Shown piece after piece: positions 1 through 64,000 of a stretch of DNA of 64,000 nt (positions within the stretch are counted from its first letter, which is position 1; every line of letters begins with the position of its first letter). Under the pieces are notes generated by a model that was not told the origin of the DNA, did not search any database, and was given only the letters and a program-made list of their open reading frames with translations. The stretch covers positions 2,294,001 through 2,358,000 of the forward strand of contig CP137324.1 of assembly GCA_033182465.1 (NCBI GenBank), written 5' to 3'. Both the position numbers and the translations under genes were made by a program. Source of the stretch: Sanghuangporus weigelae. Its lineage: Eukaryota; Basidiomycota; Agaricomycetes; Hymenochaetales; Hymenochaetaceae.

Positions 1-611
1 ATCCATCGTGCTTGAAGTTGAGGGCATCTGAGTAATTGCTGACGATTCAGCTGTGAATATGATTATAGTTTCAAATGTTTGCGTATGCAAAGGCGTGGTT
101 GTTGGTTGGCCACCATAAATGATGACTGGACCTGGACCTCCCGAAAAAAGACGGCGCCCGGAAGAAAGCAAAAGTGCATCTATCTCCATCTTTGTTGTTG
201 AGAACGAAAATGGAAGTTATCGACCGGGACAACAACGAGATGCGTGGCTGACTTACATCTGCACGCGGAAATTCATTATGCGAGGGATGATGAACTTCAA
301 GTCCAGAGGCAGTTGTTGACGCTTCAGTCATTCCTTGTTGGTTTAGCGATACTTCTGGTTTGGTCTTGTTGGTATAGGAGAATGTTTAAAAATAAGATAG
401 GCATACCTTGAGTGATGCCGAAAACATAAGAATAAGGATCTGAAATGGTTGTTGATATTGGTGTAGCACCGTGTAAAGCTTTGGCGGATGAAACAGCTGT
501 ATTACCAAGCGTGGAAGAATTACAGACTCTGTTCGAAGCCGAATCTGCGACTTCGCTAATGGTAGAAGCTGTGCGGAAGAGACAGGCCAAGATAAGCAAA
601 CAGTAGACCAT
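1..611 (-). CDS. Secreted-type protein of unknown function, 3' part outside window
   Basis: The reading starts with a likely signal peptide (MVYCLLILACLFRTAS). Three exons can be joined with canonical introns: the first ends after ...YVFGITQ, the second reads VSLNQQGMTEASTTASGLEV and continues to PRAD, and the third begins MEIDALLLSSGRRLF and stays open to base 1. The visible part is rich in Ser and Thr, with no domain I recognise. The gene runs off the left edge, so any membrane segment or GPI signal would lie outside. It is transcribed towards the window start. It could be a cell-wall or membrane mucin-like protein; that is inference from composition only. Confidence 0.5.
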
Positions 612-1682
612 TTCACCAAGTCTCCGAGGCAGAAGAAAGCGAGGCCGAGCTATAGCACTTCATGTAAGGTCCAGTTAAGTATGCCTTACAACAATGATCT
701 ATGATGTGTGAAGTGTTCCAGGCACTTGGCAGCGAGTTACTCCCTCAGCAGCCTATGAAAACAAGTATCAAGACTCTCATGATACGAATATAATGTGTAT
801 GTAGAAGTTGAACTAAAGTTTAAGTAATTATCCATCCAAAATTACATTAGGTAACGCACCTATATGCATGCTCGACCTGCATCGCAGCAAACACGTCTGT
901 GAAAGTTGAACGAATTCAAGACGGCAGCATCTATTCCTCTGTACCATTCATACTTCTGAGGCAAATGAGACTTCTGAGGCAAATGAGATTCTGACGCGCT
1001 TTCCACAATTTGACTTTGTGTGCAAGTGAGACGCAGAGGATCGAGCTGCTTGCATCCTGATTGAAGGAGTTGCCATCCTTGAGTAGTTGAGGTCAGATTA
1101 GGGCGTCACTCATCTAGAAATTCGGCAATACTGTAAAGAGCGAGATGATTCTTTGCTCGTATACCAGGAATTGTATCCTATTAGACTGTTAGTTTGGTTA
1201 CAATGGTAGAGTAGCTGAGCAAGACTAAGATGGCGAACACGGGACAGGTAAACACGTGAGGCTGAGTTCAAAAATGCGGTATTGATATTGATTTTGACTG
1301 TCTACAATATCGATGTCTGCTATAACATACTGATTCAATCGATATCAATCTTGATTGAGTTCAAACAGTGTGATAAGGGTAATGACTGTTCTCGTAAGCA
1401 GACTTTGGGATCATCACTACAAGTGGATTGCTATTAATAACAGACATCTTCCTACATCGAGCCATCTAACATCTCATACACAAACACAAGAAGGCGCATA
1501 GAGAATTGCTGTTCACATAGCAACATAGATGAAATGATTGCTCTGTGAATGACAGTCCAAAGTGAATATCACATCCGATATTTAAAGGTAAAGATAAATA
1601 GGACAAAATTATTATTCGGCGCCTCATAAAGAGGATTGTAAGTTATCCATACGCGAACAGACGACGATTCCCTTTACGCAGA
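612..1682. other. Intergenic stretch, no gene seen
   Basis: No convincing coding frame. It holds an 18-base direct repeat in tandem (about 953-988) and an AT-rich patch with several ATCGAT/GATATC-like palindromic words near 1280-1345. It presumably contains the promoter of the left-edge gene and the 3' region of the next minus-strand gene. Confidence 0.6.
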
Positions 1683-2329
1683 CTATTTCTCCTTCGTCGT
1701 GACGCCTTCCGTATAGGCAGGCGGCGGGATAGAAATTGTGGAGGCGACGGCGGGATTGTTGGCGGAGACTAAAGTGGATGCCGAGTTGCCTTTGTCATCC
1801 GATTGATCCATCTTCTCCTCAATCTTCTCGTTACCTGCAGCAACGCCTTCCTCTTCGTCGGATCTACTTTCTGAAGTGACCGAGGCGCCGTCGCTCTCGG
1901 CTTGCTCGGCCTGTGCGGACAGTTGAGGCGTAGGTGATCGAGCTCGCGTCCTAGCAGGCGGTGGAGGACTGGGCGGCGCAACCTGATCAGCACCGGCTGG
2001 ATTCTGCGAACGCTCGTCCGCGAACATGATAGTCCGATTACGCCTGTTTTCATTGTGTAACGGTAGCTGTGAAGCTTCCAATTCACGCTGACGTTGCCGT
2101 TCTGCCCTTCTATTACGTATGCATCAGCTATAGTTCGCACCATGTTGAACGTAGTGGATGCTCACCGACGCGCCGTGGCCTCCTTGCGCTCCCTCCATCG
2201 CTGAGCTGCGATTTCCGTGGGTATCGGAAGCGGCCCGCAACCACAAACGAAGATGCCGAGTATGAGGAAGACGGCAACAATGATGACGACCCCGGCTATC
2301 TCGCCAGGCGATGTAGAGGCTCCGAACAT
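1683..2329 (-). CDS. Small single-pass membrane protein with acidic cytoplasmic tail
   Basis: Two exons (2329-2166 and 2109-1683) separated by a 56-base GT..AG intron give a protein of about 196 residues. It opens with MFGASTSPGEIAG and a strong membrane segment (VVIIVAVFLILGIFVCGC, about residues 14-31). A basic stretch follows (QRWRERKEATARRRAERQRQ), then a long disordered Ser/Pro/Glu-rich tail ending in a PPPAYTEG segment that resembles a PPxY motif, the kind bound by WW domains of Rsp5-type ubiquitin ligases. A further 5' exon near 2477-2430 is possible but its donor site is weak. I do not recognise a family; role in membrane trafficking or as a ligase adaptor is inference from the PPxY-like tail. 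Confidence 0.6.
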
Positions 2330-3068
2330 CTGGGATATGCGAAATCAGGGTGTCTACGTGGAGGATGGGTGAGTTGCGCTGGCAGGAAGAGACAGGATTG
2401 ACGAGAGGGAGTTCATCCGTAATGGAGACCTGAAGAAGGAATGGTAGCAGTCTTTGAGGCATTCTTCCAGATGCCATTTTCTAGCTTTTATGATGATCAC
2501 TCCCTCGAAAACTTAGTCCCGCAGCAGGCATGCTTCCGAGATTGCTCAGAATACAAGAACAGTCCGATGCAATGATCCAAGATGCCTTGGGCACGCTGGC
2601 ATCATGATAGAGAAACCTAGATAGTAGCTCTCGTGAGAGGTATTTCCTGCATCAGATTGGTGCAAGGCGGTACACTTGGGAGAGATTTTGATGCGAACAG
2701 TGAGTCGAAGCTACAGAAGAGATGAAACTGTGTCAGAGATGAAGATGGCCAGCAGCTGGTAATTATAGCCTTCAGACATCCAAGTTTTATAACTGCCGCT
2801 GCAGATAAAAAGTACCGTGATGGTTTGGCATAAGCCGGCTTCGGCTGTGATCCCAGTGCGTGCAAATGTGACAAAGCTGTGACATGCCGGTCACCGGCGG
2901 CTTGCGACTGGTCGCAAGCGTCCCACAGTGCGTCGAGTAACACCGCTTGCCATTGTACTCCCATCTCTTTCGCTCGCTTCAGTCTTATATCTACAAAGTC
3001 GGGCTCAGACGCAGGCGTTTGTCGTTGTAGTATCCTTCGCCGACCTGTAGACGCTTCTGAAGATTTAC
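2330..3068. other. Divergent promoter region
   Basis: This 740-base stretch separates a minus-strand and a plus-strand gene, so it likely contains both promoters. Frames here are short and look non-coding. No clear TATA element seen. Confidence 0.5.
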
Positions 3069-5625
3069 ATGGCGAACTCGTTTGGTCCCGGAGACCACGA
3101 TATCCACCTGAGGCATGGATTCAATGGCGTTACGAGTCCTTATGTCGCTTCTGAGCTGAGGCCGGATCGACCTTACTTGAACTATCCTCCACCGCATAAC
3201 GAGCTGAATCCATCTTTTGACGCCTCACAAACGAATCTAAATAAGGACAAGAATGGAGACGTTTCCATCGGAATATATACATCGCGAACCCCGTCACCAA
3301 CACCTTCAGAACATGCTTTGTTGAACAGAAAGGGCATCATTGATTGGAAGAAGATGATGAACTGGAGGTTTTGGATTCGAAGAGAATGGCTGTGTAAGTT
3401 TAGGAGGACTTGCGTTACCATTTGGTATCAAGGAAAGCTCATTCATTTGTTAGGGTACTACGTGATATTAGGAATAATTCTTATTATCTTCGCGCTTGTC
3501 AGTATTTATGATCGACAAATCGTGCGTGCGCTTCAGCCTGCAACCCAGAAGATAAAAAAGTGCGTCTGGTTCCTTTAGATCCAAGAATGTCATTTGTTAC
3601 TCCTGTCTGTTTACGACGCCTTTACTGACTATCTCTTTTTTTAGTCTTCCTGGAGGTTGGGCCATCCCTATAGCCATATTCTTCGTCATTTCATTCCCTC
3701 CGGTATGCTATTTTGTCTTTTGTCTTGTTACATACCTGACTCGCAACGAAGCTTTTCGGACACGAAATCCTTGCCATACTGGTTGGCGTTGTGTGGGGTC
3801 TTTGGATTGGTTTTGCCATTACTGCAGCTGGGACGTTCCTAGGAGAACTGGGCAACTTTTAGTAAGTCTCCGATCATTCCTGTCAAAACAGATCGCTCAC
3901 CTTAACTCGTAGCGCGTTCAAGTATTGCTGTCGAGCTCGGGGCGAGAAACTCGAGAAAAAGGACCTACAATATGCTTGCTTGGCTAGAACCGTGAGGGAA
4001 GGTGGTTTCAAAATAGCACTTGTGGCAAGGTACAGTGCTATACCAGGGCATTGTGAGTAACGGTATCGTCTTACTGCCTGGAAGATACTCTAAAGCGGAT
4101 ACAGTCACAACTGCCGTCTTCTCAACGTGTGGCATGGGTGTGCTTGTTTTCGCTCTTGCTGCATTCCTGTCTCTACCCAAGCAGTTCGTCACCGTGTACA
4201 TCGGTGTGATTCTCGAAGAGAGTGGGACTGGTACGTCATTTTTCTTCGTTTTTTTTTCGTGTTTCGGTCCGCTTATTCTATCGTAAGGAACGGAGTCGAC
4301 TCGAGATAGGCTCATTTCGTATTCGGTACTCGCTGTAACCTTTATCGTCACGTGCGTAGCGATGTGGTATATGTACAAGAAGATGGATGAGGTCAAAGTA
4401 GATGTGATTACGGATCGACGTAAAGCACGGTGAGTTTCGTCATAACCTTCCATATAAGGCCTCGAAATATGTTTTGTGGCATACGATCGAGGCACAAACA
4501 GCGGCGATCATCTTTGCTAACTCCGAGAATTTCTTGACCCGCTACAGCCAAGGAAAGCTTGACCGCGCCCAGTCTCTTAGGGGCTCCTCCGTATTTAACC
4601 CGAACGAATCGGAGTCGGACCTCCCGCTCAACCCGGGCGAGGACAATGCTTACCAGCAGTGGGATGCGCATGGACAGGCGGCCGGATTCTCTGGAGACCC
4701 AAGATTCAGCGAGTCGTTGCATGCCCCAACGCCGAGGCGTGCAGATTTCCCCGATGTCTCGCGTATTCCTACGTATCGCACGGAAGGCGGTGGAGGGTAC
4801 TCGACTACGGGAGAACGGTATGCTTCGCCATCTGCTGACCTGCTGCCATCCTCCTCCACGTCACAAAGTGCATCTCCTGCCCATACACCTGCCGTCCATA
4901 GACAAGAGAGTGGGGATAGTGTAGGTTGGGATGCGGCTGGGACCGTAGGAGGTGAAGCGTATCGCCTTCCCACCATCCAGCCTCAGACACCTCTTTCAGG
5001 TGGTTTCGTGCATGTACCTTTGTCAGCAAAGAATCCATTCAACAGGAACCCGTTGCAGCAGGCGCAGCAGACTGGTCCGTCTGCTAGTCCGGTTCCACCT
5101 CCCTTGATCCCTCCACCGCCTTCGAATCAACGAAGTGCTAATCCTTACAGTCCTCCGGTCTCTCCCTCACAGCAACCTGCCTATTCGTTACCTAGTCCGA
5201 CAGCGCAGACCTTCCCTCAGCAAGTATCCACAGCAACAGCGTCGATTTCATTCGGATCACCTGTCACCACGTCTCCGACAACACAGCCATACCCTGCAAA
5301 TCTGTATTCCGCACCTCAATCTGCGCCTCATTCTCCCCTTCAAACGCCGACTCAACACGCGTTTGCGGCTCAGCCCCTCAGCCAGGTACATCCCCAGATG
5401 CAGAGCATACCATCTCCTATACAACGTGCGTTCGTTCCCTATCCGCCGACAGGGACACCGGCGTCTCCAGACCCGCCATCAAACAGAGCAGGCGTTGGAA
5501 CACATGTACAAGAGTCGAGCGATGCAACGTTGTACTTTACGCCTGCACATTCCCGATACCCGACAGAGAACCAACCTGAACGTTTACCTAGTCCAGAGGC
5601 TCCACCGCCGGAATACCGTCCTTGA
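3069..5625 (+). CDS. TVP38: TVP38/TMEM64 (SNARE-associated, VTT domain) Golgi membrane protein
   Basis: Eight exons join in frame. The order is a soluble N-terminus (about 95 residues, TPSP-rich), membrane segment YYVILGIILIIFALVSIY, the VTT-domain core starting GGWAIPIAIFFVISFPP and FGHEILAILVGVVWGLWIGF, then GTFLGELGNFYAFKYCCRAR, a block RYSAIPGHFTTAVFSTCG typical of TVP38/DedA proteins, and a last membrane segment SVLAVTFIVTCVAMWYMY. The family acts in Golgi and endosome membranes, and VTT members elsewhere are lipid scramblases. The last exon adds about 360 residues that are Pro/Ser/Gln-rich and low complexity, far longer than the yeast protein. The tail ends PPPEYRP, a possible PPxY site. 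The family assignment is firm; the function of the tail is unknown. Confidence 0.88.
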
Positions 5626-5827
5626 TACGCTCTCGAGTCTTCGCCAATGCACCTGCCTCTTTGAACTCTTTGTATCTATTTTATTACCTTTACTTTCCTT
5701 TTAACGTATTCCATCCGTTGACATTCCTTAAGTACAAGTACTTGCTCTACGTTCGCTGTATTAGCTCAAATGTATTTCCCTTTGGACTACCGTACTTTTT
5801 GAACGTATGTGATACCCTCGTTCCAAA

Positions 5828-6297
5828 TTACGATTTTTTCTCCGCTTGGACGATCATTGAAGACTCTGCTGCTGGCTGATCGAAATTGACTCCGGAGAAG
5901 AAGACATACGGATTGACTTGTCCTCGTGACGTCTTATTATTCTGCCGGATAGCGTTGGACCCGTCTTCAACGTGAGCATTTCCAGTTCGTTCGGGCCTTT
6001 GTAGTATCTGATCGTTTGAGGTTACAGGTGTCCGACCGCGCGGCGTCATCAGAGGTAATTGATGAAGCAGGCGAGTGTCCGAATAACATCCTCAATTTAT
6101 TTGATTAGCTCGCTATTTCTTGACACCGTCAGTCCCGAGCAAATACCGGACAAAGTCCTCGAAATTCGACCTGTGCCTGGACTGCCAGCTCGTCGGATTG
6201 ACTCGGAAGAACTAATTTTGGGATTGCCAGGTTCACGGGACTGATGGTAGTTATGTCTGCTCCGGACGCTAGCCTCGAACGTGTACGCTGCTGGCAC
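5828..6297 (-). CDS. Short hypothetical protein
   Basis: Two minus-strand frames join through one intron of about 54 bases (donor GTATTT, branch-like CTAAT, acceptor TTGAG) to give about 135 residues. The first exon begins MPAAYTFEASVRSRHNYHQ. The second contains LMTPRGRTPVTSND and ends IVQAEKKS. It is polar, Ser/Arg-rich, without a signal peptide or membrane segment. It sits tail-to-tail with the TVP38 gene and head-to-head with the mannanase, less than 100 bases from the mannanase start. I recognise no family. The fit of the intron phase supports a real gene, but a chance reading is possible. Confidence 0.4.
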
Positions 6298-6382
6298 ATA
6301 AATGCTGCTTGCTTGCTCGAGGCTATACGATGCTCAATACACTCCTAGCTCTTCGCTCTCTCCTTTCAAAAATCGTCTAACA

Positions 6383-8125
6383 ATGAAGCGGCTCGTGCTC
6401 TTGGGTGCTCTTTCTGCTGTGCCTCTCATCTCTGCTCAGGCTCCGGAATGGGGCCAATGTGGAGTGAGTGCTACTTGAACAATTTTCTGCTCTGGTTTCG
6501 GGTTAAAATTGCATTCGCGATTTCATCAGGGTATCAATTGGACTGGTCCGACAACTTGCGCTTCTGGGACGGTCTGTACGGTTCAAAATCCCTATTATTC
6601 ACGTTCGTTCTTCTCTTTCTTGATGTCTGCATTTCCTTACGTTTTCTATAGAGTGCCTGCCGGGCGTGGCTAGTAGCTCTTCGGCTCCTACACCTTCGTC
6701 CACTGCTACACCATCTGCTCCGACGTCTTCTGCACCGACCTCCTCTGCGCCTGCGTCAACACCGACTGTTACGGGATTCGTCAATACCTCGGGTCAGAAA
6801 TTCATGCTCAATGGAGTGGAATACACTGTTGCCGGGACGAACGCCTACTGGCTTGCGCAAGTCAGTGATGCGGACATCGACACTGCTTTCAATGATATTG
6901 CAAGTGCTGGATTGACCACCGTACGCACCTGGTTAGTTATCTTACCCATATACCTGTTATACAGTATGTCACATTCTGAGACACGAATCATCTCTCAGGG
7001 GTTTCAACGACGTAACTTCACCACAAAACTTCGGCGCATATTACCAGCTGTGGCAGAACGGCGTAGCTACGTTCAACACTGGCAATTTTGGAATCTCGCG
7101 CTTCGATGCTGTTGTCGCCTCAGCGAAGAAGCATGGTATCCGACTTATCGTTGCTTTGACGAACAACTGGTCCGATTATGGCGGTATGGACGTTTATGTC
7201 AGCCAGCTCAACCCCGGTGGAACGCATGATACATTCTATACGAATGCTAAGATAATCAGCGCGTTTGAGAACTATATCTCCGACTTTGTTGGAAGATACA
7301 AGGACGAGCCGACGATTATGGCTTGGGAGCTGGCTAACGAACCACGCTGGTAGGTTTTATTATTTGGAATATGAACTCCGAGTCTTACGAATTCGGACTT
7401 GGCTTCATAGCTCAGGATCAACGGGAAGTGCTTCTGCCGCTTGCGATACCAAAGGTTCGACCATCAAAGCCTGGGCGACGACGATTAGTCAGTACATCAA
7501 ATCCATCGATTCGAATCACCTAGTCGCGATGGGCGATGAAGGCTGGTTTGAATTCGCTAACCCACCCACTTATCCTTACGGTGAGCCCTTTTAGAAATGT
7601 GCAATGTCCAGGGACTGATGGAAGTCTAGCGCCGAGTGTTGGGATCGACTTCGTGTCTAATTTAGGTATTGAGACTCTTGACTTTGGGACTTTCCATTCT
7701 TACCCTGAGGTTCGTTCCATAGATACTCTGTCATTCTAACGGAGTGTGCTGACTCGCTTTTCAGAGCTGGGGTCAAGGCGCTAACGAGTCAGCTTGGGGT
7801 GTACAATGGATCGCTGATCATGCATCGGCCCAGAAAACCGCGAATAAGCCTGTCATCCTTGGTAAGATCACCTGTTGTATGGATATATGCTCGAATTTCT
7901 TACCTTTCATTAGAGGAATTTGGTGTCACGACTAATCAAGCGACCATCTACACTGGCTGGTACAATGAAATACTGTCGTCCGGACTGACCGGAGACCTCA
8001 TATGGCAAGCTGGTTCACAGCTTTCGACGGGACCATCTCCGAATGATGGATTCGCTGTGTACTCGACTGGAACTGTCTATCCCATCATGGAGTCTGCTGC
8101 TGCTGCGCTGAAAATTCGAGGATAA
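6383..8125 (+). CDS. Secreted endo-beta-1,4-mannanase, CBM1 plus GH5 (subfamily 7 type)
   Basis: Eight exons. Signal peptide [18 protein letters not shown] is followed by a fungal cellulose-binding module (WGQCGGINWTG, then CASGTVC, ending YYSQCLPG), a Ser/Thr/Pro/Ala linker of about 30 residues, and a GH5 catalytic domain. The acid/base Glu sits in WELANEPR and the nucleophile Glu in VILEEFGV, the two invariant GH5 glutamates. [15 protein letters not shown] and [10 protein letters not shown] fit the mannanase subfamily. The enzyme cuts beta-1,4-mannan backbones outside the cell, and the CBM1 anchors it to cellulose in plant walls. Introns split the CBM1 codons exactly where in-frame joining restores all four cysteines. 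No break seen. Wood- and litter-decay fungi usually carry one to a few such genes. Confidence 0.92.
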
Positions 8126-8802
8126 ATAGGGGTGTAGTACCGTATGACTGCTGAGCCTATCTTCGGCACTCAAGTCATCTATGTAATCGAGAATTGATTC
8201 CTTATGGTTTGCGTTGAAAGAAAAATTTATTGACAACGTAATATCGTGGGTTGATACTTAGTCCTGGGTGTCTTGCGCGCAAATGCACGATATATTGTAG
8301 ATTCACCTTGACATCACGCGGCAAATGAATGAGAAGAGAAGTGCTCGAATTCAAGATCCGAATTTAGTCAGCGGTGGCTGTGTACAAAAGTACGGTCCTG
8401 TTTTAAATATTAAGTAAGATTAAGATCCATCTCATCTCCTCCCATTTTTACTTCCATCTCTCGCTTTCCCAATGGGCAAAAGGCGTATGTAGTTCCTTTA
8501 CTTAGTTGACACGCTCTCATACTTTTTTATTGATCAGTTACTGATCCTGTGTATCGGTAACGGTCATTCGCAGCGTCGGTAGATGATAGGCTTGCAATTA
8601 GATCAACATCACGTTCAAGGAATTCTTTTATTGGGCGAATGTTTGGGAGCCAAAACCTCAAGCGTTCTAGAAGAGATTTTGGCAACGATCAAATGCAGGA
8701 GGAAATACCATCCACATCATCGAGCGACGTAATAGTACGGAATCAGTTGACGAATCGGTCGACTCGGCCCGTGATCGCGTTTGGGCAATTTCGCATGAGA
8801 GC
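8126..8802. other. Intergenic and possible 5' exons of next kinase
   Basis: A plausible start, ATGGGCAAAAGG at 8472 with a good donor GTATGT right after it, and open stretches near 8600-8700 may be small 5' exons of the downstream kinase. I could not join them in one frame with confident splice sites, so the first coding exons remain unresolved. Confidence 0.3.
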
Positions 8803-10058
8803 TTGAACCTCGGAGAGCTGCGTTGCGAGCAACTGGACGAGCAAAAAGAAGAAACAGTGGATGCAGCAAGAGAATGTATCCTCTCCAAATTGCCTCCTGA
8901 TCTCAAGAACCTGGACGTCACGAACTATTTGGTCGACAAACAGAATATAATGGTAGTTAGTGGCGGTTATTGCGATGTCTTCGTCGGGCGCATGACATCT
9001 GAACATCTGCGGTGCCGGATTATACACCAGAAGCAAAGTAGTACAGTCGTTAAAATTGCCATCAAACGTCTCCGTGTCCGATTAAACGATGATGAGACTG
9101 AGCTTATTGAGGTGAGGTCGTCATTTTACTAGGACAATACAATGTAAGACGTTGACATTGTCGTTTGTCAGTCACTCACTCGCGAAATGTCAATTTGGGC
9201 AGCATTGGATCACCCAAATATACTGCCATTTATTGGATATGTACTCGAAGGGGTCTATCCATCACTAGTATCCGAGTGGATGGTGCTTGGTTCGCTGCGA
9301 GATCTCTTGAAGAAGGATCGTTCAGGTTGCAATACTGTGCATTTGGTGCGTACAGGTAATACTGTGTCAGTAGAATCAAGTCCTATCGAACCACTTCAGG
9401 CACTTGGTATAGCTGAAGGGCTTAAGTACCTACACGATAAATATATTGGACATTCGGACATAAAACCCGTGAGTACTGGACTTCAAGTTCAAAGAGAAGT
9501 CAAAGCCAACTTGCTGGACAGGACAATGTCATCATCAGCGAGTCCTGTCAGCCTCTAATTTGCGACTTCGGGATTTCTCGCATGATCAATTCATCTCAGA
9601 CTTTGCTTCGCTTGTCAAAACAAGATAACCCAAAGGGTACTATTCGATGGATGGCCATAGAACTACTACAGTTTACGGAGGGCGTACCATCTCAGCCGCA
9701 TAGTAAGGAGTCGGACGTCTGGGCATACGGCATGACACTTTACGTGAGTTTGAATCTCAATTGGCCAATGTAACTAAGGATGACTGTGATTCTTGATCAG
9801 GAGATTATTTCAAACCAGTTGCCATATGCTCACCTCAAACATGACTTTCTTGTTTTATCCGCAGTGACGAGCAGACACCTGCCAAACTTACCAAACTTGC
9901 CACCTACGGGCACAAGGCTATCGCTCGCTGTACATTCGGAAATTTGTTCGATCTGTACATGCTGCTGGACCGAAAAGCCAGGTGAACGTCCAACGATGAC
10001 TCGCATAACACAGTCGCTATCGTCGTTGTCGAATAATCCGCTCGAATCTACGTTGTGA
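8803..10058 (+). CDS. Tyrosine-kinase-like protein kinase, 5' end unresolved
   Basis: Joined exons read a kinase domain typical of the expanded agaricomycete TKL families: glycine loop GGYCDVFVG, catalytic Lys in KIAIKRLRVR, HPNILPFIGYVLEG, catalytic loop GHSDIKPDN, DFGISRM, an APE-equivalent GTIRWMAIELLQF, and SDVWAYGMTLYEI. Residues upstream of the loop (EQLDEQKEETVDAARECIL) form a short helix-like segment. The catalytic loop has Ser in place of the usual Arg (HSD rather than HRD), so it is a non-RD kinase, but the Lys, Asp and DFG residues are present. The open frame extends upstream of the first ATG used here, so the true start is probably further left. Substrate unknown. Confidence 0.75.
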
Positions 10059-10951
10059 CTAAAGGTGACTGATAGGATGGAATTTGGTGTTGAAAGTTGA
10101 TACTGATTCAATTGCCATCCCGTGTTGGCATCTTCTGGATCTTCCGGCCTTATACCGGACATTGTTCATACGAGCTCGTCTGCATAGAATCTCCGAAAAA
10201 AAAAAGGTGTCGATGGTAGTTGTTCTGGCATAAGACGGATAGAGAGCATACTGGATATTTTTGGTCATACCCTGTACTTGCTATGTTTGATTTGTCTATT
10301 TCGAGTCGCTCATCATCTCTGATGACCGATAATCCTTGCTTCGGGCCTACTAGTATCTACTTTTGCCCAAGCAAGCTCCTTATCTAATAAGATTAGGGCC
10401 GGCTTTTTGTGAGACTGAGTGAATGCTTGTGAAGCCTGCCTGCCTTGTATATTTTCCGAGTCCATGGTCACATTTATGAATAGATACTACGCTCTGCTTA
10501 TTTTTCGTCCAAAGCAAAGTCACTCATCATCATTCACGATTATATAGTTGAAGTCTATTCCTTTGCTCGGCATGGCCTCATTGTCAACGTTGTACTTATC
10601 TGTGGAGCATCTGTATTCGCTGGGCGTCTAAGGTCCTGGTCATCAGGGTCAGGTAAAGAAGTAACTTAGCCTTGATCTCTCACGCGGGATGACGGGGACA
10701 CGGTTGATGAGGCGGTACATAAAGCCTTCTCTGACTGAGGACAGGACTACTTGCTTGGATTCCCGCCGTCTTATGGTCTGAGTCGTCCGACCAGCTCCGT
10801 TGCTCCAGGAGCGTGTCATTTTCCCCTGTAGTGCATGCAGACAGTGTGGGGCAGAGAGGCTAGACGGATTCTTCTCTTTTCCTTCTGGTAAGGATGACTC
10901 TCGACTTCCACACGCGATATCGATGAACGTTGATCTGCAGAGGTAACTCTT
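10059..10951. other. Intergenic stretch, no gene seen
   Basis: About 890 bases between two plus-strand kinase genes. No conserved coding frame is apparent. It includes the 3' region of the first kinase and presumably the promoter of the second. Confidence 0.6.
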
Positions 10952-13497
10952 ATGGCTCCTCCAGAATTGAATCTAGACGGAGAGGTAGAGCATTACGTGC
11001 CTGGATTCTTATGGAACTTCTGGTTAGAGGCCTGGTTTGTGCTCTTTTTATGTTATTTGTCATTTTACTGACTTAGTCGGTGATTACTTTACCAGTCCTG
11101 TCGATATGTGCAAATTTTCTCCCACTTCAGTGTCTCCTTACATCGGTTTACACGTCTATGATACCTACAAGAACGAACTTTCCACAGCGCTCAACGATCG
11201 ACCGTTCTCAAAGGGTGTCTTTGATCGGATTGAACAACTTGCGCCGGAGATAGTGAAGCGCCCAGAGTGGGAAGAAGCGAACACAGCATTCAATATGCTT
11301 GAGAAGGATGCTGAGACGGCGATCCGGTCATTACTTCAACAGGTCGACTCCAAGCCCCGGGTCTCGCAGCTTTCCGGTTCAGGCTGGGATAGGCAGAATA
11401 CAATGCGCTTTGACAAGCCGAAGTTATCCTTGGGCAGACATGCTCTTCAGTCACTGCAGAAATACCTCATATTTCTTCGGTTTCGGAACCGGGATATGTA
11501 TGCAAGGTTGCTGAAGCTTGCAAATACTGGATATCTCTTCTCGACTAAGAGCTGGGGCTCGCCTCGAGCTTTGTATGAAATTGCTCAATTAGAGGGAGGT
11601 GCGCACAGTCCTTTCTTGGATTGGGTAAAGCTCTTAAAGAGTTTTACGTGCTTCCTGTCTGGCGATTACGAGTCTCACAAATCGGTTGCTTTCATCTGCG
11701 ACTGTATCCATCGGAGATATGAGAATATGCTAGATGTGGACGTATGTATCGGTGTCTCCCCTGAGCCGGACGAGTATATCATGAGCGCTTCTTGCTTCGG
11801 TGATGTTGAAGAAGATGGCTCGGGGAAGTTGTGAGTGCCCATTTCTTCGGCATATTCCTGAGCTCACGAATCGCATCGCAAACAGAAAGGATACCAACCA
11901 TTACTTCTTTCCGATCTCGCCACGTTGCACGATTTATTTGCTTATTGATGCACCTCACGATCTGTCTCCGAAGAAACGCGAGGAACTTGTCCATCCGTTC
12001 GCGAGCAACGCTGTTGTCCCATCCATCCTTGATCATGACATAGAGTCATCAGTCGATATCTACCAGCGTAACGCTTTGCTCCTACAGACGCTCCCACCTT
12101 ACCTCATCTTCGTCTCATCTCGTTCGATGATTCGTACTCTCACCTATTACAATGACCGACGATGGATACCGGAGAATCTTGATTTCAGCAAACTTCTACG
12201 TGGATGTCGTGAGGAGAGCGTCACGCACATGTTGCTCGTCAAAGCGTCGATAGAAGTCATTGACTTGACAGATGAGGTGACGATTGTCGGCGAACATGCG
12301 ATCTGCTACGGTTCTTTTGCAGATGTCTGGAAGGGCGTTTGGGAAGACCGAACTGGGAGAGGGACGGTGAGGAAAGAGGCGAGTGTTGTATTTTTTCATT
12401 CTGTATGTATGAATGAATCTAATGTACAGGCCAGGTTGCATTGAAAGCCCTTCGAGCCAATCTAGTAGGCTACGCTCAAGAGAGGCTTCTCGGAGTATGT
12501 AGAACCTTGTCGTTCTCCTGGACTGAACTCACACTTTGTCTATAGAGACTGAAGAAAGAGGTGAAGGCATGGTATCGACTAAACCATCCTCATGTCGCCC
12601 GACTATATGGGATTGTTCAACGCCCTAATACGCTAGCCATGGTTTCTCCTTGGTGCGATAACGGAACCATCGTCAAATATCTACGCAACAAGAACCCAGA
12701 CGCAAATCGCTACCAACTTGTCAGTACGCAAATCCGTTGTTTGCCGTTTGTGTCCACATGCCTCGTCTATAAGCTTGTCTGTACCTGAGTCTGAAGCATC
12801 TCTTTCACGCTGGCTTTCAACCGATGCTTTGAAACCGCAATTATTAGCTTTATGAGGTAGCTTCTGGTGTTGCTTACCTTCATGGATGCACTCCAAAAGT
12901 CGTACATGGAGACCTCAAAGGTGTGAGTGCATATATGTATTAACATTCTTTTCTTCGATGCTTACCTGAAGACCTCTGTGATATGTGGAAGTGCAACATT
13001 CTGATTGATGCAGATGGCAAGGCTGTGATCACAGATTTCGGGCTTGCAAAGGTCAGAGAAGAGGTATCCGACGTTCTCGAATTGCCCTCTTCGCTCTTCG
13101 CCGGCTCTACGCGTTGGATGGCACCAGAACTCTTCTTGTCTCAAATCGAAGATGACCGGAGGGCGCCTATCACGACATATAGTGACGTTTTTGCGTTTGC
13201 CTCAGTTTGTCTAGAGGTAAGCACCTCTTCTTCCTCCTTTCTTTATCAGATAAAATTCTGCAATGATTCCAGGTCCTGACGGGACAACTCCCGTATGCGA
13301 ACCGCCGGAACGATTATGGCGTTACAGTAGCTGTAATGTCGGGCGTCAAGCCTTCCAGTGGTTGTCAGCATGTCAGCGAGGATCTCAAGTCAGAGGTATT
13401 TTGGAGGCTGATGGATGAGTGTTGGGACCAGATTCCTCATGCTCGGCCCGCGATGGTGAAGATGCGCGAATGTTTAGACCGCATTCGACATAAATGA
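10952..13497 (+). CDS. Tyrosine-kinase-like protein kinase with large N-terminal region
   Basis: Eight exons join in frame from MAPPELNLDGEVEHY to CLDRIRHK. The first roughly 430 residues match no domain I can name; they include LSLGRHALQSLQKYLIFL and a segment DAPHDLSPKKREELVHPF. The C-terminal third is a TKL kinase: HAICYGSFADVWKG, catalytic Lys in GTVALKALRANL, RLNHPHVARLYGIV, VVHGDLKGCNILID, DFGLAKV, GSTRWMAPELF, SDVFAFASVCLEVLTGQLPY, and CWDQIPHARP near the end. The catalytic loop is HGD, so non-RD, with Lys, Asp and Asn kept. It follows another TKL kinase on the same strand, but the two are too different to be a recent duplicate. These kinases are strongly expanded in mushroom genomes. 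Function unknown. Confidence 0.8.
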
Positions 13498-13765
13498 GTT
13501 ATGGATTTTTACGAAGTAACAATTTTATTATTGTTATCGCTCGTTTGTTCGCTGTGTTGTACTCGTCTTTATTGAGTTCCAACGGAAGGATTATGATTCG
13601 TTATCTGAGATGACCCGAAAAGGCATATCTGATAGGCCGGAAAATACGTTGAATTTACGGCCGAAAATAACTGAGGTCATAAGATGCATTCGTCGCCGCG
13701 TCGGCCTCATTTGCCAGCACCGTGAGCACCTACTTTACTACTTCACCATCACTGGCGCAAACACG

Positions 13766-15697
<1,932 letters not shown>

Positions 15698-16508
15698 GAT
15701 GTCTTCACTCTTGCGTCTGTACCATAATTCCTGTCACGAGGCACTTGGAGCGTACTCTCTCTCATACACATCTAGAGCTCTAGAGCTAGAAATCTAGAAG
15801 TCTAGACATTCTAGATGTTCACACGCCTTGCTTTTCTTTACCCATTTACAGGAGGGATGCTTTCGTGTTCATTTTCAATTCGACGCCTGTTGAATTCTAA
15901 CCTCTATTCGGAACTTCTCTTCCATTTGAGCTCTAGGCTGTTTTAATCAAGACGGCGTTACTTCGGTTTCAATGATATGAAGTGCGAAGACCAGACGGCT
16001 GTACCGCAGTCATCGCTTTGCCGACAAGATAGAGTTAAGTGCATATATGTGCTTGGTTCTGGTAACGCATTTCGAAATTCAAGCAATCCGGACAAATGTA
16101 CATGATTCTACTCGCAAAGACGGACAAACAGACCAGGAAAAACATAAGCTAGCAAGAGGAGAGAGAGGAGAGAATCGATAAAGGAACAGCAAAGAACAGC
16201 TTGAATGTCATCAAACGAGAGCGGAAGGCTGGTACACATAAGGAAACGGAATATCAGATCAGAGAAAGGGGGGAAGTTGCATCGTAGAAGTACAAGATGT
16301 AATTCATTTCAGGATTCGTCATCAATAAACACCTAAGGACACTGAATCCAATGGATCGCAGTAACCCCATGGACGGCACCGGTTACCTCTCTCACCGCGG
16401 AGAACCGGACCTATGCGATCGTCACCGTCACCACGATGGTGCTCTTCTTTCGAAGAACACACAGTACACCGCATCACATATACGGGAGATTCTTGGCCTA
16501 GCCCAGTC
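15698..16508. other. Intergenic between convergent genes
   Basis: Between the 3' ends of the dehydrogenase and a minus-strand gene. It holds a cluster of overlapping CTAGA/TCTAGA words at 15770-15820 in the dehydrogenase 3' region and an AG-rich tract near 16155-16175. No coding frame is convincing. Confidence 0.6.
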
Positions 16509-17563
16509 TCATGCTGTCTCAACCTTGCCAACATTGGCATTCGGATTGAAACCTGCAGGTGTCTCCTTCATCGCCCAGGACTCGCGAAGCGCTGTGCTGT
16601 TTCGCTCCACCCAGCGCCTTGCGCGCGAGTCCTGACTCTTTCGGCGCTGACGCAAACGGAGGATATATACAGTCGTCTAGATATATCAAAAGGTATTAGT
16701 TCACCATGGATAATTATAGAAATTTGTGATGACGACGGAAATGATGATAATGATCGGGCCTGAAGCGGGACTCACCAGAATGAGAAGGACAACACCGACC
16801 AGCGAGCCGATGAGCGCAGCAGGGAGGATCTTCGCCAGGTTGTTACTTGAGGATGAGGATGGAGAGGAGGTCGTTCCGGTGTCGCTGTCAGCAGTAGCAG
16901 CCGCAGCCGCAGATAGAGAGCTCTGAAGAGACAGGGGTTGGAAGTCTGGTCCAGGTGTACTATAAATAAATAAATCAACAACCAAGAGGAAGAAGAAAGG
17001 CATAAGAACGAAAGAACGACGGTCGATGCGAGCAACAAGTGTACGTACACTGGGATGCTAACAATCCCGCCGTTCAGAGGGAAGACTTCCCAGCATACAG
17101 CGCCGCTAACGGTGGACGCTGCCGCGGTACTGTCCAGTTGATTCGCTCAGCTATAACGTGCGATGATGAGAAACCTATGAACGTACTCAATATCGAATCG
17201 CGCTGAGGACCCTCCTAGCATCGTCGTCCGCCAGCACTGGACCGTCATCGTGCCATAAGAAGTGGTAGATGTCGTCGTAGGCGCCGGGGCGCTCGTGATC
17301 CTGAATAACATCGCCACATGATATGAGAGAAGACAATACATCCACACATCATCTCAAGCATTCCACGTCCTCGAGAGCGTGTAAACGCAGTAATGTACTT
17401 ACGATACTACAGGTGTGATTCCCGAGAGAGGTACCTCTGTCACCGTCGTAGACGTTATCTGTGCGCGCGCATACATCGAGCCCGACAGCGCTCCTATCAC
17501 GAACATGGAGACCACAGCGCCCGCAAGTGCGGTCCTCGTCGCATCAAACGTCTTGCTCGTCAT
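16509..17563 (-). CDS. Ser/Thr-rich single-pass membrane protein
   Basis: Five exons can be joined. The N-terminus carries a hydrophobic signal or anchor segment (ALAGAVVSMFVIGALSGSMY). An extracellular-type Thr/Ser/Pro region follows, with two blocks containing Trp and Cys (GTMTVQCWRTTMLGG and SGAVCWEVFPLNGGIVSIP), then a Ser/Ala-rich stretch and a second hydrophobic segment ILPAALIGSLVGVVLLIL. The last exon, joined across a GT..AG intron, is basic (LRLRQRRKSQDSRARRW) and ends FNPNANVGKVETA. The layout resembles fungal wall-stress sensor or mucin-like proteins, with an outer glycosylated stalk, one membrane segment and a cytoplasmic tail. I cannot name a family. The basic tail next to the membrane supports an inside-facing C-terminus. 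Confidence 0.62.
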
Positions 17564-18560
17564 TATATGCAATGCAGACGACAAACGGCGGCGGCGGCGG
17601 CGACGACTGAGGTGGTGGCCTGAGAAGAAGCCTGGCCTGTGAGAGCTTGAGCGATGGAAATGCCGTCATAAATGGCAGCTAATTTATTTATTATTAGGTG
17701 GGAAAATCAAACATCATCATCCTGATCCGGAGCCATGGCGAACAATCTTGGCGATAACCCGTCTCCGATCACCGGGAGCCGTCCCGGACATTCCTATTTT
17801 GGTAGAATCTCCGAAACTGTTTGATCGACAACACAGGACCGCATGCATTCTGTTGAAGAAATCAGTGCGTATATCCTGTATTAGTCGAAGAGGCTGATTA
17901 GCGAGAATCAAGGCTCTGCACTTTCGCCAAAAGATCGTCACTGAGATCATAAGAAACAAAGGATTCAGGGCAAAGATACCGGCCGAGGCGACATGCTGTT
18001 CGTGCCTTCATGCAAGTTTCTCAAGCGCGCTATGCCGCTATGCGCCAAAACAGGGCAGAGCTGCAAGGGCTAAAAACGCGAGATACAGATGGCTCTCCTA
18101 AGCCTTCGTCATCTCTGGTTTTAGAAAGCTGATTTTCGCACCATCTTAGAAGAGTAAACGCATTGATCTGTACCGGCCGTCAGTTCAGCATTGTTCTTCA
18201 GTACAGAACATTTCAAGAAAGGCCATGAAATTCATAACATGTCCTATTTACGCTTCGTGACATCCGAGATTGACGGAAAACATCATAGCAGAAGTGCTGT
18301 AAGAGTGGGTTGAGGCACGCGCCGATCACTTGCCAAGAAACGACGAAGACTTAGGGGAACCACCTATATTTTCATCTTGCGGCAATCATGACCAGTAGGT
18401 CTAAAAGGTACACACTAGATCCTAGCCCACTCGTCTTACCAGGTACACGCGTAAGCGAAGCTACATCGTGATTCAAGCCTAATTTGATTGTTCCGAATTG
18501 GTATTTATGTAAGTCCATAGCATGCGAACATATATTTACAAAGCACAACAGCGGGCGCGT
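17564..18560. other. Intergenic stretch, no gene seen
   Basis: About 1 kb between two minus-strand genes, containing the promoter of the membrane protein and the 3' region of the Rieske gene. Frames are short and without recognisable content. Confidence 0.6.
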
Positions 18561-20710
18561 TTACCAGGACAGGGAGCTCTCCAACTCGGTGCAAAGCTTA
18601 TCGGCTTCGCAGCGAGGAGCTTCTCCGTCTGGCTGAGACAAGGGCTGAGCAGGATAGATCGCCTTGCCCAGCTGGCGTTCCTTCTCCAAGTGCGTCTTGC
18701 AGTAATCTGATACAGATGGATTAATCAAAGTTCGCATCTTCAAATGAACAAACGGAATTCTCTGCATACCGAGAACACGACCTTGATAATACAATACGCC
18801 GTTCTCCTCACGAGGGTGCACTGTGATTAAAAACACGCTCAGTTGGGTCGTTTAATTGACAGAACAAGAATGTTCTTACGGATTCCCTTGTTGTAGATAC
18901 CGGAGCTCAGACCCCGCTGCGTCTTCTCGCAGAGGTCAAAGTCTTCCTGTTGAACCTGAGTAAAGAACTGCATTGAAGGGTTAGCGATAAATCGCTTCCA
19001 TTGTTGTAGCGGCGGCATACCTTCCTGTTCTCGTCTAGAACTTCCTGCGGAACGCCCTTACGGCGGAATACCTAGAAAAGTGCATATGTTCAGGAAGACA
19101 GTTTCTATTTAGATACTCTCGATATTGACGCACATCGAACTCCATACGAGTCTAAAGCATATCAGCATATCAGTAAAGGTTCGAGATTAGGAAGATAGCT
19201 GACAAATTTACCTTCGTTGCACTCAATGGACATGTCCGCATGATGTACCACATCTCAGGAGTAACCGTTACACCGTTCCTGATAGGAGGTTCGCGAAGGT
19301 ACCCAGTAAACGCGATTTAGCAGATAAGAATGGAACGTTGAACACATACGTAGGAAACACGAATGTGAAACGTTGCATTTCCTCAGGATTGGACTTCTTC
19401 GGCGCGTAGTGCCGTGCCGAATTCGAGAGTGGCTCGACAGTGTATTGCTTCAGATCGAGGGACTAGATTCCAAAGTCCATACAGCTCTAGACAGTGACAA
19501 TTAGACGTAAAATATCCGCTTACCTGCGCAAATCCCGGGTGTGCAATACTATCGGATGTTATTAGATTAGAGCAAACCGTTTTCTATTCAAAAGGAGCTT
19601 AACAATTAGTACACGATACAACTTACGTGCAATGATAACACTCCTGATATCCATCGGTCATCGTCTTCCAATTGAAGTTGCCAATAGCCTGTCGCTGATA
19701 AAATGGCCTAATCGATTGCATCGATTAATGGGACTTTTAGTTTAGACACACACGCCTCGAAGACTTACTCATATTCCGAGAAGTCAGTGTCTTTCCATTC
19801 CGCCGGAAGCTGAGAGAAGTGATCCTCAAATGGAACCGGTGTTGAAGACGAGTCGTAGTTCAGGAAAATAAACCCTTGCTCTGTCACATGCGTATGCACT
19901 TTAAAGAGACCCTGATCGTATTTATCCGTGAGTAACTTGGACTCGGTGACAAAACACATAAAACATGAGATGGACATACATTTGCGGACTTCTCAAAGCC
20001 CTCTACGGTGTCGAACTGAATATTGCGTTGTTTAGGACATCAGTAGGTTCTCCAAAACCTTTATTGCAATTACCTTGGGTGCTTTGACGAGTTCTCCTTT
20101 GGGATTGTAACTCCATCCATGATACTTGAGAAATATTCGTTAACATTCAATAAAACGAAGTTGCGGCCGTAAGGAGGTCAGATACCCACTTTGCACCCTA
20201 CGACGAGGCTGGACCCTTCGGACTTAGTAACAACGGGATAGGCACGGTGTCTACAGACATTGTGGAAGGCTTGGTAGTTGTTGTCCCGATCCCTGCCGAT
20301 TTTCATAAGTCTGAGGTGAATCAAAAGGAAGATTTAGTTACCGAATGATGAAGTAGTCGAAGACATAATTCCCTATTGTGCATGAAAAATGTAAGGTCGT
20401 TGTTATCAACCATTACAACAGCTACGCACCACTAACATAGTCTCCAGGCTTGGAAAAGTGGCTCGTATGAGAGGTCAAGAGCCAGACCTACATACAGACC
20501 TCAGTACAATAGACAAGTAAAAACCAATATTCACCCAACCTTTGAGAATATAGCTCGCTTTTCCAGCTCAAAAATGGACTCGTCGTACATCCATTGTGCA
20601 GGAAGAGTCGAGTGAGACGTCACAGGCAAGGGCAAGTTTGCCTTTAGAGGAGCCGAGCTGGTCAGATTCTCCCCTGGTCTGGACGCGATATCAATAGCGA
20701 CAGGAGCCAT
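18561..20710 (-). CDS. Rieske non-heme iron oxygenase, alpha-subunit type (choline-monooxygenase-like), copy 1
   Basis: Exons joined from MAPVAIDIASRPGENL to CTELESSLSW. The Rieske [2Fe-2S] centre reads CRHRAYPVVTK... then GCKYHGWSYNPKG, giving the spacing C-x-H-x17-C-x2-H. The catalytic domain contains NWKTMTDGYQECYHC followed by AHPGF, the usual metal-binding pattern with two His residues five apart. The family passes electrons from the Rieske cluster to mononuclear iron to hydroxylate or demethylate amines such as choline, or aromatics; it needs a separate reductase, none of which is seen nearby. No signal peptide, so likely intracellular. The exon layout closely matches the second copy. 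The gene looks intact. The substrate cannot be told from sequence. Confidence 0.88.
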
Positions 20711-22138
20711 ATTGAGTATTTGAGAGAAGACAGGTACAGAACTGTCTGGAGGAAAATACAGAGTGCACCGCGTCCTTAAATACAATGAACAGAAAATGCG
20801 TGCGATATCACATTTTCCTCCAAGCTCCTTCGGCAACATTAAGACGCTATTGACCTAAGTCACCCTGCCGTATTTGACGACCCTCAAAATCTATGACCAG
20901 AAGGTAGCATTAAAGGCAATGGCATTGATACTTTTCAGAACTGGCTCTGTGAAGAACCCAGGATCGAAGTAATAAGCTCAGGCAGCGATCACGAATGGGA
21001 AGCTGTTAAATTTGCATGCATGCGGGAAGCCGTGATGTGCTATTCTGATCTAGAAGATTCCGGAATGCCGTGTAGATATATTCGTATTGCGGAGTCTGTT
21101 TTTCCTCTTGGATGGACAATGGAGTGCGTGTTTTGCAGCCCGTCTCGGATTTCGGAGAAGAATCATGCCAGATACATGCTCAGTCGCCGACCAAGATTCA
21201 AGATCGAAATGAGCGTGTGAGTGTGATGCATTTACGTACATTCACTCCTCTTCATGAATGAGCAGCAGGTGTGACAAAAGATTGTACACAGTGATGGCAA
21301 GCAAGAAAAAACACTGTTCGGAGTCTAACGACTCGGACCTGGCAAGTATGTGACATCACGTGTTTTTGTCGATCATGATGTGACGCTGCAAACAAACATC
21401 GATTCAGCGTCTCTCTCCTTCAGACATGGAGGAATGACCCTATCTCCTGTCGATTGCGAAGATTTCATTGACGATCAAAACTTTCGGACCTCTTGAGCTT
21501 CATGAGGCCCTATGACCTTGCACTCCTGGTCAGTAGTTCCTCATCGAATGCTTCTTTTCTCATCTTCCCGTGGCCTTTACGTGGGGGATGACTTTCATTT
21601 CCACCAAGCAGTTCGGATAGACCAATCGCGATCAGCTTCCTTCTATTCAGCCAAATGAAGGTTTCGAGCTCTCGAGCAATTCAAGCTGCTAGGGCACGAA
21701 AAGAAAGCGACTGGCTTATCATCTTCGTCTCCGGCTGCCGACGGACTATCAGCTCCCTTCGAAATACAATAGGCAGTTCCCATATCCAGACGTTATCATT
21801 AGTGGGACATCTTTCCCAAGTTTCCTCGCTTGAAATATTTGCATAGCTCTATCTTGCAATGAGGGGTCTTTAAGATTCCTGGTGATACGGTAGAAGCAGA
21901 TAAGAGTCTTGAACTGTGGTTATTCGGTGCAACTCTGAACACGGCATCTCTGATAACCCGGTCCCCCAACTCGTGCACCTATCAAATGGCTTCGATCTCG
22001 GCGCCAGAAGTGATAAACTGATAGGGACCTTACCGAAATTGACTAGCCAAGCAATCTCCAAGGTCTACTTATAGACCATTCGTGTCTGTCCGTCCTTCTT
22101 CGCATTTTGAAAATCCCTTCATCACAGAAATCCCAAAC
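20711..22138. promoter_or_regulatory. Shared intergenic region of two divergent Rieske genes
   Basis: These 1.4 kb lie between the starts of two paralogous Rieske genes transcribed away from each other, so both promoters must be here. No gene is convincing inside. I saw no clear TATA box or inverted symmetry linking the two halves. Confidence 0.5.
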
Positions 22139-24307
22139 ATGTCTCCCGTCGCAGTTGATAATACTGTCTGTAATCTGTCGGAAGCCGGATCTACCGATGA
22201 AAACTCTAATTTGCGCAAGCCAAAGACGCTGCCAGCGCAATGGATGCGCGATGAAAACATTTTTCAGCTTGAAAAAAGAGCTATCTTCTCAAAAGTACAT
22301 GGGTTACTTTCGTATCGCTGTTTAGTTCTGACACCGTTTTCATTTGTCTGTTTCAGTCGTGGTTGCTCGCCTCTCATGCCTCTCGTTTCGCGAAGCCGGG
22401 AGACTATACTAGTGGTGAGACATTTCTTTTGTCAGTGCCTGTGGCCAACAGTCTAATAAGGTGTCAGGCAGTTATATATTCGACTTCTTCATTATCATGT
22501 AAAGTCTTCTTGTGAGTGTGAGTACTGTTGAAAACTGACTTCCTGCAGGGATCGGGATGGAAATTTCCAAGCATTCCATAACGTCTGTCGCCATAGAGCA
22601 TACCCAGTCGTAACAAAGCCATTGGGCTCTACCCTTGTCATCGGATGTAGAGTAAGCAACATCTGAGGTAAGATCGTGTGCGGCACAGCTGACTCGTCTA
22701 ATAGTATCACGGCTGGAGCTACAATGCGAAGGGTGATCTCGTCAAAGCACCAAAGGTTTGCCTTAGATGCTTCTCCCGGAGCATATGACACAAGGCTTAT
22801 TTTCTTCACCCCTGACGTAGTTCGACACCGTCCCCGGGTTCGACAAGAAAGCCAATGTGAGGAACTGGGGATTCCTTACACATGTGTCCGAACTCAACGT
22901 TTCATGCTATTCTTAAAGGGTCTTTTCAAGGTGCACACGCACGTTACTCCACAAGGGTTCATTTTCATCAACTTCGACGCGTCTCCAAACCCCGTACCTT
23001 TCGAAGAGCACTTTGGTCAGCTTCCACACGAATGGCGACACTTCAACAAAGATGATTACACGTCAGCAGTGAAGGTCATCTGCTAACTTTATAAACCGCT
23101 CACGCGGAGTTCAGATATGCATATAGTTGGCAGGTTGAGGGAGAATACAACTGGAAGACATTTATGGATGGTTACCAAGAATGCTATCACTGCCCGTACG
23201 TAATACCTTTCTTGCCGAATACCGATCCGTCGATTGACTTTACGTCTATCACGTACAGTATCAGTCATCCCGGTTTTGCTAAGGCAAGAATAAATCTGTT
23301 GTGTACGGTCAACTTCCGATTTTAAGTTCATCCCAGACACTTGATTTGAACCAGTATCGTGTCACGCCTCTCACAAATGCCGCCCGTCACGAGGTACCTA
23401 GTGCAAAGAACAGTTTGGACAATGCTCCAGCCCCGGTAAATTCTTTGGGTGTCGAAAACTTCCTCATTAATGATCGTTTGATGTAGACTTTCACGTTCAT
23501 TTTCCCGACGTCGGTTCAGAATATTGTCTCTCATTTCCTTTGATAATCTAATGATCCCTCTGTTCTCAGATCTGGAATCACTGTCACGGAAACAATGTGG
23601 TATACGATGCGTACGATCCCTATCTCCGCAACGAAAGTTAGTCAAGCTGTTGCCTAAATTGTAGATCGCTGACTTGTTCACATAAATAGACCAGGATGGA
23701 ATATGATGTATGTTTGCACGCACAAAAGGAGCTTCGAAGTCGGTGTAACTTTCATGTTCTGTTAAGGTTTACCGCCGCAAGACTGTGCCGTACGAAGAAC
23801 TTCGCGAATTCATGAAGGTGTGTTTGCTCCACCTTCGATCTCTGGGCGTCTTTGGAAGTTATTTGATTATCTATTTTCCGCGTGTGCAAAAGTTCTACGA
23901 ACAAGTTGAGAAGGAGGACTACGATCTTTGTATTGCCACGCAGCGAGGACTCAATGCTGGTATTTACAGCCATGGGTTCCGTAAGTTCCTGTTTCTCATC
24001 ACATTTTGGAAGCGCTTCTGATTATGTATGTGACTACTCTTAGTACACCCCGACCGGGAGAACGGGGTGCATTATTACCAGGAGCTAACTATCGGTACTG
24101 ATTTACTAATGCCGAAGCCGAGTTTTAATGACGTATATCTCTGTACTAGACTTCTGTGAAAAGCATCTCGAAGCGGAGAATGCTGCAGGACACGAAATAT
24201 CCCCTGCACGCCCTGCATTACAGCAGGAAGATCCGAACACCTCCACGTGCACCGCAAGTAAGATTTGCGCTCAGTTAGGCGGAGAACGTAGTGAGCTCGT
24301 GTGGTAA
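22139..24307 (+). CDS. Rieske non-heme iron oxygenase, alpha-subunit type, copy 2
   Basis: More than ten exons join from MSPVAVDNTVCNLSEAG to GGERSELVW. Rieske centre: CRHRAYPVVTKPLGS then IGCRYHGWSYN, spacing C-x-H-x17-C-x2-H. Iron site: NWKTFMDGYQECYHCP then ISHPGF. Other blocks shared with copy 1 are GLFKVHTHVT, PQGFIFINFDA, MWYTMRTIPISATKTRMEYD and HPDRENGVHYYQ. The intron after HPGFAK starts with GC rather than GT (AG|GCAAG), the common minor class. The frame is open throughout, so it is probably functional. The two copies differ in many residues, so the duplication is not recent. Same reaction class as copy 1; a difference in substrate is possible but unproven. Confidence 0.87.
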
Positions 24308-25624
24308 CCGCCTAAAGATGATTGAACAAGATGTGTCAATATACACCTTTGAACGAGTAGAATCGAATTATTTTGTCCATTTTCTTTCTGACCTGAAAAT
24401 CGGATTACTTCTGTGCTTGAGCCGATCCACAAGCCGAAGGTACCCCTCGGGTCGTGCAAAACTCCTCAGATTAAGTCTCAGAAACCGTGTCCTTCATTTA
24501 GGAAACTCGTGTCTTGTCAGTTACACTACCAATAAGGTCTGGATTTTCGGACCAGCAATCACTGGTATCTCTCGGCACATCAACAAGTATTATTGGTTCT
24601 CGCATTGCTTGCGGAGTTTTAGTCCTCCTCAAGCTATCTTTGCGGCAAGGTGAGAAGATGGTTCAGGTACGTTCGAGCCCCACTTCTCTCATCTGTTCAG
24701 TAGCGGGAAGGCTATTTAGTCTGATGAATGCACGGTGCACACTCGATACACCCATCAAGCAGCCGATCGATGGCATTAGGTGTCTCTATTATTAAAACAA
24801 AACCAACAGTCCTGTATTCCGCTAGATGAGTTTTGTCTTGTGGCACGCTGTATACGTCCCGCGGAACCGTGAACATAGTATATGATTGGATAGCACATGT
24901 CCAGCACGCGATTTTCACTCGTGAACGGAAGGCGAATGATTGCTTCCATATCTAAGAAATAGCAACCAGACCCGGTGAACAACGGGGAAAAGCGTGTTGT
25001 TGAAGCGTGTAAGCATATTAATATTATATCGATGGCAAAAGATGAAGAGTGATTCCGTGATTGTCTCATTTCGGGAGGGGCGGGATGCGTATCTCCTGCT
25101 TCGCAGTACTGATTCAACCCCTAAGCTGCATTAAGAACTTCTGGATTCTGCGGGGACCTTTGGACTCGTTGGTCGAAGTAACTTCTTTGTGAAGGAGCCT
25201 CAGGGATTCCTCCGGATGGTGAAAGCAGAGCATCGAGAACAAGCAAAAGCATACAGCCCGATCATTTATCCATGTGATGAAAAATAGTCCTGGAACGAGT
25301 TCCTTGAGGCCCAGTCGTGAGAGCGTTATTACGGTTCAGAAATTGTATGACAGAAAAATGAATGCAAATACTACAGCACAAAGAATGTGGAACAACAATG
25401 GAGAACTGAATAAGGGAATAAACAATGAAAAAGGACTCGAACAGGGACGTGACAATAGGATACAAGCAAAGCCACGGCGCCGATGAATCACGGAGGCTCG
25501 GCTTAGGCGGCGGAATGGAGGCATGGCGCAAACCCAATTAATGGGGGGCTCAACAACTCCAAGGATTTAAGCTCGGCGAAGATGCTCATCTCCCTGCCTT
25601 GGAATCATACTCCTTCTCACAGGG
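24308..25624. other. Intergenic, no supported gene
   Basis: About 1.3 kb between convergent genes. Several frames of 60-120 residues exist but none shows a domain, a signal peptide or a convincing exon chain. It probably holds the 3' regions of both neighbours. Confidence 0.5.
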
Positions 25625-26918
25625 TCATCTAGCGTGAGGTGCGCCGAGGGTCGCCGATCGTGAGCGGCGAAGAGACTTGGAGTATGAACCGTCACGTAAA
25701 GTTTTCACTTGCGGCGGTGGACTAGGCGAGGGAAGGGGTGGGAGTGGCTTGTTTAGGTCATACCCCAATACTGGTATTTCTTCCTCTTCTTCGATGACCC
25801 GATCCAGATAGGATTTGCCAAAGTCATGGTCATGCCTGCCTGTAGCGAAGAACTTCGGGATCCGATATCTCTTCGTCCACTGGAGTTCGGGTAACTCCAG
25901 TGCTCTGTACACTCCAGGGGACGAGACTGTATCCTCACTCGTCACGATCGTTTCTTGAGAGTATTCGCTCGACGAGTCTGAATTCATCTCTAGTTCTTCG
26001 CGGGCTGCACCACCCTTAATAGCTTCATCGTCGCAATGCTCGACTACCGTATCGACTTCTGAAGCTTCTTCCTCGCGACGACAAGAAGCCGAGAGAATGA
26101 ACAGTTGCTCAATGGAAGCTGCACGTCGCTGCCCATTAGACAGCAGCGAAGGCTTCTGGCAGCTGTTTCTGGCTCTCTTGCATGTCCAAACAGCGAAATT
26201 GGGTTCGCTCTTTTTCATCATCCTATTCAGGAAGATAGTACGTGCCTCCCTAGCTTGCTGTGGATTCGGTCGCTGGAGCTCACATCGCTGAGCTCGGCGA
26301 AGGTATACAAGCGGAAGCCAGTCTGATGGCTTCAGCCCAGGCGGAATGTCCGTAGTGAATTCAGCACAACGCTTGCACTTGCCCTGAACCACGTTAATAG
26401 CTACGGCCCGGCCCGGGCGCCTTGGTCTTAAATTTATCCTCTTGTGGGTTTCCTGTGGATTCTCCCGCAACGCAGCCAACTCGATACGGCGGACCTTCAG
26501 TACACTAGGAAAGTGGATACCCCTCGTTTTCTCTGCTTCCCATTCCACCTTGCGAATGTTGTTAATTGTAAATTCCTCCTCCGATATCGAACAAAGGGTA
26601 TAGTCTGCACAAGCTTCCCGGGCTATGTCAAAGAACTCCGATGACGAGTCTAGGTCGCCATAAACGGCTCGCCTTTGCGGACGCATAGTCTTCTTGCAGG
26701 GCTATTACCAAATCATATGAGACCAGATCAAACGATCTTACTGAGATGCGTACCTTCCGTTCATCGTACTTCTCGTCCAGAAGTCCTCGGCATTTCTCTT
26801 CTAAAGAAAGTGGAGTTGGTGCCGACGGAACGCCACGCTCTTCCGGCGGAGTTGATGAACCGTCCTCACCGGTGTGTCGATCAAGGAGTTTAAGATAAGG
26901 GAATCGTCGGTATTGCAT
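25625..26918 (-). CDS. Hypothetical protein with proline-rich C-terminus
   Basis: Two exons (26918-26754 and 26701-25625) joined by a 52-base GT..AG intron give about 413 residues starting MQYRRFPYLKLLDRHTGED. The middle holds a conserved-looking basic block with cysteines (NVVQGKCKRCAEFTTDIPPG, then WTCKRARNSCQKPS). An acidic segment follows, and the end is rich in Pro and Ser (NKPLPPLPSPSPPP, then KSLRRSRSATLGAPHAR). No family recognised. An upstream frame at 27055-26951 (MSRSVDDISSLYSFSSTAS) ends in a perfect donor and could be an earlier exon, but I found no acceptor that keeps the phase. Nuclear or cytoplasmic location is likely from the lack of a signal peptide. Confidence 0.6.
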
Positions 26919-28898
26919 AAAGGAAAGTGCGGAAACTCAAAGGTACTTACCATCCACTCATTAAAACTATCGCGTAGTCCGTGGTCAGGCCCATAATGCG
27001 ATGCAGTGGATGAGAATGAATATAAGCTTGATATATCGTCCACGCTTCGACTCATCTTGGGCCTCCTCAGCGGGTGGCTAAACGGCTAGATCGAAGCTGT
27101 GAGGTGAGGTGGCTACGCTAGTGTACCGCAACAAACCAACAGACCTGCTTCCTCAGTAGTTTCTTCGGTGTATTCGTGGAGGGACTGGGTCTTAGATCGA
27201 AATATTCCGCCTCCTTAATCATGCTGCTCGGTACGGTAGTATACAAAACAGTATAATCCAATGAAGAGCTTATAGTATTTTTTGCTCGTGGCTTTTGCAC
27301 ATCAGTATAGTACGTCAAGCGAGTGCGCAACAAACAGAATCTAAGCAACTCACTGGTAGGGATCGGAGCCTAGGGAAGTTAGCCGCTGCACTTTAGCTAG
27401 TAACGGATGTTGAGGTTGAAGCTTGGATTCAGTCTTTCACCTTTGTGGTTGGATGCACGTGAGCATGATCTTCTTGGACCATCAGGGAAACACAAAACAA
27501 AAAGAACATTCAATTCCCTATTTTGGAGCTCGCGTCAATGCAAGAGGAACCCATCTAATTCCATACAAGCGAGTATTCTTCATTGCCGCCCGTCAGTATC
27601 GGTCCGCACATTTTGATGAGATAGAGGCGTGCAGGCGTAATGGCCTCAGATTATTCGAAACAAATTGAAAGTCTCCGAGCAGCATGAAAGATGCAGCGTT
27701 GTCTCCTGGTGGGCCACCTTTGCGTTGGCCTTCAAGCAAGAAAGGCCCAGACTGAATTTCTTCTGAGTTCTCTTTCATCCTGAGTTCATTACAATTGACT
27801 CGTTCTCGGCGTGCACCTCGGCTGCTCAAAATTAATGAAATCGTGACATAAGCAAACACACAGTTCACAGCAAGACGACAACCGAACATTAACAACTTGC
27901 CATTTGAACGTTAACTTTAACTGTCCTTCGAACTACACACCGAGAAGGTGAACGCCTAGAATTAAAAAGTGCGTTGATGTCAGTACCGTATCGTCTGTGT
28001 AGGCGAAATCGATGAGTACTCTTGGTGAATCTAGGCAAGTAGACGAGACTCCTGAGGAATGAAACGCAGCCTTTCTTGAAGTTCTAGATTAATCGAGTCT
28101 CCCAGACAGAAATCAGGAAGCTTGTTATGCTTACGGGGGGGACAGACAAAGAGAAGAAGCCAAGAGAAAAAAAAACACGAAGCAAGCAAAATCATGTCGG
28201 CATATCTCGGCGCAGCTAGTCCAAATAAGTACAAACCAACACAGGGCCAAAATCGATGCAAATTTCGTCGTTTGAAATCTACCTATATAACAGAACATCT
28301 AATCCTACGCACAGCGAGCACATCGAATCAGCACTGCGCTCGCGCAGTTCACATTTTGTATTTTGGGGACGTAACGAGTAACTTTTATTGGGCCATGCGT
28401 CTCCAGGACGCGGGGAATAGGCATAAATGTAATATGACCACAGACCACAGGTCTGTGGTGCCCAACAAGATAAGACCAAGATAAATAAACACAGCAAGCG
28501 GAATGCAAGCAACCTAAAAGGCATTTGAGCACTATGCGCGTTAAAAAAAAGAGAGGAAGTAGAGTATGTAAGCATGCAATACGAGCTGAAAGTGTATATG
28601 CGACTACAGCCAGAGATGGTAAGTAAAAACCCCGATCGAATGAGAGTAGATAAGAGATGCCAAGGCAGCTTCGAGAGCGTTGTCAATAGCCGGGCCGAGA
28701 TCGAAGGATGGAGCCCGCAAGTCGCTCGTGAGCCAAAAATCGCTAGATAGATTAGTGCGTATCGTCGCCCGTCATCTTGGGTATTTGGGTATAATCGTCG
28801 GCCTGGGCGAGAGGGAGGAGATCAGGTGTTGGTCGTGCAGAACGCGGAAGAAATCGATCGATAGTCGACGCAGTCGATAAGCAAAAAGAACGTGGCGG
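26919..28898. other. Intergenic stretch of about 2 kb
   Basis: Contains the possible upstream exon noted for the hypothetical gene (27055-26951). Otherwise only short frames, and a region near 28280-28690 that is open on the minus strand but has no recognisable content and probably belongs to the 3' side of the AA14 gene. Confidence 0.5.
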
Positions 28899-30547
28899 TC
28901 AGAAACCGAAGAGATCATGCCGTTTGTGCATATTCTCGTGCGCCAAGAGCGCCCGCTTCTTCGCGTTCCGTTTCTTCTTCTTCGAACCACTTCGCTTTCG
29001 GCTAGATATCAATTAAGGGAATGAAGGACGAGGAATTGAAAGCGTGACATCGGGAATAGGGATGGTAATTATCAATTCGTCAGTTTTGTCATTATTCTTG
29101 TTCTTGTGATGATTTTGAGGATTTGCATACCACTTGCTAGTTGTAGTTGTAGTTATAGTTGAGTTTAAGGCATCCGATGCGGAGTTCGTGCTCGTGCTCG
29201 TGGTTGTGGTTGTGGATGAGGAAGACGACGATGAGCTGCTGGCTGGCGTCGGGTCAGTGGCTACGTTTGTCGCGATTGAGCTTTGCGCTTGAGAACTCGA
29301 AGGCGAAGCAGCTGTGCTAGAGCCAGAATCTTGAGATCCCGAACTGTTTGATCCCGGACTTGATCCTGAACTCGATCCCGAACTCGATCCCGAACTGATC
29401 GATCCCCACGGTATATCGGGCCTGTCCGTTGGCCAAGATGAGACCGCCAACGACACTATATTCGCGGTAGTCGCAGTGCTCCCGCCAAGGGTCGTATATC
29501 CCGTATGTTCACCCTTATCGTTGAAAATAGGTATCTGCGAGTCTTGGAATATGTCATTCTGGGCACCATTTGGGAAGCCGTAGAAGTCGTTGTAGTACGG
29601 AGGGTCGTGATCTCCCTCGAAGAATGTGTTTCCACCATTTTGCAGCCAGTAAATAGCTTGTTTAGCGCCGTATGTGCAGTTCCACGGTGATGGTGTGAAG
29701 TCCAACCCGTCTGGACTCGGACCGCATCGACGAGCGAGACGAGGCTTTGCGAGTTGCTTGTTCGAGTTGGTGTTTGTGACTTTGCAACGGTATCCGTTGA
29801 AGAAAATCTGTTCACTTCCCGAATCAGGCGCATGGATCCAGTTGAATGAGCAAATGCACCCGCCCTCCGGACACGGGGGGAGGTCCGCGGGGATTTGGAA
29901 ATCCGTGAAGCGGTACCACACGCAAGTATTGTTCGTCGTAAAGATGGTGAAATCCTCTGGCTTGACATCATTCACATCAGACTTATAGGCAATACCGAGG
30001 GCGCAGCCACGCGTGTCTCCGATGTTGTTTGCGTGGAAAGCTGCAGTCGGCGATCCCGGACAAGGGTTATTACCGTCCTGGATATCACCACCCGGAGAGG
30101 ATGCGAACATAGTGGTAGCCCCTTTATCGCAAGCAATTTCTGAATGCAGAGTTCCGCCTGCCGGGAGCTCCAGGAAGACGCCATCGGGAGGCGGATAATC
30201 CAGATGATTATGCTGCGCAGATCACGGTTTCCGGTCAGCAAAACTAGCACGATCATATTAGCGTTGCCAATCGGAAAATCACTTACAAACCACCACTTGT
30301 CGTAATCGGTATGCATTTGAGGGACAACCGGTCTATTGTCATACGAGAATGTCTGAGCGGTCACGTTGAATCCCCACATCGCAGGGGACCACAAGCCTAG
30401 AGACGTCAACGTCAACAACGATTTCAGCAAAGTGGTCTCCCAAAAAAGCAAGCGAAAATGCGGCAAAAATCAGCACTTACATGAATGCGCAGCCACAAAC
30501 GAAGTGAACCATGGTAGAACCGCGAGAGCGGCAGAGAGATGAAGCAT
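28899..30547 (-). CDS. Secreted AA14 lytic polysaccharide monooxygenase
   Basis: Four exons. The signal peptide MLHLSAALAVLPWFTSFVAA ends directly before HSCLWSPAMWGFNVT, so the mature protein begins with the copper-binding His required by this class. Blocks FSYDNRPVVPQMHTDYDKWW, HNHLDYPPPDGVFLELPAGG, SSPGGDIQDGNNPCPGSP, CVWYRFTDFQIPADLPPCPE and GGCICSFNWIHAPDSGSEQ are diagnostic of AA14. Counting from His1, a second His falls at position 99, as in the characterised Pycnoporus enzyme, but position 176 reads Phe instead of Tyr. A long Ser/Thr/Gly linker follows. The last exon, joined across an intron, adds a basic tail (KRSGSKKKKRNAKKR). AA14 enzymes were reported to oxidise xylan coating cellulose, together with other wood-decay enzymes. 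No break seen. Confidence 0.9.
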
Positions 30548-32276
30548 GGTATCTCTCGCAAGCAAGCGATAAGACTGCTAGGAAGGCTGGTATGGTCAAG
30601 AAGCTGTAGTCGAGGCTATTACAAGGCGCCACGCGAACGGAACTTTCAAGACAGGGATTCGTTCGCGACGGCTGCTCAAGTACGTTTAGGACTTCTCCGT
30701 TCGGTGCCCGGTTTATGTGCAAAGTGATATTGTGGTTAGACTGATTGCAGATGCAAACGCAAAGTCGTTGGCGTTGGAGTTCCAAAAGAAAGAACACCTC
30801 GTCTAGGAAAACGAACGCAGCACGTATAAACGAGTGTGGTTGCTAACGAGAGTGAGGAGGAGGGACGAGGACAATAACAAGGAGGACGAGGATGAGAAGG
30901 AAGAAGGGGGACGCGGGAGAAGGGAGATAAGCCGACTTTTGAGGCCCGACACTTTTGAGAACCGCGCCGAGATCGCATTTTAATTTTCTTATTATTGCCT
31001 CAGGCGTGACACGTCACTCCCCTTGGCAACCATATATGCTTGACGCCCTGATCGCGGCCGCAGCTACTCTTTTATGGAAACTCATCAAAAAATATGAGCG
31101 GAGGAGAATAACAAGTTCAATTCGAGGATGTAGCAGCTGTCCTTTTGAAGACAACAGAAGTTCGAAGGAAGCAAGCAAGAAACATTAATTCGCGTCACCT
31201 CAGCCACCATTATGATGTAAGCCGCTCTCACGGATGCTATATTTGACGAACCAAGATCATGATGTCCAGTCCTTGATCACATCACATCAACAAAATGACG
31301 GTCAGGAACGCCGGATGATCCACTGTTATATTCTTCTTGGAGGGGAGAGCTTTCCCGTTGGTGTAAAGAAGGCAATGCCAGGAAAATCTCTGGTATTTTC
31401 TTTCGATGACGAACTTGGGAAGACTCACATCCAGACGAGACAGTTGAAAGAAAACCCAGTTATTTATTTCGCGAGCTTACGAGGACTACTGTTATCGGCG
31501 CCGAGCGTTCCACGATCTTGATGGAAACTCAGTGTGATGTCTGGCGCGACCGCCCAGAATGCCGATCCCGCGAATCTTCCCAAGGTCTGGGCGCTCGCCA
31601 TTTATCTTTCTTTTGAATGAGCTATTCATTGAAAACTGAGTTTTATTTTTGTTTTCCATTATTTCCTGAAACAATCAGCGTCTTGATAGAAAGTGCACAA
31701 AGGAAAAGGGACAGCCCGGAAGAGTTGCTTTATTTGCACTTTCTTATCTGTCCTTTCCCGCTCTCATTATCGTTCTGTGCCATCTCATTTTGTACAATCA
31801 TACTGCGAAATAACATACCGTATGGGGATCTCAAATTCGAAAGCGAAAATATTGCTCTTGTGCGTGGAATCGTAGATTCGGTAGATAAATTGGTAAGCAT
31901 ATTCCTTATGTGGTCATAGCGTCTCACGCTCTTGATCATTCTTAATTTCTTACCCTCTTACATTAAGTTACGGTTTTCGTTTCTCTTTCATCCCCTTTCT
32001 TGTTCGAATGCCGAATGCGTGAACGCTTCAATCTTCTTTGTGCAGTACAGCTGTAGGTCTGTTTTTTTTGCTTCTTCATACCTCATGGACTTTCAGGATC
32101 CGCCAGATGGTGACCAGCCTTTGTTTCTGACGGAAACTTGAATTTGGACGCTCCAAATCGTCATCAAAGACCAATGTTATTATAACGACACTATGGCTAC
32201 GGAAATACACTCTGAGGCTATATACAAAAGCGATCAAGCGTCTCGATGATATAGTATCAGGGAGGCAAGAGGAACC
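30548..32276. other. Intergenic, no supported gene
   Basis: About 1.7 kb containing the AA14 promoter and the 3' region of the zinc-finger gene to the right. Open frames of 60-100 residues at 31234-31521 and 31617-31919 show no domain and no exon partner. Confidence 0.5.
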
Positions 32277-33820
32277 TTATGCGGGCCGATAGTTCTTGAA
32301 TCGGTTTACGCTCCCCTTAAGGTGAGGATTCCATTTGAGACGTATAGCGGCCTCGTAACATGGGTTGCCTGGACCTCGCTTCTTTATATGGGCGACCAAG
32401 CGGGCACTCCGTGTGTAGCCCAACATCGGGCATGTACACGCTTTCTCGTGGTCTCTCCACACGAGAGCTGCCCCAGGGCAAAACCAGCCGTAGTTGTCGT
32501 TGCGGGTGTGCCGCAACTCGTGACGATCATGACCTTTGGGGCACCTAAGGCGCTGCCCGCAGCCTGGATATCGACACACGAACTTTGAAGTTGGCGCAGC
32601 CCTGTTGTTGTTGAAGGGCCTGTTTCGGATCGCGGGCCCGGCGCGCTTCATCTGCTTCGTGACCTTCGTTGCTTTAGAAATAGATGAAGCAACCTTCCTC
32701 TTTCCTTTTTCCTCAGTACCATGTTGCGTTATCCCGACTGTAATTGGTACTTCGGCGGAAGCAGCCACGGGAGCATCCATTCTCGTGGCATATGTGGGAT
32801 GGTTTTCTTGACTTGAGGCAAAAGCTAGCGAACCTTCGACCTTGCTGATGCCATCGTGTGGAATCTTTGTCTTGGATTCTTGGGCTGTGTACGCGTTCAC
32901 GACTTTCCGTGAACTTGGGCATGGGTCAAGACCCATGTTCGTTAGTGACCTCACGTCGGTATCGGACTGTAGCCACTCGGGAGGGAGGCTCGCGAGGAGG
33001 TTGTCGACATCTAGGCTGTCGATGTCGAAATCTCCGATGCTTGCCTCTGCGGCTACCCAAGTACTGGTACCCGAGCTTGCAAAAGAGATGTTCGCGTCAG
33101 ACTCAGATCAGAAAGCGATTGAAGTGGTTCGTACCTGGAGGTGTTCGACGCCTCCTCTCCCGACATACCCTGGAACAAAGATGATAAATATCCCGGTCCA
33201 TGTAGCATCTCCAGGAGTGACTCTTTCTTCGATCCCGTCGGCGAGGCGCTTGTGAAGAGACCATCGAAGGACCTCGAGGTAAGATCCGAGCTCGAGCCAG
33301 AAGACCTCTGGTGCTCTTTCAATGACGACCCTTGCTGCATATGGAAGAAGGCAGCAGAAGGATTATTTTTATGATCCTGAAGTGAAGGAACAGGCGGAGA
33401 AATGCTCGAGTCTGCATCTGCTGGAGAGGCTGGCCCAACGGACGCACTCGCGGATGAGGACGAGTCACCATAGGACGATCCGAGTGGAGAGTGATAATGA
33501 TGGATACTAGTCTGAGGGAGCCCGAAGCTCGGCATGTTGATCTCGTAGTCCAACAGAAATGCCGACTCAGAGGAGTGAGGGACGTTGTCCATTCCCGGAA
33601 CCACTCCAGCAAAGGTGCCGGCGTTAGTGACCTTGACAGGCGGTGAATAAATGTTGTCTGACGAAAAGAGGTAGAGTACACTCACCAGATTGTCATTGGT
33701 GAAGCTGACAAAAGCTTCACTGTTGGTGGCTTCGTAGCTCAGGTCCTCACCTTCGCCCGGACCATGCGCAGTGTAGCCAAAGCTGGCCGCGAAAGGGTCA
33801 AATTCGTGGTTGAAAGACAT
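32277..33820 (-). CDS. Zinc-finger protein, putative transcription factor (paralogue 1)
   Basis: Three exons: MSFNHEFDPFAASFGYTAHG and on to TNDNL, then VTNAGTFAGVVPGMDN to SNTS, then SGTSTWVAAEASIGDFDIDS to the end. Introns are about 54 and 58 bases. The N-terminal two thirds is disordered, Ser-rich, with an acidic/hydrophobic stretch (IDSLDVDNLLASLPPEW) like an activation region. The C-terminus holds paired Cys/His fingers: FVCRYPGCGQRLRCPKGHDR then HELRHTRNDNYGWFCPGAA, and CTCPMLGYTRSARLVAHIKK ending GNPCYEAA. KKRGPGNPC and FKNYRPA are shared in form with the gene at 37.4-38.9 kb. Role in gene regulation is inferred from layout. Intact. Confidence 0.75.
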
Positions 33821-35219
33821 TTTGTTATGTCAAACAGTAGCGCAAAGGTAAGACGATGGTGACGGAAGTAGGAAGAGTTTCTGAGGTGCTCGAGTGCTCA
33901 GCAGCCATGTTTAAATACGTTTCCTCAAAGAGATATTTGGTTCTGTTTGTCATTCTGTGTGGTTTGGACCAAAACGCGCGATGATTATTGGCGCAAGTCA
34001 GCCGACTTCCGTTGTTCGTTCGCCTTTTTTCATTGTGTGCACCTGCCATTTTCGGTTTACGTATGAACCCCATGAGGTTGATATTAAAAAGGACAGCCTT
34101 GTTCTCTCTGTGGTGGTCGTGTATCGTAGCAACTAATAATTTGAAAGAAGAGCTGACATATAAAGTATTGTGGGTCCTTGAGTATTTCAATTGTGCTGAA
34201 AAACATCATTAGATTTTTAATCATCTGGTCAACAGCTGTATAACGATCCTTCAACAGTAAGGATAAACAGTCAGAGCATTGATAATATTGTTGCTTTCAG
34301 TTTCGTTCTCAGATGCTAAACCTGGTATACACAACGATCATAATTAGAGTCCCCAAACCGGATAGGTTCTTTGCTTTTTTCCGTGTCCCATCATGAACCA
34401 AATTAAAATATATCGCTTCCCAATGTATTCAAAAGGTCATAAGTTATAATGATCTTCCTGTTGACAAAACGAGAGTGAGATAAACGAGACATTCTATAAT
34501 CCATAAACGGCGAAATACAGTGAAAATGGATTCCTTATGTATTTTAGAACATTCCTTTGAGCCACTTTCAGTGCCTATCAAACAGCATATTTTATCAGCC
34601 TGAAACTTCCCCTCTCTGCCTTTACGCTCATGAGTGGTAAGTTAGTCAACTTTCCGATTCTCGGATGTTCATCAATTGGGCACACATCGCTTGGATGGAA
34701 AAGTGAACTACTCGCTTTTGAACCAGGTCAGCTGGAAGTCCCGGTAGAGGAGAAAATGAGTTACATCTGCATTAATCCTGATTCATGGCGGACACCATGG
34801 TTTGAGTTTAGAGTTGAATTCCTTATTTGACGGGCGCGATCTTATCTACAGAGTCCGATATACGAGATCAGTAAATCAAGCTCAAGAGGCAAGAAGTACT
34901 GTCACTAGATATACTAGAGAGAGAATTCTCGTTGCGGCTACGACGGAGACGAAACGAAAGTAGAAAGTCAAGGTCAGGTCTATTATAGCAACATACGATG
35001 ACGAAAGTGTGCTGCGGACCGGCTGTGCATGCTGTGCCTAACAGGAACAACAGAGAGACGCGACCGTCACAGCTGCGTCACAAGGCTATGAAATTGGTGT
35101 GACTGACGACGACGTCAGTACAAACCGCACCACCGCCATGTGCGCCGCATACAAAAAGCTCGCATCTCACTCCTCCTTCACAACACCCGTCTTTACGTCC
35201 CTTTCCTTAGACAGCAAAA
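33821..35219. other. Divergent intergenic region
   Basis: About 1.4 kb between a minus-strand zinc-finger gene and a plus-strand DUF4112 gene. AT-rich near 34200-34500. No gene seen. Likely holds both promoters. Confidence 0.55.
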
Positions 35220-36000
35220 ATGTCGACGATCCTCACGAAAGCTGGTCTTCAAATCTTCGAGAAACATTTAAAGCAATATGAGCCCGTCGATCCGGTCTGG
35301 GAAACGTGGGTCGATGAAAATGGGAAGACGCACAAGCGCAAGGTATGCGCGTCCTTTGTCTTCTTCACGAAATAAACACGATGCTGATGCATGCAAATCG
35401 AACGCAGCGCGAACTGCCTCCCGGACTTTCAAAGCGCGACGCCAAGATCCTCCGCAAAGTCAAGAATCGTGCGCACAGACTTGATAAGGGTTTTCGAGTT
35501 TGCGGTATGCGGTTTGGGTGGACCTTCGTCATCGGGATCATACCCGGCGTTGGAGATGTCACCGATGCAGTGTTAAATTACACATTGGTTGTTCGGAAAG
35601 CGAAGCAAGCTGAGTACGTGCATCTCGAGTTGTATTCTTCACTAGGCTCATAATACTGATATTTGCTTACTATAGGATTCCAGACTGGCTTCTGCATCGT
35701 ATGCTCCTCAACAACGCCTTCTCGGCAGGAGTAGGGCTCGTCCCGCTCGTTGGAGACGTAGCCGTAGCAGCGTTCAAAGCCAACTCGCGTAACGCTGTCC
35801 TTCTGGAAGAGTTCCTTCGTATTCGTGGAGAGGAGTTTTTGAAAAACCCGAATGCTCCAGCGGAAGGTAGCGGAGAAGGACATGGAAAGAAGGGAGAAAA
35901 GCGGAAGGGAAAGAGCATGCCGAAGGAGGATTTAGAGACTGTCAAGCCTGGAGCGGGGATGGACCAGGATGATGACGCGGGCAAGAAGAACAAGATATAA
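35220..36000 (+). CDS. DUF4112 family membrane-associated protein
   Basis: Three exons join to about 210 residues from MSTILTKAGLQIFEKHLKQY. The core is typical of DUF4112: ILRKVKNRAHRLDKGF, then FGWTFVIGIIPGVGDVTDAV (two short hydrophobic segments around a GxGD turn), and a second similar hairpin NNAFSAGVGLVPLVGDVAVA. The tail is highly charged, with GEKRKGKSMPKEDLETVK and DDDAGKKNKI. In fungi the family is small and uncharacterised; the paired hydrophobic hairpins suggest it sits in a membrane. It lies between the two zinc-finger paralogues. The domain call is firm; the function is unknown. Confidence 0.85.
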
Positions 36001-37418
36001 TCGAGCATGTGCTGTTTGCTTTTTTTTTCTGTTGTCCTGTTTCTGTCATTCATTTCATACACGGCGGCTGGAGTCACTTTGATTAGAATCGCATCACGGT
36101 CCCATGGCATTTCATTCACAGCTCCATTATTATGCCTACTCCGTCTGATACCCACTACCTCAATATTTTGTAGAATGAAATCTTCTAAGAATTTTAATGC
36201 CGTGTACAATCTTTACCCAAGAACCGGCGTAAAAAAACCCGGCTCCGCGAGAGACGATTAGATGACACCACACAGTATATTGGTTCACCGAAAACAGTTG
36301 AATGGCTCTTTGCCATCCCATTTCGTCTGAAGGTGCAGGGACCATCTGAAGCGCCTCTGAGTCTCAGGAACTGGTTGTATCTTATTGTATCTTACATTCC
36401 TTTTGGTCTTTCAGCATGGCTCTCGCGCGTACCGTCGCTGTATCCTTATAAAAAGAGATTACATGCTTGCTGCCATGACTAATGCTCTTCAAGGGCTTGA
36501 GCTTTTTAAGCAAGTAGACCGGGAGGTTTTCTTGAATCGGTGGGTGATAGTCAGCCGCCGGACTATCTCACGAAAGATCCCTGTTCACTGAAGATACTCC
36601 TATATCGGAAGAAGTTCTTTCGCAATACACGTGTCCTTGTACATGCTCTCTGGTCCAATCGTTGGAGGTCTAGCTTCTATATGCATCAAATGTGTATGGG
36701 TCGTTTAGGATCAACTCTCGCTTTGGATAAAAGATGAAAATCGTTTTCACCAGCCCAAACACCATTGTAGAGAGACTGTTCTTATTGTATTCAAACAAAT
36801 AAGGAGGCAACATCTTTTGTCCTTGGTCGGCCGAAGCGATGCGATTGTTTGCATTGTCGTGATAGTCGGGCAGGGTGGCTCAATGGTATTCTGTATAAAG
36901 GACGAGCTCGCCTGGACTGAGCCTGGACTCCTATCGAGTCGTCGCACCGGTGACGCCTCAGCGAATAAGTTCTGTCTTCTTCGACCTTTGCTATCCTATC
37001 CATTCCCCCTTTCACGCTTATTCTGAAATCCTCGCATGAATTTTCAAGAGTAAAACATCTGGAACGGATGGATAGTCGAACTCAAGGTTCAAAGTAGCGG
37101 ATTAGCTAACCCAACGTGGTTACCTGATGTGGATATGATGTCTCACGCAGATGATCATGTACAGTTGTTCTTTACAATTTTCACGCTTCGCTTCGTCATC
37201 TTGTCAAATACCAAATGCACGGACATACCGATTCAAATCTGTCCTTGTGCTTCACTTTCGTAAGTCTACCATCGGCTTTATCATTATATCTTCCCGAAGC
37301 ATTGATCCTCTGACACTTCTTTTCAACACTCTGCTCTGATAGTTCCCATCGAACTTCACTATATTTTACGGTAAGAAAGGTAAGCTGCATTTTTATATAA
37401 GTGCGGATGTTGAACGTG
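36001..37418. other. Intergenic between convergent genes
   Basis: About 1.4 kb between the 3' ends of the DUF4112 gene and the second zinc-finger gene. Frames of 60-85 residues show no recognisable content. Confidence 0.55.
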
Positions 37419-38898
37419 TCAAGGATGGCTTTGTTCTGGCCTATAGCCATCGAATACCTTGCTACTGCCTCTTTTCTTCGGGTCCCAGTGCATCTGTACT
37501 GCGGCCAAGTAGCAGGAGCTGCCAGGCTTCCGCTCCTTGAGATGCCTGACCAGCAGGTCTCTGCGTGTATACCCAAGTTCTGGGCACGTACACGATTCGG
37601 CCTCTGTGGCACAAGGATTTTCCAGACCCGGACAAAACCATCCATCCCTCTCTGTCCTTGTATGCCGCGACTCATGCCGCTTATGGTCCTTCAGGAGCTT
37701 TGAGGGGTGACCGCAGAAGCGGCATCGATAACTTGACTCTGAAGATATCGGTTTTACTTTAAATGGCCTGTCGCGGATCTCCGGTCCGGCACGTCTCCTT
37801 TTGCCTGAGATCATCGGCTTTCCATTTCCTCGTATGTTTGCAGGTGCGGAACCTGAAGGAGCCGTACTTACAGCCGTGGACGTATGTACGGCGCCAGCGT
37901 TAGATTCAGCGAGAACCGCGTCCTTACGGACATTGGGATAGACAGCACCGGCCGGTCTTTCCACGTTCATTGTCTCTTGAGTTGTGTTCGGATTTACAAT
38001 CATGTGTAAATCTCGACATGAGTCAGGACTCATGTCTTGTGGGGAGTTGTTCTTGCTTGCGCCTGACGAGGGTAGGGTAGCCAAAGAATGAGCCGGCGCA
38101 TTGAAGAAGTAGATATCTAAGGGTATCGAGTTGCCAGAATGTGCGTCCACATACGCAGCGTCAGTCGATACCTGCGACATTTCTAATGCAGGGGCCAAAT
38201 AACGCATCATAGAAGCGGAGGCAGGTTGATGTTGTAAGCCTGCCGTGAAGTATGAGCTGGCAGTAGATGATGCCAAGGAATCGAACCTACGTCGTTGAGC
38301 GTGTAGGTTCGACCTGAAAAGAGGTGGGAAAGACTGTTCCGTGCCGAAGGCGGGTCCCTGGGCCTCCGGAGATGATCCAAATTGTTCGACCATATCATCA
38401 GTTGGCCAGTTAGCAACCGACGATTCGCCAGACGTTGAAGTTGTGGAAGAACCCTCGGGTGAGTTGGCGTGTTGTAACGGGTTGAAACTTGGATCGGTCA
38501 GTCCGTAGTCAAGTCTGTCGTTTTGGAACGCAGGCACCCCTGCTCCATATGAGGGTGGATGAAGTAAAGGTGCTCCCGTGAATGCCGGGACTCCTGTGCT
38601 TGCTTTGTCGACCATACCGTTGGCCAAGCCACCGGCTGTACTTGGTCCAGCACTCTTTGAAGTCGGTCAGAACTTTTTGTTTGGAGGAGGGGAGAAGTGT
38701 GCTCACTGAGACGTCATAATTATAAGAGTCTTCAGCGGTGCAGCCGCAAGCACCAGTGTACTCGCCTAGAGACACTCTACTTGTGGAGTAGTCGAAGTTG
38801 GGTGCGTCGGTCGTCGGGTACTCGCCTTCAAAGATCCCGTATGCGTGCGAGTTGTCGAAGACAGACGTGTAATGGCTTAAGTCGTAGTCGTATGGCAT
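37419..38898 (-). CDS. Zinc-finger protein, putative transcription factor (paralogue 2)
   Basis: Two exons. The first, MPYDYDLSHYTSVFDNSHAY through SYNYDVS, joins phase 0 through a GT..AG intron of about 50 bases to SAGPSTAGGLANGMVDKAST. The protein is about 450 residues, disordered and Ser/Pro-rich, with an RRRAGPEIRDRPFKVKP motif that matches MKRAGPAIRNRPFNNN in paralogue 1. The Cys/His region reads YRCRFCGHPSKLLKDHKRHE, SRHTRTERDGWFCPG, CTCPELGYTRRDLLVRHLKE and KPGSSCYLAA, and it ends GYRPEQSHP. The two proteins share the finger region and the RAGPxIRxRPF linker but little else. The first finger has the C2H2 form (C-x2-C ... H-x4-H). Likely nuclear. Intact. Confidence 0.76.
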
Positions 38899-40701
38899 TC
38901 TGATAGGAATAGCGGCTGAGATGAACTGCTGCAGTAGAGGAGATGATAGAGGTAGCAGAGAGAGATGCTGAGGTCCTCGTAGCAGCGATCATGAAAATGT
39001 GTTTGCGTTGACTGGGTATACGTTTTGTTTGTACTCTGTCAGTGGACAAATTTCGTGACTTCTGAATTAATTCTAGAGGTTAAGGGTTCCAAGAAAGGTA
39101 CAAACGACTTGTTTTTCTGTCTGTGAATGAAACGAAACGAGAGTGAGACATTACCTAGCCCACAACAGATGGTAATTGCTGCCATCACTTTGATGGCCAA
39201 TTTACGTACTTCCGCACATTCTAACGAGCCACTATCAGTACACCCATCGTCAAAGAAATGCCTTGTCTGCTGCAATGCCCACCTCAAAGGGCCGGTGACA
39301 CCTGAGCACCTGTGGACTACGCATAGAAGTCACAGATAAACTTCTCAACCTGAGGGCGGTCCACGGTTCTCTTAGGGGAGCGCGAGAGCATGAAATCTTT
39401 TCGAATCGAGTCAGTCTGAAGTCGCAGTAACGGTAATCTTCTAATAAATACTAATTGGGCAGAGGGATAGGAACACGACGCCGCTTGTCTCCTGAGCTGA
39501 ACGAGTCAGTCTCCTACTCATGGCCAACGCTTGGGCCTGAAGTACAGTACAAATCTGGTAAGCTGTCCTAGGATATGGAAGGCTGTGGAGTACCGCCATG
39601 TGGGAGGAAAACCTTGATCCAATTGTGCAGCTATAACGGGGCCACGAAACGTCGAGGGAGAATAACCTTCTGAGCACCCGACGGAAAAGGTTTTCTGGCC
39701 TCAGAGGCCTATCCTAACGTCCCGTATCGGCTTTACTCTTCGTGGTTTACAGCATTTACTGGACACATACGTATCAGCGCGCTGAATTCAAGGCTTTCTA
39801 AAAGAAACCCTACGCGTACGCGATTCTAGAGGAGCTGACGAACATCGCGATGCTCGGCACTGCTTCTCTCTACTACCGGTGCTGATGGAGAACCTGTCGT
39901 CGCCTGGAGTTTCTCCAGACGAGCAGTGCGACGGTGGACAGGTGAGTGCATCACTGCTAGTCGCTGGGCCCCTTCTCTTCGACCGTCTTTAAGCAACCGT
40001 CTCCAGGTCTCCCGGTACAAATTCTCAAGACATAGGCTCTACCGTCGACGAGGGCTAATCCCTATCTTGGTCGTCTAATGCAATATCATTGTCTCTGCAG
40101 AGTATTTGGTAATTATCCATTTTTTGCGGTCCCACCGGCATTTACTGTTAAAATTCCAAACCGCAAGACGCTGAGTTGAACCCATTCACCTGCTCCCTTT
40201 TTCTCTAGCTCTTCTCTCTGGACCTCGGAAACGCGACTATACCGAATGTTCTCGGCGGGGACTAATAATCGCTACTACGGATGCTTGCGTTTATATGCGC
40301 GTAGGGCCGGCAACATTAGTTAGTTCTGATGGATGAGTATAAACGAGAGCGTAAACGTACATCCTCGGGTCTCTTGGGACGAGATCGAAAAACTGTTTCT
40401 ACATCCTGCATTACGTTGAATTTACCCATCCATCGAGTTGGTGTGCTAGTCCCGGATCCATAACGTAGAAGGTGCACACTAGTACTGAAGACAGAGAGGC
40501 TTTGCAGTATCCACGCTCAACGGTTGCTGCTTTTCTGGACATGCCAATAGACCGACTCAAGGAAATATTGGGCCTGACGCCTATTCCAATAATACACATA
40601 TTTGGATTTGGATTTATTTTTGGGTTCGATCCACAAGCTGGGGCACGAAGAAAGCGGTATGATGTCATCGATTCGCTCCGAGCGCTGGAGTAAAACAAGA
40701 G
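38899..40701. other. Intergenic stretch of about 1.8 kb
   Basis: No supported gene. It holds the promoter of the second zinc-finger gene on the left and the promoter of the small hydrophilic gene on the right. A box-B-like word at 40622 was checked for a tRNA and rejected. Confidence 0.55.
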
Positions 40702-40709
40702 TATATAAG
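40702..40709 (+). promoter_or_regulatory. TATA box
   Basis: TATATAAG lies 51 bases upstream of the ATG of the small hydrophilic protein, a usual distance for a fungal TATA element with a short 5' leader. Confidence 0.5.
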
Positions 40710-40752
40710 CCTCAAAGATGCGACCAAGGCAGTCAAAATTTCACAAACAATA

Positions 40753-41296
40753 ATGTCCACTTCATCACAGATATCAGAGCAAGCTCGCGGGAACTATCCT
40801 CCTCCTGGTGATAGTACGTCTCTCTCTTCGTTCGCATATCATATCAGCCATCTAACCTCCTCTTCTCTTCATGCATGCAAGCTACCTCAGAAGGTGGATC
40901 GTCCAACGCACGGTTAGACAAGACACAGATATTTGCACCAGTTAACGAACGTGGGCTGGTGGACCAAAGTACCGAGGGACTTCCGTTGGGAAACGAAGTG
41001 CAGGATGCGGTGCAGGGCAGGGACGAAAAGGCGAGGAAGGTGTACGGGGAGGAACAAGGGGGTTCGTTCAACCAAACTTCGTCCATTCTGTTTTATTCTT
41101 CGGATATGCTGATGCGCGACGTGATTATCTCATAGACAATCAGCCCGGTGAGGGTCGAGGAAATGCTGGGTCTTTAAATCCTTACGGCGAGTCATTAGAG
41201 ACGCGAGAAGAGGCAGAAGCGGGGCTCAAGGCTGGTGCAACCGACGCTAGGGCAAGGACGTATCAAGCTGAGATTCCGGATGACAAGCAGGTGTAA
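40753..41296 (+). CDS. Small hydrophilic disordered protein
   Basis: Three exons join: MSTSSQISEQARGNYPPPGD, then TSEGGSSNARLDKTQIFAPV to YGEEQG, then NQPGEGRGNAGSLNPYGESL to EIPDDKQV. About 126 residues, rich in Gly, Glu, Gln, Asn and charged residues, nearly free of hydrophobic clusters and lacking Cys and Trp. There is no signal peptide. The composition is like LEA or stress-hydrophilin proteins, but I see no repeated LEA motif, so that is inference. A TATA box is positioned upstream. Both intron phases fit. Confidence 0.6.
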
Positions 41297-41613
41297 AATA
41301 GGAGATATAACATAACATATATAAAATGAATCGGAAATACCATGCTCGTTCTATCTAGAAGTTTGAGCACGGCTTGACCCGGATCGACGAACTGATTGAT
41401 CGGCACTTGACCAGAAGGCAAGTCGACTTCCGAGTTCTTTCTCCACTTGACGTTCAGTGATGGCTATAAATACGACGCGTTTCTTACTTCCCTACGACCA
41501 GCATAATCAGCACCGCGACTCTGCCTGCCGTGTAACGCGCCTGAACAACGCGTGTTACGCGTCGAGACTGGTTGTTGGTCGCACTTACAGAACAGGGCAG
41601 AAGTTCTAAAGCC

Positions 41614-43677
41614 ATGTCAGAAGAGGACGAATCTCTACGCGTTGCGATAGTGTATGTGACTCTTGTTACTCTTCTATCCAACATTACAGTGTATACGAAG
41701 CTAAGATGTCCTTAGAGGAGGTGGCATCGGTGGTCTTGCACTCGCAACGTTCTTGTCAACTTCGACCTCTTCCCAACACAGACGGCTCACAGTTGATATC
41801 TATGAAGCTGCACCTTCTTTAACTGAGCTCGGTGCAGGAGTAGGAATATGGCTACGCACATGGCGTATTTTGGAGGCTGTCGCGTCTGGAGCGCTCGCGC
41901 AAGATCTGAAGGCTGTCGCACCTCCTGGAAGGGATTTTGGTGGTGGGCTACGTGAGTTATCCACTTATGACTCACTCCAAGCGTTGTTGATGATTCAGTA
42001 CAATATATATAGGAAAAGCTTTCGAGTTTAGGAGAGGAGATCTCTCTCCAAAGGGAAAGTCGTTTTACACTATGGAGGTTCCTTGTGCGTTCATCTCCAC
42101 TCGTCTTCCTCAAATTCTTCATTGACATTCTGCTCACGATTTTAGTTGGCGTCCTTACTCTGCACCGCGCAGATTTCCAGCGCGTCCTTGCTCAATATGC
42201 TATCCCTCCTGCAAAGCCACATTTCGGCAAGAGAATTGCAGGGTATGAGTATGCTGATGAGAATGAGTGCGTTTCTTCTATAGACTGACGAAGAGTTGCT
42301 AACTTACGTTCCTGCTTTACAGTCTAGAATCAGAAATTATTCTCAGATTCTCAGACGGCTCCACGGCACGAACAGATGTGCTCGTGGGAGCAGACGGGAT
42401 ACGGAGTGTCGTACGCCGTGAGGTCATTTGTCGACTTGTCAAACGCGGGGTACTTCAGCTTGACCTCTGTTCTCACTCGAGCGTCAGTAATGATGACGAT
42501 CACGTTCGGAAGCTGGACCAGGACGCGCTGATTTCAGACTTGGTCGAGCCGATATGGAGTGGGACAATCGTGTATCGAAATCTTATCCCGCTTGAGAAAC
42601 TCGAGGAGCGATTCCCTAATCATCGAGCAGGGAGAGGTCCAGTCGTCGTAGGCTATTTTTTAAATGCACGATCTGCCTTGGCAATTCATTTAAAAGATTG
42701 CACATTTGCGACTTGTAGTACTTCGGGAAGAACCAGCACGTTATTGCTTTCCCTATCGCCTCGAGCGGAGGTGCTGCTGCTTCTGACTCAGGCTCAGCCG
42801 TGAAAGTCGATTCGACACAAACGCAGATGGTCAACCTTGTCGCTTTTCTCTCGGATCCAGCTCGTGAAGGCACACGATTACCCCCTGGTAAGCCTTGGGT
42901 ACGGCCTGCAACCAAGGAAGAGGTTCTAGAAAAGTTCGGTGGATGGGAGGTCGAAGTTATCGCGTTGCTTGAGGTGCGAATGGATTCTCGTGCCTTTCTT
43001 TTTTCTTATGAGCTGGTAATGTTTGCTTATGACAAAACCCCCGCCTGCAGCTCGCAGAAAAGCCACTCGCATGGGCAATTCACACCGTCAAAGCCTTGCC
43101 GAGGTACTCTGACGCGGACGGAAGAGTTGTATTGCTCGGAGATGCTGTAAGTTGATTCCTGATAGTAATCTGCGTAACTGCCTAATACATGATGGATACC
43201 ATTTTAGGCCCATGCGATGACACCTCATCAAGGTGCTGGAGGAGGTCAAGCCATCGAGGTCTGCTAGATTCACTCTCCCGACCATTACTCTATCTCACAT
43301 GTAATTTTTTCCTTCATTAGGACGCATACGTCCTCGCTTCCCTGCTCACCCATCCACGTCTCACACGTCATAACCTCGCCAATGCACTTAAAGCATACAG
43401 TACCGTTCGCGTACCAATCTCCCAGCGTGTCATGGAGACTTCGAGGGCCAACGGGATGATGTACGAATTCAATCTGGGATGGGACGAAGATGCTGATCAT
43501 GAAAGGGCGAACCTGAATGGAGACATAGATGAAGAGACGAACAGTCTGCGTAGACTCGCAGACGCCATCATGCAGATCCACAGATGGGAGTGGGAAGAGC
43601 TCGAGTCTGGACGCGACTCGGGTGAGTGCCAGTGCAAGTTCGCGATCCACACCTTCGAGGAAACTCTAAGCAACTAG
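41614..43677 (+). CDS. FAD-dependent monooxygenase, salicylate-hydroxylase-like
   Basis: About nine exons. The FAD-binding GxGxxG sits at the first junction (RVAIVGGGIGGLALATFLS), followed by a helix and the acidic DIYEAAPSLTELGAGVGI. The DG-type motif is VLVGADGIRSVVRRE. The substrate domain contains PIWSGTIVYRNLIPLEKL, and the second FAD motif reads VVLLGDAAHAMTPHQGAGGG followed by QAIED. These three motifs define group A flavoprotein hydroxylases, which use NAD(P)H and oxygen to hydroxylate small aromatics; similarity is closest in style to salicylate hydroxylase. No signal peptide, so intracellular. The C-terminus ends IHTFEETLSN. Intact. The exact substrate is unknown. Confidence 0.86.
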
Positions 43678-43951
43678 TTTGTCTCTGGATGGCGACCCCA
43701 GGCTTCATATGAAGCGAAAAGAATGGCTGCCTGTACTCTGGTAGATCCCTTCTTGTAGAATAGACGATTTCCTCTCGGTGTTCGACATCACGAACAAAGA
43801 TAATAGGATCCGTAACAACATTGGTGGACTGATTCAAACAGGCTTTTTAATCACAGACAAGCAGCGTCGAATAAACAAACCGACAGAACAATAGCATGAC
43901 GCTGAACTACAAGTCCCTTAAGAAAGTCCCAAAAGAAATCTTCCAATTATC

Positions 43952-45449
43952 TTAAGCAGAGAAATCCAACGTCGCACCAGCGACGCCGACAACAGCATCT
44001 CTCACATCCTCCGGGTCGATCAACGTATAGTCATACGGTGGGCCAGTGAAGGTCCCGTTGGGCGCGGTTTCCTTCGCACCATTAAAGATGTTGTTCAATG
44101 AGACAGCGAACCCTTCGTCTGTGCTTTTGATGGCTTTCGTCGCGCCGGACCAGACGGAGTTCTCTACAAGGAGTTGGGCACCTGAAATGGCATGGTTGAG
44201 TGATAGTGTAACAGGGATAGGGGTGAACAGCACTTACCATCTCGAGTATTGATCCCATCACTGTTATCGTCGAAAACGCTGTTAAATATGTGTCCCGTAC
44301 CGAACCGGAAAGACGGCGTGCGAGAGTTGAGGTTGAGCCAATAAATGCCCACCATCGTGACGGTGATAGCCTTGTCCTGCGCGCCGTTACTGTCTGAGTG
44401 TCCGATGAGGGATGCCTTCCAATGGTCGTGAAGCTATAAGTAAGTTTGTTTCGTTGGTAAGACGCGAGGAATGAGAGACGTGGAGATGGACGTACGAAGC
44501 TGTTGGTTACGGTGACACCTGTGCAGCCGTGAGTAATGTCGAGCAAGCCATCGTAGCTGATCGAGAAATGCAGAGCTTGAGTCTTATTCTTGCAGTTTCG
44601 TGAATGATACTTACAAGTCCTGCAAAAGACAAGAATGAACAGATAGTATCATGTTAGGGGCAACAATTAATAACGTACCTTGTCATGGTCTCTGTCCTAC
44701 AAACACCACGAACAAGTTGGCATTGCAGGTTAGAAGACGTTACGAAATCAAAAACTTACCGAACTCAAGTCGACGTGGTCAACCCACACATTGTTAGACT
44801 GTTGAATGCCGATGTTGTCTCCGGGTGCAAGGACCTTCTGAATGATGACATTACGAATGATAACGTTCTCCTTTTCAAGAACGCGCAGTCCAACTCCGAC
44901 GAGCGCTGATACAATCATTACACGTAAATGACATCGCCTTGAATGTAAGGTTTTAGACAGGTTTGACTTACTAGCACCCGCTGCACCGAGAACAGATGTG
45001 TTGGAGCCGACTCTAACAACGTCGTTTCCTGTGATTGTTCCTAGGATAGCCAGTTTGACTAAGGGCTCATGATGAGTGGAAGATTTGGACAAACCTTGGA
45101 TAATCACGATTTTCGGGTCATCGCTTGCTACAGCATCTGTGAGTTCGTCAAGTGTCGTCACTGTCATGACAGGACCACCTGAGCCACCAGTCGTGCTAAT
45201 CAGACAGAACGTCAGCCGAGGCGGTATAATCGCTCTTTAACAATAAACACATACCCGCCGTTGAGTGTCGCAAAACCGAGAGTTGCAACATCGTTGACAG
45301 AAGTTCTCTTGAAGACCTTGGGCAAGGCAGAAGCCTAATAAGAAAAGACAAAGAGTCGATTAGCACATCAAAAGGCAAGAGTACGTAGATGCACGGACGA
45401 AAACGGTTTGAGCGACAATTAGAGCAAAGATAGGAAAAAGGAGCTTCAT
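43952..45449 (-). CDS. Secreted pectate lyase, PL1
   Basis: Starts MKLLFPIFALIVAQTVFVRA, a signal peptide. About ten exons then give the PL1 beta-helix: PVMTVTTLDELTDAVASDDP, TITGNDVVRVGSNTSVLGAA, VWVDHVDLSSDRDHDKDFYD, GLLDITHGCTGVTVTNSF, then LHDHWKASLIGHSDSNGAQD and RTPSFRFGTGHIFN. The calcium-binding Asp residues and the Arg of the SFRFGTGH block, which acts as the base in this family, are present. The enzyme cleaves de-esterified homogalacturonan by beta-elimination outside the cell. Two exons are tiny: 18 bases (44679-44696, coding DRDHDK) and 5 bases (44615-44619). No break seen. Confidence 0.92.
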
Positions 45450-47862
45450 GCTGGACTCTGAAGGTCGACTCGATGGGCACTGGCCTCTTCATGTGTCTGC
45501 TGTGCTCAACTTATACTGCTGTGCGGCGACAAATACGACGACCGCTCGGAGTTCTCTCGGTAACAACATTCATTCACTTCGCAAAATCCAGACTCAGAAC
45601 TTGGTTGCCTGAAAGACTTATTGCAAGACGTGTTGGTAGCGGACCGCTAGTACCGTCGACTCTAGGCATGCAATCGTCTAAAGTAAGGCGCTAGAAGCCG
45701 CTGAACAGGAGAAACGAACTGTGGCGCTTGGTCAGGCCCCGTTCCGTGTGCTCCAAATTGCACATGCTAGTGGGACGAACGTCTAGCAGCACTGTCTATG
45801 TGACCCGGAGAATCGAGAAATTTAGTCACTTCTTAGGAGCAGCGATCATCTGTAGACACGCATATTGGACGGTCCGTCCGAAATCGCGAAATTTACGCGC
45901 TATCCGTTTTCCAGTACGTTTGGTTATGCTTTGAGTTTACAGGTGTTCAATTGCATCGACGAGCTGGATACCCCTGACATATAGAATCTAGGCATCCCGA
46001 ATAGTCGAAAGAAGTATTGTTTCCCCGAAAGCCAGATCGCAGGAACGTCCGTGACTCGCCTTACCCATTCACGTATAACCTTAGCCGGATTCCGAAAGAA
46101 ATCAACTTTAAAGAAGGCTATAATTGTCGCCATCGGAAATTTGAGAAGCATCTGAAAACGAGAGAAACGAATAAAACAGGCCGCGAAGATCATGAAAGAT
46201 GTATGAACCAGTATCATCGTACCTTCTCTTGAAAAGCTCCCCCAGTTCGTGAGGAAAGTACCCGAGAGTCTTTATACAGTCACCATGTGATCCGGATGTA
46301 TCGAGATGAGTTCTGTATGAGAACGCAGATATGCAGGGAGAAGATCCGCGACCCAAAGTCGATGTCAAGGCAGATATTCCAAGTGAGAATGATATTGACA
46401 TGGACAAATGTCCAAAGCTGCTTACGCCACGGCATTAGTCGTATGGATGCCAAGAATAACGCATTTCACAGCACTCAGCACTACATCGCGTTCGCAGTAG
46501 CAAAATCTGGACGTGAGAGACGTGACCACGGCCCGCTGTGGAACATCAGAAGCCGAGATCATCGTAGGTTGTGAAGAGTGCGTCCTCTCCGAGGTGCTGT
46601 TATAAGATGTAGTGCATCTCTTATGCCTGAGCATGAGAAATAGGTCAAACTTGAAGACTTACGTAGGCTTATTGTGGCTCGCTTCAAGTAGGATCGAGAG
46701 CCTCGCACGTCGATATCCCACCGGACGCACGAATGATAAGCGACGGCACACTGGAATACCATTTGATCCACTGAAGACTCGATCTAAAGGACATTTTCAT
46801 TTCCCAGAGGTGAAAAGTGTTGAGAAGGTGGACGAACACGTTCAAGATTCAATAAAACAAGAAATTATGAACCAAGCTTGATCGTGGGAGAATATCACGT
46901 AAAAATAAGCGAAACCCGTTTATTCGTTTGTTTGCTCTTCAATGCTAGATAGAAATGCGACTTCTCTTCTGTAACGAATACGCTCTCTTTACCAATAAGA
47001 AAAGGTGTGAAGTTTTTATCGGTTACAGCAGATCGCTCCTGCTGAAGTTTTTCCGCGCAGCCCAAAGTTTTACAAATCTCAGTAGACGAATCTCAGTAGA
47101 CGACTCTTGTATTCACCTTTTACAAATCTACATGAACAATATAGTAAATCTTATGGAGATATAGAAAAGAGAGAAAGTGTACTCACCTCAGTCGTAGTAG
47201 TAGTAGACGACTGAGGTGAGTGGCGCACACTTTGATATAGGCTGTGTCAGCCATGCGTGACATAATAATAGGTGAAAAGAAAAAGAAATAGAAACGAGTC
47301 TGCATGTGATCGATAAAAATCCATATTAGTTGAAAGAATAAAGAATTGGAAACAACAGAAACAAAAGGTCGAGTCACACATATCTTCAACACAAAGTGGT
47401 AAAAAAAGGTGCTCAAATGCACATCCAAGACTGCCAGGTGTCTGCGAGAAGAACTGCATATTGGTCATTCTCTGGTGATAATCTGCTGCTTCAGTCCTAC
47501 TGTAAATCACATTCAAAGATTCCAGACACTTTTATTGATCTCGCCTGTCCTTCTTCAGGCTGACTGTGCGTTCAAAGTGTTCGGCACTTTGTAAGGGACA
47601 AGGTCTTTATTAGGCAAAAAAGTGGTTCAAAGGACTAACTCCATATATTTGGTCCTCAGTAGACTTGCAAATCTTGTGAAATCAGCGGAGTCTCTATTTC
47701 TTGCGCTTCCGTAAGCTTTGCACCTAGATCTGGCTTGGATTCTTGCAACTTTCTTGGGACCTTCATTGGGCGATAACTGTAGATTTTCTGCATCTTACTC
47801 TTAATCAAGTCTGAGCAAAGCTAGGGGTGAGTATTATGTATTTCTCTTTCTCTATCCATCAC
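45450..47862. other. Intergenic stretch of about 2.4 kb
   Basis: No supported gene. Notable content: a perfect 15-bp hairpin at 47181-47221 (listed separately). The stretch ends where the duplicated zinc-finger unit begins. Short frames near 46100-46900 show no domain or exon chain. Confidence 0.5.
47181..47221. repeat. Perfect inverted repeat (hairpin)
   Basis: Arms ACTCACCTCAGTCGT (47181-47195) and its exact complement ACGACTGAGGTGAGT (47207-47221) flank an 11-base AGT-repeat loop. The inner CACCTCAGTC/GACTGAGGTG pair is the same as in the hairpin inside the copia LTRs at 54281-54317. Confidence 0.85.
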
Positions 47863-48575
47863 AGAATAGTTTATGATTTTCATTTGATTGCGCTCGTAGA
47901 AATCTCTATCAAGTAAGTGTTAATTAAGACAGTCAAACGTGATAAGCAGCCATTCAATAGTGCAGCGATATTACGATGACCGCGTGCATTGCAGATATTT
48001 CATCCGTTCAGAAAAGGTAAGAGCCTGTGCAATCTTGTTCTACATGAGCTATCGGGTATTGATGCCAATGCAATAGAAATGGGTGAGGCGCGTCAAGGAC
48101 TCAAGGTTCATTCGGGCCGTAGAGAGGCGTGCGTCACGACTACTTGAAGCCTTTTTACATGTCTACCAGTTCTTCGCGTCTTTCTTACCAACTACAACCC
48201 ACCTGTCTATGAAAACGACCTTCATCTTTATCAATCCGAAATGGAGAGTTATTTCTTCCTCCTCTCTCGAATTCGCCTCTCTTTTTGATATGCAGCTCTG
48301 AAGTTTCTTATTTTTATCCACCTTGTTGCTACCTTTGTAATTCCTGCTTAACCGATAGTGTTTGCGGATAATCACGAAAGAAACAAGATCAAGCTCAAGA
48401 AAGTGCTTGCGCAGAACAGCCAAGTGTAACAAGTACCTTTCTATAGACGCAATGGTAATATGAAAGTTGTCATGCAATCACAAAGAGATTCGTATTCATG
48501 AAATAGAACTTGAGAGCTCGTCTTATTCTGCTCTACACGACCTGTTGGATCTTGAGGTTCGTTCGAGCCACAGAG

Positions 48576-48641
48576 ACGCGTGTGTCACATGGCACGCGTA
48601 ACACACTATTTAAGATCCTTTTCGCTTGACCTTTGACGCGT
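48576..48641 (+). promoter_or_regulatory. Cluster of three ACGCGT boxes, copy A
   Basis: ACGCGT occurs at 48576-48581, 48594-48599 and 48636-48641, the last 61 bases before the ATG, with a TATTTAAG stretch between. ACGCGT is the MluI cell-cycle box bound by MBF-type factors in ascomycete yeasts. All three boxes are kept in copy B. Confidence 0.5.
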
Positions 48642-48701
48642 CGATTCTCTTTACCAACTGTAATCCATCTGTGTGTGAAAGCGACAATCAGCTCGTCTAC
48701 G

Positions 48702-50252
48702 ATGCTACTCCATTACCAACCTGACATAGAGAACGTCGACGTCGACGAAGCAATAAAAGTCGTGAATGATATTCTGGACCGCATAGCCGCAAACCCAGCG
48801 CTGGAGTTCGGGCTAGAGGGGATGCCTGAAGACATTCGGACACTGCTGATGACGGTGAGCGGACTCCTCTCGCTGAAGGGAAAGCACTAAAGCAAAGTCT
48901 AGCTCGAAGAACTCCCCACTCCACCGATGGGAAATCCACTCAACCGAACAGCCAATTATCCTCTATCAAAACAGGAGGTCCCTTCAGGCCAAACGCTTGT
49001 CCACGAGCCACAAGCAGTCGACCCATCTGTGAGCCAGAGTTCTACGGGACATTGCTGTGATGGGGCGTCAAAGCACATCCATTTCGAAAGGACAGATGGT
49101 AAGTATGGCATCCTCTATAGGCTAACGCATTTCGAACTCATGAGACGTACCAGAACTTGCACCGTCAGGATCGAAGGAGCCAAAACAAGGCTATGGTGCT
49201 TTTGCCCCGATGAAATCGTCTTTACACGATGTAGCCGCCGATGAAAATAGCCATGTGGCTTGGACTGGACATCCATCTCTCGTATGGTCTAAGTTTCATG
49301 ACAACGGATACTTCATACGAAATGATATGAATCTGGTCTCTTTGCCATCACATGGCGAGAGCCACCTTCCCGATTTCTGCTCCGCAGCTCCAGACTCCAC
49401 ATTGTCTATAACTCCGTACCAGACAGCGTTACAACAACCTACCTCTCAAAGCTTACCGGACATCGCACTCATGGAATCTGACCCTACGCAGGTGAGAGAA
49501 AGGAGGAACACGCTTGGATGCACAGGCCTACCATTCAGCCCATCTTTGAATGCCAGCGGCAACAAAGCCACCGAAATTTCGAGCTCCAGTTTGCTCGATT
49601 CTTCAAGCTCGGTATCTTCTCAGCCAAACCTAGCGATGCCTTTGTCCGGGGATTCCTGGCGTGATGGGGCATACAATAATACTGCCTGGAATAACAAGGC
49701 CCGAGCGCGAACAATCAGTACGTTCCGCGGCTTTCTCTTTGCCTCGTTTCCCAGTAGCTCATTGCTCGTTTAAAAGGCCCTTCAGTAAACATACGCAACA
49801 GGACTTTCTTTGCTCTTCCTGATGATGACGATCCGTCGCGCGTGTCATTGTCTCCACGGTTTGGATACCGTCCATCTCCTTCGTCATCCGCCGACATATC
49901 ACCTATGCGTGAACCTTTCCGAACTGCTCGGCATGTGATCGTTAAACATGCGCACGACGTCCAAGGTAGCTTGGTAGGGCCGGAGAGAAGGAACAGGAAG
50001 GAACGGAAAACCAAGGTGGGGAATGCCTTTGGCTCGGGCACCGGCATTCGATGCAGGCTCCCTAGTTGCAATGTTCCGGATTATGAGTTCGCTTCGAGAA
50101 AGGAACTGGAGAGGCACCAGGATTCCGCTGCCGTGCACTGTGGTTCCAGAGCACGGTGCCCGAAATGCGAGAAGGAATACAGCCGCGACGATGCTGTACT
50201 GAGGCACATGAAGAGGGCCCACCAATCTATCGCTATCGATGTTGAAGCGTGA
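48702..50252 (+). CDS. C2H2 zinc-finger protein of unrecognised family, copy A
   Basis: Four exons: 48702-48854, 48903-49098, 49154-49717 and 49786-50252, phases fitting, giving about 459 residues. Exon 1 (MLLHYQPDIENVDVDEAIKV through MPEDIRTLLMT) is an acidic, likely helical module. Then LEELPTPPMGNP and a long disordered middle rich in Ser, Pro and His, with a small conserved island NSHVAWTG. The last exon ends in two Cys/His fingers, CRLPSCNVPDYEFASRKELE with RHQDSAAVH, then CPKCEKEYSRDDAVLRHMKR AH (C-x2-C-x12-H-x4-H). Preceding these is a basic block (ERRNRKERKTKVGN). Probably nuclear and DNA-binding. Its partner copy is at 61.4-63.0 kb. Confidence 0.75.
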
Positions 50253-51104
50253 TGATTATTCACCGTGCCCATGCATTGTTGTGGTGTACTGTTCAATTAT
50301 AATTATTCAGCGACATCATATAGTTTCAATACCTCTATCTTTTCCTTTTTTCGATCGCTCTGGAGTTGTCCTCTGAGATGAACAATAGTGCCGAATGCAT
50401 CCTCGTATGTACCTAGTCTTTACGGCTTTTACCTGCAATATATGTATCCATATAGTTAGCAACACATTATCATTTAAACAGGAACAGAATTACGAGAAGC
50501 GCGTGCCCATCGTCGACTCGAAAGACGATCCTCGGTTAGAAACGACGTCTGAAAGGGCATTTTCAACTGTTTTTCTGCAGATGGACAGAGAATAACGACC
50601 TTGTCCAAACAGCCTGTCGATATAAGTAGGCGCAAGCGGGATTACTACTTACTCGAGGCGAGGACACATGATTTTTGCGACGAATCGCACCGTGGAATAA
50701 AATTATATAATCGTAAGACAGAAATGGTATATGATTCTCACATTTCCGCTCTCAAACTTCAAAGTACCTCAGTCAAGCCAGACTTTTCTCTTTTTCCAAC
50801 TTGAAGCTGCGCAAAGCACCCAAGATAGCCAAGCAGAGATAAGTGAAACAAACGGAAAGGAGTTCAAAGAGCGGCGAGGAATATAGTTGCGAAAGGCTGG
50901 ACAAAAGCCAGGTTGTATTCCGGAGCCGGAGAAAGACGGACGCTGGTGATGACGGTGAGTGGTTTCTATCGGTATATGAATCAAGCCAAGTCATAACTTA
51001 CCGTCCTGTCAACGAACCGTACGATAAATCGCTCACTAGTCGAGTCGGTCAATGAGCCCGTTTCTGTTCCGTAATATTTTACAAGCTACTCTCCATGAGG
51101 ACGC
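50253..51104. other. Downstream part of duplicated unit, with fossil exon end
   Basis: Matches the stretch from about 63024 to the right edge. At 50935-50957 the word CGGACGCTGGTGATGACG followed by GTGAGT resembles the exon-1 end of the zinc-finger genes (CGGACACTGCTGATGACG then GTGAGC), suggesting a further old duplicate of that exon. No intact gene seen. Confidence 0.5.
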
Positions 51105-51914
51105 TTGATAGCCATAAGGCTTGACCAGGACCTATTTCCACTAATATGGCCCTCCGCGTCAACTGTAACTTATCAATGCATGGCTATGAGTTCCGCTATA
51201 TCGACTGCACTGCATTCCAGTCTCGTGACGTGCAAAAGAAGGAAGCCAAAATCGACAGACGGGATCGAGGAATCTATCCTAGATTGGATCAAGTGGCAAA
51301 TATGTCGATCACGCACCGGAAGGATGCAAAAGGATGTAGAAGACAAAATATCTGAACAAAGGCCTCCAGCCAAGCACACGCTGGTTGATCTCATCCGTGA
51401 GTACAGGGACGTTGATCCTGTAGGAGTATAGATGATGCTCAAGGTACGGGCCTATGACACATTCTGCTTGGAGGCCATGGAACATATCAATGCCTACGTT
51501 GAAAGGGCGAGATGGAGCTTGAAACAGGGAAGGCTGATCCAGGTCCGGCGAACTCGTCTCTTAAATACATCGAAGACCAGAGCCACCGTGTCTAGTGGTG
51601 CATACAGCCACGTGGCTTGGACAGGGACAAAGACCGATGGTCCTGATAACAGGTCGAGGAGGCAAACGGATATGGATTGTTTTGGCATACAATCCTGGCA
51701 CTCTCAAGGGAGTTGGGACATCCAAGTACTGATTGAGGAAAGCCAGGAACCGATTTGCACCAAAGAAGCTCATACGGTCCAGGTACTGGTTTCCAGGACC
51801 AGTTATAATTCTGCCAGATCAGAATGCGTTTCCTTTTGCATACTCCATTCTACAGAAGATTCTGTGACATCTTTGCTGCAGCGTTATCCTTCCCATATAT
51901 TTCTGTCTCGCTGA
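51105..51914 (+). pseudogene. Degenerate third relative of the zinc-finger family
   Basis: A frame beginning near 51105 encodes IEESILDWIKWQICRSRT and ends after KHTLVDLIREYRDVDPVGV, resembling in style the N-terminal helical module. A second frame, 51432-51914, contains GAYSHVAWTGTKTDG, the same conserved island as in the two full genes. No zinc-finger end follows; the tyrosine-recombinase element begins soon after. I could not join the pieces with good splice sites. Either a truncated duplicate or a gene whose 3' end was displaced by the insertion. Confidence 0.5.
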
Positions 51915-52346
51915 TCAGTTTTTTGCCTTAGTATGTATACATGTGTTTTACCTCCTGTCTGCGTCCTTCATTCCGTACTTGCTGTGTAAGAAAACACATT
52001 TTGTATGTTTCGCAGTTTGTTATTATAATGTACATTTTATTTTGAGAGAAAGAAAGAGGAGAACATGAGAGACGAGAAGAGAAGAGGAGATGGGTGCCAG
52101 CCGCTGAAAGCGGCTCCGGCTCCCATCGTCATGCCCGAACCTACAAGTGGCAGAAGTCAGCTACGGCTCAACACCTATAATGTAGGAGCCCGTGACGCGT
52201 CGAGGCGTAGCGAGAACCCACATGAGTAGGAGGCGGGTGAAAATACTTACGGTTTGAGAAATAAAGGGGGGGGGGGGGGCGATAATGCACCGAGCCGCGG
52301 AAGTGCAAGATCAGGTCGCATATATAAGAGACTCAGACACATCTGA
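51915..52346. other. Left flank of recombinase element, low-complexity
   Basis: Contains an AG-rich run near 52045-52090, a GC-rich imperfect hairpin near 52090-52128, a GACGCGTCG word near 52195 and a run of 14 G at 52266-52279. It probably includes one end of the recombinase element, but no terminal repeat is clear. Confidence 0.45.
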
Positions 52347-53543
52347 TTATCTCGGAGGGGGCATGGTCAATTGAACGAACTGATCATGCACTTCGGGGGT
52401 GGCCTGAAGGTAAGGGGCCAGGATTTGGGCGTGTTTGCGAAGGTAGAGGGTGAAGGCATCAGATGCCCAACGCCTGATTGCCTTGACCACATCGAAGGGA
52501 ACTCCACGAAGCAGATATTCAAGTGTAGACCCGATACGAATGCTATGGCCATGTAAATGCTCAAGGCCGGCTTGCTTGGCAGCTTGCTCCAGGCGTTTGA
52601 GAAAAACAGTCTTGGTAAGGGCCTGGTGAGTATTCTCAGAGCGGTATGCAAATAGAGGCCCATTCAAGGGAGGACAATTAACAGCAAGATGATTTTGAAA
52701 GGCAGAGAAAGGGTCAGTCGGCCCTTCTTGAGCAGCCCAGAAGACCTCTTCGCCGTTGGGTGCCGTTTTGGATGTAGGCAGAGAGAAGACACGAACTTGA
52801 TGGCCCTGGCGATCCGTTTGCTCAGAGACATCAGATGGTTTGATATGGACATGGGGGAGGAATGCTGCTCGATTCGGAACAGTGAACTCTCCAAGTCAAG
52901 CACAAGCATAAAATGATGTAGTCAAGCAGGCAAAGACAGTGGCATCCAGAGGTTCGGAGAGAGAGCCTGCACCATGAAGGAGGGATTTGAGTTCGGTTTC
53001 GTTGATACTCCATGGAACGCGATGCAGGACATGCCAGGCTCGAATGCCAAAGACATAATTTGCAATTAATGACGAAGAGTAAGAACCAGCCAATGAAGCA
53101 ATGAAACCAGCTAACAGATCAGAGGAACAAGGAGCTCGAAGCTCTTCAGAGATATGTAGATTATCACAGAAACGATGAAATTGCGCAAGTCCAGATCCAT
53201 AAGTCTGTGGAGTGGATTCTTTGAGCGAAGACGCGAGTGCATCAACCACACGGTTTTGTAAACTGAGGGGAATCACTGAGAGAGAGACTGAAGTAGAGAC
53301 TGGTTTCCACAGCTTTAACCTTGATTTTGCTGGAATGTCGGGACGTAGAGGAGACGAGTTATGAGCGCCAGAACTGTTCAAAGTCTCGGAGCGATCGATC
53401 CCCAAGATTGAAGAGTTCATCCAGGGAGTCCGGACTGGGAGTTGTCTTCGTTTTGGGGCAGGCATTAGGGGCCGTCTGGCTGGAGATCTCGCCATATGGG
53501 ACTGGCTCGAGGAAGGGAGAGAGCTCCGGCGGGAGAGAGACAT
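52347..53543 (-). pseudogene. Tyrosine recombinase (DNA breaking-rejoining enzyme) remnant
   Basis: The N-terminal core-binding part is recognised by TPQTYGSGLAQFHRFCDNLH, IASLAGSYSSSLIANYVFGI and RAWHVLHRVPW. The catalytic part carries HLHGHSIRIGSTLEYLLRG (the H-x-x-R pair) followed by AIRRWASDAFTLYLRKHAQI, which includes the likely nucleophile Tyr. This layout matches recombinases that cut and rejoin DNA through a phosphotyrosine link. The region is not open end to end, so it is treated as a fossil. Confidence 0.65.
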
Positions 53544-53607
53544 TCAGCTCCAAAACAGCGTTTTCGTGCTCCAGACACCTGAGAGAATGAGGATGGAGTC
53601 GAGGCCT

Positions 53608-53611
<4 letters not shown>

Positions 53612-53640
<29 letters not shown>
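53612..53640. repeat. (GACA)n microsatellite
   Basis: About seven units of AGAC/GACA in a row, lying just upstream (minus-strand sense) of the recombinase region. Confidence 0.9.
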
Positions 53641-53641
<1 letters not shown>

Positions 53642-53699
53642 TATAAAAAGGGAGTGGTTAGAGACAATGACATTGTAACGGATATGTTACAGAACATAA

Positions 53700-53935
53700 G
53701 GAGAGAGGTCATCACAGAGATGTGTCATCGCAACCAGACATGGTTGTGGAACAGAGAGAGAGATCATCGCAGAGATGCAGCATCACAACCCGATATGGTT
53801 GTGGAACAGAGAGAGATCATCGCAGAGGTGCGGCATCACAACCCGACATGGTTGTGGAATATAGAGAGATCATTGCAGAAATGCGGCATCGCAACCTGAC
53901 ATGGTTGCGGAAAAGAGAGAGAGAGAGAGAGAGGA
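53700..53935. repeat. Minisatellite of about 53-bp units
   Basis: About four imperfect copies of a unit containing GACATGGTTGTGGAACAGAG and ATCATCGCAGAGATG, ending in a (GA)n run at about 53913-53930. It lies between the two coding regions of the recombinase element and may be an intron or spacer of it. Confidence 0.8.
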
Positions 53936-54179
53936 GTGCTCACGGTGGAGGATGCCATAAGCTGATGGATTTCGTTAACTTGCTTTTGGTGTTGTGCCGC
54001 CTGCAGTTCCTGCAGGACTTGATTGAACATAGCCTCGTCTACACAGTTAATGTAAGGGTGGGAGTTGGTCTTCTCGAAGTCGTTATGCCACATGGTGCGG
54101 ATTCGAGCAAGATAGACCATGAGAGGGTGCTGGCCGTTAATCGTTGTGTTGAGGTTGGACGGATGAGAAAGAACATTAT

Positions 54180-54436
54180 TGTTAAGAATATATCATCGTT
54201 ATCGTTGTGATCGTCAGATTTGAGTTCGGACTGTTTTTCCTTTTCTATTTTCTTTATAAACGACCAGCCGCTTGTTATAACACCTCAGTCTTCTACTATA
54301 TTCATCAGACTGAGGTGAGGCGTCTTTTACCATTCCGGACAGTATTATATCCTTACATTCGTTTGTAGCACATTCTCAATAGGTATACGAATATGAGTCT
54401 TCTACTATATTCATCAGACTGAGCACATTCTCAATA
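54180..54436 (+). repeat. 5' long terminal repeat
   Basis: Starts TGTTAAGAATATATCATC and ends GCACATTCTCAATA. It contains TTTATAAA, a likely TATA element, and the hairpin CACCTCAGTC/GACTGAGGTG. Its right part repeats a segment of itself (TCTTCTACTATATTCATCAG occurs twice and CACATTCTCAATA twice). Confidence 0.92.
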
Positions 54437-54450
54437 GGTTATGAGCCTTG
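54437..54450 (+). promoter_or_regulatory. Primer binding site of the copia element
   Basis: GGTTATGAGCC directly after the LTR is complementary to the anticodon region of initiator tRNA-Met, the half-tRNA priming used by Drosophila copia and its kin. Confidence 0.65.
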
Positions 54451-54489
54451 GGCCGGCCGCTGAACGAACGCCATAGATAGAACACGTTT

Positions 54490-57400
54490 ATGCCCGTATA
54501 CACTAGACATCAGAGGGAATCAAATAACGACCCACTCCCCGCTTTAGACCTAGACCCGTGGTTATCCAATACAGATCGATTCCAACCTAGAGCATCGTAC
54601 TCGGTAGGATCTTCGGTGGCACAGACTCCATCTTCTCTCAGCTCTCTTACAACACTTCCAAGCAACATGTCAGCCCGTCAATCCAGAACCCACTCTGCGT
54701 CTCCCCCCCCAGATACCAATCCAGAACAAGCACATATATCGCCGGTTCCTAGCCGTGAGTCTCTTGAGGATCTTGCTAGTCAGCCCATTCCCCAACCATC
54801 ACAATCGCAAAACCGGCCCAACTCTGCCCGGTCTCCCGAACTTGACACGGAGACCCTCTTCCAAAGGTTTAATCAAGAATTCTCTCTAGTTCCCGTGGCT
54901 AAGACTCCTACCGTCGAGACTAAGATCAAGCAACCTTGGGAATACCATGTCAAGGAGTTCTCCGATTCCAACCACCTGAAACCAGACGGCTCAAACTTCA
55001 TCTCTTGGAAGAAAGTGCAACTAGTGATTCTCAGAACTCACAAGTGGATTTCTCATGCCGAAGGCTCGTCTATCCCTCCCTCTGATGTCACCAGTAAAGC
55101 ATATGATGTCTGGCAAACTGTGGACAACTTGACGACTTCTCAGATTGCGATGAACATGGACTTCGATCTCTACGGCGAGCTTGGTGATGAATTGGACTCT
55201 GCTGCCGAACTCTGGAGAGCGATCAATTCCCGATTTTCAAAGAAGACCTCTGCTGCGCGTTCTACTTCAAAGCTGAATCTGGATAGTAAAAGGATTCAGC
55301 CAGGTGAGAAGATGAAGGACCATATAAAGACACTTCGAAATCTGAAAGCTCAGTACATCAACTGCGGTGGCAAGATGGACAATGACGATTGGCATACCAC
55401 TATCATTAATTCGCTATCAGACCATGAACAGTGGAAATCCTTGGCTGTCTTCGGGCACTCTCTACCCCTCCCAGACCAGATGATCGCATTCCTTGAAGAC
55501 CAGGATGCACACGGTTATGCAAAACCGTCTAAATCTGAGGCTGCTCTTCAAACGAGACCCCAACCTCGTCCTCGCTTCCGTATCCGATGCCCTAATTGTA
55601 ACCGTACCGGTCACTCTCTACAAGACTGCTGGGCTCCAGGGGGGGGTGCAACTAGTAGGCGCCCGCAGAACTATCGGATGCCGCCTGACTTTGCTCAGCG
55701 AGAACATGCCAACATTAGCGCTCAAATAGCTGCTTTAGAAAGACAAAGGGCTAACCTTTACGTCCCGGCATCTCCTCGAGGTGACGACTTCGAAACAGCA
55801 AGAGTGACAATTCAACACCGCATAGGTGACGCTGCCATGATAGCCAACAACGTTGGTCTATCGCGCGAATCCTGGGTGTTCGACTCTGGAGCAACGTCGC
55901 ACATGACGAACGATAGAAGCAATTTCACATCCTATGAAGAGATTCAGCCAATACCAATCTCTACAGCCCATGACCGTGTGCAGCTCCTGTGGGGAGTTGG
56001 AAGAGGAACGGTATTGGGATCATTCAAGTACAATGGAGAAATTACTGTCATACCTGTAAAGGACGTCTTGTACGTCCCAAATGTCTCCATCAACCTTCTG
56101 TCACTTCTTCAATTGCACCGGAAAGGAATTCGCATCTTCTCAGATGACGAGCACATCCACTTCATGGTCAGAGGAACACCCTACGCAAGGGCCTCTGTGG
56201 TAATGAATCAGTGGATTATGGACATGTCTGTTTCTCATGAACGTGCGCACCTCGTCACTGAGAAGAATAATGTCAAACAACCTCTCCACGTCTGGCACGA
56301 GCGACTTGCACACATTGATGCAAGACGTGTTGAAGAGATAGCTCGTGACAATCTGGCAGAAGGAATCCAATTAGCTGAGTCGGAATCCAATAATTCCTGC
56401 GAAGCATGTGTGCTGTCGAAAATGCCAGCGTTGCGAGCCGACTCGAAGGAACTTCGTGCGGTCAAACCAGGGGACATTGTCCACTCTGATCTCGAGTTCA
56501 TGGGTCACAAGTCTTTCTCTGGCGCCACCATTAGCCTAAAATTCGTTGATGAGTATTCCAATTACGTCTGGTGTCATTCTATTCAAGATAAAAGTGCACA
56601 TACCATCCTATCATTCTGGAAAGCGCTATGTAATTCCCTTAAAACCCAATATTCCGTCACTGTCAAAGCTCTTCACTCGGACAATGGAGCTGAATTCGTC
56701 AACCATGCTATGGATGAGTTCAATCAACAACACGGAATTACCCACCATCTTACCGTACCATTTCGACACGAGATGAATGGCAGAGCGGAACGAATGAACA
56801 GAACAGGATCAAATGCAGTACGAGCCATGCTCCAATTTGCAGATCTTCCACCGATTTATTGGGCCGAAGCATACGACACCTTCATTTACATCCATAACCG
56901 ATGTGGCAGATCACACCGAGGGAACGCCACCCCATACGAAGTCCTACATGGAACTAAACCCACCATTGATCACATCAGAACCTTCGGATCTCCGGGTTAT
57001 GTCCATGTTGTACCTGAAAAGCGGAGGAAGCTCGACGCAAAGGCGACAAAGTTAATATTGGTGGGGTACCGAGACAATGCGGCTTACAGAATGATCGACC
57101 CCAACACGAAGAAAATTTCTTACTCTCGTGATGTCATTTTTGATGAATTCCGTTCTTTTCGAGTAAATGATCTTCAAGTCAATTCAAACTTAGCTACTTC
57201 GTCGATCTCTTCTGCCACTCCTCCTTTACCTCTTCGCTCCTCTTCTCGAGTCCCAAAAATGACTGGCAAAGCCATAGCGAGTGCAGAACAGCACAAGTCC
57301 TTGTCATTCCTTGATAGAGCTCCCCAAAAGGACGAATGCTTATATTCCACTACATCACTCGGAAACATCTCCATCCCCAGGTCTGCTCATGAAGCTCTCG

Positions 57401-58947
57401 TCTCTGATCAGTCCAATGAGTGGCATGCGGCCATGTTGTACGAAATCGCAAAGCTTGATCAGATGGACGTGTGGGATGTTGTCGAGAAGCCAGATGATTT
57501 ACATGTAATCAAAGGCATGTGGGTGTTCTCTCTCAAAGAACAAGCTGATGGGACTCTTGAGTTTCAAGCGCGTTGGGTTGCTCGTGGTGATTCACAAGTT
57601 CCTGGACTTGAGTTTGGCGAAACTTTTGCTGCCTCTGGGGACTTCATCTCAGCTCGGTTCGTGTGTGCCCTAAGCTGCCAAGAACACACTCAGCTTGTTA
57701 CTTTGGACATAAGCTCCGCTTACCTTCACAGTCCTTTGATCGAATCTGATCTCATTGTCGAATACCCGACCGGCTTCTCTGTCCCCAACCTGATCCACCC
57801 TTGTTGCCACCTGAAGAAAGCTCTGTATGGTCTCAGGCAAGGCGCTAGGGCCTGGGCTGATCACTTCACTGCCAAATTAAGTGACATTGGATTCGAAAGA
57901 TGCATTTCCGCACCGACCGTTTACATTCGTTCAGACAGCGAGGGGGGCAGGACAATTATGTCCACTCATGTCGATGACTGTACAGCTGCACCGATGTCTT
58001 TGACACTGTCTGGACCGAACTCTGCTGACTGTCTGAGAACCGACATCAGGAAACACTTCGACTTCAAAGAGAAGGACCCAAGAGCCGGTGCAAACACACT
58101 AGGACTCACACTCAAGTACGACGAAATCAATGGGGCAGTAAAGCTGACATTAGCACAGAAGATAGAACGAGCGGTGGAAAGATATGGAATGAAGAATGCG
58201 CATACGGCACGTACACCGATGGCTCAAGATGCGCTGAACACATTCGCCACTGATGATCTGCCTGCCGAAGCCAATCCCCCATGGCCATATGCACAACTTG
58301 TTGGAGAACTACTTTGGTTCGCGACGGTCTTGCGCGTGGACATCTGTTTCTCGGTCAACATGCTAGCTAGGTACCTTCAAAAACCGACTAGAACTCACTG
58401 GGAAGCGGCGCTACGTGTACTGAGATATCTGAAGGGAACGAAAGACTTGGGGATTGTGTACGAAAGAAAGAAAGACAGGGAGCTACTGGCGTTTTCTGAC
58501 TCTGACTGGGCTGGAGATGCCACTGATAGAAAATCGATCAGTGGGTACGTCTTCATGTATGCTGGGGGTCCTATTGCTTGGAAATCGCGCAAACAAACTG
58601 TTGTCGCCAAGTCTACGGCTGAAGCAGAGTACATATCGGTGTCCGCTTGCGCGCAAGAAGCCATCTGGTTCCGCCATCTTATGAAAGAACTCGGAATGGA
58701 TCTGACTGAAAGTCCGCTAGACATTCATGTCGATAATCAAGCAGCAATCCTTATGACCAAGAATCCTGTTTACCTGTCTAAGACGAAACATATAGACATC
58801 CCCGCACACCACATTCGAGACGAAGTTCACAAAAGGCGCATTCGTTTGGTACATGTCAACAGAAACGAAAACCCCGCCGATATCCTCACTAAACCTCTTG
58901 GTGCCACTCTACATGAACGGTGTCTGGCTTTACTTGGAATGAAATGA
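54490..58947 (+). CDS. Copia Gag-Pol polyprotein
   Basis: A single frame of 1485 residues. Order: Gag (about 150-350), zinc knuckle CPNCNRTGHSLQDC (near 365), protease with DSGATSH (near 465), integrase with HERLAHIDARRVEE zinc-binding start and the DDE-type core HSDNGAEF, then reverse transcriptase with the STHVDDCTAA active-site block, and RNase H with ADILTKPLG near the end. Protease-integrase-RT-RNase H order defines the copia superfamily. The element looks whole. It is flanked by identical LTRs, so it is young. Confidence 0.93.
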   Translation: MPVYTRHQRESNNDPLPALDLDPWLSNTDRFQPRASYSVGSSVAQTPSSLSSLTTLPSNMSARQSRTHSASPPPDTNPEQAHISPVPSRESLEDLASQPIPQPSQSQNRPNSARSPELDTETLFQRFNQEFSLVPVAKTPTVETKIKQPWEYHVKEFSDSNHLKPDGSNFISWKKVQLVILRTHKWISHAEGSSIPPSDVTSKAYDVWQTVDNLTTSQIAMNMDFDLYGELGDELDSAAELWRAINSRFSKKTSAARSTSKLNLDSKRIQPGEKMKDHIKTLRNLKAQYINCGGKMDNDDWHTTIINSLSDHEQWKSLAVFGHSLPLPDQMIAFLEDQDAHGYAKPSKSEAALQTRPQPRPRFRIRCPNCNRTGHSLQDCWAPGGGATSRRPQNYRMPPDFAQREHANISAQIAALERQRANLYVPASPRGDDFETARVTIQHRIGDAAMIANNVGLSRESWVFDSGATSHMTNDRSNFTSYEEIQPIPISTAHDRVQLLWGVGRGTVLGSFKYNGEITVIPVKDVLYVPNVSINLLSLLQLHRKGIRIFSDDEHIHFMVRGTPYARASVVMNQWIMDMSVSHERAHLVTEKNNVKQPLHVWHERLAHIDARRVEEIARDNLAEGIQLAESESNNSCEACVLSKMPALRADSKELRAVKPGDIVHSDLEFMGHKSFSGATISLKFVDEYSNYVWCHSIQDKSAHTILSFWKALCNSLKTQYSVTVKALHSDNGAEFVNHAMDEFNQQHGITHHLTVPFRHEMNGRAERMNRTGSNAVRAMLQFADLPPIYWAEAYDTFIYIHNRCGRSHRGNATPYEVLHGTKPTIDHIRTFGSPGYVHVVPEKRRKLDAKATKLILVGYRDNAAYRMIDPNTKKISYSRDVIFDEFRSFRVNDLQVNSNLATSSISSATPPLPLRSSSRVPKMTGKAIASAEQHKSLSFLDRAPQKDECLYSTTSLGNISIPRSAHEALVSDQSNEWHAAMLYEIAKLDQMDVWDVVEKPDDLHVIKGMWVFSLKEQADGTLEFQARWVARGDSQVPGLEFGETFAASGDFISARFVCALSCQEHTQLVTLDISSAYLHSPLIESDLIVEYPTGFSVPNLIHPCCHLKKALYGLRQGARAWADHFTAKLSDIGFERCISAPTVYIRSDSEGGRTIMSTHVDDCTAAPMSLTLSGPNSADCLRTDIRKHFDFKEKDPRAGANTLGLTLKYDEINGAVKLTLAQKIERAVERYGMKNAHTARTPMAQDALNTFATDDLPAEANPPWPYAQLVGELLWFATVLRVDICFSVNMLARYLQKPTRTHWEAALRVLRYLKGTKDLGIVYERKKDRELLAFSDSDWAGDATDRKSISGYVFMYAGGPIAWKSRKQTVVAKSTAEAEYISVSACAQEAIWFRHLMKELGMDLTESPLDIHVDNQAAILMTKNPVYLSKTKHIDIPAHHIRDEVHKRRIRLVHVNRNENPADILTKPLGATLHERCLALLGMK

Positions 58948-58965
58948 GTCCTACCAACGACACAA

Positions 58966-58975
58966 CGAGGGGGGG
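58966..58975 (+). promoter_or_regulatory. Polypurine tract of the copia element
   Basis: CGAGGGGGGG-like purine run directly before the 3' LTR, at the place where plus-strand DNA synthesis is primed in LTR elements. Confidence 0.6.
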
Positions 58976-59232
58976 TGTTAAGAATATATCATCGTTATCG
59001 TTGTGATCGTCAGATTTGAGTTCGGACTGTTTTTCCTTTTCTATTTTCTTTATAAACGACCAGCCGCTTGTTATAACACCTCAGTCTTCTACTATATTCA
59101 TCAGACTGAGGTGAGGCGTCTTTTACCATTCCGGACAGTATTATATCCTTACATTCGTTTGTAGCACATTCTCAATAGGTATACGAATATGAGTCTTCTA
59201 CTATATTCATCAGACTGAGCACATTCTCAATA
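58976..59232 (+). repeat. 3' long terminal repeat
   Basis: Same length and, base by base, the same sequence as the 5' LTR. Followed by the target duplication ATTAT. Confidence 0.92.
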
Positions 59233-59237
59233 ATTAT

Positions 59238-60201
59238 GAAAAAGGTCGTCCCACATGTCGACGACTTCAGGAGGCCATTGTGCATTGCAAATGGCTTCGA
59301 GAAAATTCAGGTGGGCTTCTCGGAACTGATGTAAGTCAAGTAGATCATCGGAAGGCACCTTCTTAGACAGAAAGGCTGAGGTAGCAGGAACGAGGGCGGA
59401 TGCTCCATTGACGACTTCAAAACAATAGGAATTGTCGGAAATGGTCTGCTGATGGGATTCAAGTTGGCTCTTGAGACCACGAGTCGTCAAGTGGAACAGA
59501 GGGACGTGCTGCAGCTTCTGAAGCCGACTCTCGATGGAAGCATGGAGGACGTGAGTGGACCGGCGGTCTTGAAGGAGGTCAGGGCCAAACTGGAACGGGT
59601 TTCGGTCTGGGCTAGCGCGGGCGGCAGTAGCAGCAGCAGCAGCAGCAGCAAGAACGGGTACAGCAGGTGCAGGAGCAACAACGGGAGCCGGAATATGGAG
59701 AATGGGAGGAACGGCATCCGCAGGAGCAGCAGGAGCAACAGCAACAGATAGTGCAGGAGGTAGGATCTGAATGACCGGGGTTGGAGACGGGGGTCGCGAG
59801 GCGTTAGGCGACGGAGCCAACGGAGCCAGGGAACTGCCACTGCTCGCTTGTGCCTGATTTGCAGCCGTTCCGTGATCGACGGCGGAGGAAGGACCAGCGA
59901 CAGGAGCCGAGGCGGGGTCGACGGAGGCGGAGTGGGGTACGGGGATAGAGTGCGACGAACTTGCCTGGTTTGAACTGTATGTGTTCCACCATATTTTCGC
60001 CTGAGCCGTCCAAATCTGCCAAGTCTGTTCCATAAACCACTTGATTTCGTTGTCATCCAGATTGCTAAGCCGTCGTTTGTATTCACGTCGAGCGTCGTCA
60101 TAAGCAGCTGAAGAGAAATCCGGCATTTGAAGAAGGTCGGGATCACACGGTACACGGTCGGGTTGCGGTGGCACAGCATTACGACGTGTGTTGATGGCCA
60201 T
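59238..60201 (-). pseudogene. Upstream protein region of the recombinase element
   Basis: A frame starting MAINTRRNAVPPQPDRVPCD and containing WFMEQTWQIWTAQAKIWW, then a long Pro/Ala/Ser-rich segment, then FREAHLNFLEAICNAQWPPE and VDMWDDLF next to the copia insertion. No known domain. The copia element splits it, with further minus-strand coding sequence of the same kind on the far side (about 54170-53930). Treated as a fossil. Confidence 0.6.
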
Positions 60202-60324
60202 ACTGATATAGTTTGAAGAAGCAAACTAAACGAATGTATAGAAAGGAGATACAGAACACGAGCAAAGAGGGTTTCGGTATTTGAAATGAAATTTGCAACA
60301 ACGTTCCTTCACGACGAGAACGAC

Positions 60325-60383
60325 GCGTCGGAGGTGATGGTAGGAACGAAAGAAGCCTCGGCTTCTTCCGTCACCTCCGACGC
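60325..60383. repeat. Nested hairpin
   Basis: Outer arms GCGTCGGAGGTGA (60325-60337) and TCACCTCCGACGC (60371-60383); inner arms GAAGCC and GGCTTC around 2 bases. It lies upstream of the recombinase element's first frame and may mark its end or belong to its promoter. Confidence 0.75.
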
Positions 60384-60790
60384 AGACCTAAATCTTCAGT
60401 CTGGCTCGCCACACCGAAGATTGTCACATACTTCATTCTCCAGTCCAAAGCGTTGATCTCGTATTACCCTTCATCTTTCATACTTTTTCGCGTTGTCACA
60501 TCTCCGCATTTGGTATTTCATGTGCATTCTTGTTTGTAACTCACAGTCTTCAACCTGTAGCCAAGAAGGGAATATAAGCGAGATGTGCCCGATTCCTCTT
60601 AACGTTGCATTCCAGTTCGAGTCCACGCAGGTTTGCAATGTAATCCTCTGTAAAGATACCTACCTACCGCTATCGCCGTCGCATTTATCGTCGTGGTGTC
60701 ATAAGACCGAAAGCTTGCAAAGTACAGGATTTTTGGACCACAAAGCCGCAAACGAATCGTGATCGTGTCGTGCAGTTTTAAGCGGCGCAT
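60384..60790. other. Spacer between recombinase element and duplicated unit B
   Basis: About 400 bases without a supported gene. It does not align with the sequence just left of copy A, so the tandem junction lies in or before it. Confidence 0.45.
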
Positions 60791-61313
60791 AGAACACTTT
60801 ATGACTTTCATTTGATTGCGCTCGTAGAAATCTCTATCAAGTAAGTGTTAATCTAGAGAGGCGTGCGTCACGACTACTTGAAGCTTATTTTACATGGCCA
60901 CCAGCTCCTCGCGTCTTCTTACCAACTACATTCCATCTGTCTGTGAAAACGACCTTCATCATTGTCAATCTGAAATGGAGAGCTATTTTTGTTCTCTCTC
61001 ACATTTGCCCCTCTTTTTGATATGCAACTATGACGTTTCTTATTTTTATCCTCTTGTTGCTACCTTTTTTCCTTTGCGATTTTTGCTTAACCGGTAGTCT
61101 TTGCGGATAATCATACATGAGACAAAATCATGCGCAAGAAAGCGCTTGCGCAGAACAGCCAAGTGTAACCAGTATCTTTCTATAGACGCAATGGTGATAT
61201 AAAAGTTGCCATACAATTACAAGAGATTCCTATCTATGAAATAGAACTTGAGAGCTCGTCTTATTCTGCTCTACACAACCTGTTGGATCTTGAGGTTCGT
61301 TCGAGCCACAGAG

Positions 61314-61379
61314 ACGCGTGTGTCACATGGCACGCGTAACACACTATTTAAGATCCTTTTCGCTTGGCCTTTGACGCGT
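61314..61379 (+). promoter_or_regulatory. Cluster of three ACGCGT boxes, copy B
   Basis: ACGCGT at 61314-61319, 61332-61337 and 61374-61379, at almost the same spacing as in copy A. Confidence 0.5.
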
Positions 61380-61439
61380 CGATTCTCTTTACCAACTATA
61401 ATCCATCCGTGCGTGAAAGCGACAATCAGCTCGTCTACG

Positions 61440-63023
61440 ATGCTACTCCATTACCAACCTGACATGGAGAACGTCGACGTCGACGAAGCAATAAAAGTCG
61501 TGAATGATATTCTGGACCGTATAGCCGCAAGCCCAACGCTGGAGTTCGGGCCAGAGGGGATGCCTGAAGACATTCGGACACTGCTGATGACGGTGAGCGG
61601 ACTCCTCTCGCTGAAGGGAAAGCACTAAAGCAAAGTCTAGCTCGAAGAACTCCCCACTCCACCGATGGGAAATCCGATCAACCCAACAGCCAATATTCCT
61701 GCATCGACACAGGATACCCCTTCAATTGTCTCGAACCATGCGCCTGAGCAGGGCCATAAACCCAGCACATCCATCGATTCACCTTCAGAAACCTGGAATG
61801 AGCCACAAGCAGAAGAAGATGATGTGAGCCAGCACCCAATGGACCACTATCGTGACGAGACATCAATGCACACAGGCAATGAAAGGACTAGTGGTAAGTA
61901 AAATGCATGCCTGCAGTCTAATGGATCTCGAGCTGATCAGCCGTATCAATCCAGGCAACAAAGAACAAAGAACAGACCAGTCTCTTTTATACCACGGACC
62001 CACCGGTACTGGCTATGTGGCTTGGACCGGTCAAAGACAAGCCACCTTGTCTAATTCCTACCAAGACTCCCCGTACGAAGGTACCAATGAATCTATCACG
62101 AGTGACGGAAAATATATGAAAGACATGACCTATTTGTCATCGCACGGCGGCGGAGACCTCCATCCACGCTTCTATCCCATAACTCCTGACCGCGCGTTGC
62201 CTGCAGCTCCAGACCTGATGCTGATGCAGCAGCCTGTTCGTGAACGCCCGCAGGATATTCCAATCGCGGTATCTAATCGCATGCGTGTAGGGAAAAGTAA
62301 GGACGTGATTGGAGGCTCAGGCCACCCATACCGCTCATCATTAAATTCCGGCGATGACAAAGACAGCAACCCTGGTTTGCTTGTGCCTTCAAGCTCGGCG
62401 CCTCCATGGCCGAATGCAGCGATATCAGTATCCGGAGGCCTTCAGCACGATGGGAGGGACAATAATACTGCCTGGGATAACAGGGCCGAGGTGCGAACAA
62501 TCAGTATGTCCTCTGGCTCCTTGTTGTCTCGTTTTCCAATAAGCTCATCGCTCGCTCGGAAGGTTTCTCAGCAAGCATACGCGATACGGCTTTCCTCACT
62601 CCTGGGGATTCGTCGCTCGTCTCATTGTCGCCACCGACTTATCACCCTCCATCTTCTCTGTCATCCGTTCACATGTCGCCCACGCGCGTACCCTTCGGAA
62701 CTGCTCGCCATGTCAATGTTCAACTTGCACATGGGCCTCAAGAGAGCCAGATAGGACCGAAGAGGAGGTGCAAGAAGGAACGGAAAACCAAGGCGGGAAA
62801 TGCCTTTGGCTCGGGCACCGGCATTCGATGCAGGCTCCCTAATTGCAATGTTCCGGACTACGAGTTCGCGTCGAGAAAGGAACTAGAGAGGCACCAGGAT
62901 TCCGCTGCCGTGCACTGCGGTTCCAGAGCACGATGCCCGAAATGCGAGAAGGAATACAGCCGCGACGATGCTGTACTGAGGCACATGAAGAGGGCCCACC
63001 AATCCATCGATGTTGAAGCGTGA
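61440..63023 (+). CDS. C2H2 zinc-finger protein of unrecognised family, copy B
   Basis: Four exons: 61440-61592, 61641-61893, 61955-62503 and 62572-63023, about 468 residues. Exon 1 differs from copy A at only 4 of 51 residues, and intron 1 (48 bases) is identical. The middle (from about residue 65 to about 370) is strongly diverged in sequence and in exon 2 length, keeping only islands such as GYVAWTG, NNTAW and RTI before the last intron. The final exon returns to near identity through the fingers (CRLPNCNVPDYEFASRKELE, then CPKCEKEYSRDDAVLRHMKR AH). It ends SIDVEA, two residues shorter than copy A's SIAIDVEA. Fully open, so both copies may be in use. Probably nuclear; function unknown. Confidence 0.76.
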
Positions 63024-64000
63024 TGATTATTCACCGTGACGACGCATTGCTGTGGTATCCGGACTGTCAAATTGTTCAGCGTCATCGTATAGTTTCAATA
63101 TCTCCTCGTACTATCCTGTATATACCTGGTCTTTACGGCTTATACCTGCAGTATCTGTATCCCTTATAGTATCCATATTAGTCAGTAACTCGTTTTATCA
63201 TTAAAGAGGAGCGGAATTACGAGACGCGCATGCCAATCGTCGACCTCTATTGACTCGAAAGATGATCCCCGATTAGAAACGACGTCTAAAAGGGCATTTA
63301 TTTGTGTAACGGTCGAACTGATGCAGGTGGGCAGAGAAGAGCAACCTTGTCCAATCAGTCTGTCGACATAAGTAGGCGCAAGCGGGATCATTACTCGTAG
63401 GCGAGAAAACACGCACATGAATTTTTTGGAACGAGGGACGAATAGCACCGTGGACATAACTGTGCACCAGAAGTGGCATATAATTCTCACGAAGGAGACT
63501 TCATTCTCAAATTCAAAGTACCTCAGCTAAGCCAGGACTTTTCTCTTTTTCCAACTTGAAGCTGCGCAAAGCACCCAAGATAGCCAAGCAGGGTCAAATG
63601 AAGCGAAAGGAAAGGAGTTCAAAGAGTATAGTTGCGAAAGGCTGGACAAAAGGACGGACGCTGGTGATGATGGTGAGTGGACTCTTTCGGTATACAAGCT
63701 AAATTATAACTTACCGTCCGGTCAGCGCACCGTACGATAAACCTCTCACTAGTCGAGTCGGTCAATGAGCTCGTTTCTGTTCCGTAATATTTTACAAATT
63801 ACTTACCATGAGGACGGCATGGGGCTCGACCAGGACCTATTTCCGCTAGTATGGCTCAACTGAAACTCACTAATGCATGGCTATGAGTTCCTCTGAGGTA
63901 TAATACGACTGCATTGCATTCCAGTCTCGTGACGCCATAAAGGCAAAAGAAGGAAGCGAAAATCGACGGACGGGATCGAGGAATCTGCTCCAGATTGAAT
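63024..64000. other. Downstream part of copy B, with possible small exon
   Basis: Matches 50253-51289. Near 63596-63672 a frame MKRKERSSKSIVAKGWTK followed by GRTLVMM ends at a GTGAGT donor, echoing the exon-1 end (RTLLMT) of the zinc-finger genes. It could be the first exon of a further family member that continues past the window. Confidence 0.35.

Follow-up and report, generated by a model that had tools for sequence, protein, structure and literature searches.

Interlocus gene conversion between duplicated genes has been surveyed in Caenorhabditis, with tracts of 12-2,958 bp reported over 7,829 duplicate pairs (PMC3966223). Among the C2H2 zinc-finger genes of Basidiomycota, all clusters are described as having Ka/Ks <1 (PMC12295980). 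Mating genes of Trichaptum are reported with a median dS >1.71 and dN >0.22 (PMC8970355), and a 2021 paper described how somatic incompatibility works in basidiomycetes as "completely unknown" (PMC8229728).

The locus considered here lies in a window of 64,000 nucleotides from Sanghuangporus weigelae and includes two neighbouring zinc-finger genes, A and B, with very similar ends and a divergent middle. With fair probability, they are old tandem paralogues that have been repeatedly homogenised by gene conversion and that keep an unconverted, weakly constrained linker. The pattern most likely results from an ordinary process rather than from an arms race.

Organization of the duplicated unit

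Genes A and B each lie in one copy of a unit of about 4.3-4.5 kb that has been duplicated in tandem; the duplication, delimited by self-BLAST and alignment, is larger than the genes themselves. Copy A of the unit (47860-51958, + strand) pairs with 60788-64677, copy B occupying 60788-64000 (+) and running on to 64677 outside the window; a stretch of copy A at 47926-48119 is without counterpart in B. The end piece of unit A (60428-60786, +) pairs with 64678-65043 behind copy B, from which it differs at 50 of 359 positions. As the pieces of unit A each have a partner around copy B, unit A has been split by an 8.5-kb insertion (51959-60427, no strand assigned). This insertion comprises a tyrosine-recombinase-like ORF (52347-52895, -), whose Phage_integrase match of 25.9 bits falls just below the cut-off of 27.1, a second ORF (59227-60225, -) and a nested LTR retrotransposon (54181-59232, +), assigned by eye to the copia type from its ORF. 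The LTRs of this element are identical over 256 of 256 bases, and its target duplication is of 5 bases, ATTAT.

The two copies form a clean direct repeat, diverged by about 9-15% over most of the flanks, as could also be obtained if the assembly had joined the two haplotypes of a dikaryon in tandem. Such an artefact is improbable. Indeed, the order is gene+X, gene+X with the 8.5-kb insertion in one unit only, and the join would be needed exactly at the unit border. A nearby three-copy array, described below, is not obtainable from two haplotypes alone, and the 13 contigs for 33.9 Mb suggest a good assembly.

Structure of genes A and B

Gene A (48702-50252, +) has exons at 48702-48854, 48903-49098, 49154-49717 and 49777-50252 and encodes 462 residues with a C-terminal zinc-finger pair, the acceptor of its intron 3 being placed with a 9-base uncertainty. 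Gene B (61440-63023, +), with exons at 61440-61592, 61641-61893, 61955-62503 and 62563-63023, encodes 471 residues. Both genes were described in an earlier note as open, and their spliced frames are indeed intact over four exons each. The zinc-finger end of A (49997-50252, +) starts with a C-x4-C-x15-H-x6-H finger, which departs from the classic C2H2 spacing, followed by a classic C-x2-C-x12-H-x4-H finger; the PF00096 match covers the second finger only, with 26.3 bits for a curated cut-off of 25.2. Between A and B, the second finger is identical and the first has one residue changed.

The linker in the middle is rich in Ser, Pro, Gly and Asn. No Pfam match was found at E 1 for exons 1-2 of A or exon 3 of B, nor at 0.1 for exon 1. 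Structure prediction from a two-sequence alignment gave two finger-like units of low-to-medium confidence for the finger exon (mean pLDDT 49) and a mean pLDDT of 40 for exon 3, a value that with so shallow an alignment is no proof of disorder. The charge-hydropathy rule is borderline: the B middle comes out as disordered and the A middle as barely folded, and the finger part is classed as disordered too. Both proteins probably act as regulators in the nucleus, where their fingers would recognise one DNA site or two closely similar ones, and differ in their linker.

A decayed relative and the remaining family members

A third, decayed relative had been suspected nearby, and two collinear matches support it. 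The match to the end of exon 1 scores 105-110 against a maximum of 85-95 in 200 shuffles, and the VAWTG segment scores 75-85, a value that alone falls among the higher shuffle scores. These matches come from a stricter alignment replacing an earlier loose DNA alignment, whose scores were barely above or below those of shuffles (1171 vs 1115, 1083 vs 1097). Lying within the duplicated unit, the relative is present twice, at 50930-51625 (+) in copy A, where the exon 1 end and the VAWTG segment are recognisable, and at 63655-64000 (+) in copy B, where the VAWTG segment stands outside the window at 64319-64347. Its frames are broken and full of stops.

The family is small, with four genes, all on one contig. 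The exons 1 of the two other members, C and D, are alike (a score reached by 0 of 500 shuffles), and neither resembles exon 1 of A beyond chance, as 157 and 169 of 500 shuffles reach the scores; thus, only the position and rough length of exon 1 are common across the family.

Mosaic divergence between the two copies

A change-point analysis of the A/B alignment was performed blind to the annotation, with a log-likelihood gain threshold of 8; in 100 shuffled alignments, the best single split gained at most 6.91. Six segments were delimited, with divergence p of 0.123 (47860-48497), 0.023 (48498-48937, 10/440), 0.365 (48938-49996, 368/1007 aligned columns), 0.038 (49997-50267, 10/265), 0.248 (50268-50749) and 0.098 (50750-51965). 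Divergence thus amounts to 2.3% in the promoter, exon 1 and intron 1, 36.5% in the middle, 3.8% at the finger end and 10-25% in the flanks. In copy A, the least diverged tract (48498-48937, +) covers the promoter (5/204 changes at 48498-48701), exon 1 (5/153 nucleotides and 4/51 residues changed), intron 1 (0/48) and the first 35 bases of exon 2 (0 changes), in line with the near-identical exon 1, identical intron 1 and shared promoter reported earlier. The divergent island of gene A (48938-49996, +) comprises the rest of exon 2, intron 2, exon 3, intron 3 and the start of exon 4, and that of gene B extends over 61676-62773 (+) according to the same analysis. The finger exon, also reported as shared, is so for its C-terminal 83 codons or so, whereas its earlier part belongs to the divergent middle (dS 0.61 over 72 aligned codons).

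Exons 2-3 had been thought scarcely alignable beyond islands such as VAWTG. The middle does align: past codon 64, the local alignment of exons 2-3 scores 259, whereas 300 shuffles reached no more than 63, and from VAWTG onward exon 3 has 34-39% protein identity. Over middle codons 65-379, dS is 0.77 (0.58-1.00), dN 0.48 and dN/dS 0.63 (95% bootstrap 0.47-0.84); in its sub-parts all point estimates of dN/dS are below 1 (0.56-0.69), with upper bounds of 0.96-1.16. The middle as a whole therefore stays under the dN/dS >1 that would mark the variable part of a recognition gene. Synonymous divergence is low in exon 1 (dS 0.03, the dN/dS of 1.21 being unusable as it rests on one synonymous change and the interval printed excludes the estimate), and the finger end has a dS of 0.16 with a dN/dS of 0.07.

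Introns 2 and 3 are raised as well, with JC distances of 0.46 and 0.55 for 0.09-0.27 in the flanks. They differ at 42 of 114 positions, compared with 208 of 1837 in five flank pieces (Fisher p=1e-11) or 313 of 2297 when the most divergent piece, left out of the first count, is included (p=1.6e-9). Conversely, the promoter and intron 1 differ less than the flanks (7/255, p=2.6e-6). Introns 2 and 3 hold 26 transitions and 16 transversions, and with transversions this frequent, repeat-induced C-to-T mutation is not favoured.

The strong diversification of the middle, as in recognition and arms-race genes, put forward in the earlier note is not supported, because a dN/dS below 1 together with raised synonymous sites and introns makes the middle look old rather than fast-selected. 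If the duplication were recent and the middle had then been under strong positive selection, the protein would be expected to differ most there, as it does, but the excess extends to introns 2/3 and to synonymous sites, and the upper bound of dN/dS is below 1; this scenario is rejected as hardly credible. The same small weight goes to a linker without use that has drifted neutrally, under relaxed constraint, since a single duplication. The linker is indeed weakly constrained and modelled with low confidence, yet 10 of the 11 exon gaps are multiples of three (the eleventh, of 10 bases, falls in an uncertainly aligned stretch close to where exon 3 begins), unlike the flank gaps, which have many lengths. 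Since the middle, introns included, has diverged far more than the noncoding DNA that flanks it within the unit, one age for all parts does not account for the data, and drift at one age is rejected by this comparison. Both single-age drift and in-situ positive selection are thus opposed as the main cause. On average there is no excess of replacement, the result that the earlier note had named as fatal to its idea; yet neutral change since the separation of the flanks would give less divergence than is observed.

A neighbouring array as control

A three-copy tandem array at C7:2455871-2468734, about 100 kb from A/B, was used as control. It is apparently unrelated: its similarity to A/B does not reach significance (best E 0.43). 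The array includes near-identical tracts (0/479 and 2/311 changes) and strongly constrained coding stretches with dS of 0.88 and 1.43 (dN/dS 0.09 and 0.06). The third copy combines stretches of the other two, its informative sites falling into 39 runs against at least 84 in 2000 shuffles, the longest runs being of 47. As the same kind of mosaic is found in an apparently unrelated array, the A/B pattern is not special to the A/B family. The maximum raw divergence in a 300-column window is higher in A/B (0.44) than in the control (0.19-0.23), whose oldest stretches have a dS as high or higher.

Origin of the mosaic

Tandem copies with significantly low-divergence tracts, and a higher synonymous age of the unconverted remainder, are expected from conversion, and both are found for A/B (dS 0.77 in the middle vs 0.03 in exon 1 and 0.16 at the finger end). 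We infer that conversion made the mosaic. The age of the pair would be best shown by the middle, with a dS of about 0.8, and interlocus gene conversion, or unequal exchange, would have overwritten most of the unit at differing times, the outer flanks with the dead relative earlier and the promoter, exon 1 and intron 1 latest. The weakly constrained linker may have escaped overwriting; because the middle was not overwritten, it would have kept its old divergence and its hypervariable look. The 5' tract is a recent homogenisation. Gene conversion or fresh duplication had been proposed for both ends: conversion or exchange is supported for the 5' end, given its dS, its identical intron 1 and its borders at 48498 and 48937, but the finger end, with a dS at flank level and a protein kept near-identical by purifying selection that removes changes, needs none. 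Some features fit conversion less well. The island closely matches the region where constraint on the protein is weak, and it ends just before the fingers, a fit that chance need not give; moreover, homogenisation reached the noncoding flanks but not the middle, although both were equally free to diverge. A single array serves as control, with maxima of raw divergence below that of A/B, and with two copies the direction and number of conversions are unreadable.

An unlikely but substantive alternative is that two long-lived divergent alleles of one locus, maintained by balancing selection as at mating-type or heterokaryon-incompatibility loci, were put in tandem by unequal crossing over, or that one copy took its middle from a divergent allele, the allelic diversity then serving a recognition or regulatory polymorphism. 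A middle several-fold older than the flanks, introns included, agrees with this origin. A genome search for a donor with exon 3 of B returns only B and A, so that no donor is left, and the old divergence is confined to about 1 kb, as in the het genes of Aspergillus fumigatus, whose diversity is reported not to extend beyond a few hundred bases from the coding sequence (PMC11138114). On the other hand, dN/dS is below 1, the control under strong constraint has the same kind of mosaic, and the 25% piece of the 3' flank and the low finger divergence require extra events. Mating-type linkage, also considered, was not found for the 4 Homeobox_KN matches on C1 and C9 nor for the 14 STE3 matches on C10 and at C7:564-565 kb, the latter about 1.8 Mb from A/B.

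In a further, very improbable reading, selection has kept the island apart. A and B would then represent two ancient specificity types of one nuclear regulator, brought into tandem from a polymorphism under balancing selection; recognition or the choice of partner would reside in the linker, and exon 1 and the fingers would form the machinery common to both. If so, A/B would be a candidate gene for somatic incompatibility, or for another form of allele recognition, in a basidiomycete; to our knowledge, no recognition gene has been cloned so far in this group. The locus would likewise become a candidate recognition gene if alleles with other middles occur in other strains. Nothing in this analysis requires a recognition or balanced-allele role.

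More generally, a protein-level comparison of neighbouring genes can mimic an arms race when their parts differ in age. The deciding check, based on introns, synonymous sites, the noncoding flanks of one duplication and a second tandem array, is cheap and general.

Comparison with known systems

As basidiomycete C2H2 finger proteins, A and B resemble those surveyed in Basidiomycota, and a pair with conserved ends and a divergent middle is not described in the abstract or section 3.7 of that survey (PMC12295980). The GOT1p1/GOT1p2 paralogues of Tigriopus californicus (PMC3728101) concern an enzyme gene of a copepod studied with population data, whereas the present case is a fungal zinc-finger pair in one genome. 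The heterokaryon-incompatibility genes of Aspergillus fumigatus (PMC11138114) and the mating genes of Trichaptum (PMC8970355) have, as A/B, a narrow peak of old divergence, but are reported as alleles in many strains, whereas A and B are two paralogues of one genome. With the Caenorhabditis paralogues, A/B shares patchy tracts, and its 440-bp tract is within the range reported there; unlike it, the surviving tracts of Caenorhabditis tend to 50-200 bp, and longer ones may represent several events (PMC3966223).

Organization of the duplicated unit

Genes A (48702-50252, 462 residues) and B (61440-63023, 471 residues) are neighbouring zinc-finger genes, each with four exons, equal intron phases and an open spliced reading frame. 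A simple exon finder, supplied with the start region and the stop only, returned the same best models, save a 9-base shift at intron 3. Within the 33.87-Mb genome (13 contigs), the window corresponds to 2294001-2358000 of contig CP137324.1 (C7).

Both genes belong to a tandem duplication, the main match of which joins 47860-51958 with 60788-64677. An end piece lying just left of B (60428-60786) matches 64678-65043, just right of the B unit, so that the ancestral unit most likely comprised a gene, a decayed relative and this end piece. The unit of A was most likely split later by a mobile insertion (51959-60427), which includes a tyrosine-recombinase-like ORF whose score narrowly misses the Pfam cut-off. 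A copia-type element nested in this insertion arrived recently and has identical LTRs (256/256) and an ATTAT target duplication.

Two more genes on the minus strand (32277-33829 and 37419-38666) have, by eye, Cys/His-rich C-termini that are mutually alike and unlike the A/B family. No Pfam match at E 0.1 was found for the ORFs 32277-33107 and 37419-38666.

Divergence between genes A and B

Change-point analysis of the A/B alignment, performed without annotation, delimits six segments with divergences of 12.3%, 2.3%, 36.5%, 3.8%, 24.8% and 9.8% in order. The near-identical ends described in the earlier note are thus recovered as a 5’ segment (48498-48937, 2.3%) and a finger end (49997-50267, 3.8%) enclosing a strongly divergent middle (48938-49996, 36.5%). 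This mosaic is real and statistically strong, and a known, ordinary process explains it best. Its three parts have three histories. The segment directly following the stop of A (50268-50749, 24.8%) is more diverged than the outer flanks.

The 5’ tract is young, owing to recent conversion or exchange over the promoter, exon 1 (dS 0.03), intron 1 (0/48 changes) and 35 bases at the start of exon 2; from two copies only, the direction and number of conversions cannot be read. Conversion or fresh duplication had been proposed for both ends; conversion or exchange is supported for this tract, whereas at the finger end ordinary purifying selection suffices. Indeed, over 81 codons, synonymous divergence stands at flank level (dS 0.16) while the protein is conserved (dN 0.011, dN/dS 0.07).

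In the middle, replacement sites are not alone in being old: silent and intronic sites are old too. For codons 65-379 of A (296 aligned), dS reaches 0.77 (0.58-1.00) and dN 0.48, with a dN/dS of 0.63 (0.47-0.84); the sub-parts give point estimates of 0.56-0.69, all below 1, with upper bounds of 0.96-1.16. The divergence of each intron tracks its surroundings, with 19/55 changes in intron 2 and 23/59 in intron 3. Together these two introns are more diverged than the flanks (p=1e-11 leaving out the most divergent 3’ flank piece, p=1.6e-9 including it). Recent positive selection is therefore rejected as the main cause, the silent and intronic sites being old as well, and the arms-race diversification with excess replacement suggested earlier is not borne out. 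Drift since the flanks separated is likewise rejected, since the middle, introns 2 and 3 included, far exceeds them. Gaps are multiples of three in exons 2 and 4 (4/4) and in 6/7 cases in exon 3, the exception being a 10-base gap near the exon start in uncertain alignment; unlike these, flank gaps have many different lengths.

The middle could also have been preserved by selection opposing conversion in the linker, or by old alleles having been captured in tandem. The homogenization of the noncoding flanks but not of the linker is suggestive in this respect, as is the end of the island just before the fingers. A recognition role of A and B is a low-probability alternative.

A neighbouring array as control

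The single control is a three-copy tandem array located about 100 kb downstream, outside the window (C7:2455871-2468734). Its protein shows only a weak zinc-finger match under the cut-off (zf-Di19, E 0.037) and does not resemble A/B significantly (best E 0.43). An early stop is met in the frame of copy 1.

The array carries clear gene-conversion mosaics. Copy pairs share tracts with 0/479 and 2/311 changes, and coding stretches display dS of 0.88 and 1.43 at dN/dS of 0.09 and 0.06; the array's own linker-like stretches give a dN/dS of 0.8-1.3. Copy 3 is a patchwork of copies 1 and 2, as its informative sites (142 agreeing with copy 1, 86 with copy 2) form 39 runs, against at least 84 in 2000 shuffles. 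Old stretches beside freshly homogenized tracts thus arise here in a strongly constrained gene without an arms race. Maximum raw divergence per 300-column window is 0.44 for A/B, whereas no array window exceeds 0.23.

Near the zinc-finger genes but outside the window, C7:2472548-2482253 contains repeated WD40-like ORFs, the one scanned matching PF00400, and, by eye, a kinase-like ORF.

Finger family and putative function

Used as a whole-genome query, the finger end of B gave eight matches, four weak (E 0.002 to 0.9) and four strong, namely A, B, C (C7:2446899-2447972, plus strand) and D (C7:2390386-2388882, minus strand), the strong four lying within some 105 kb of C7. Genes were modelled for C and D. 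A longer A query returned six matches headed by the same four. Genome searches with exon 1 of A and exon 3 of B matched A and B only; C and D have a short first exon in common, whose similarity to exon 1 of A is not above chance.

The second finger scores above the C2H2 cut-off of Pfam, and the first has a wider spacing (C-x4-C-x15-H-x6-H). A and B would be nuclear DNA-binding regulators and, because their two fingers differ by one residue, would probably recognize identical or closely similar target sites. The difference between them would lie in the linker, where Ser, Pro, Gly and Asn abound (S, P, G, N, T, D and Q amounting to 51-55%). Modelled with AlphaFold from two sequences each, the finger exon and exon 3 show finger-like units with low confidence elsewhere, which fits a disordered linker but does not prove it. 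Regarding mating-type linkage, Homeobox_KN matches (C1, C9) and STE3 matches (C10, C7:564-565 kb) are all far from the A/B locus.

Comparison with known systems

Titles and abstract openings among the papers listed describe neither the A/B pair nor a like fungal zinc-finger pair, which is not proof of absence. According to a GOT1 study in Tigriopus, such islands may mark regions selected for new functions (PMC3728101). The old divergence between A and B is similarly narrow in width to that of the Aspergillus fumigatus het genes (PMC11138114).
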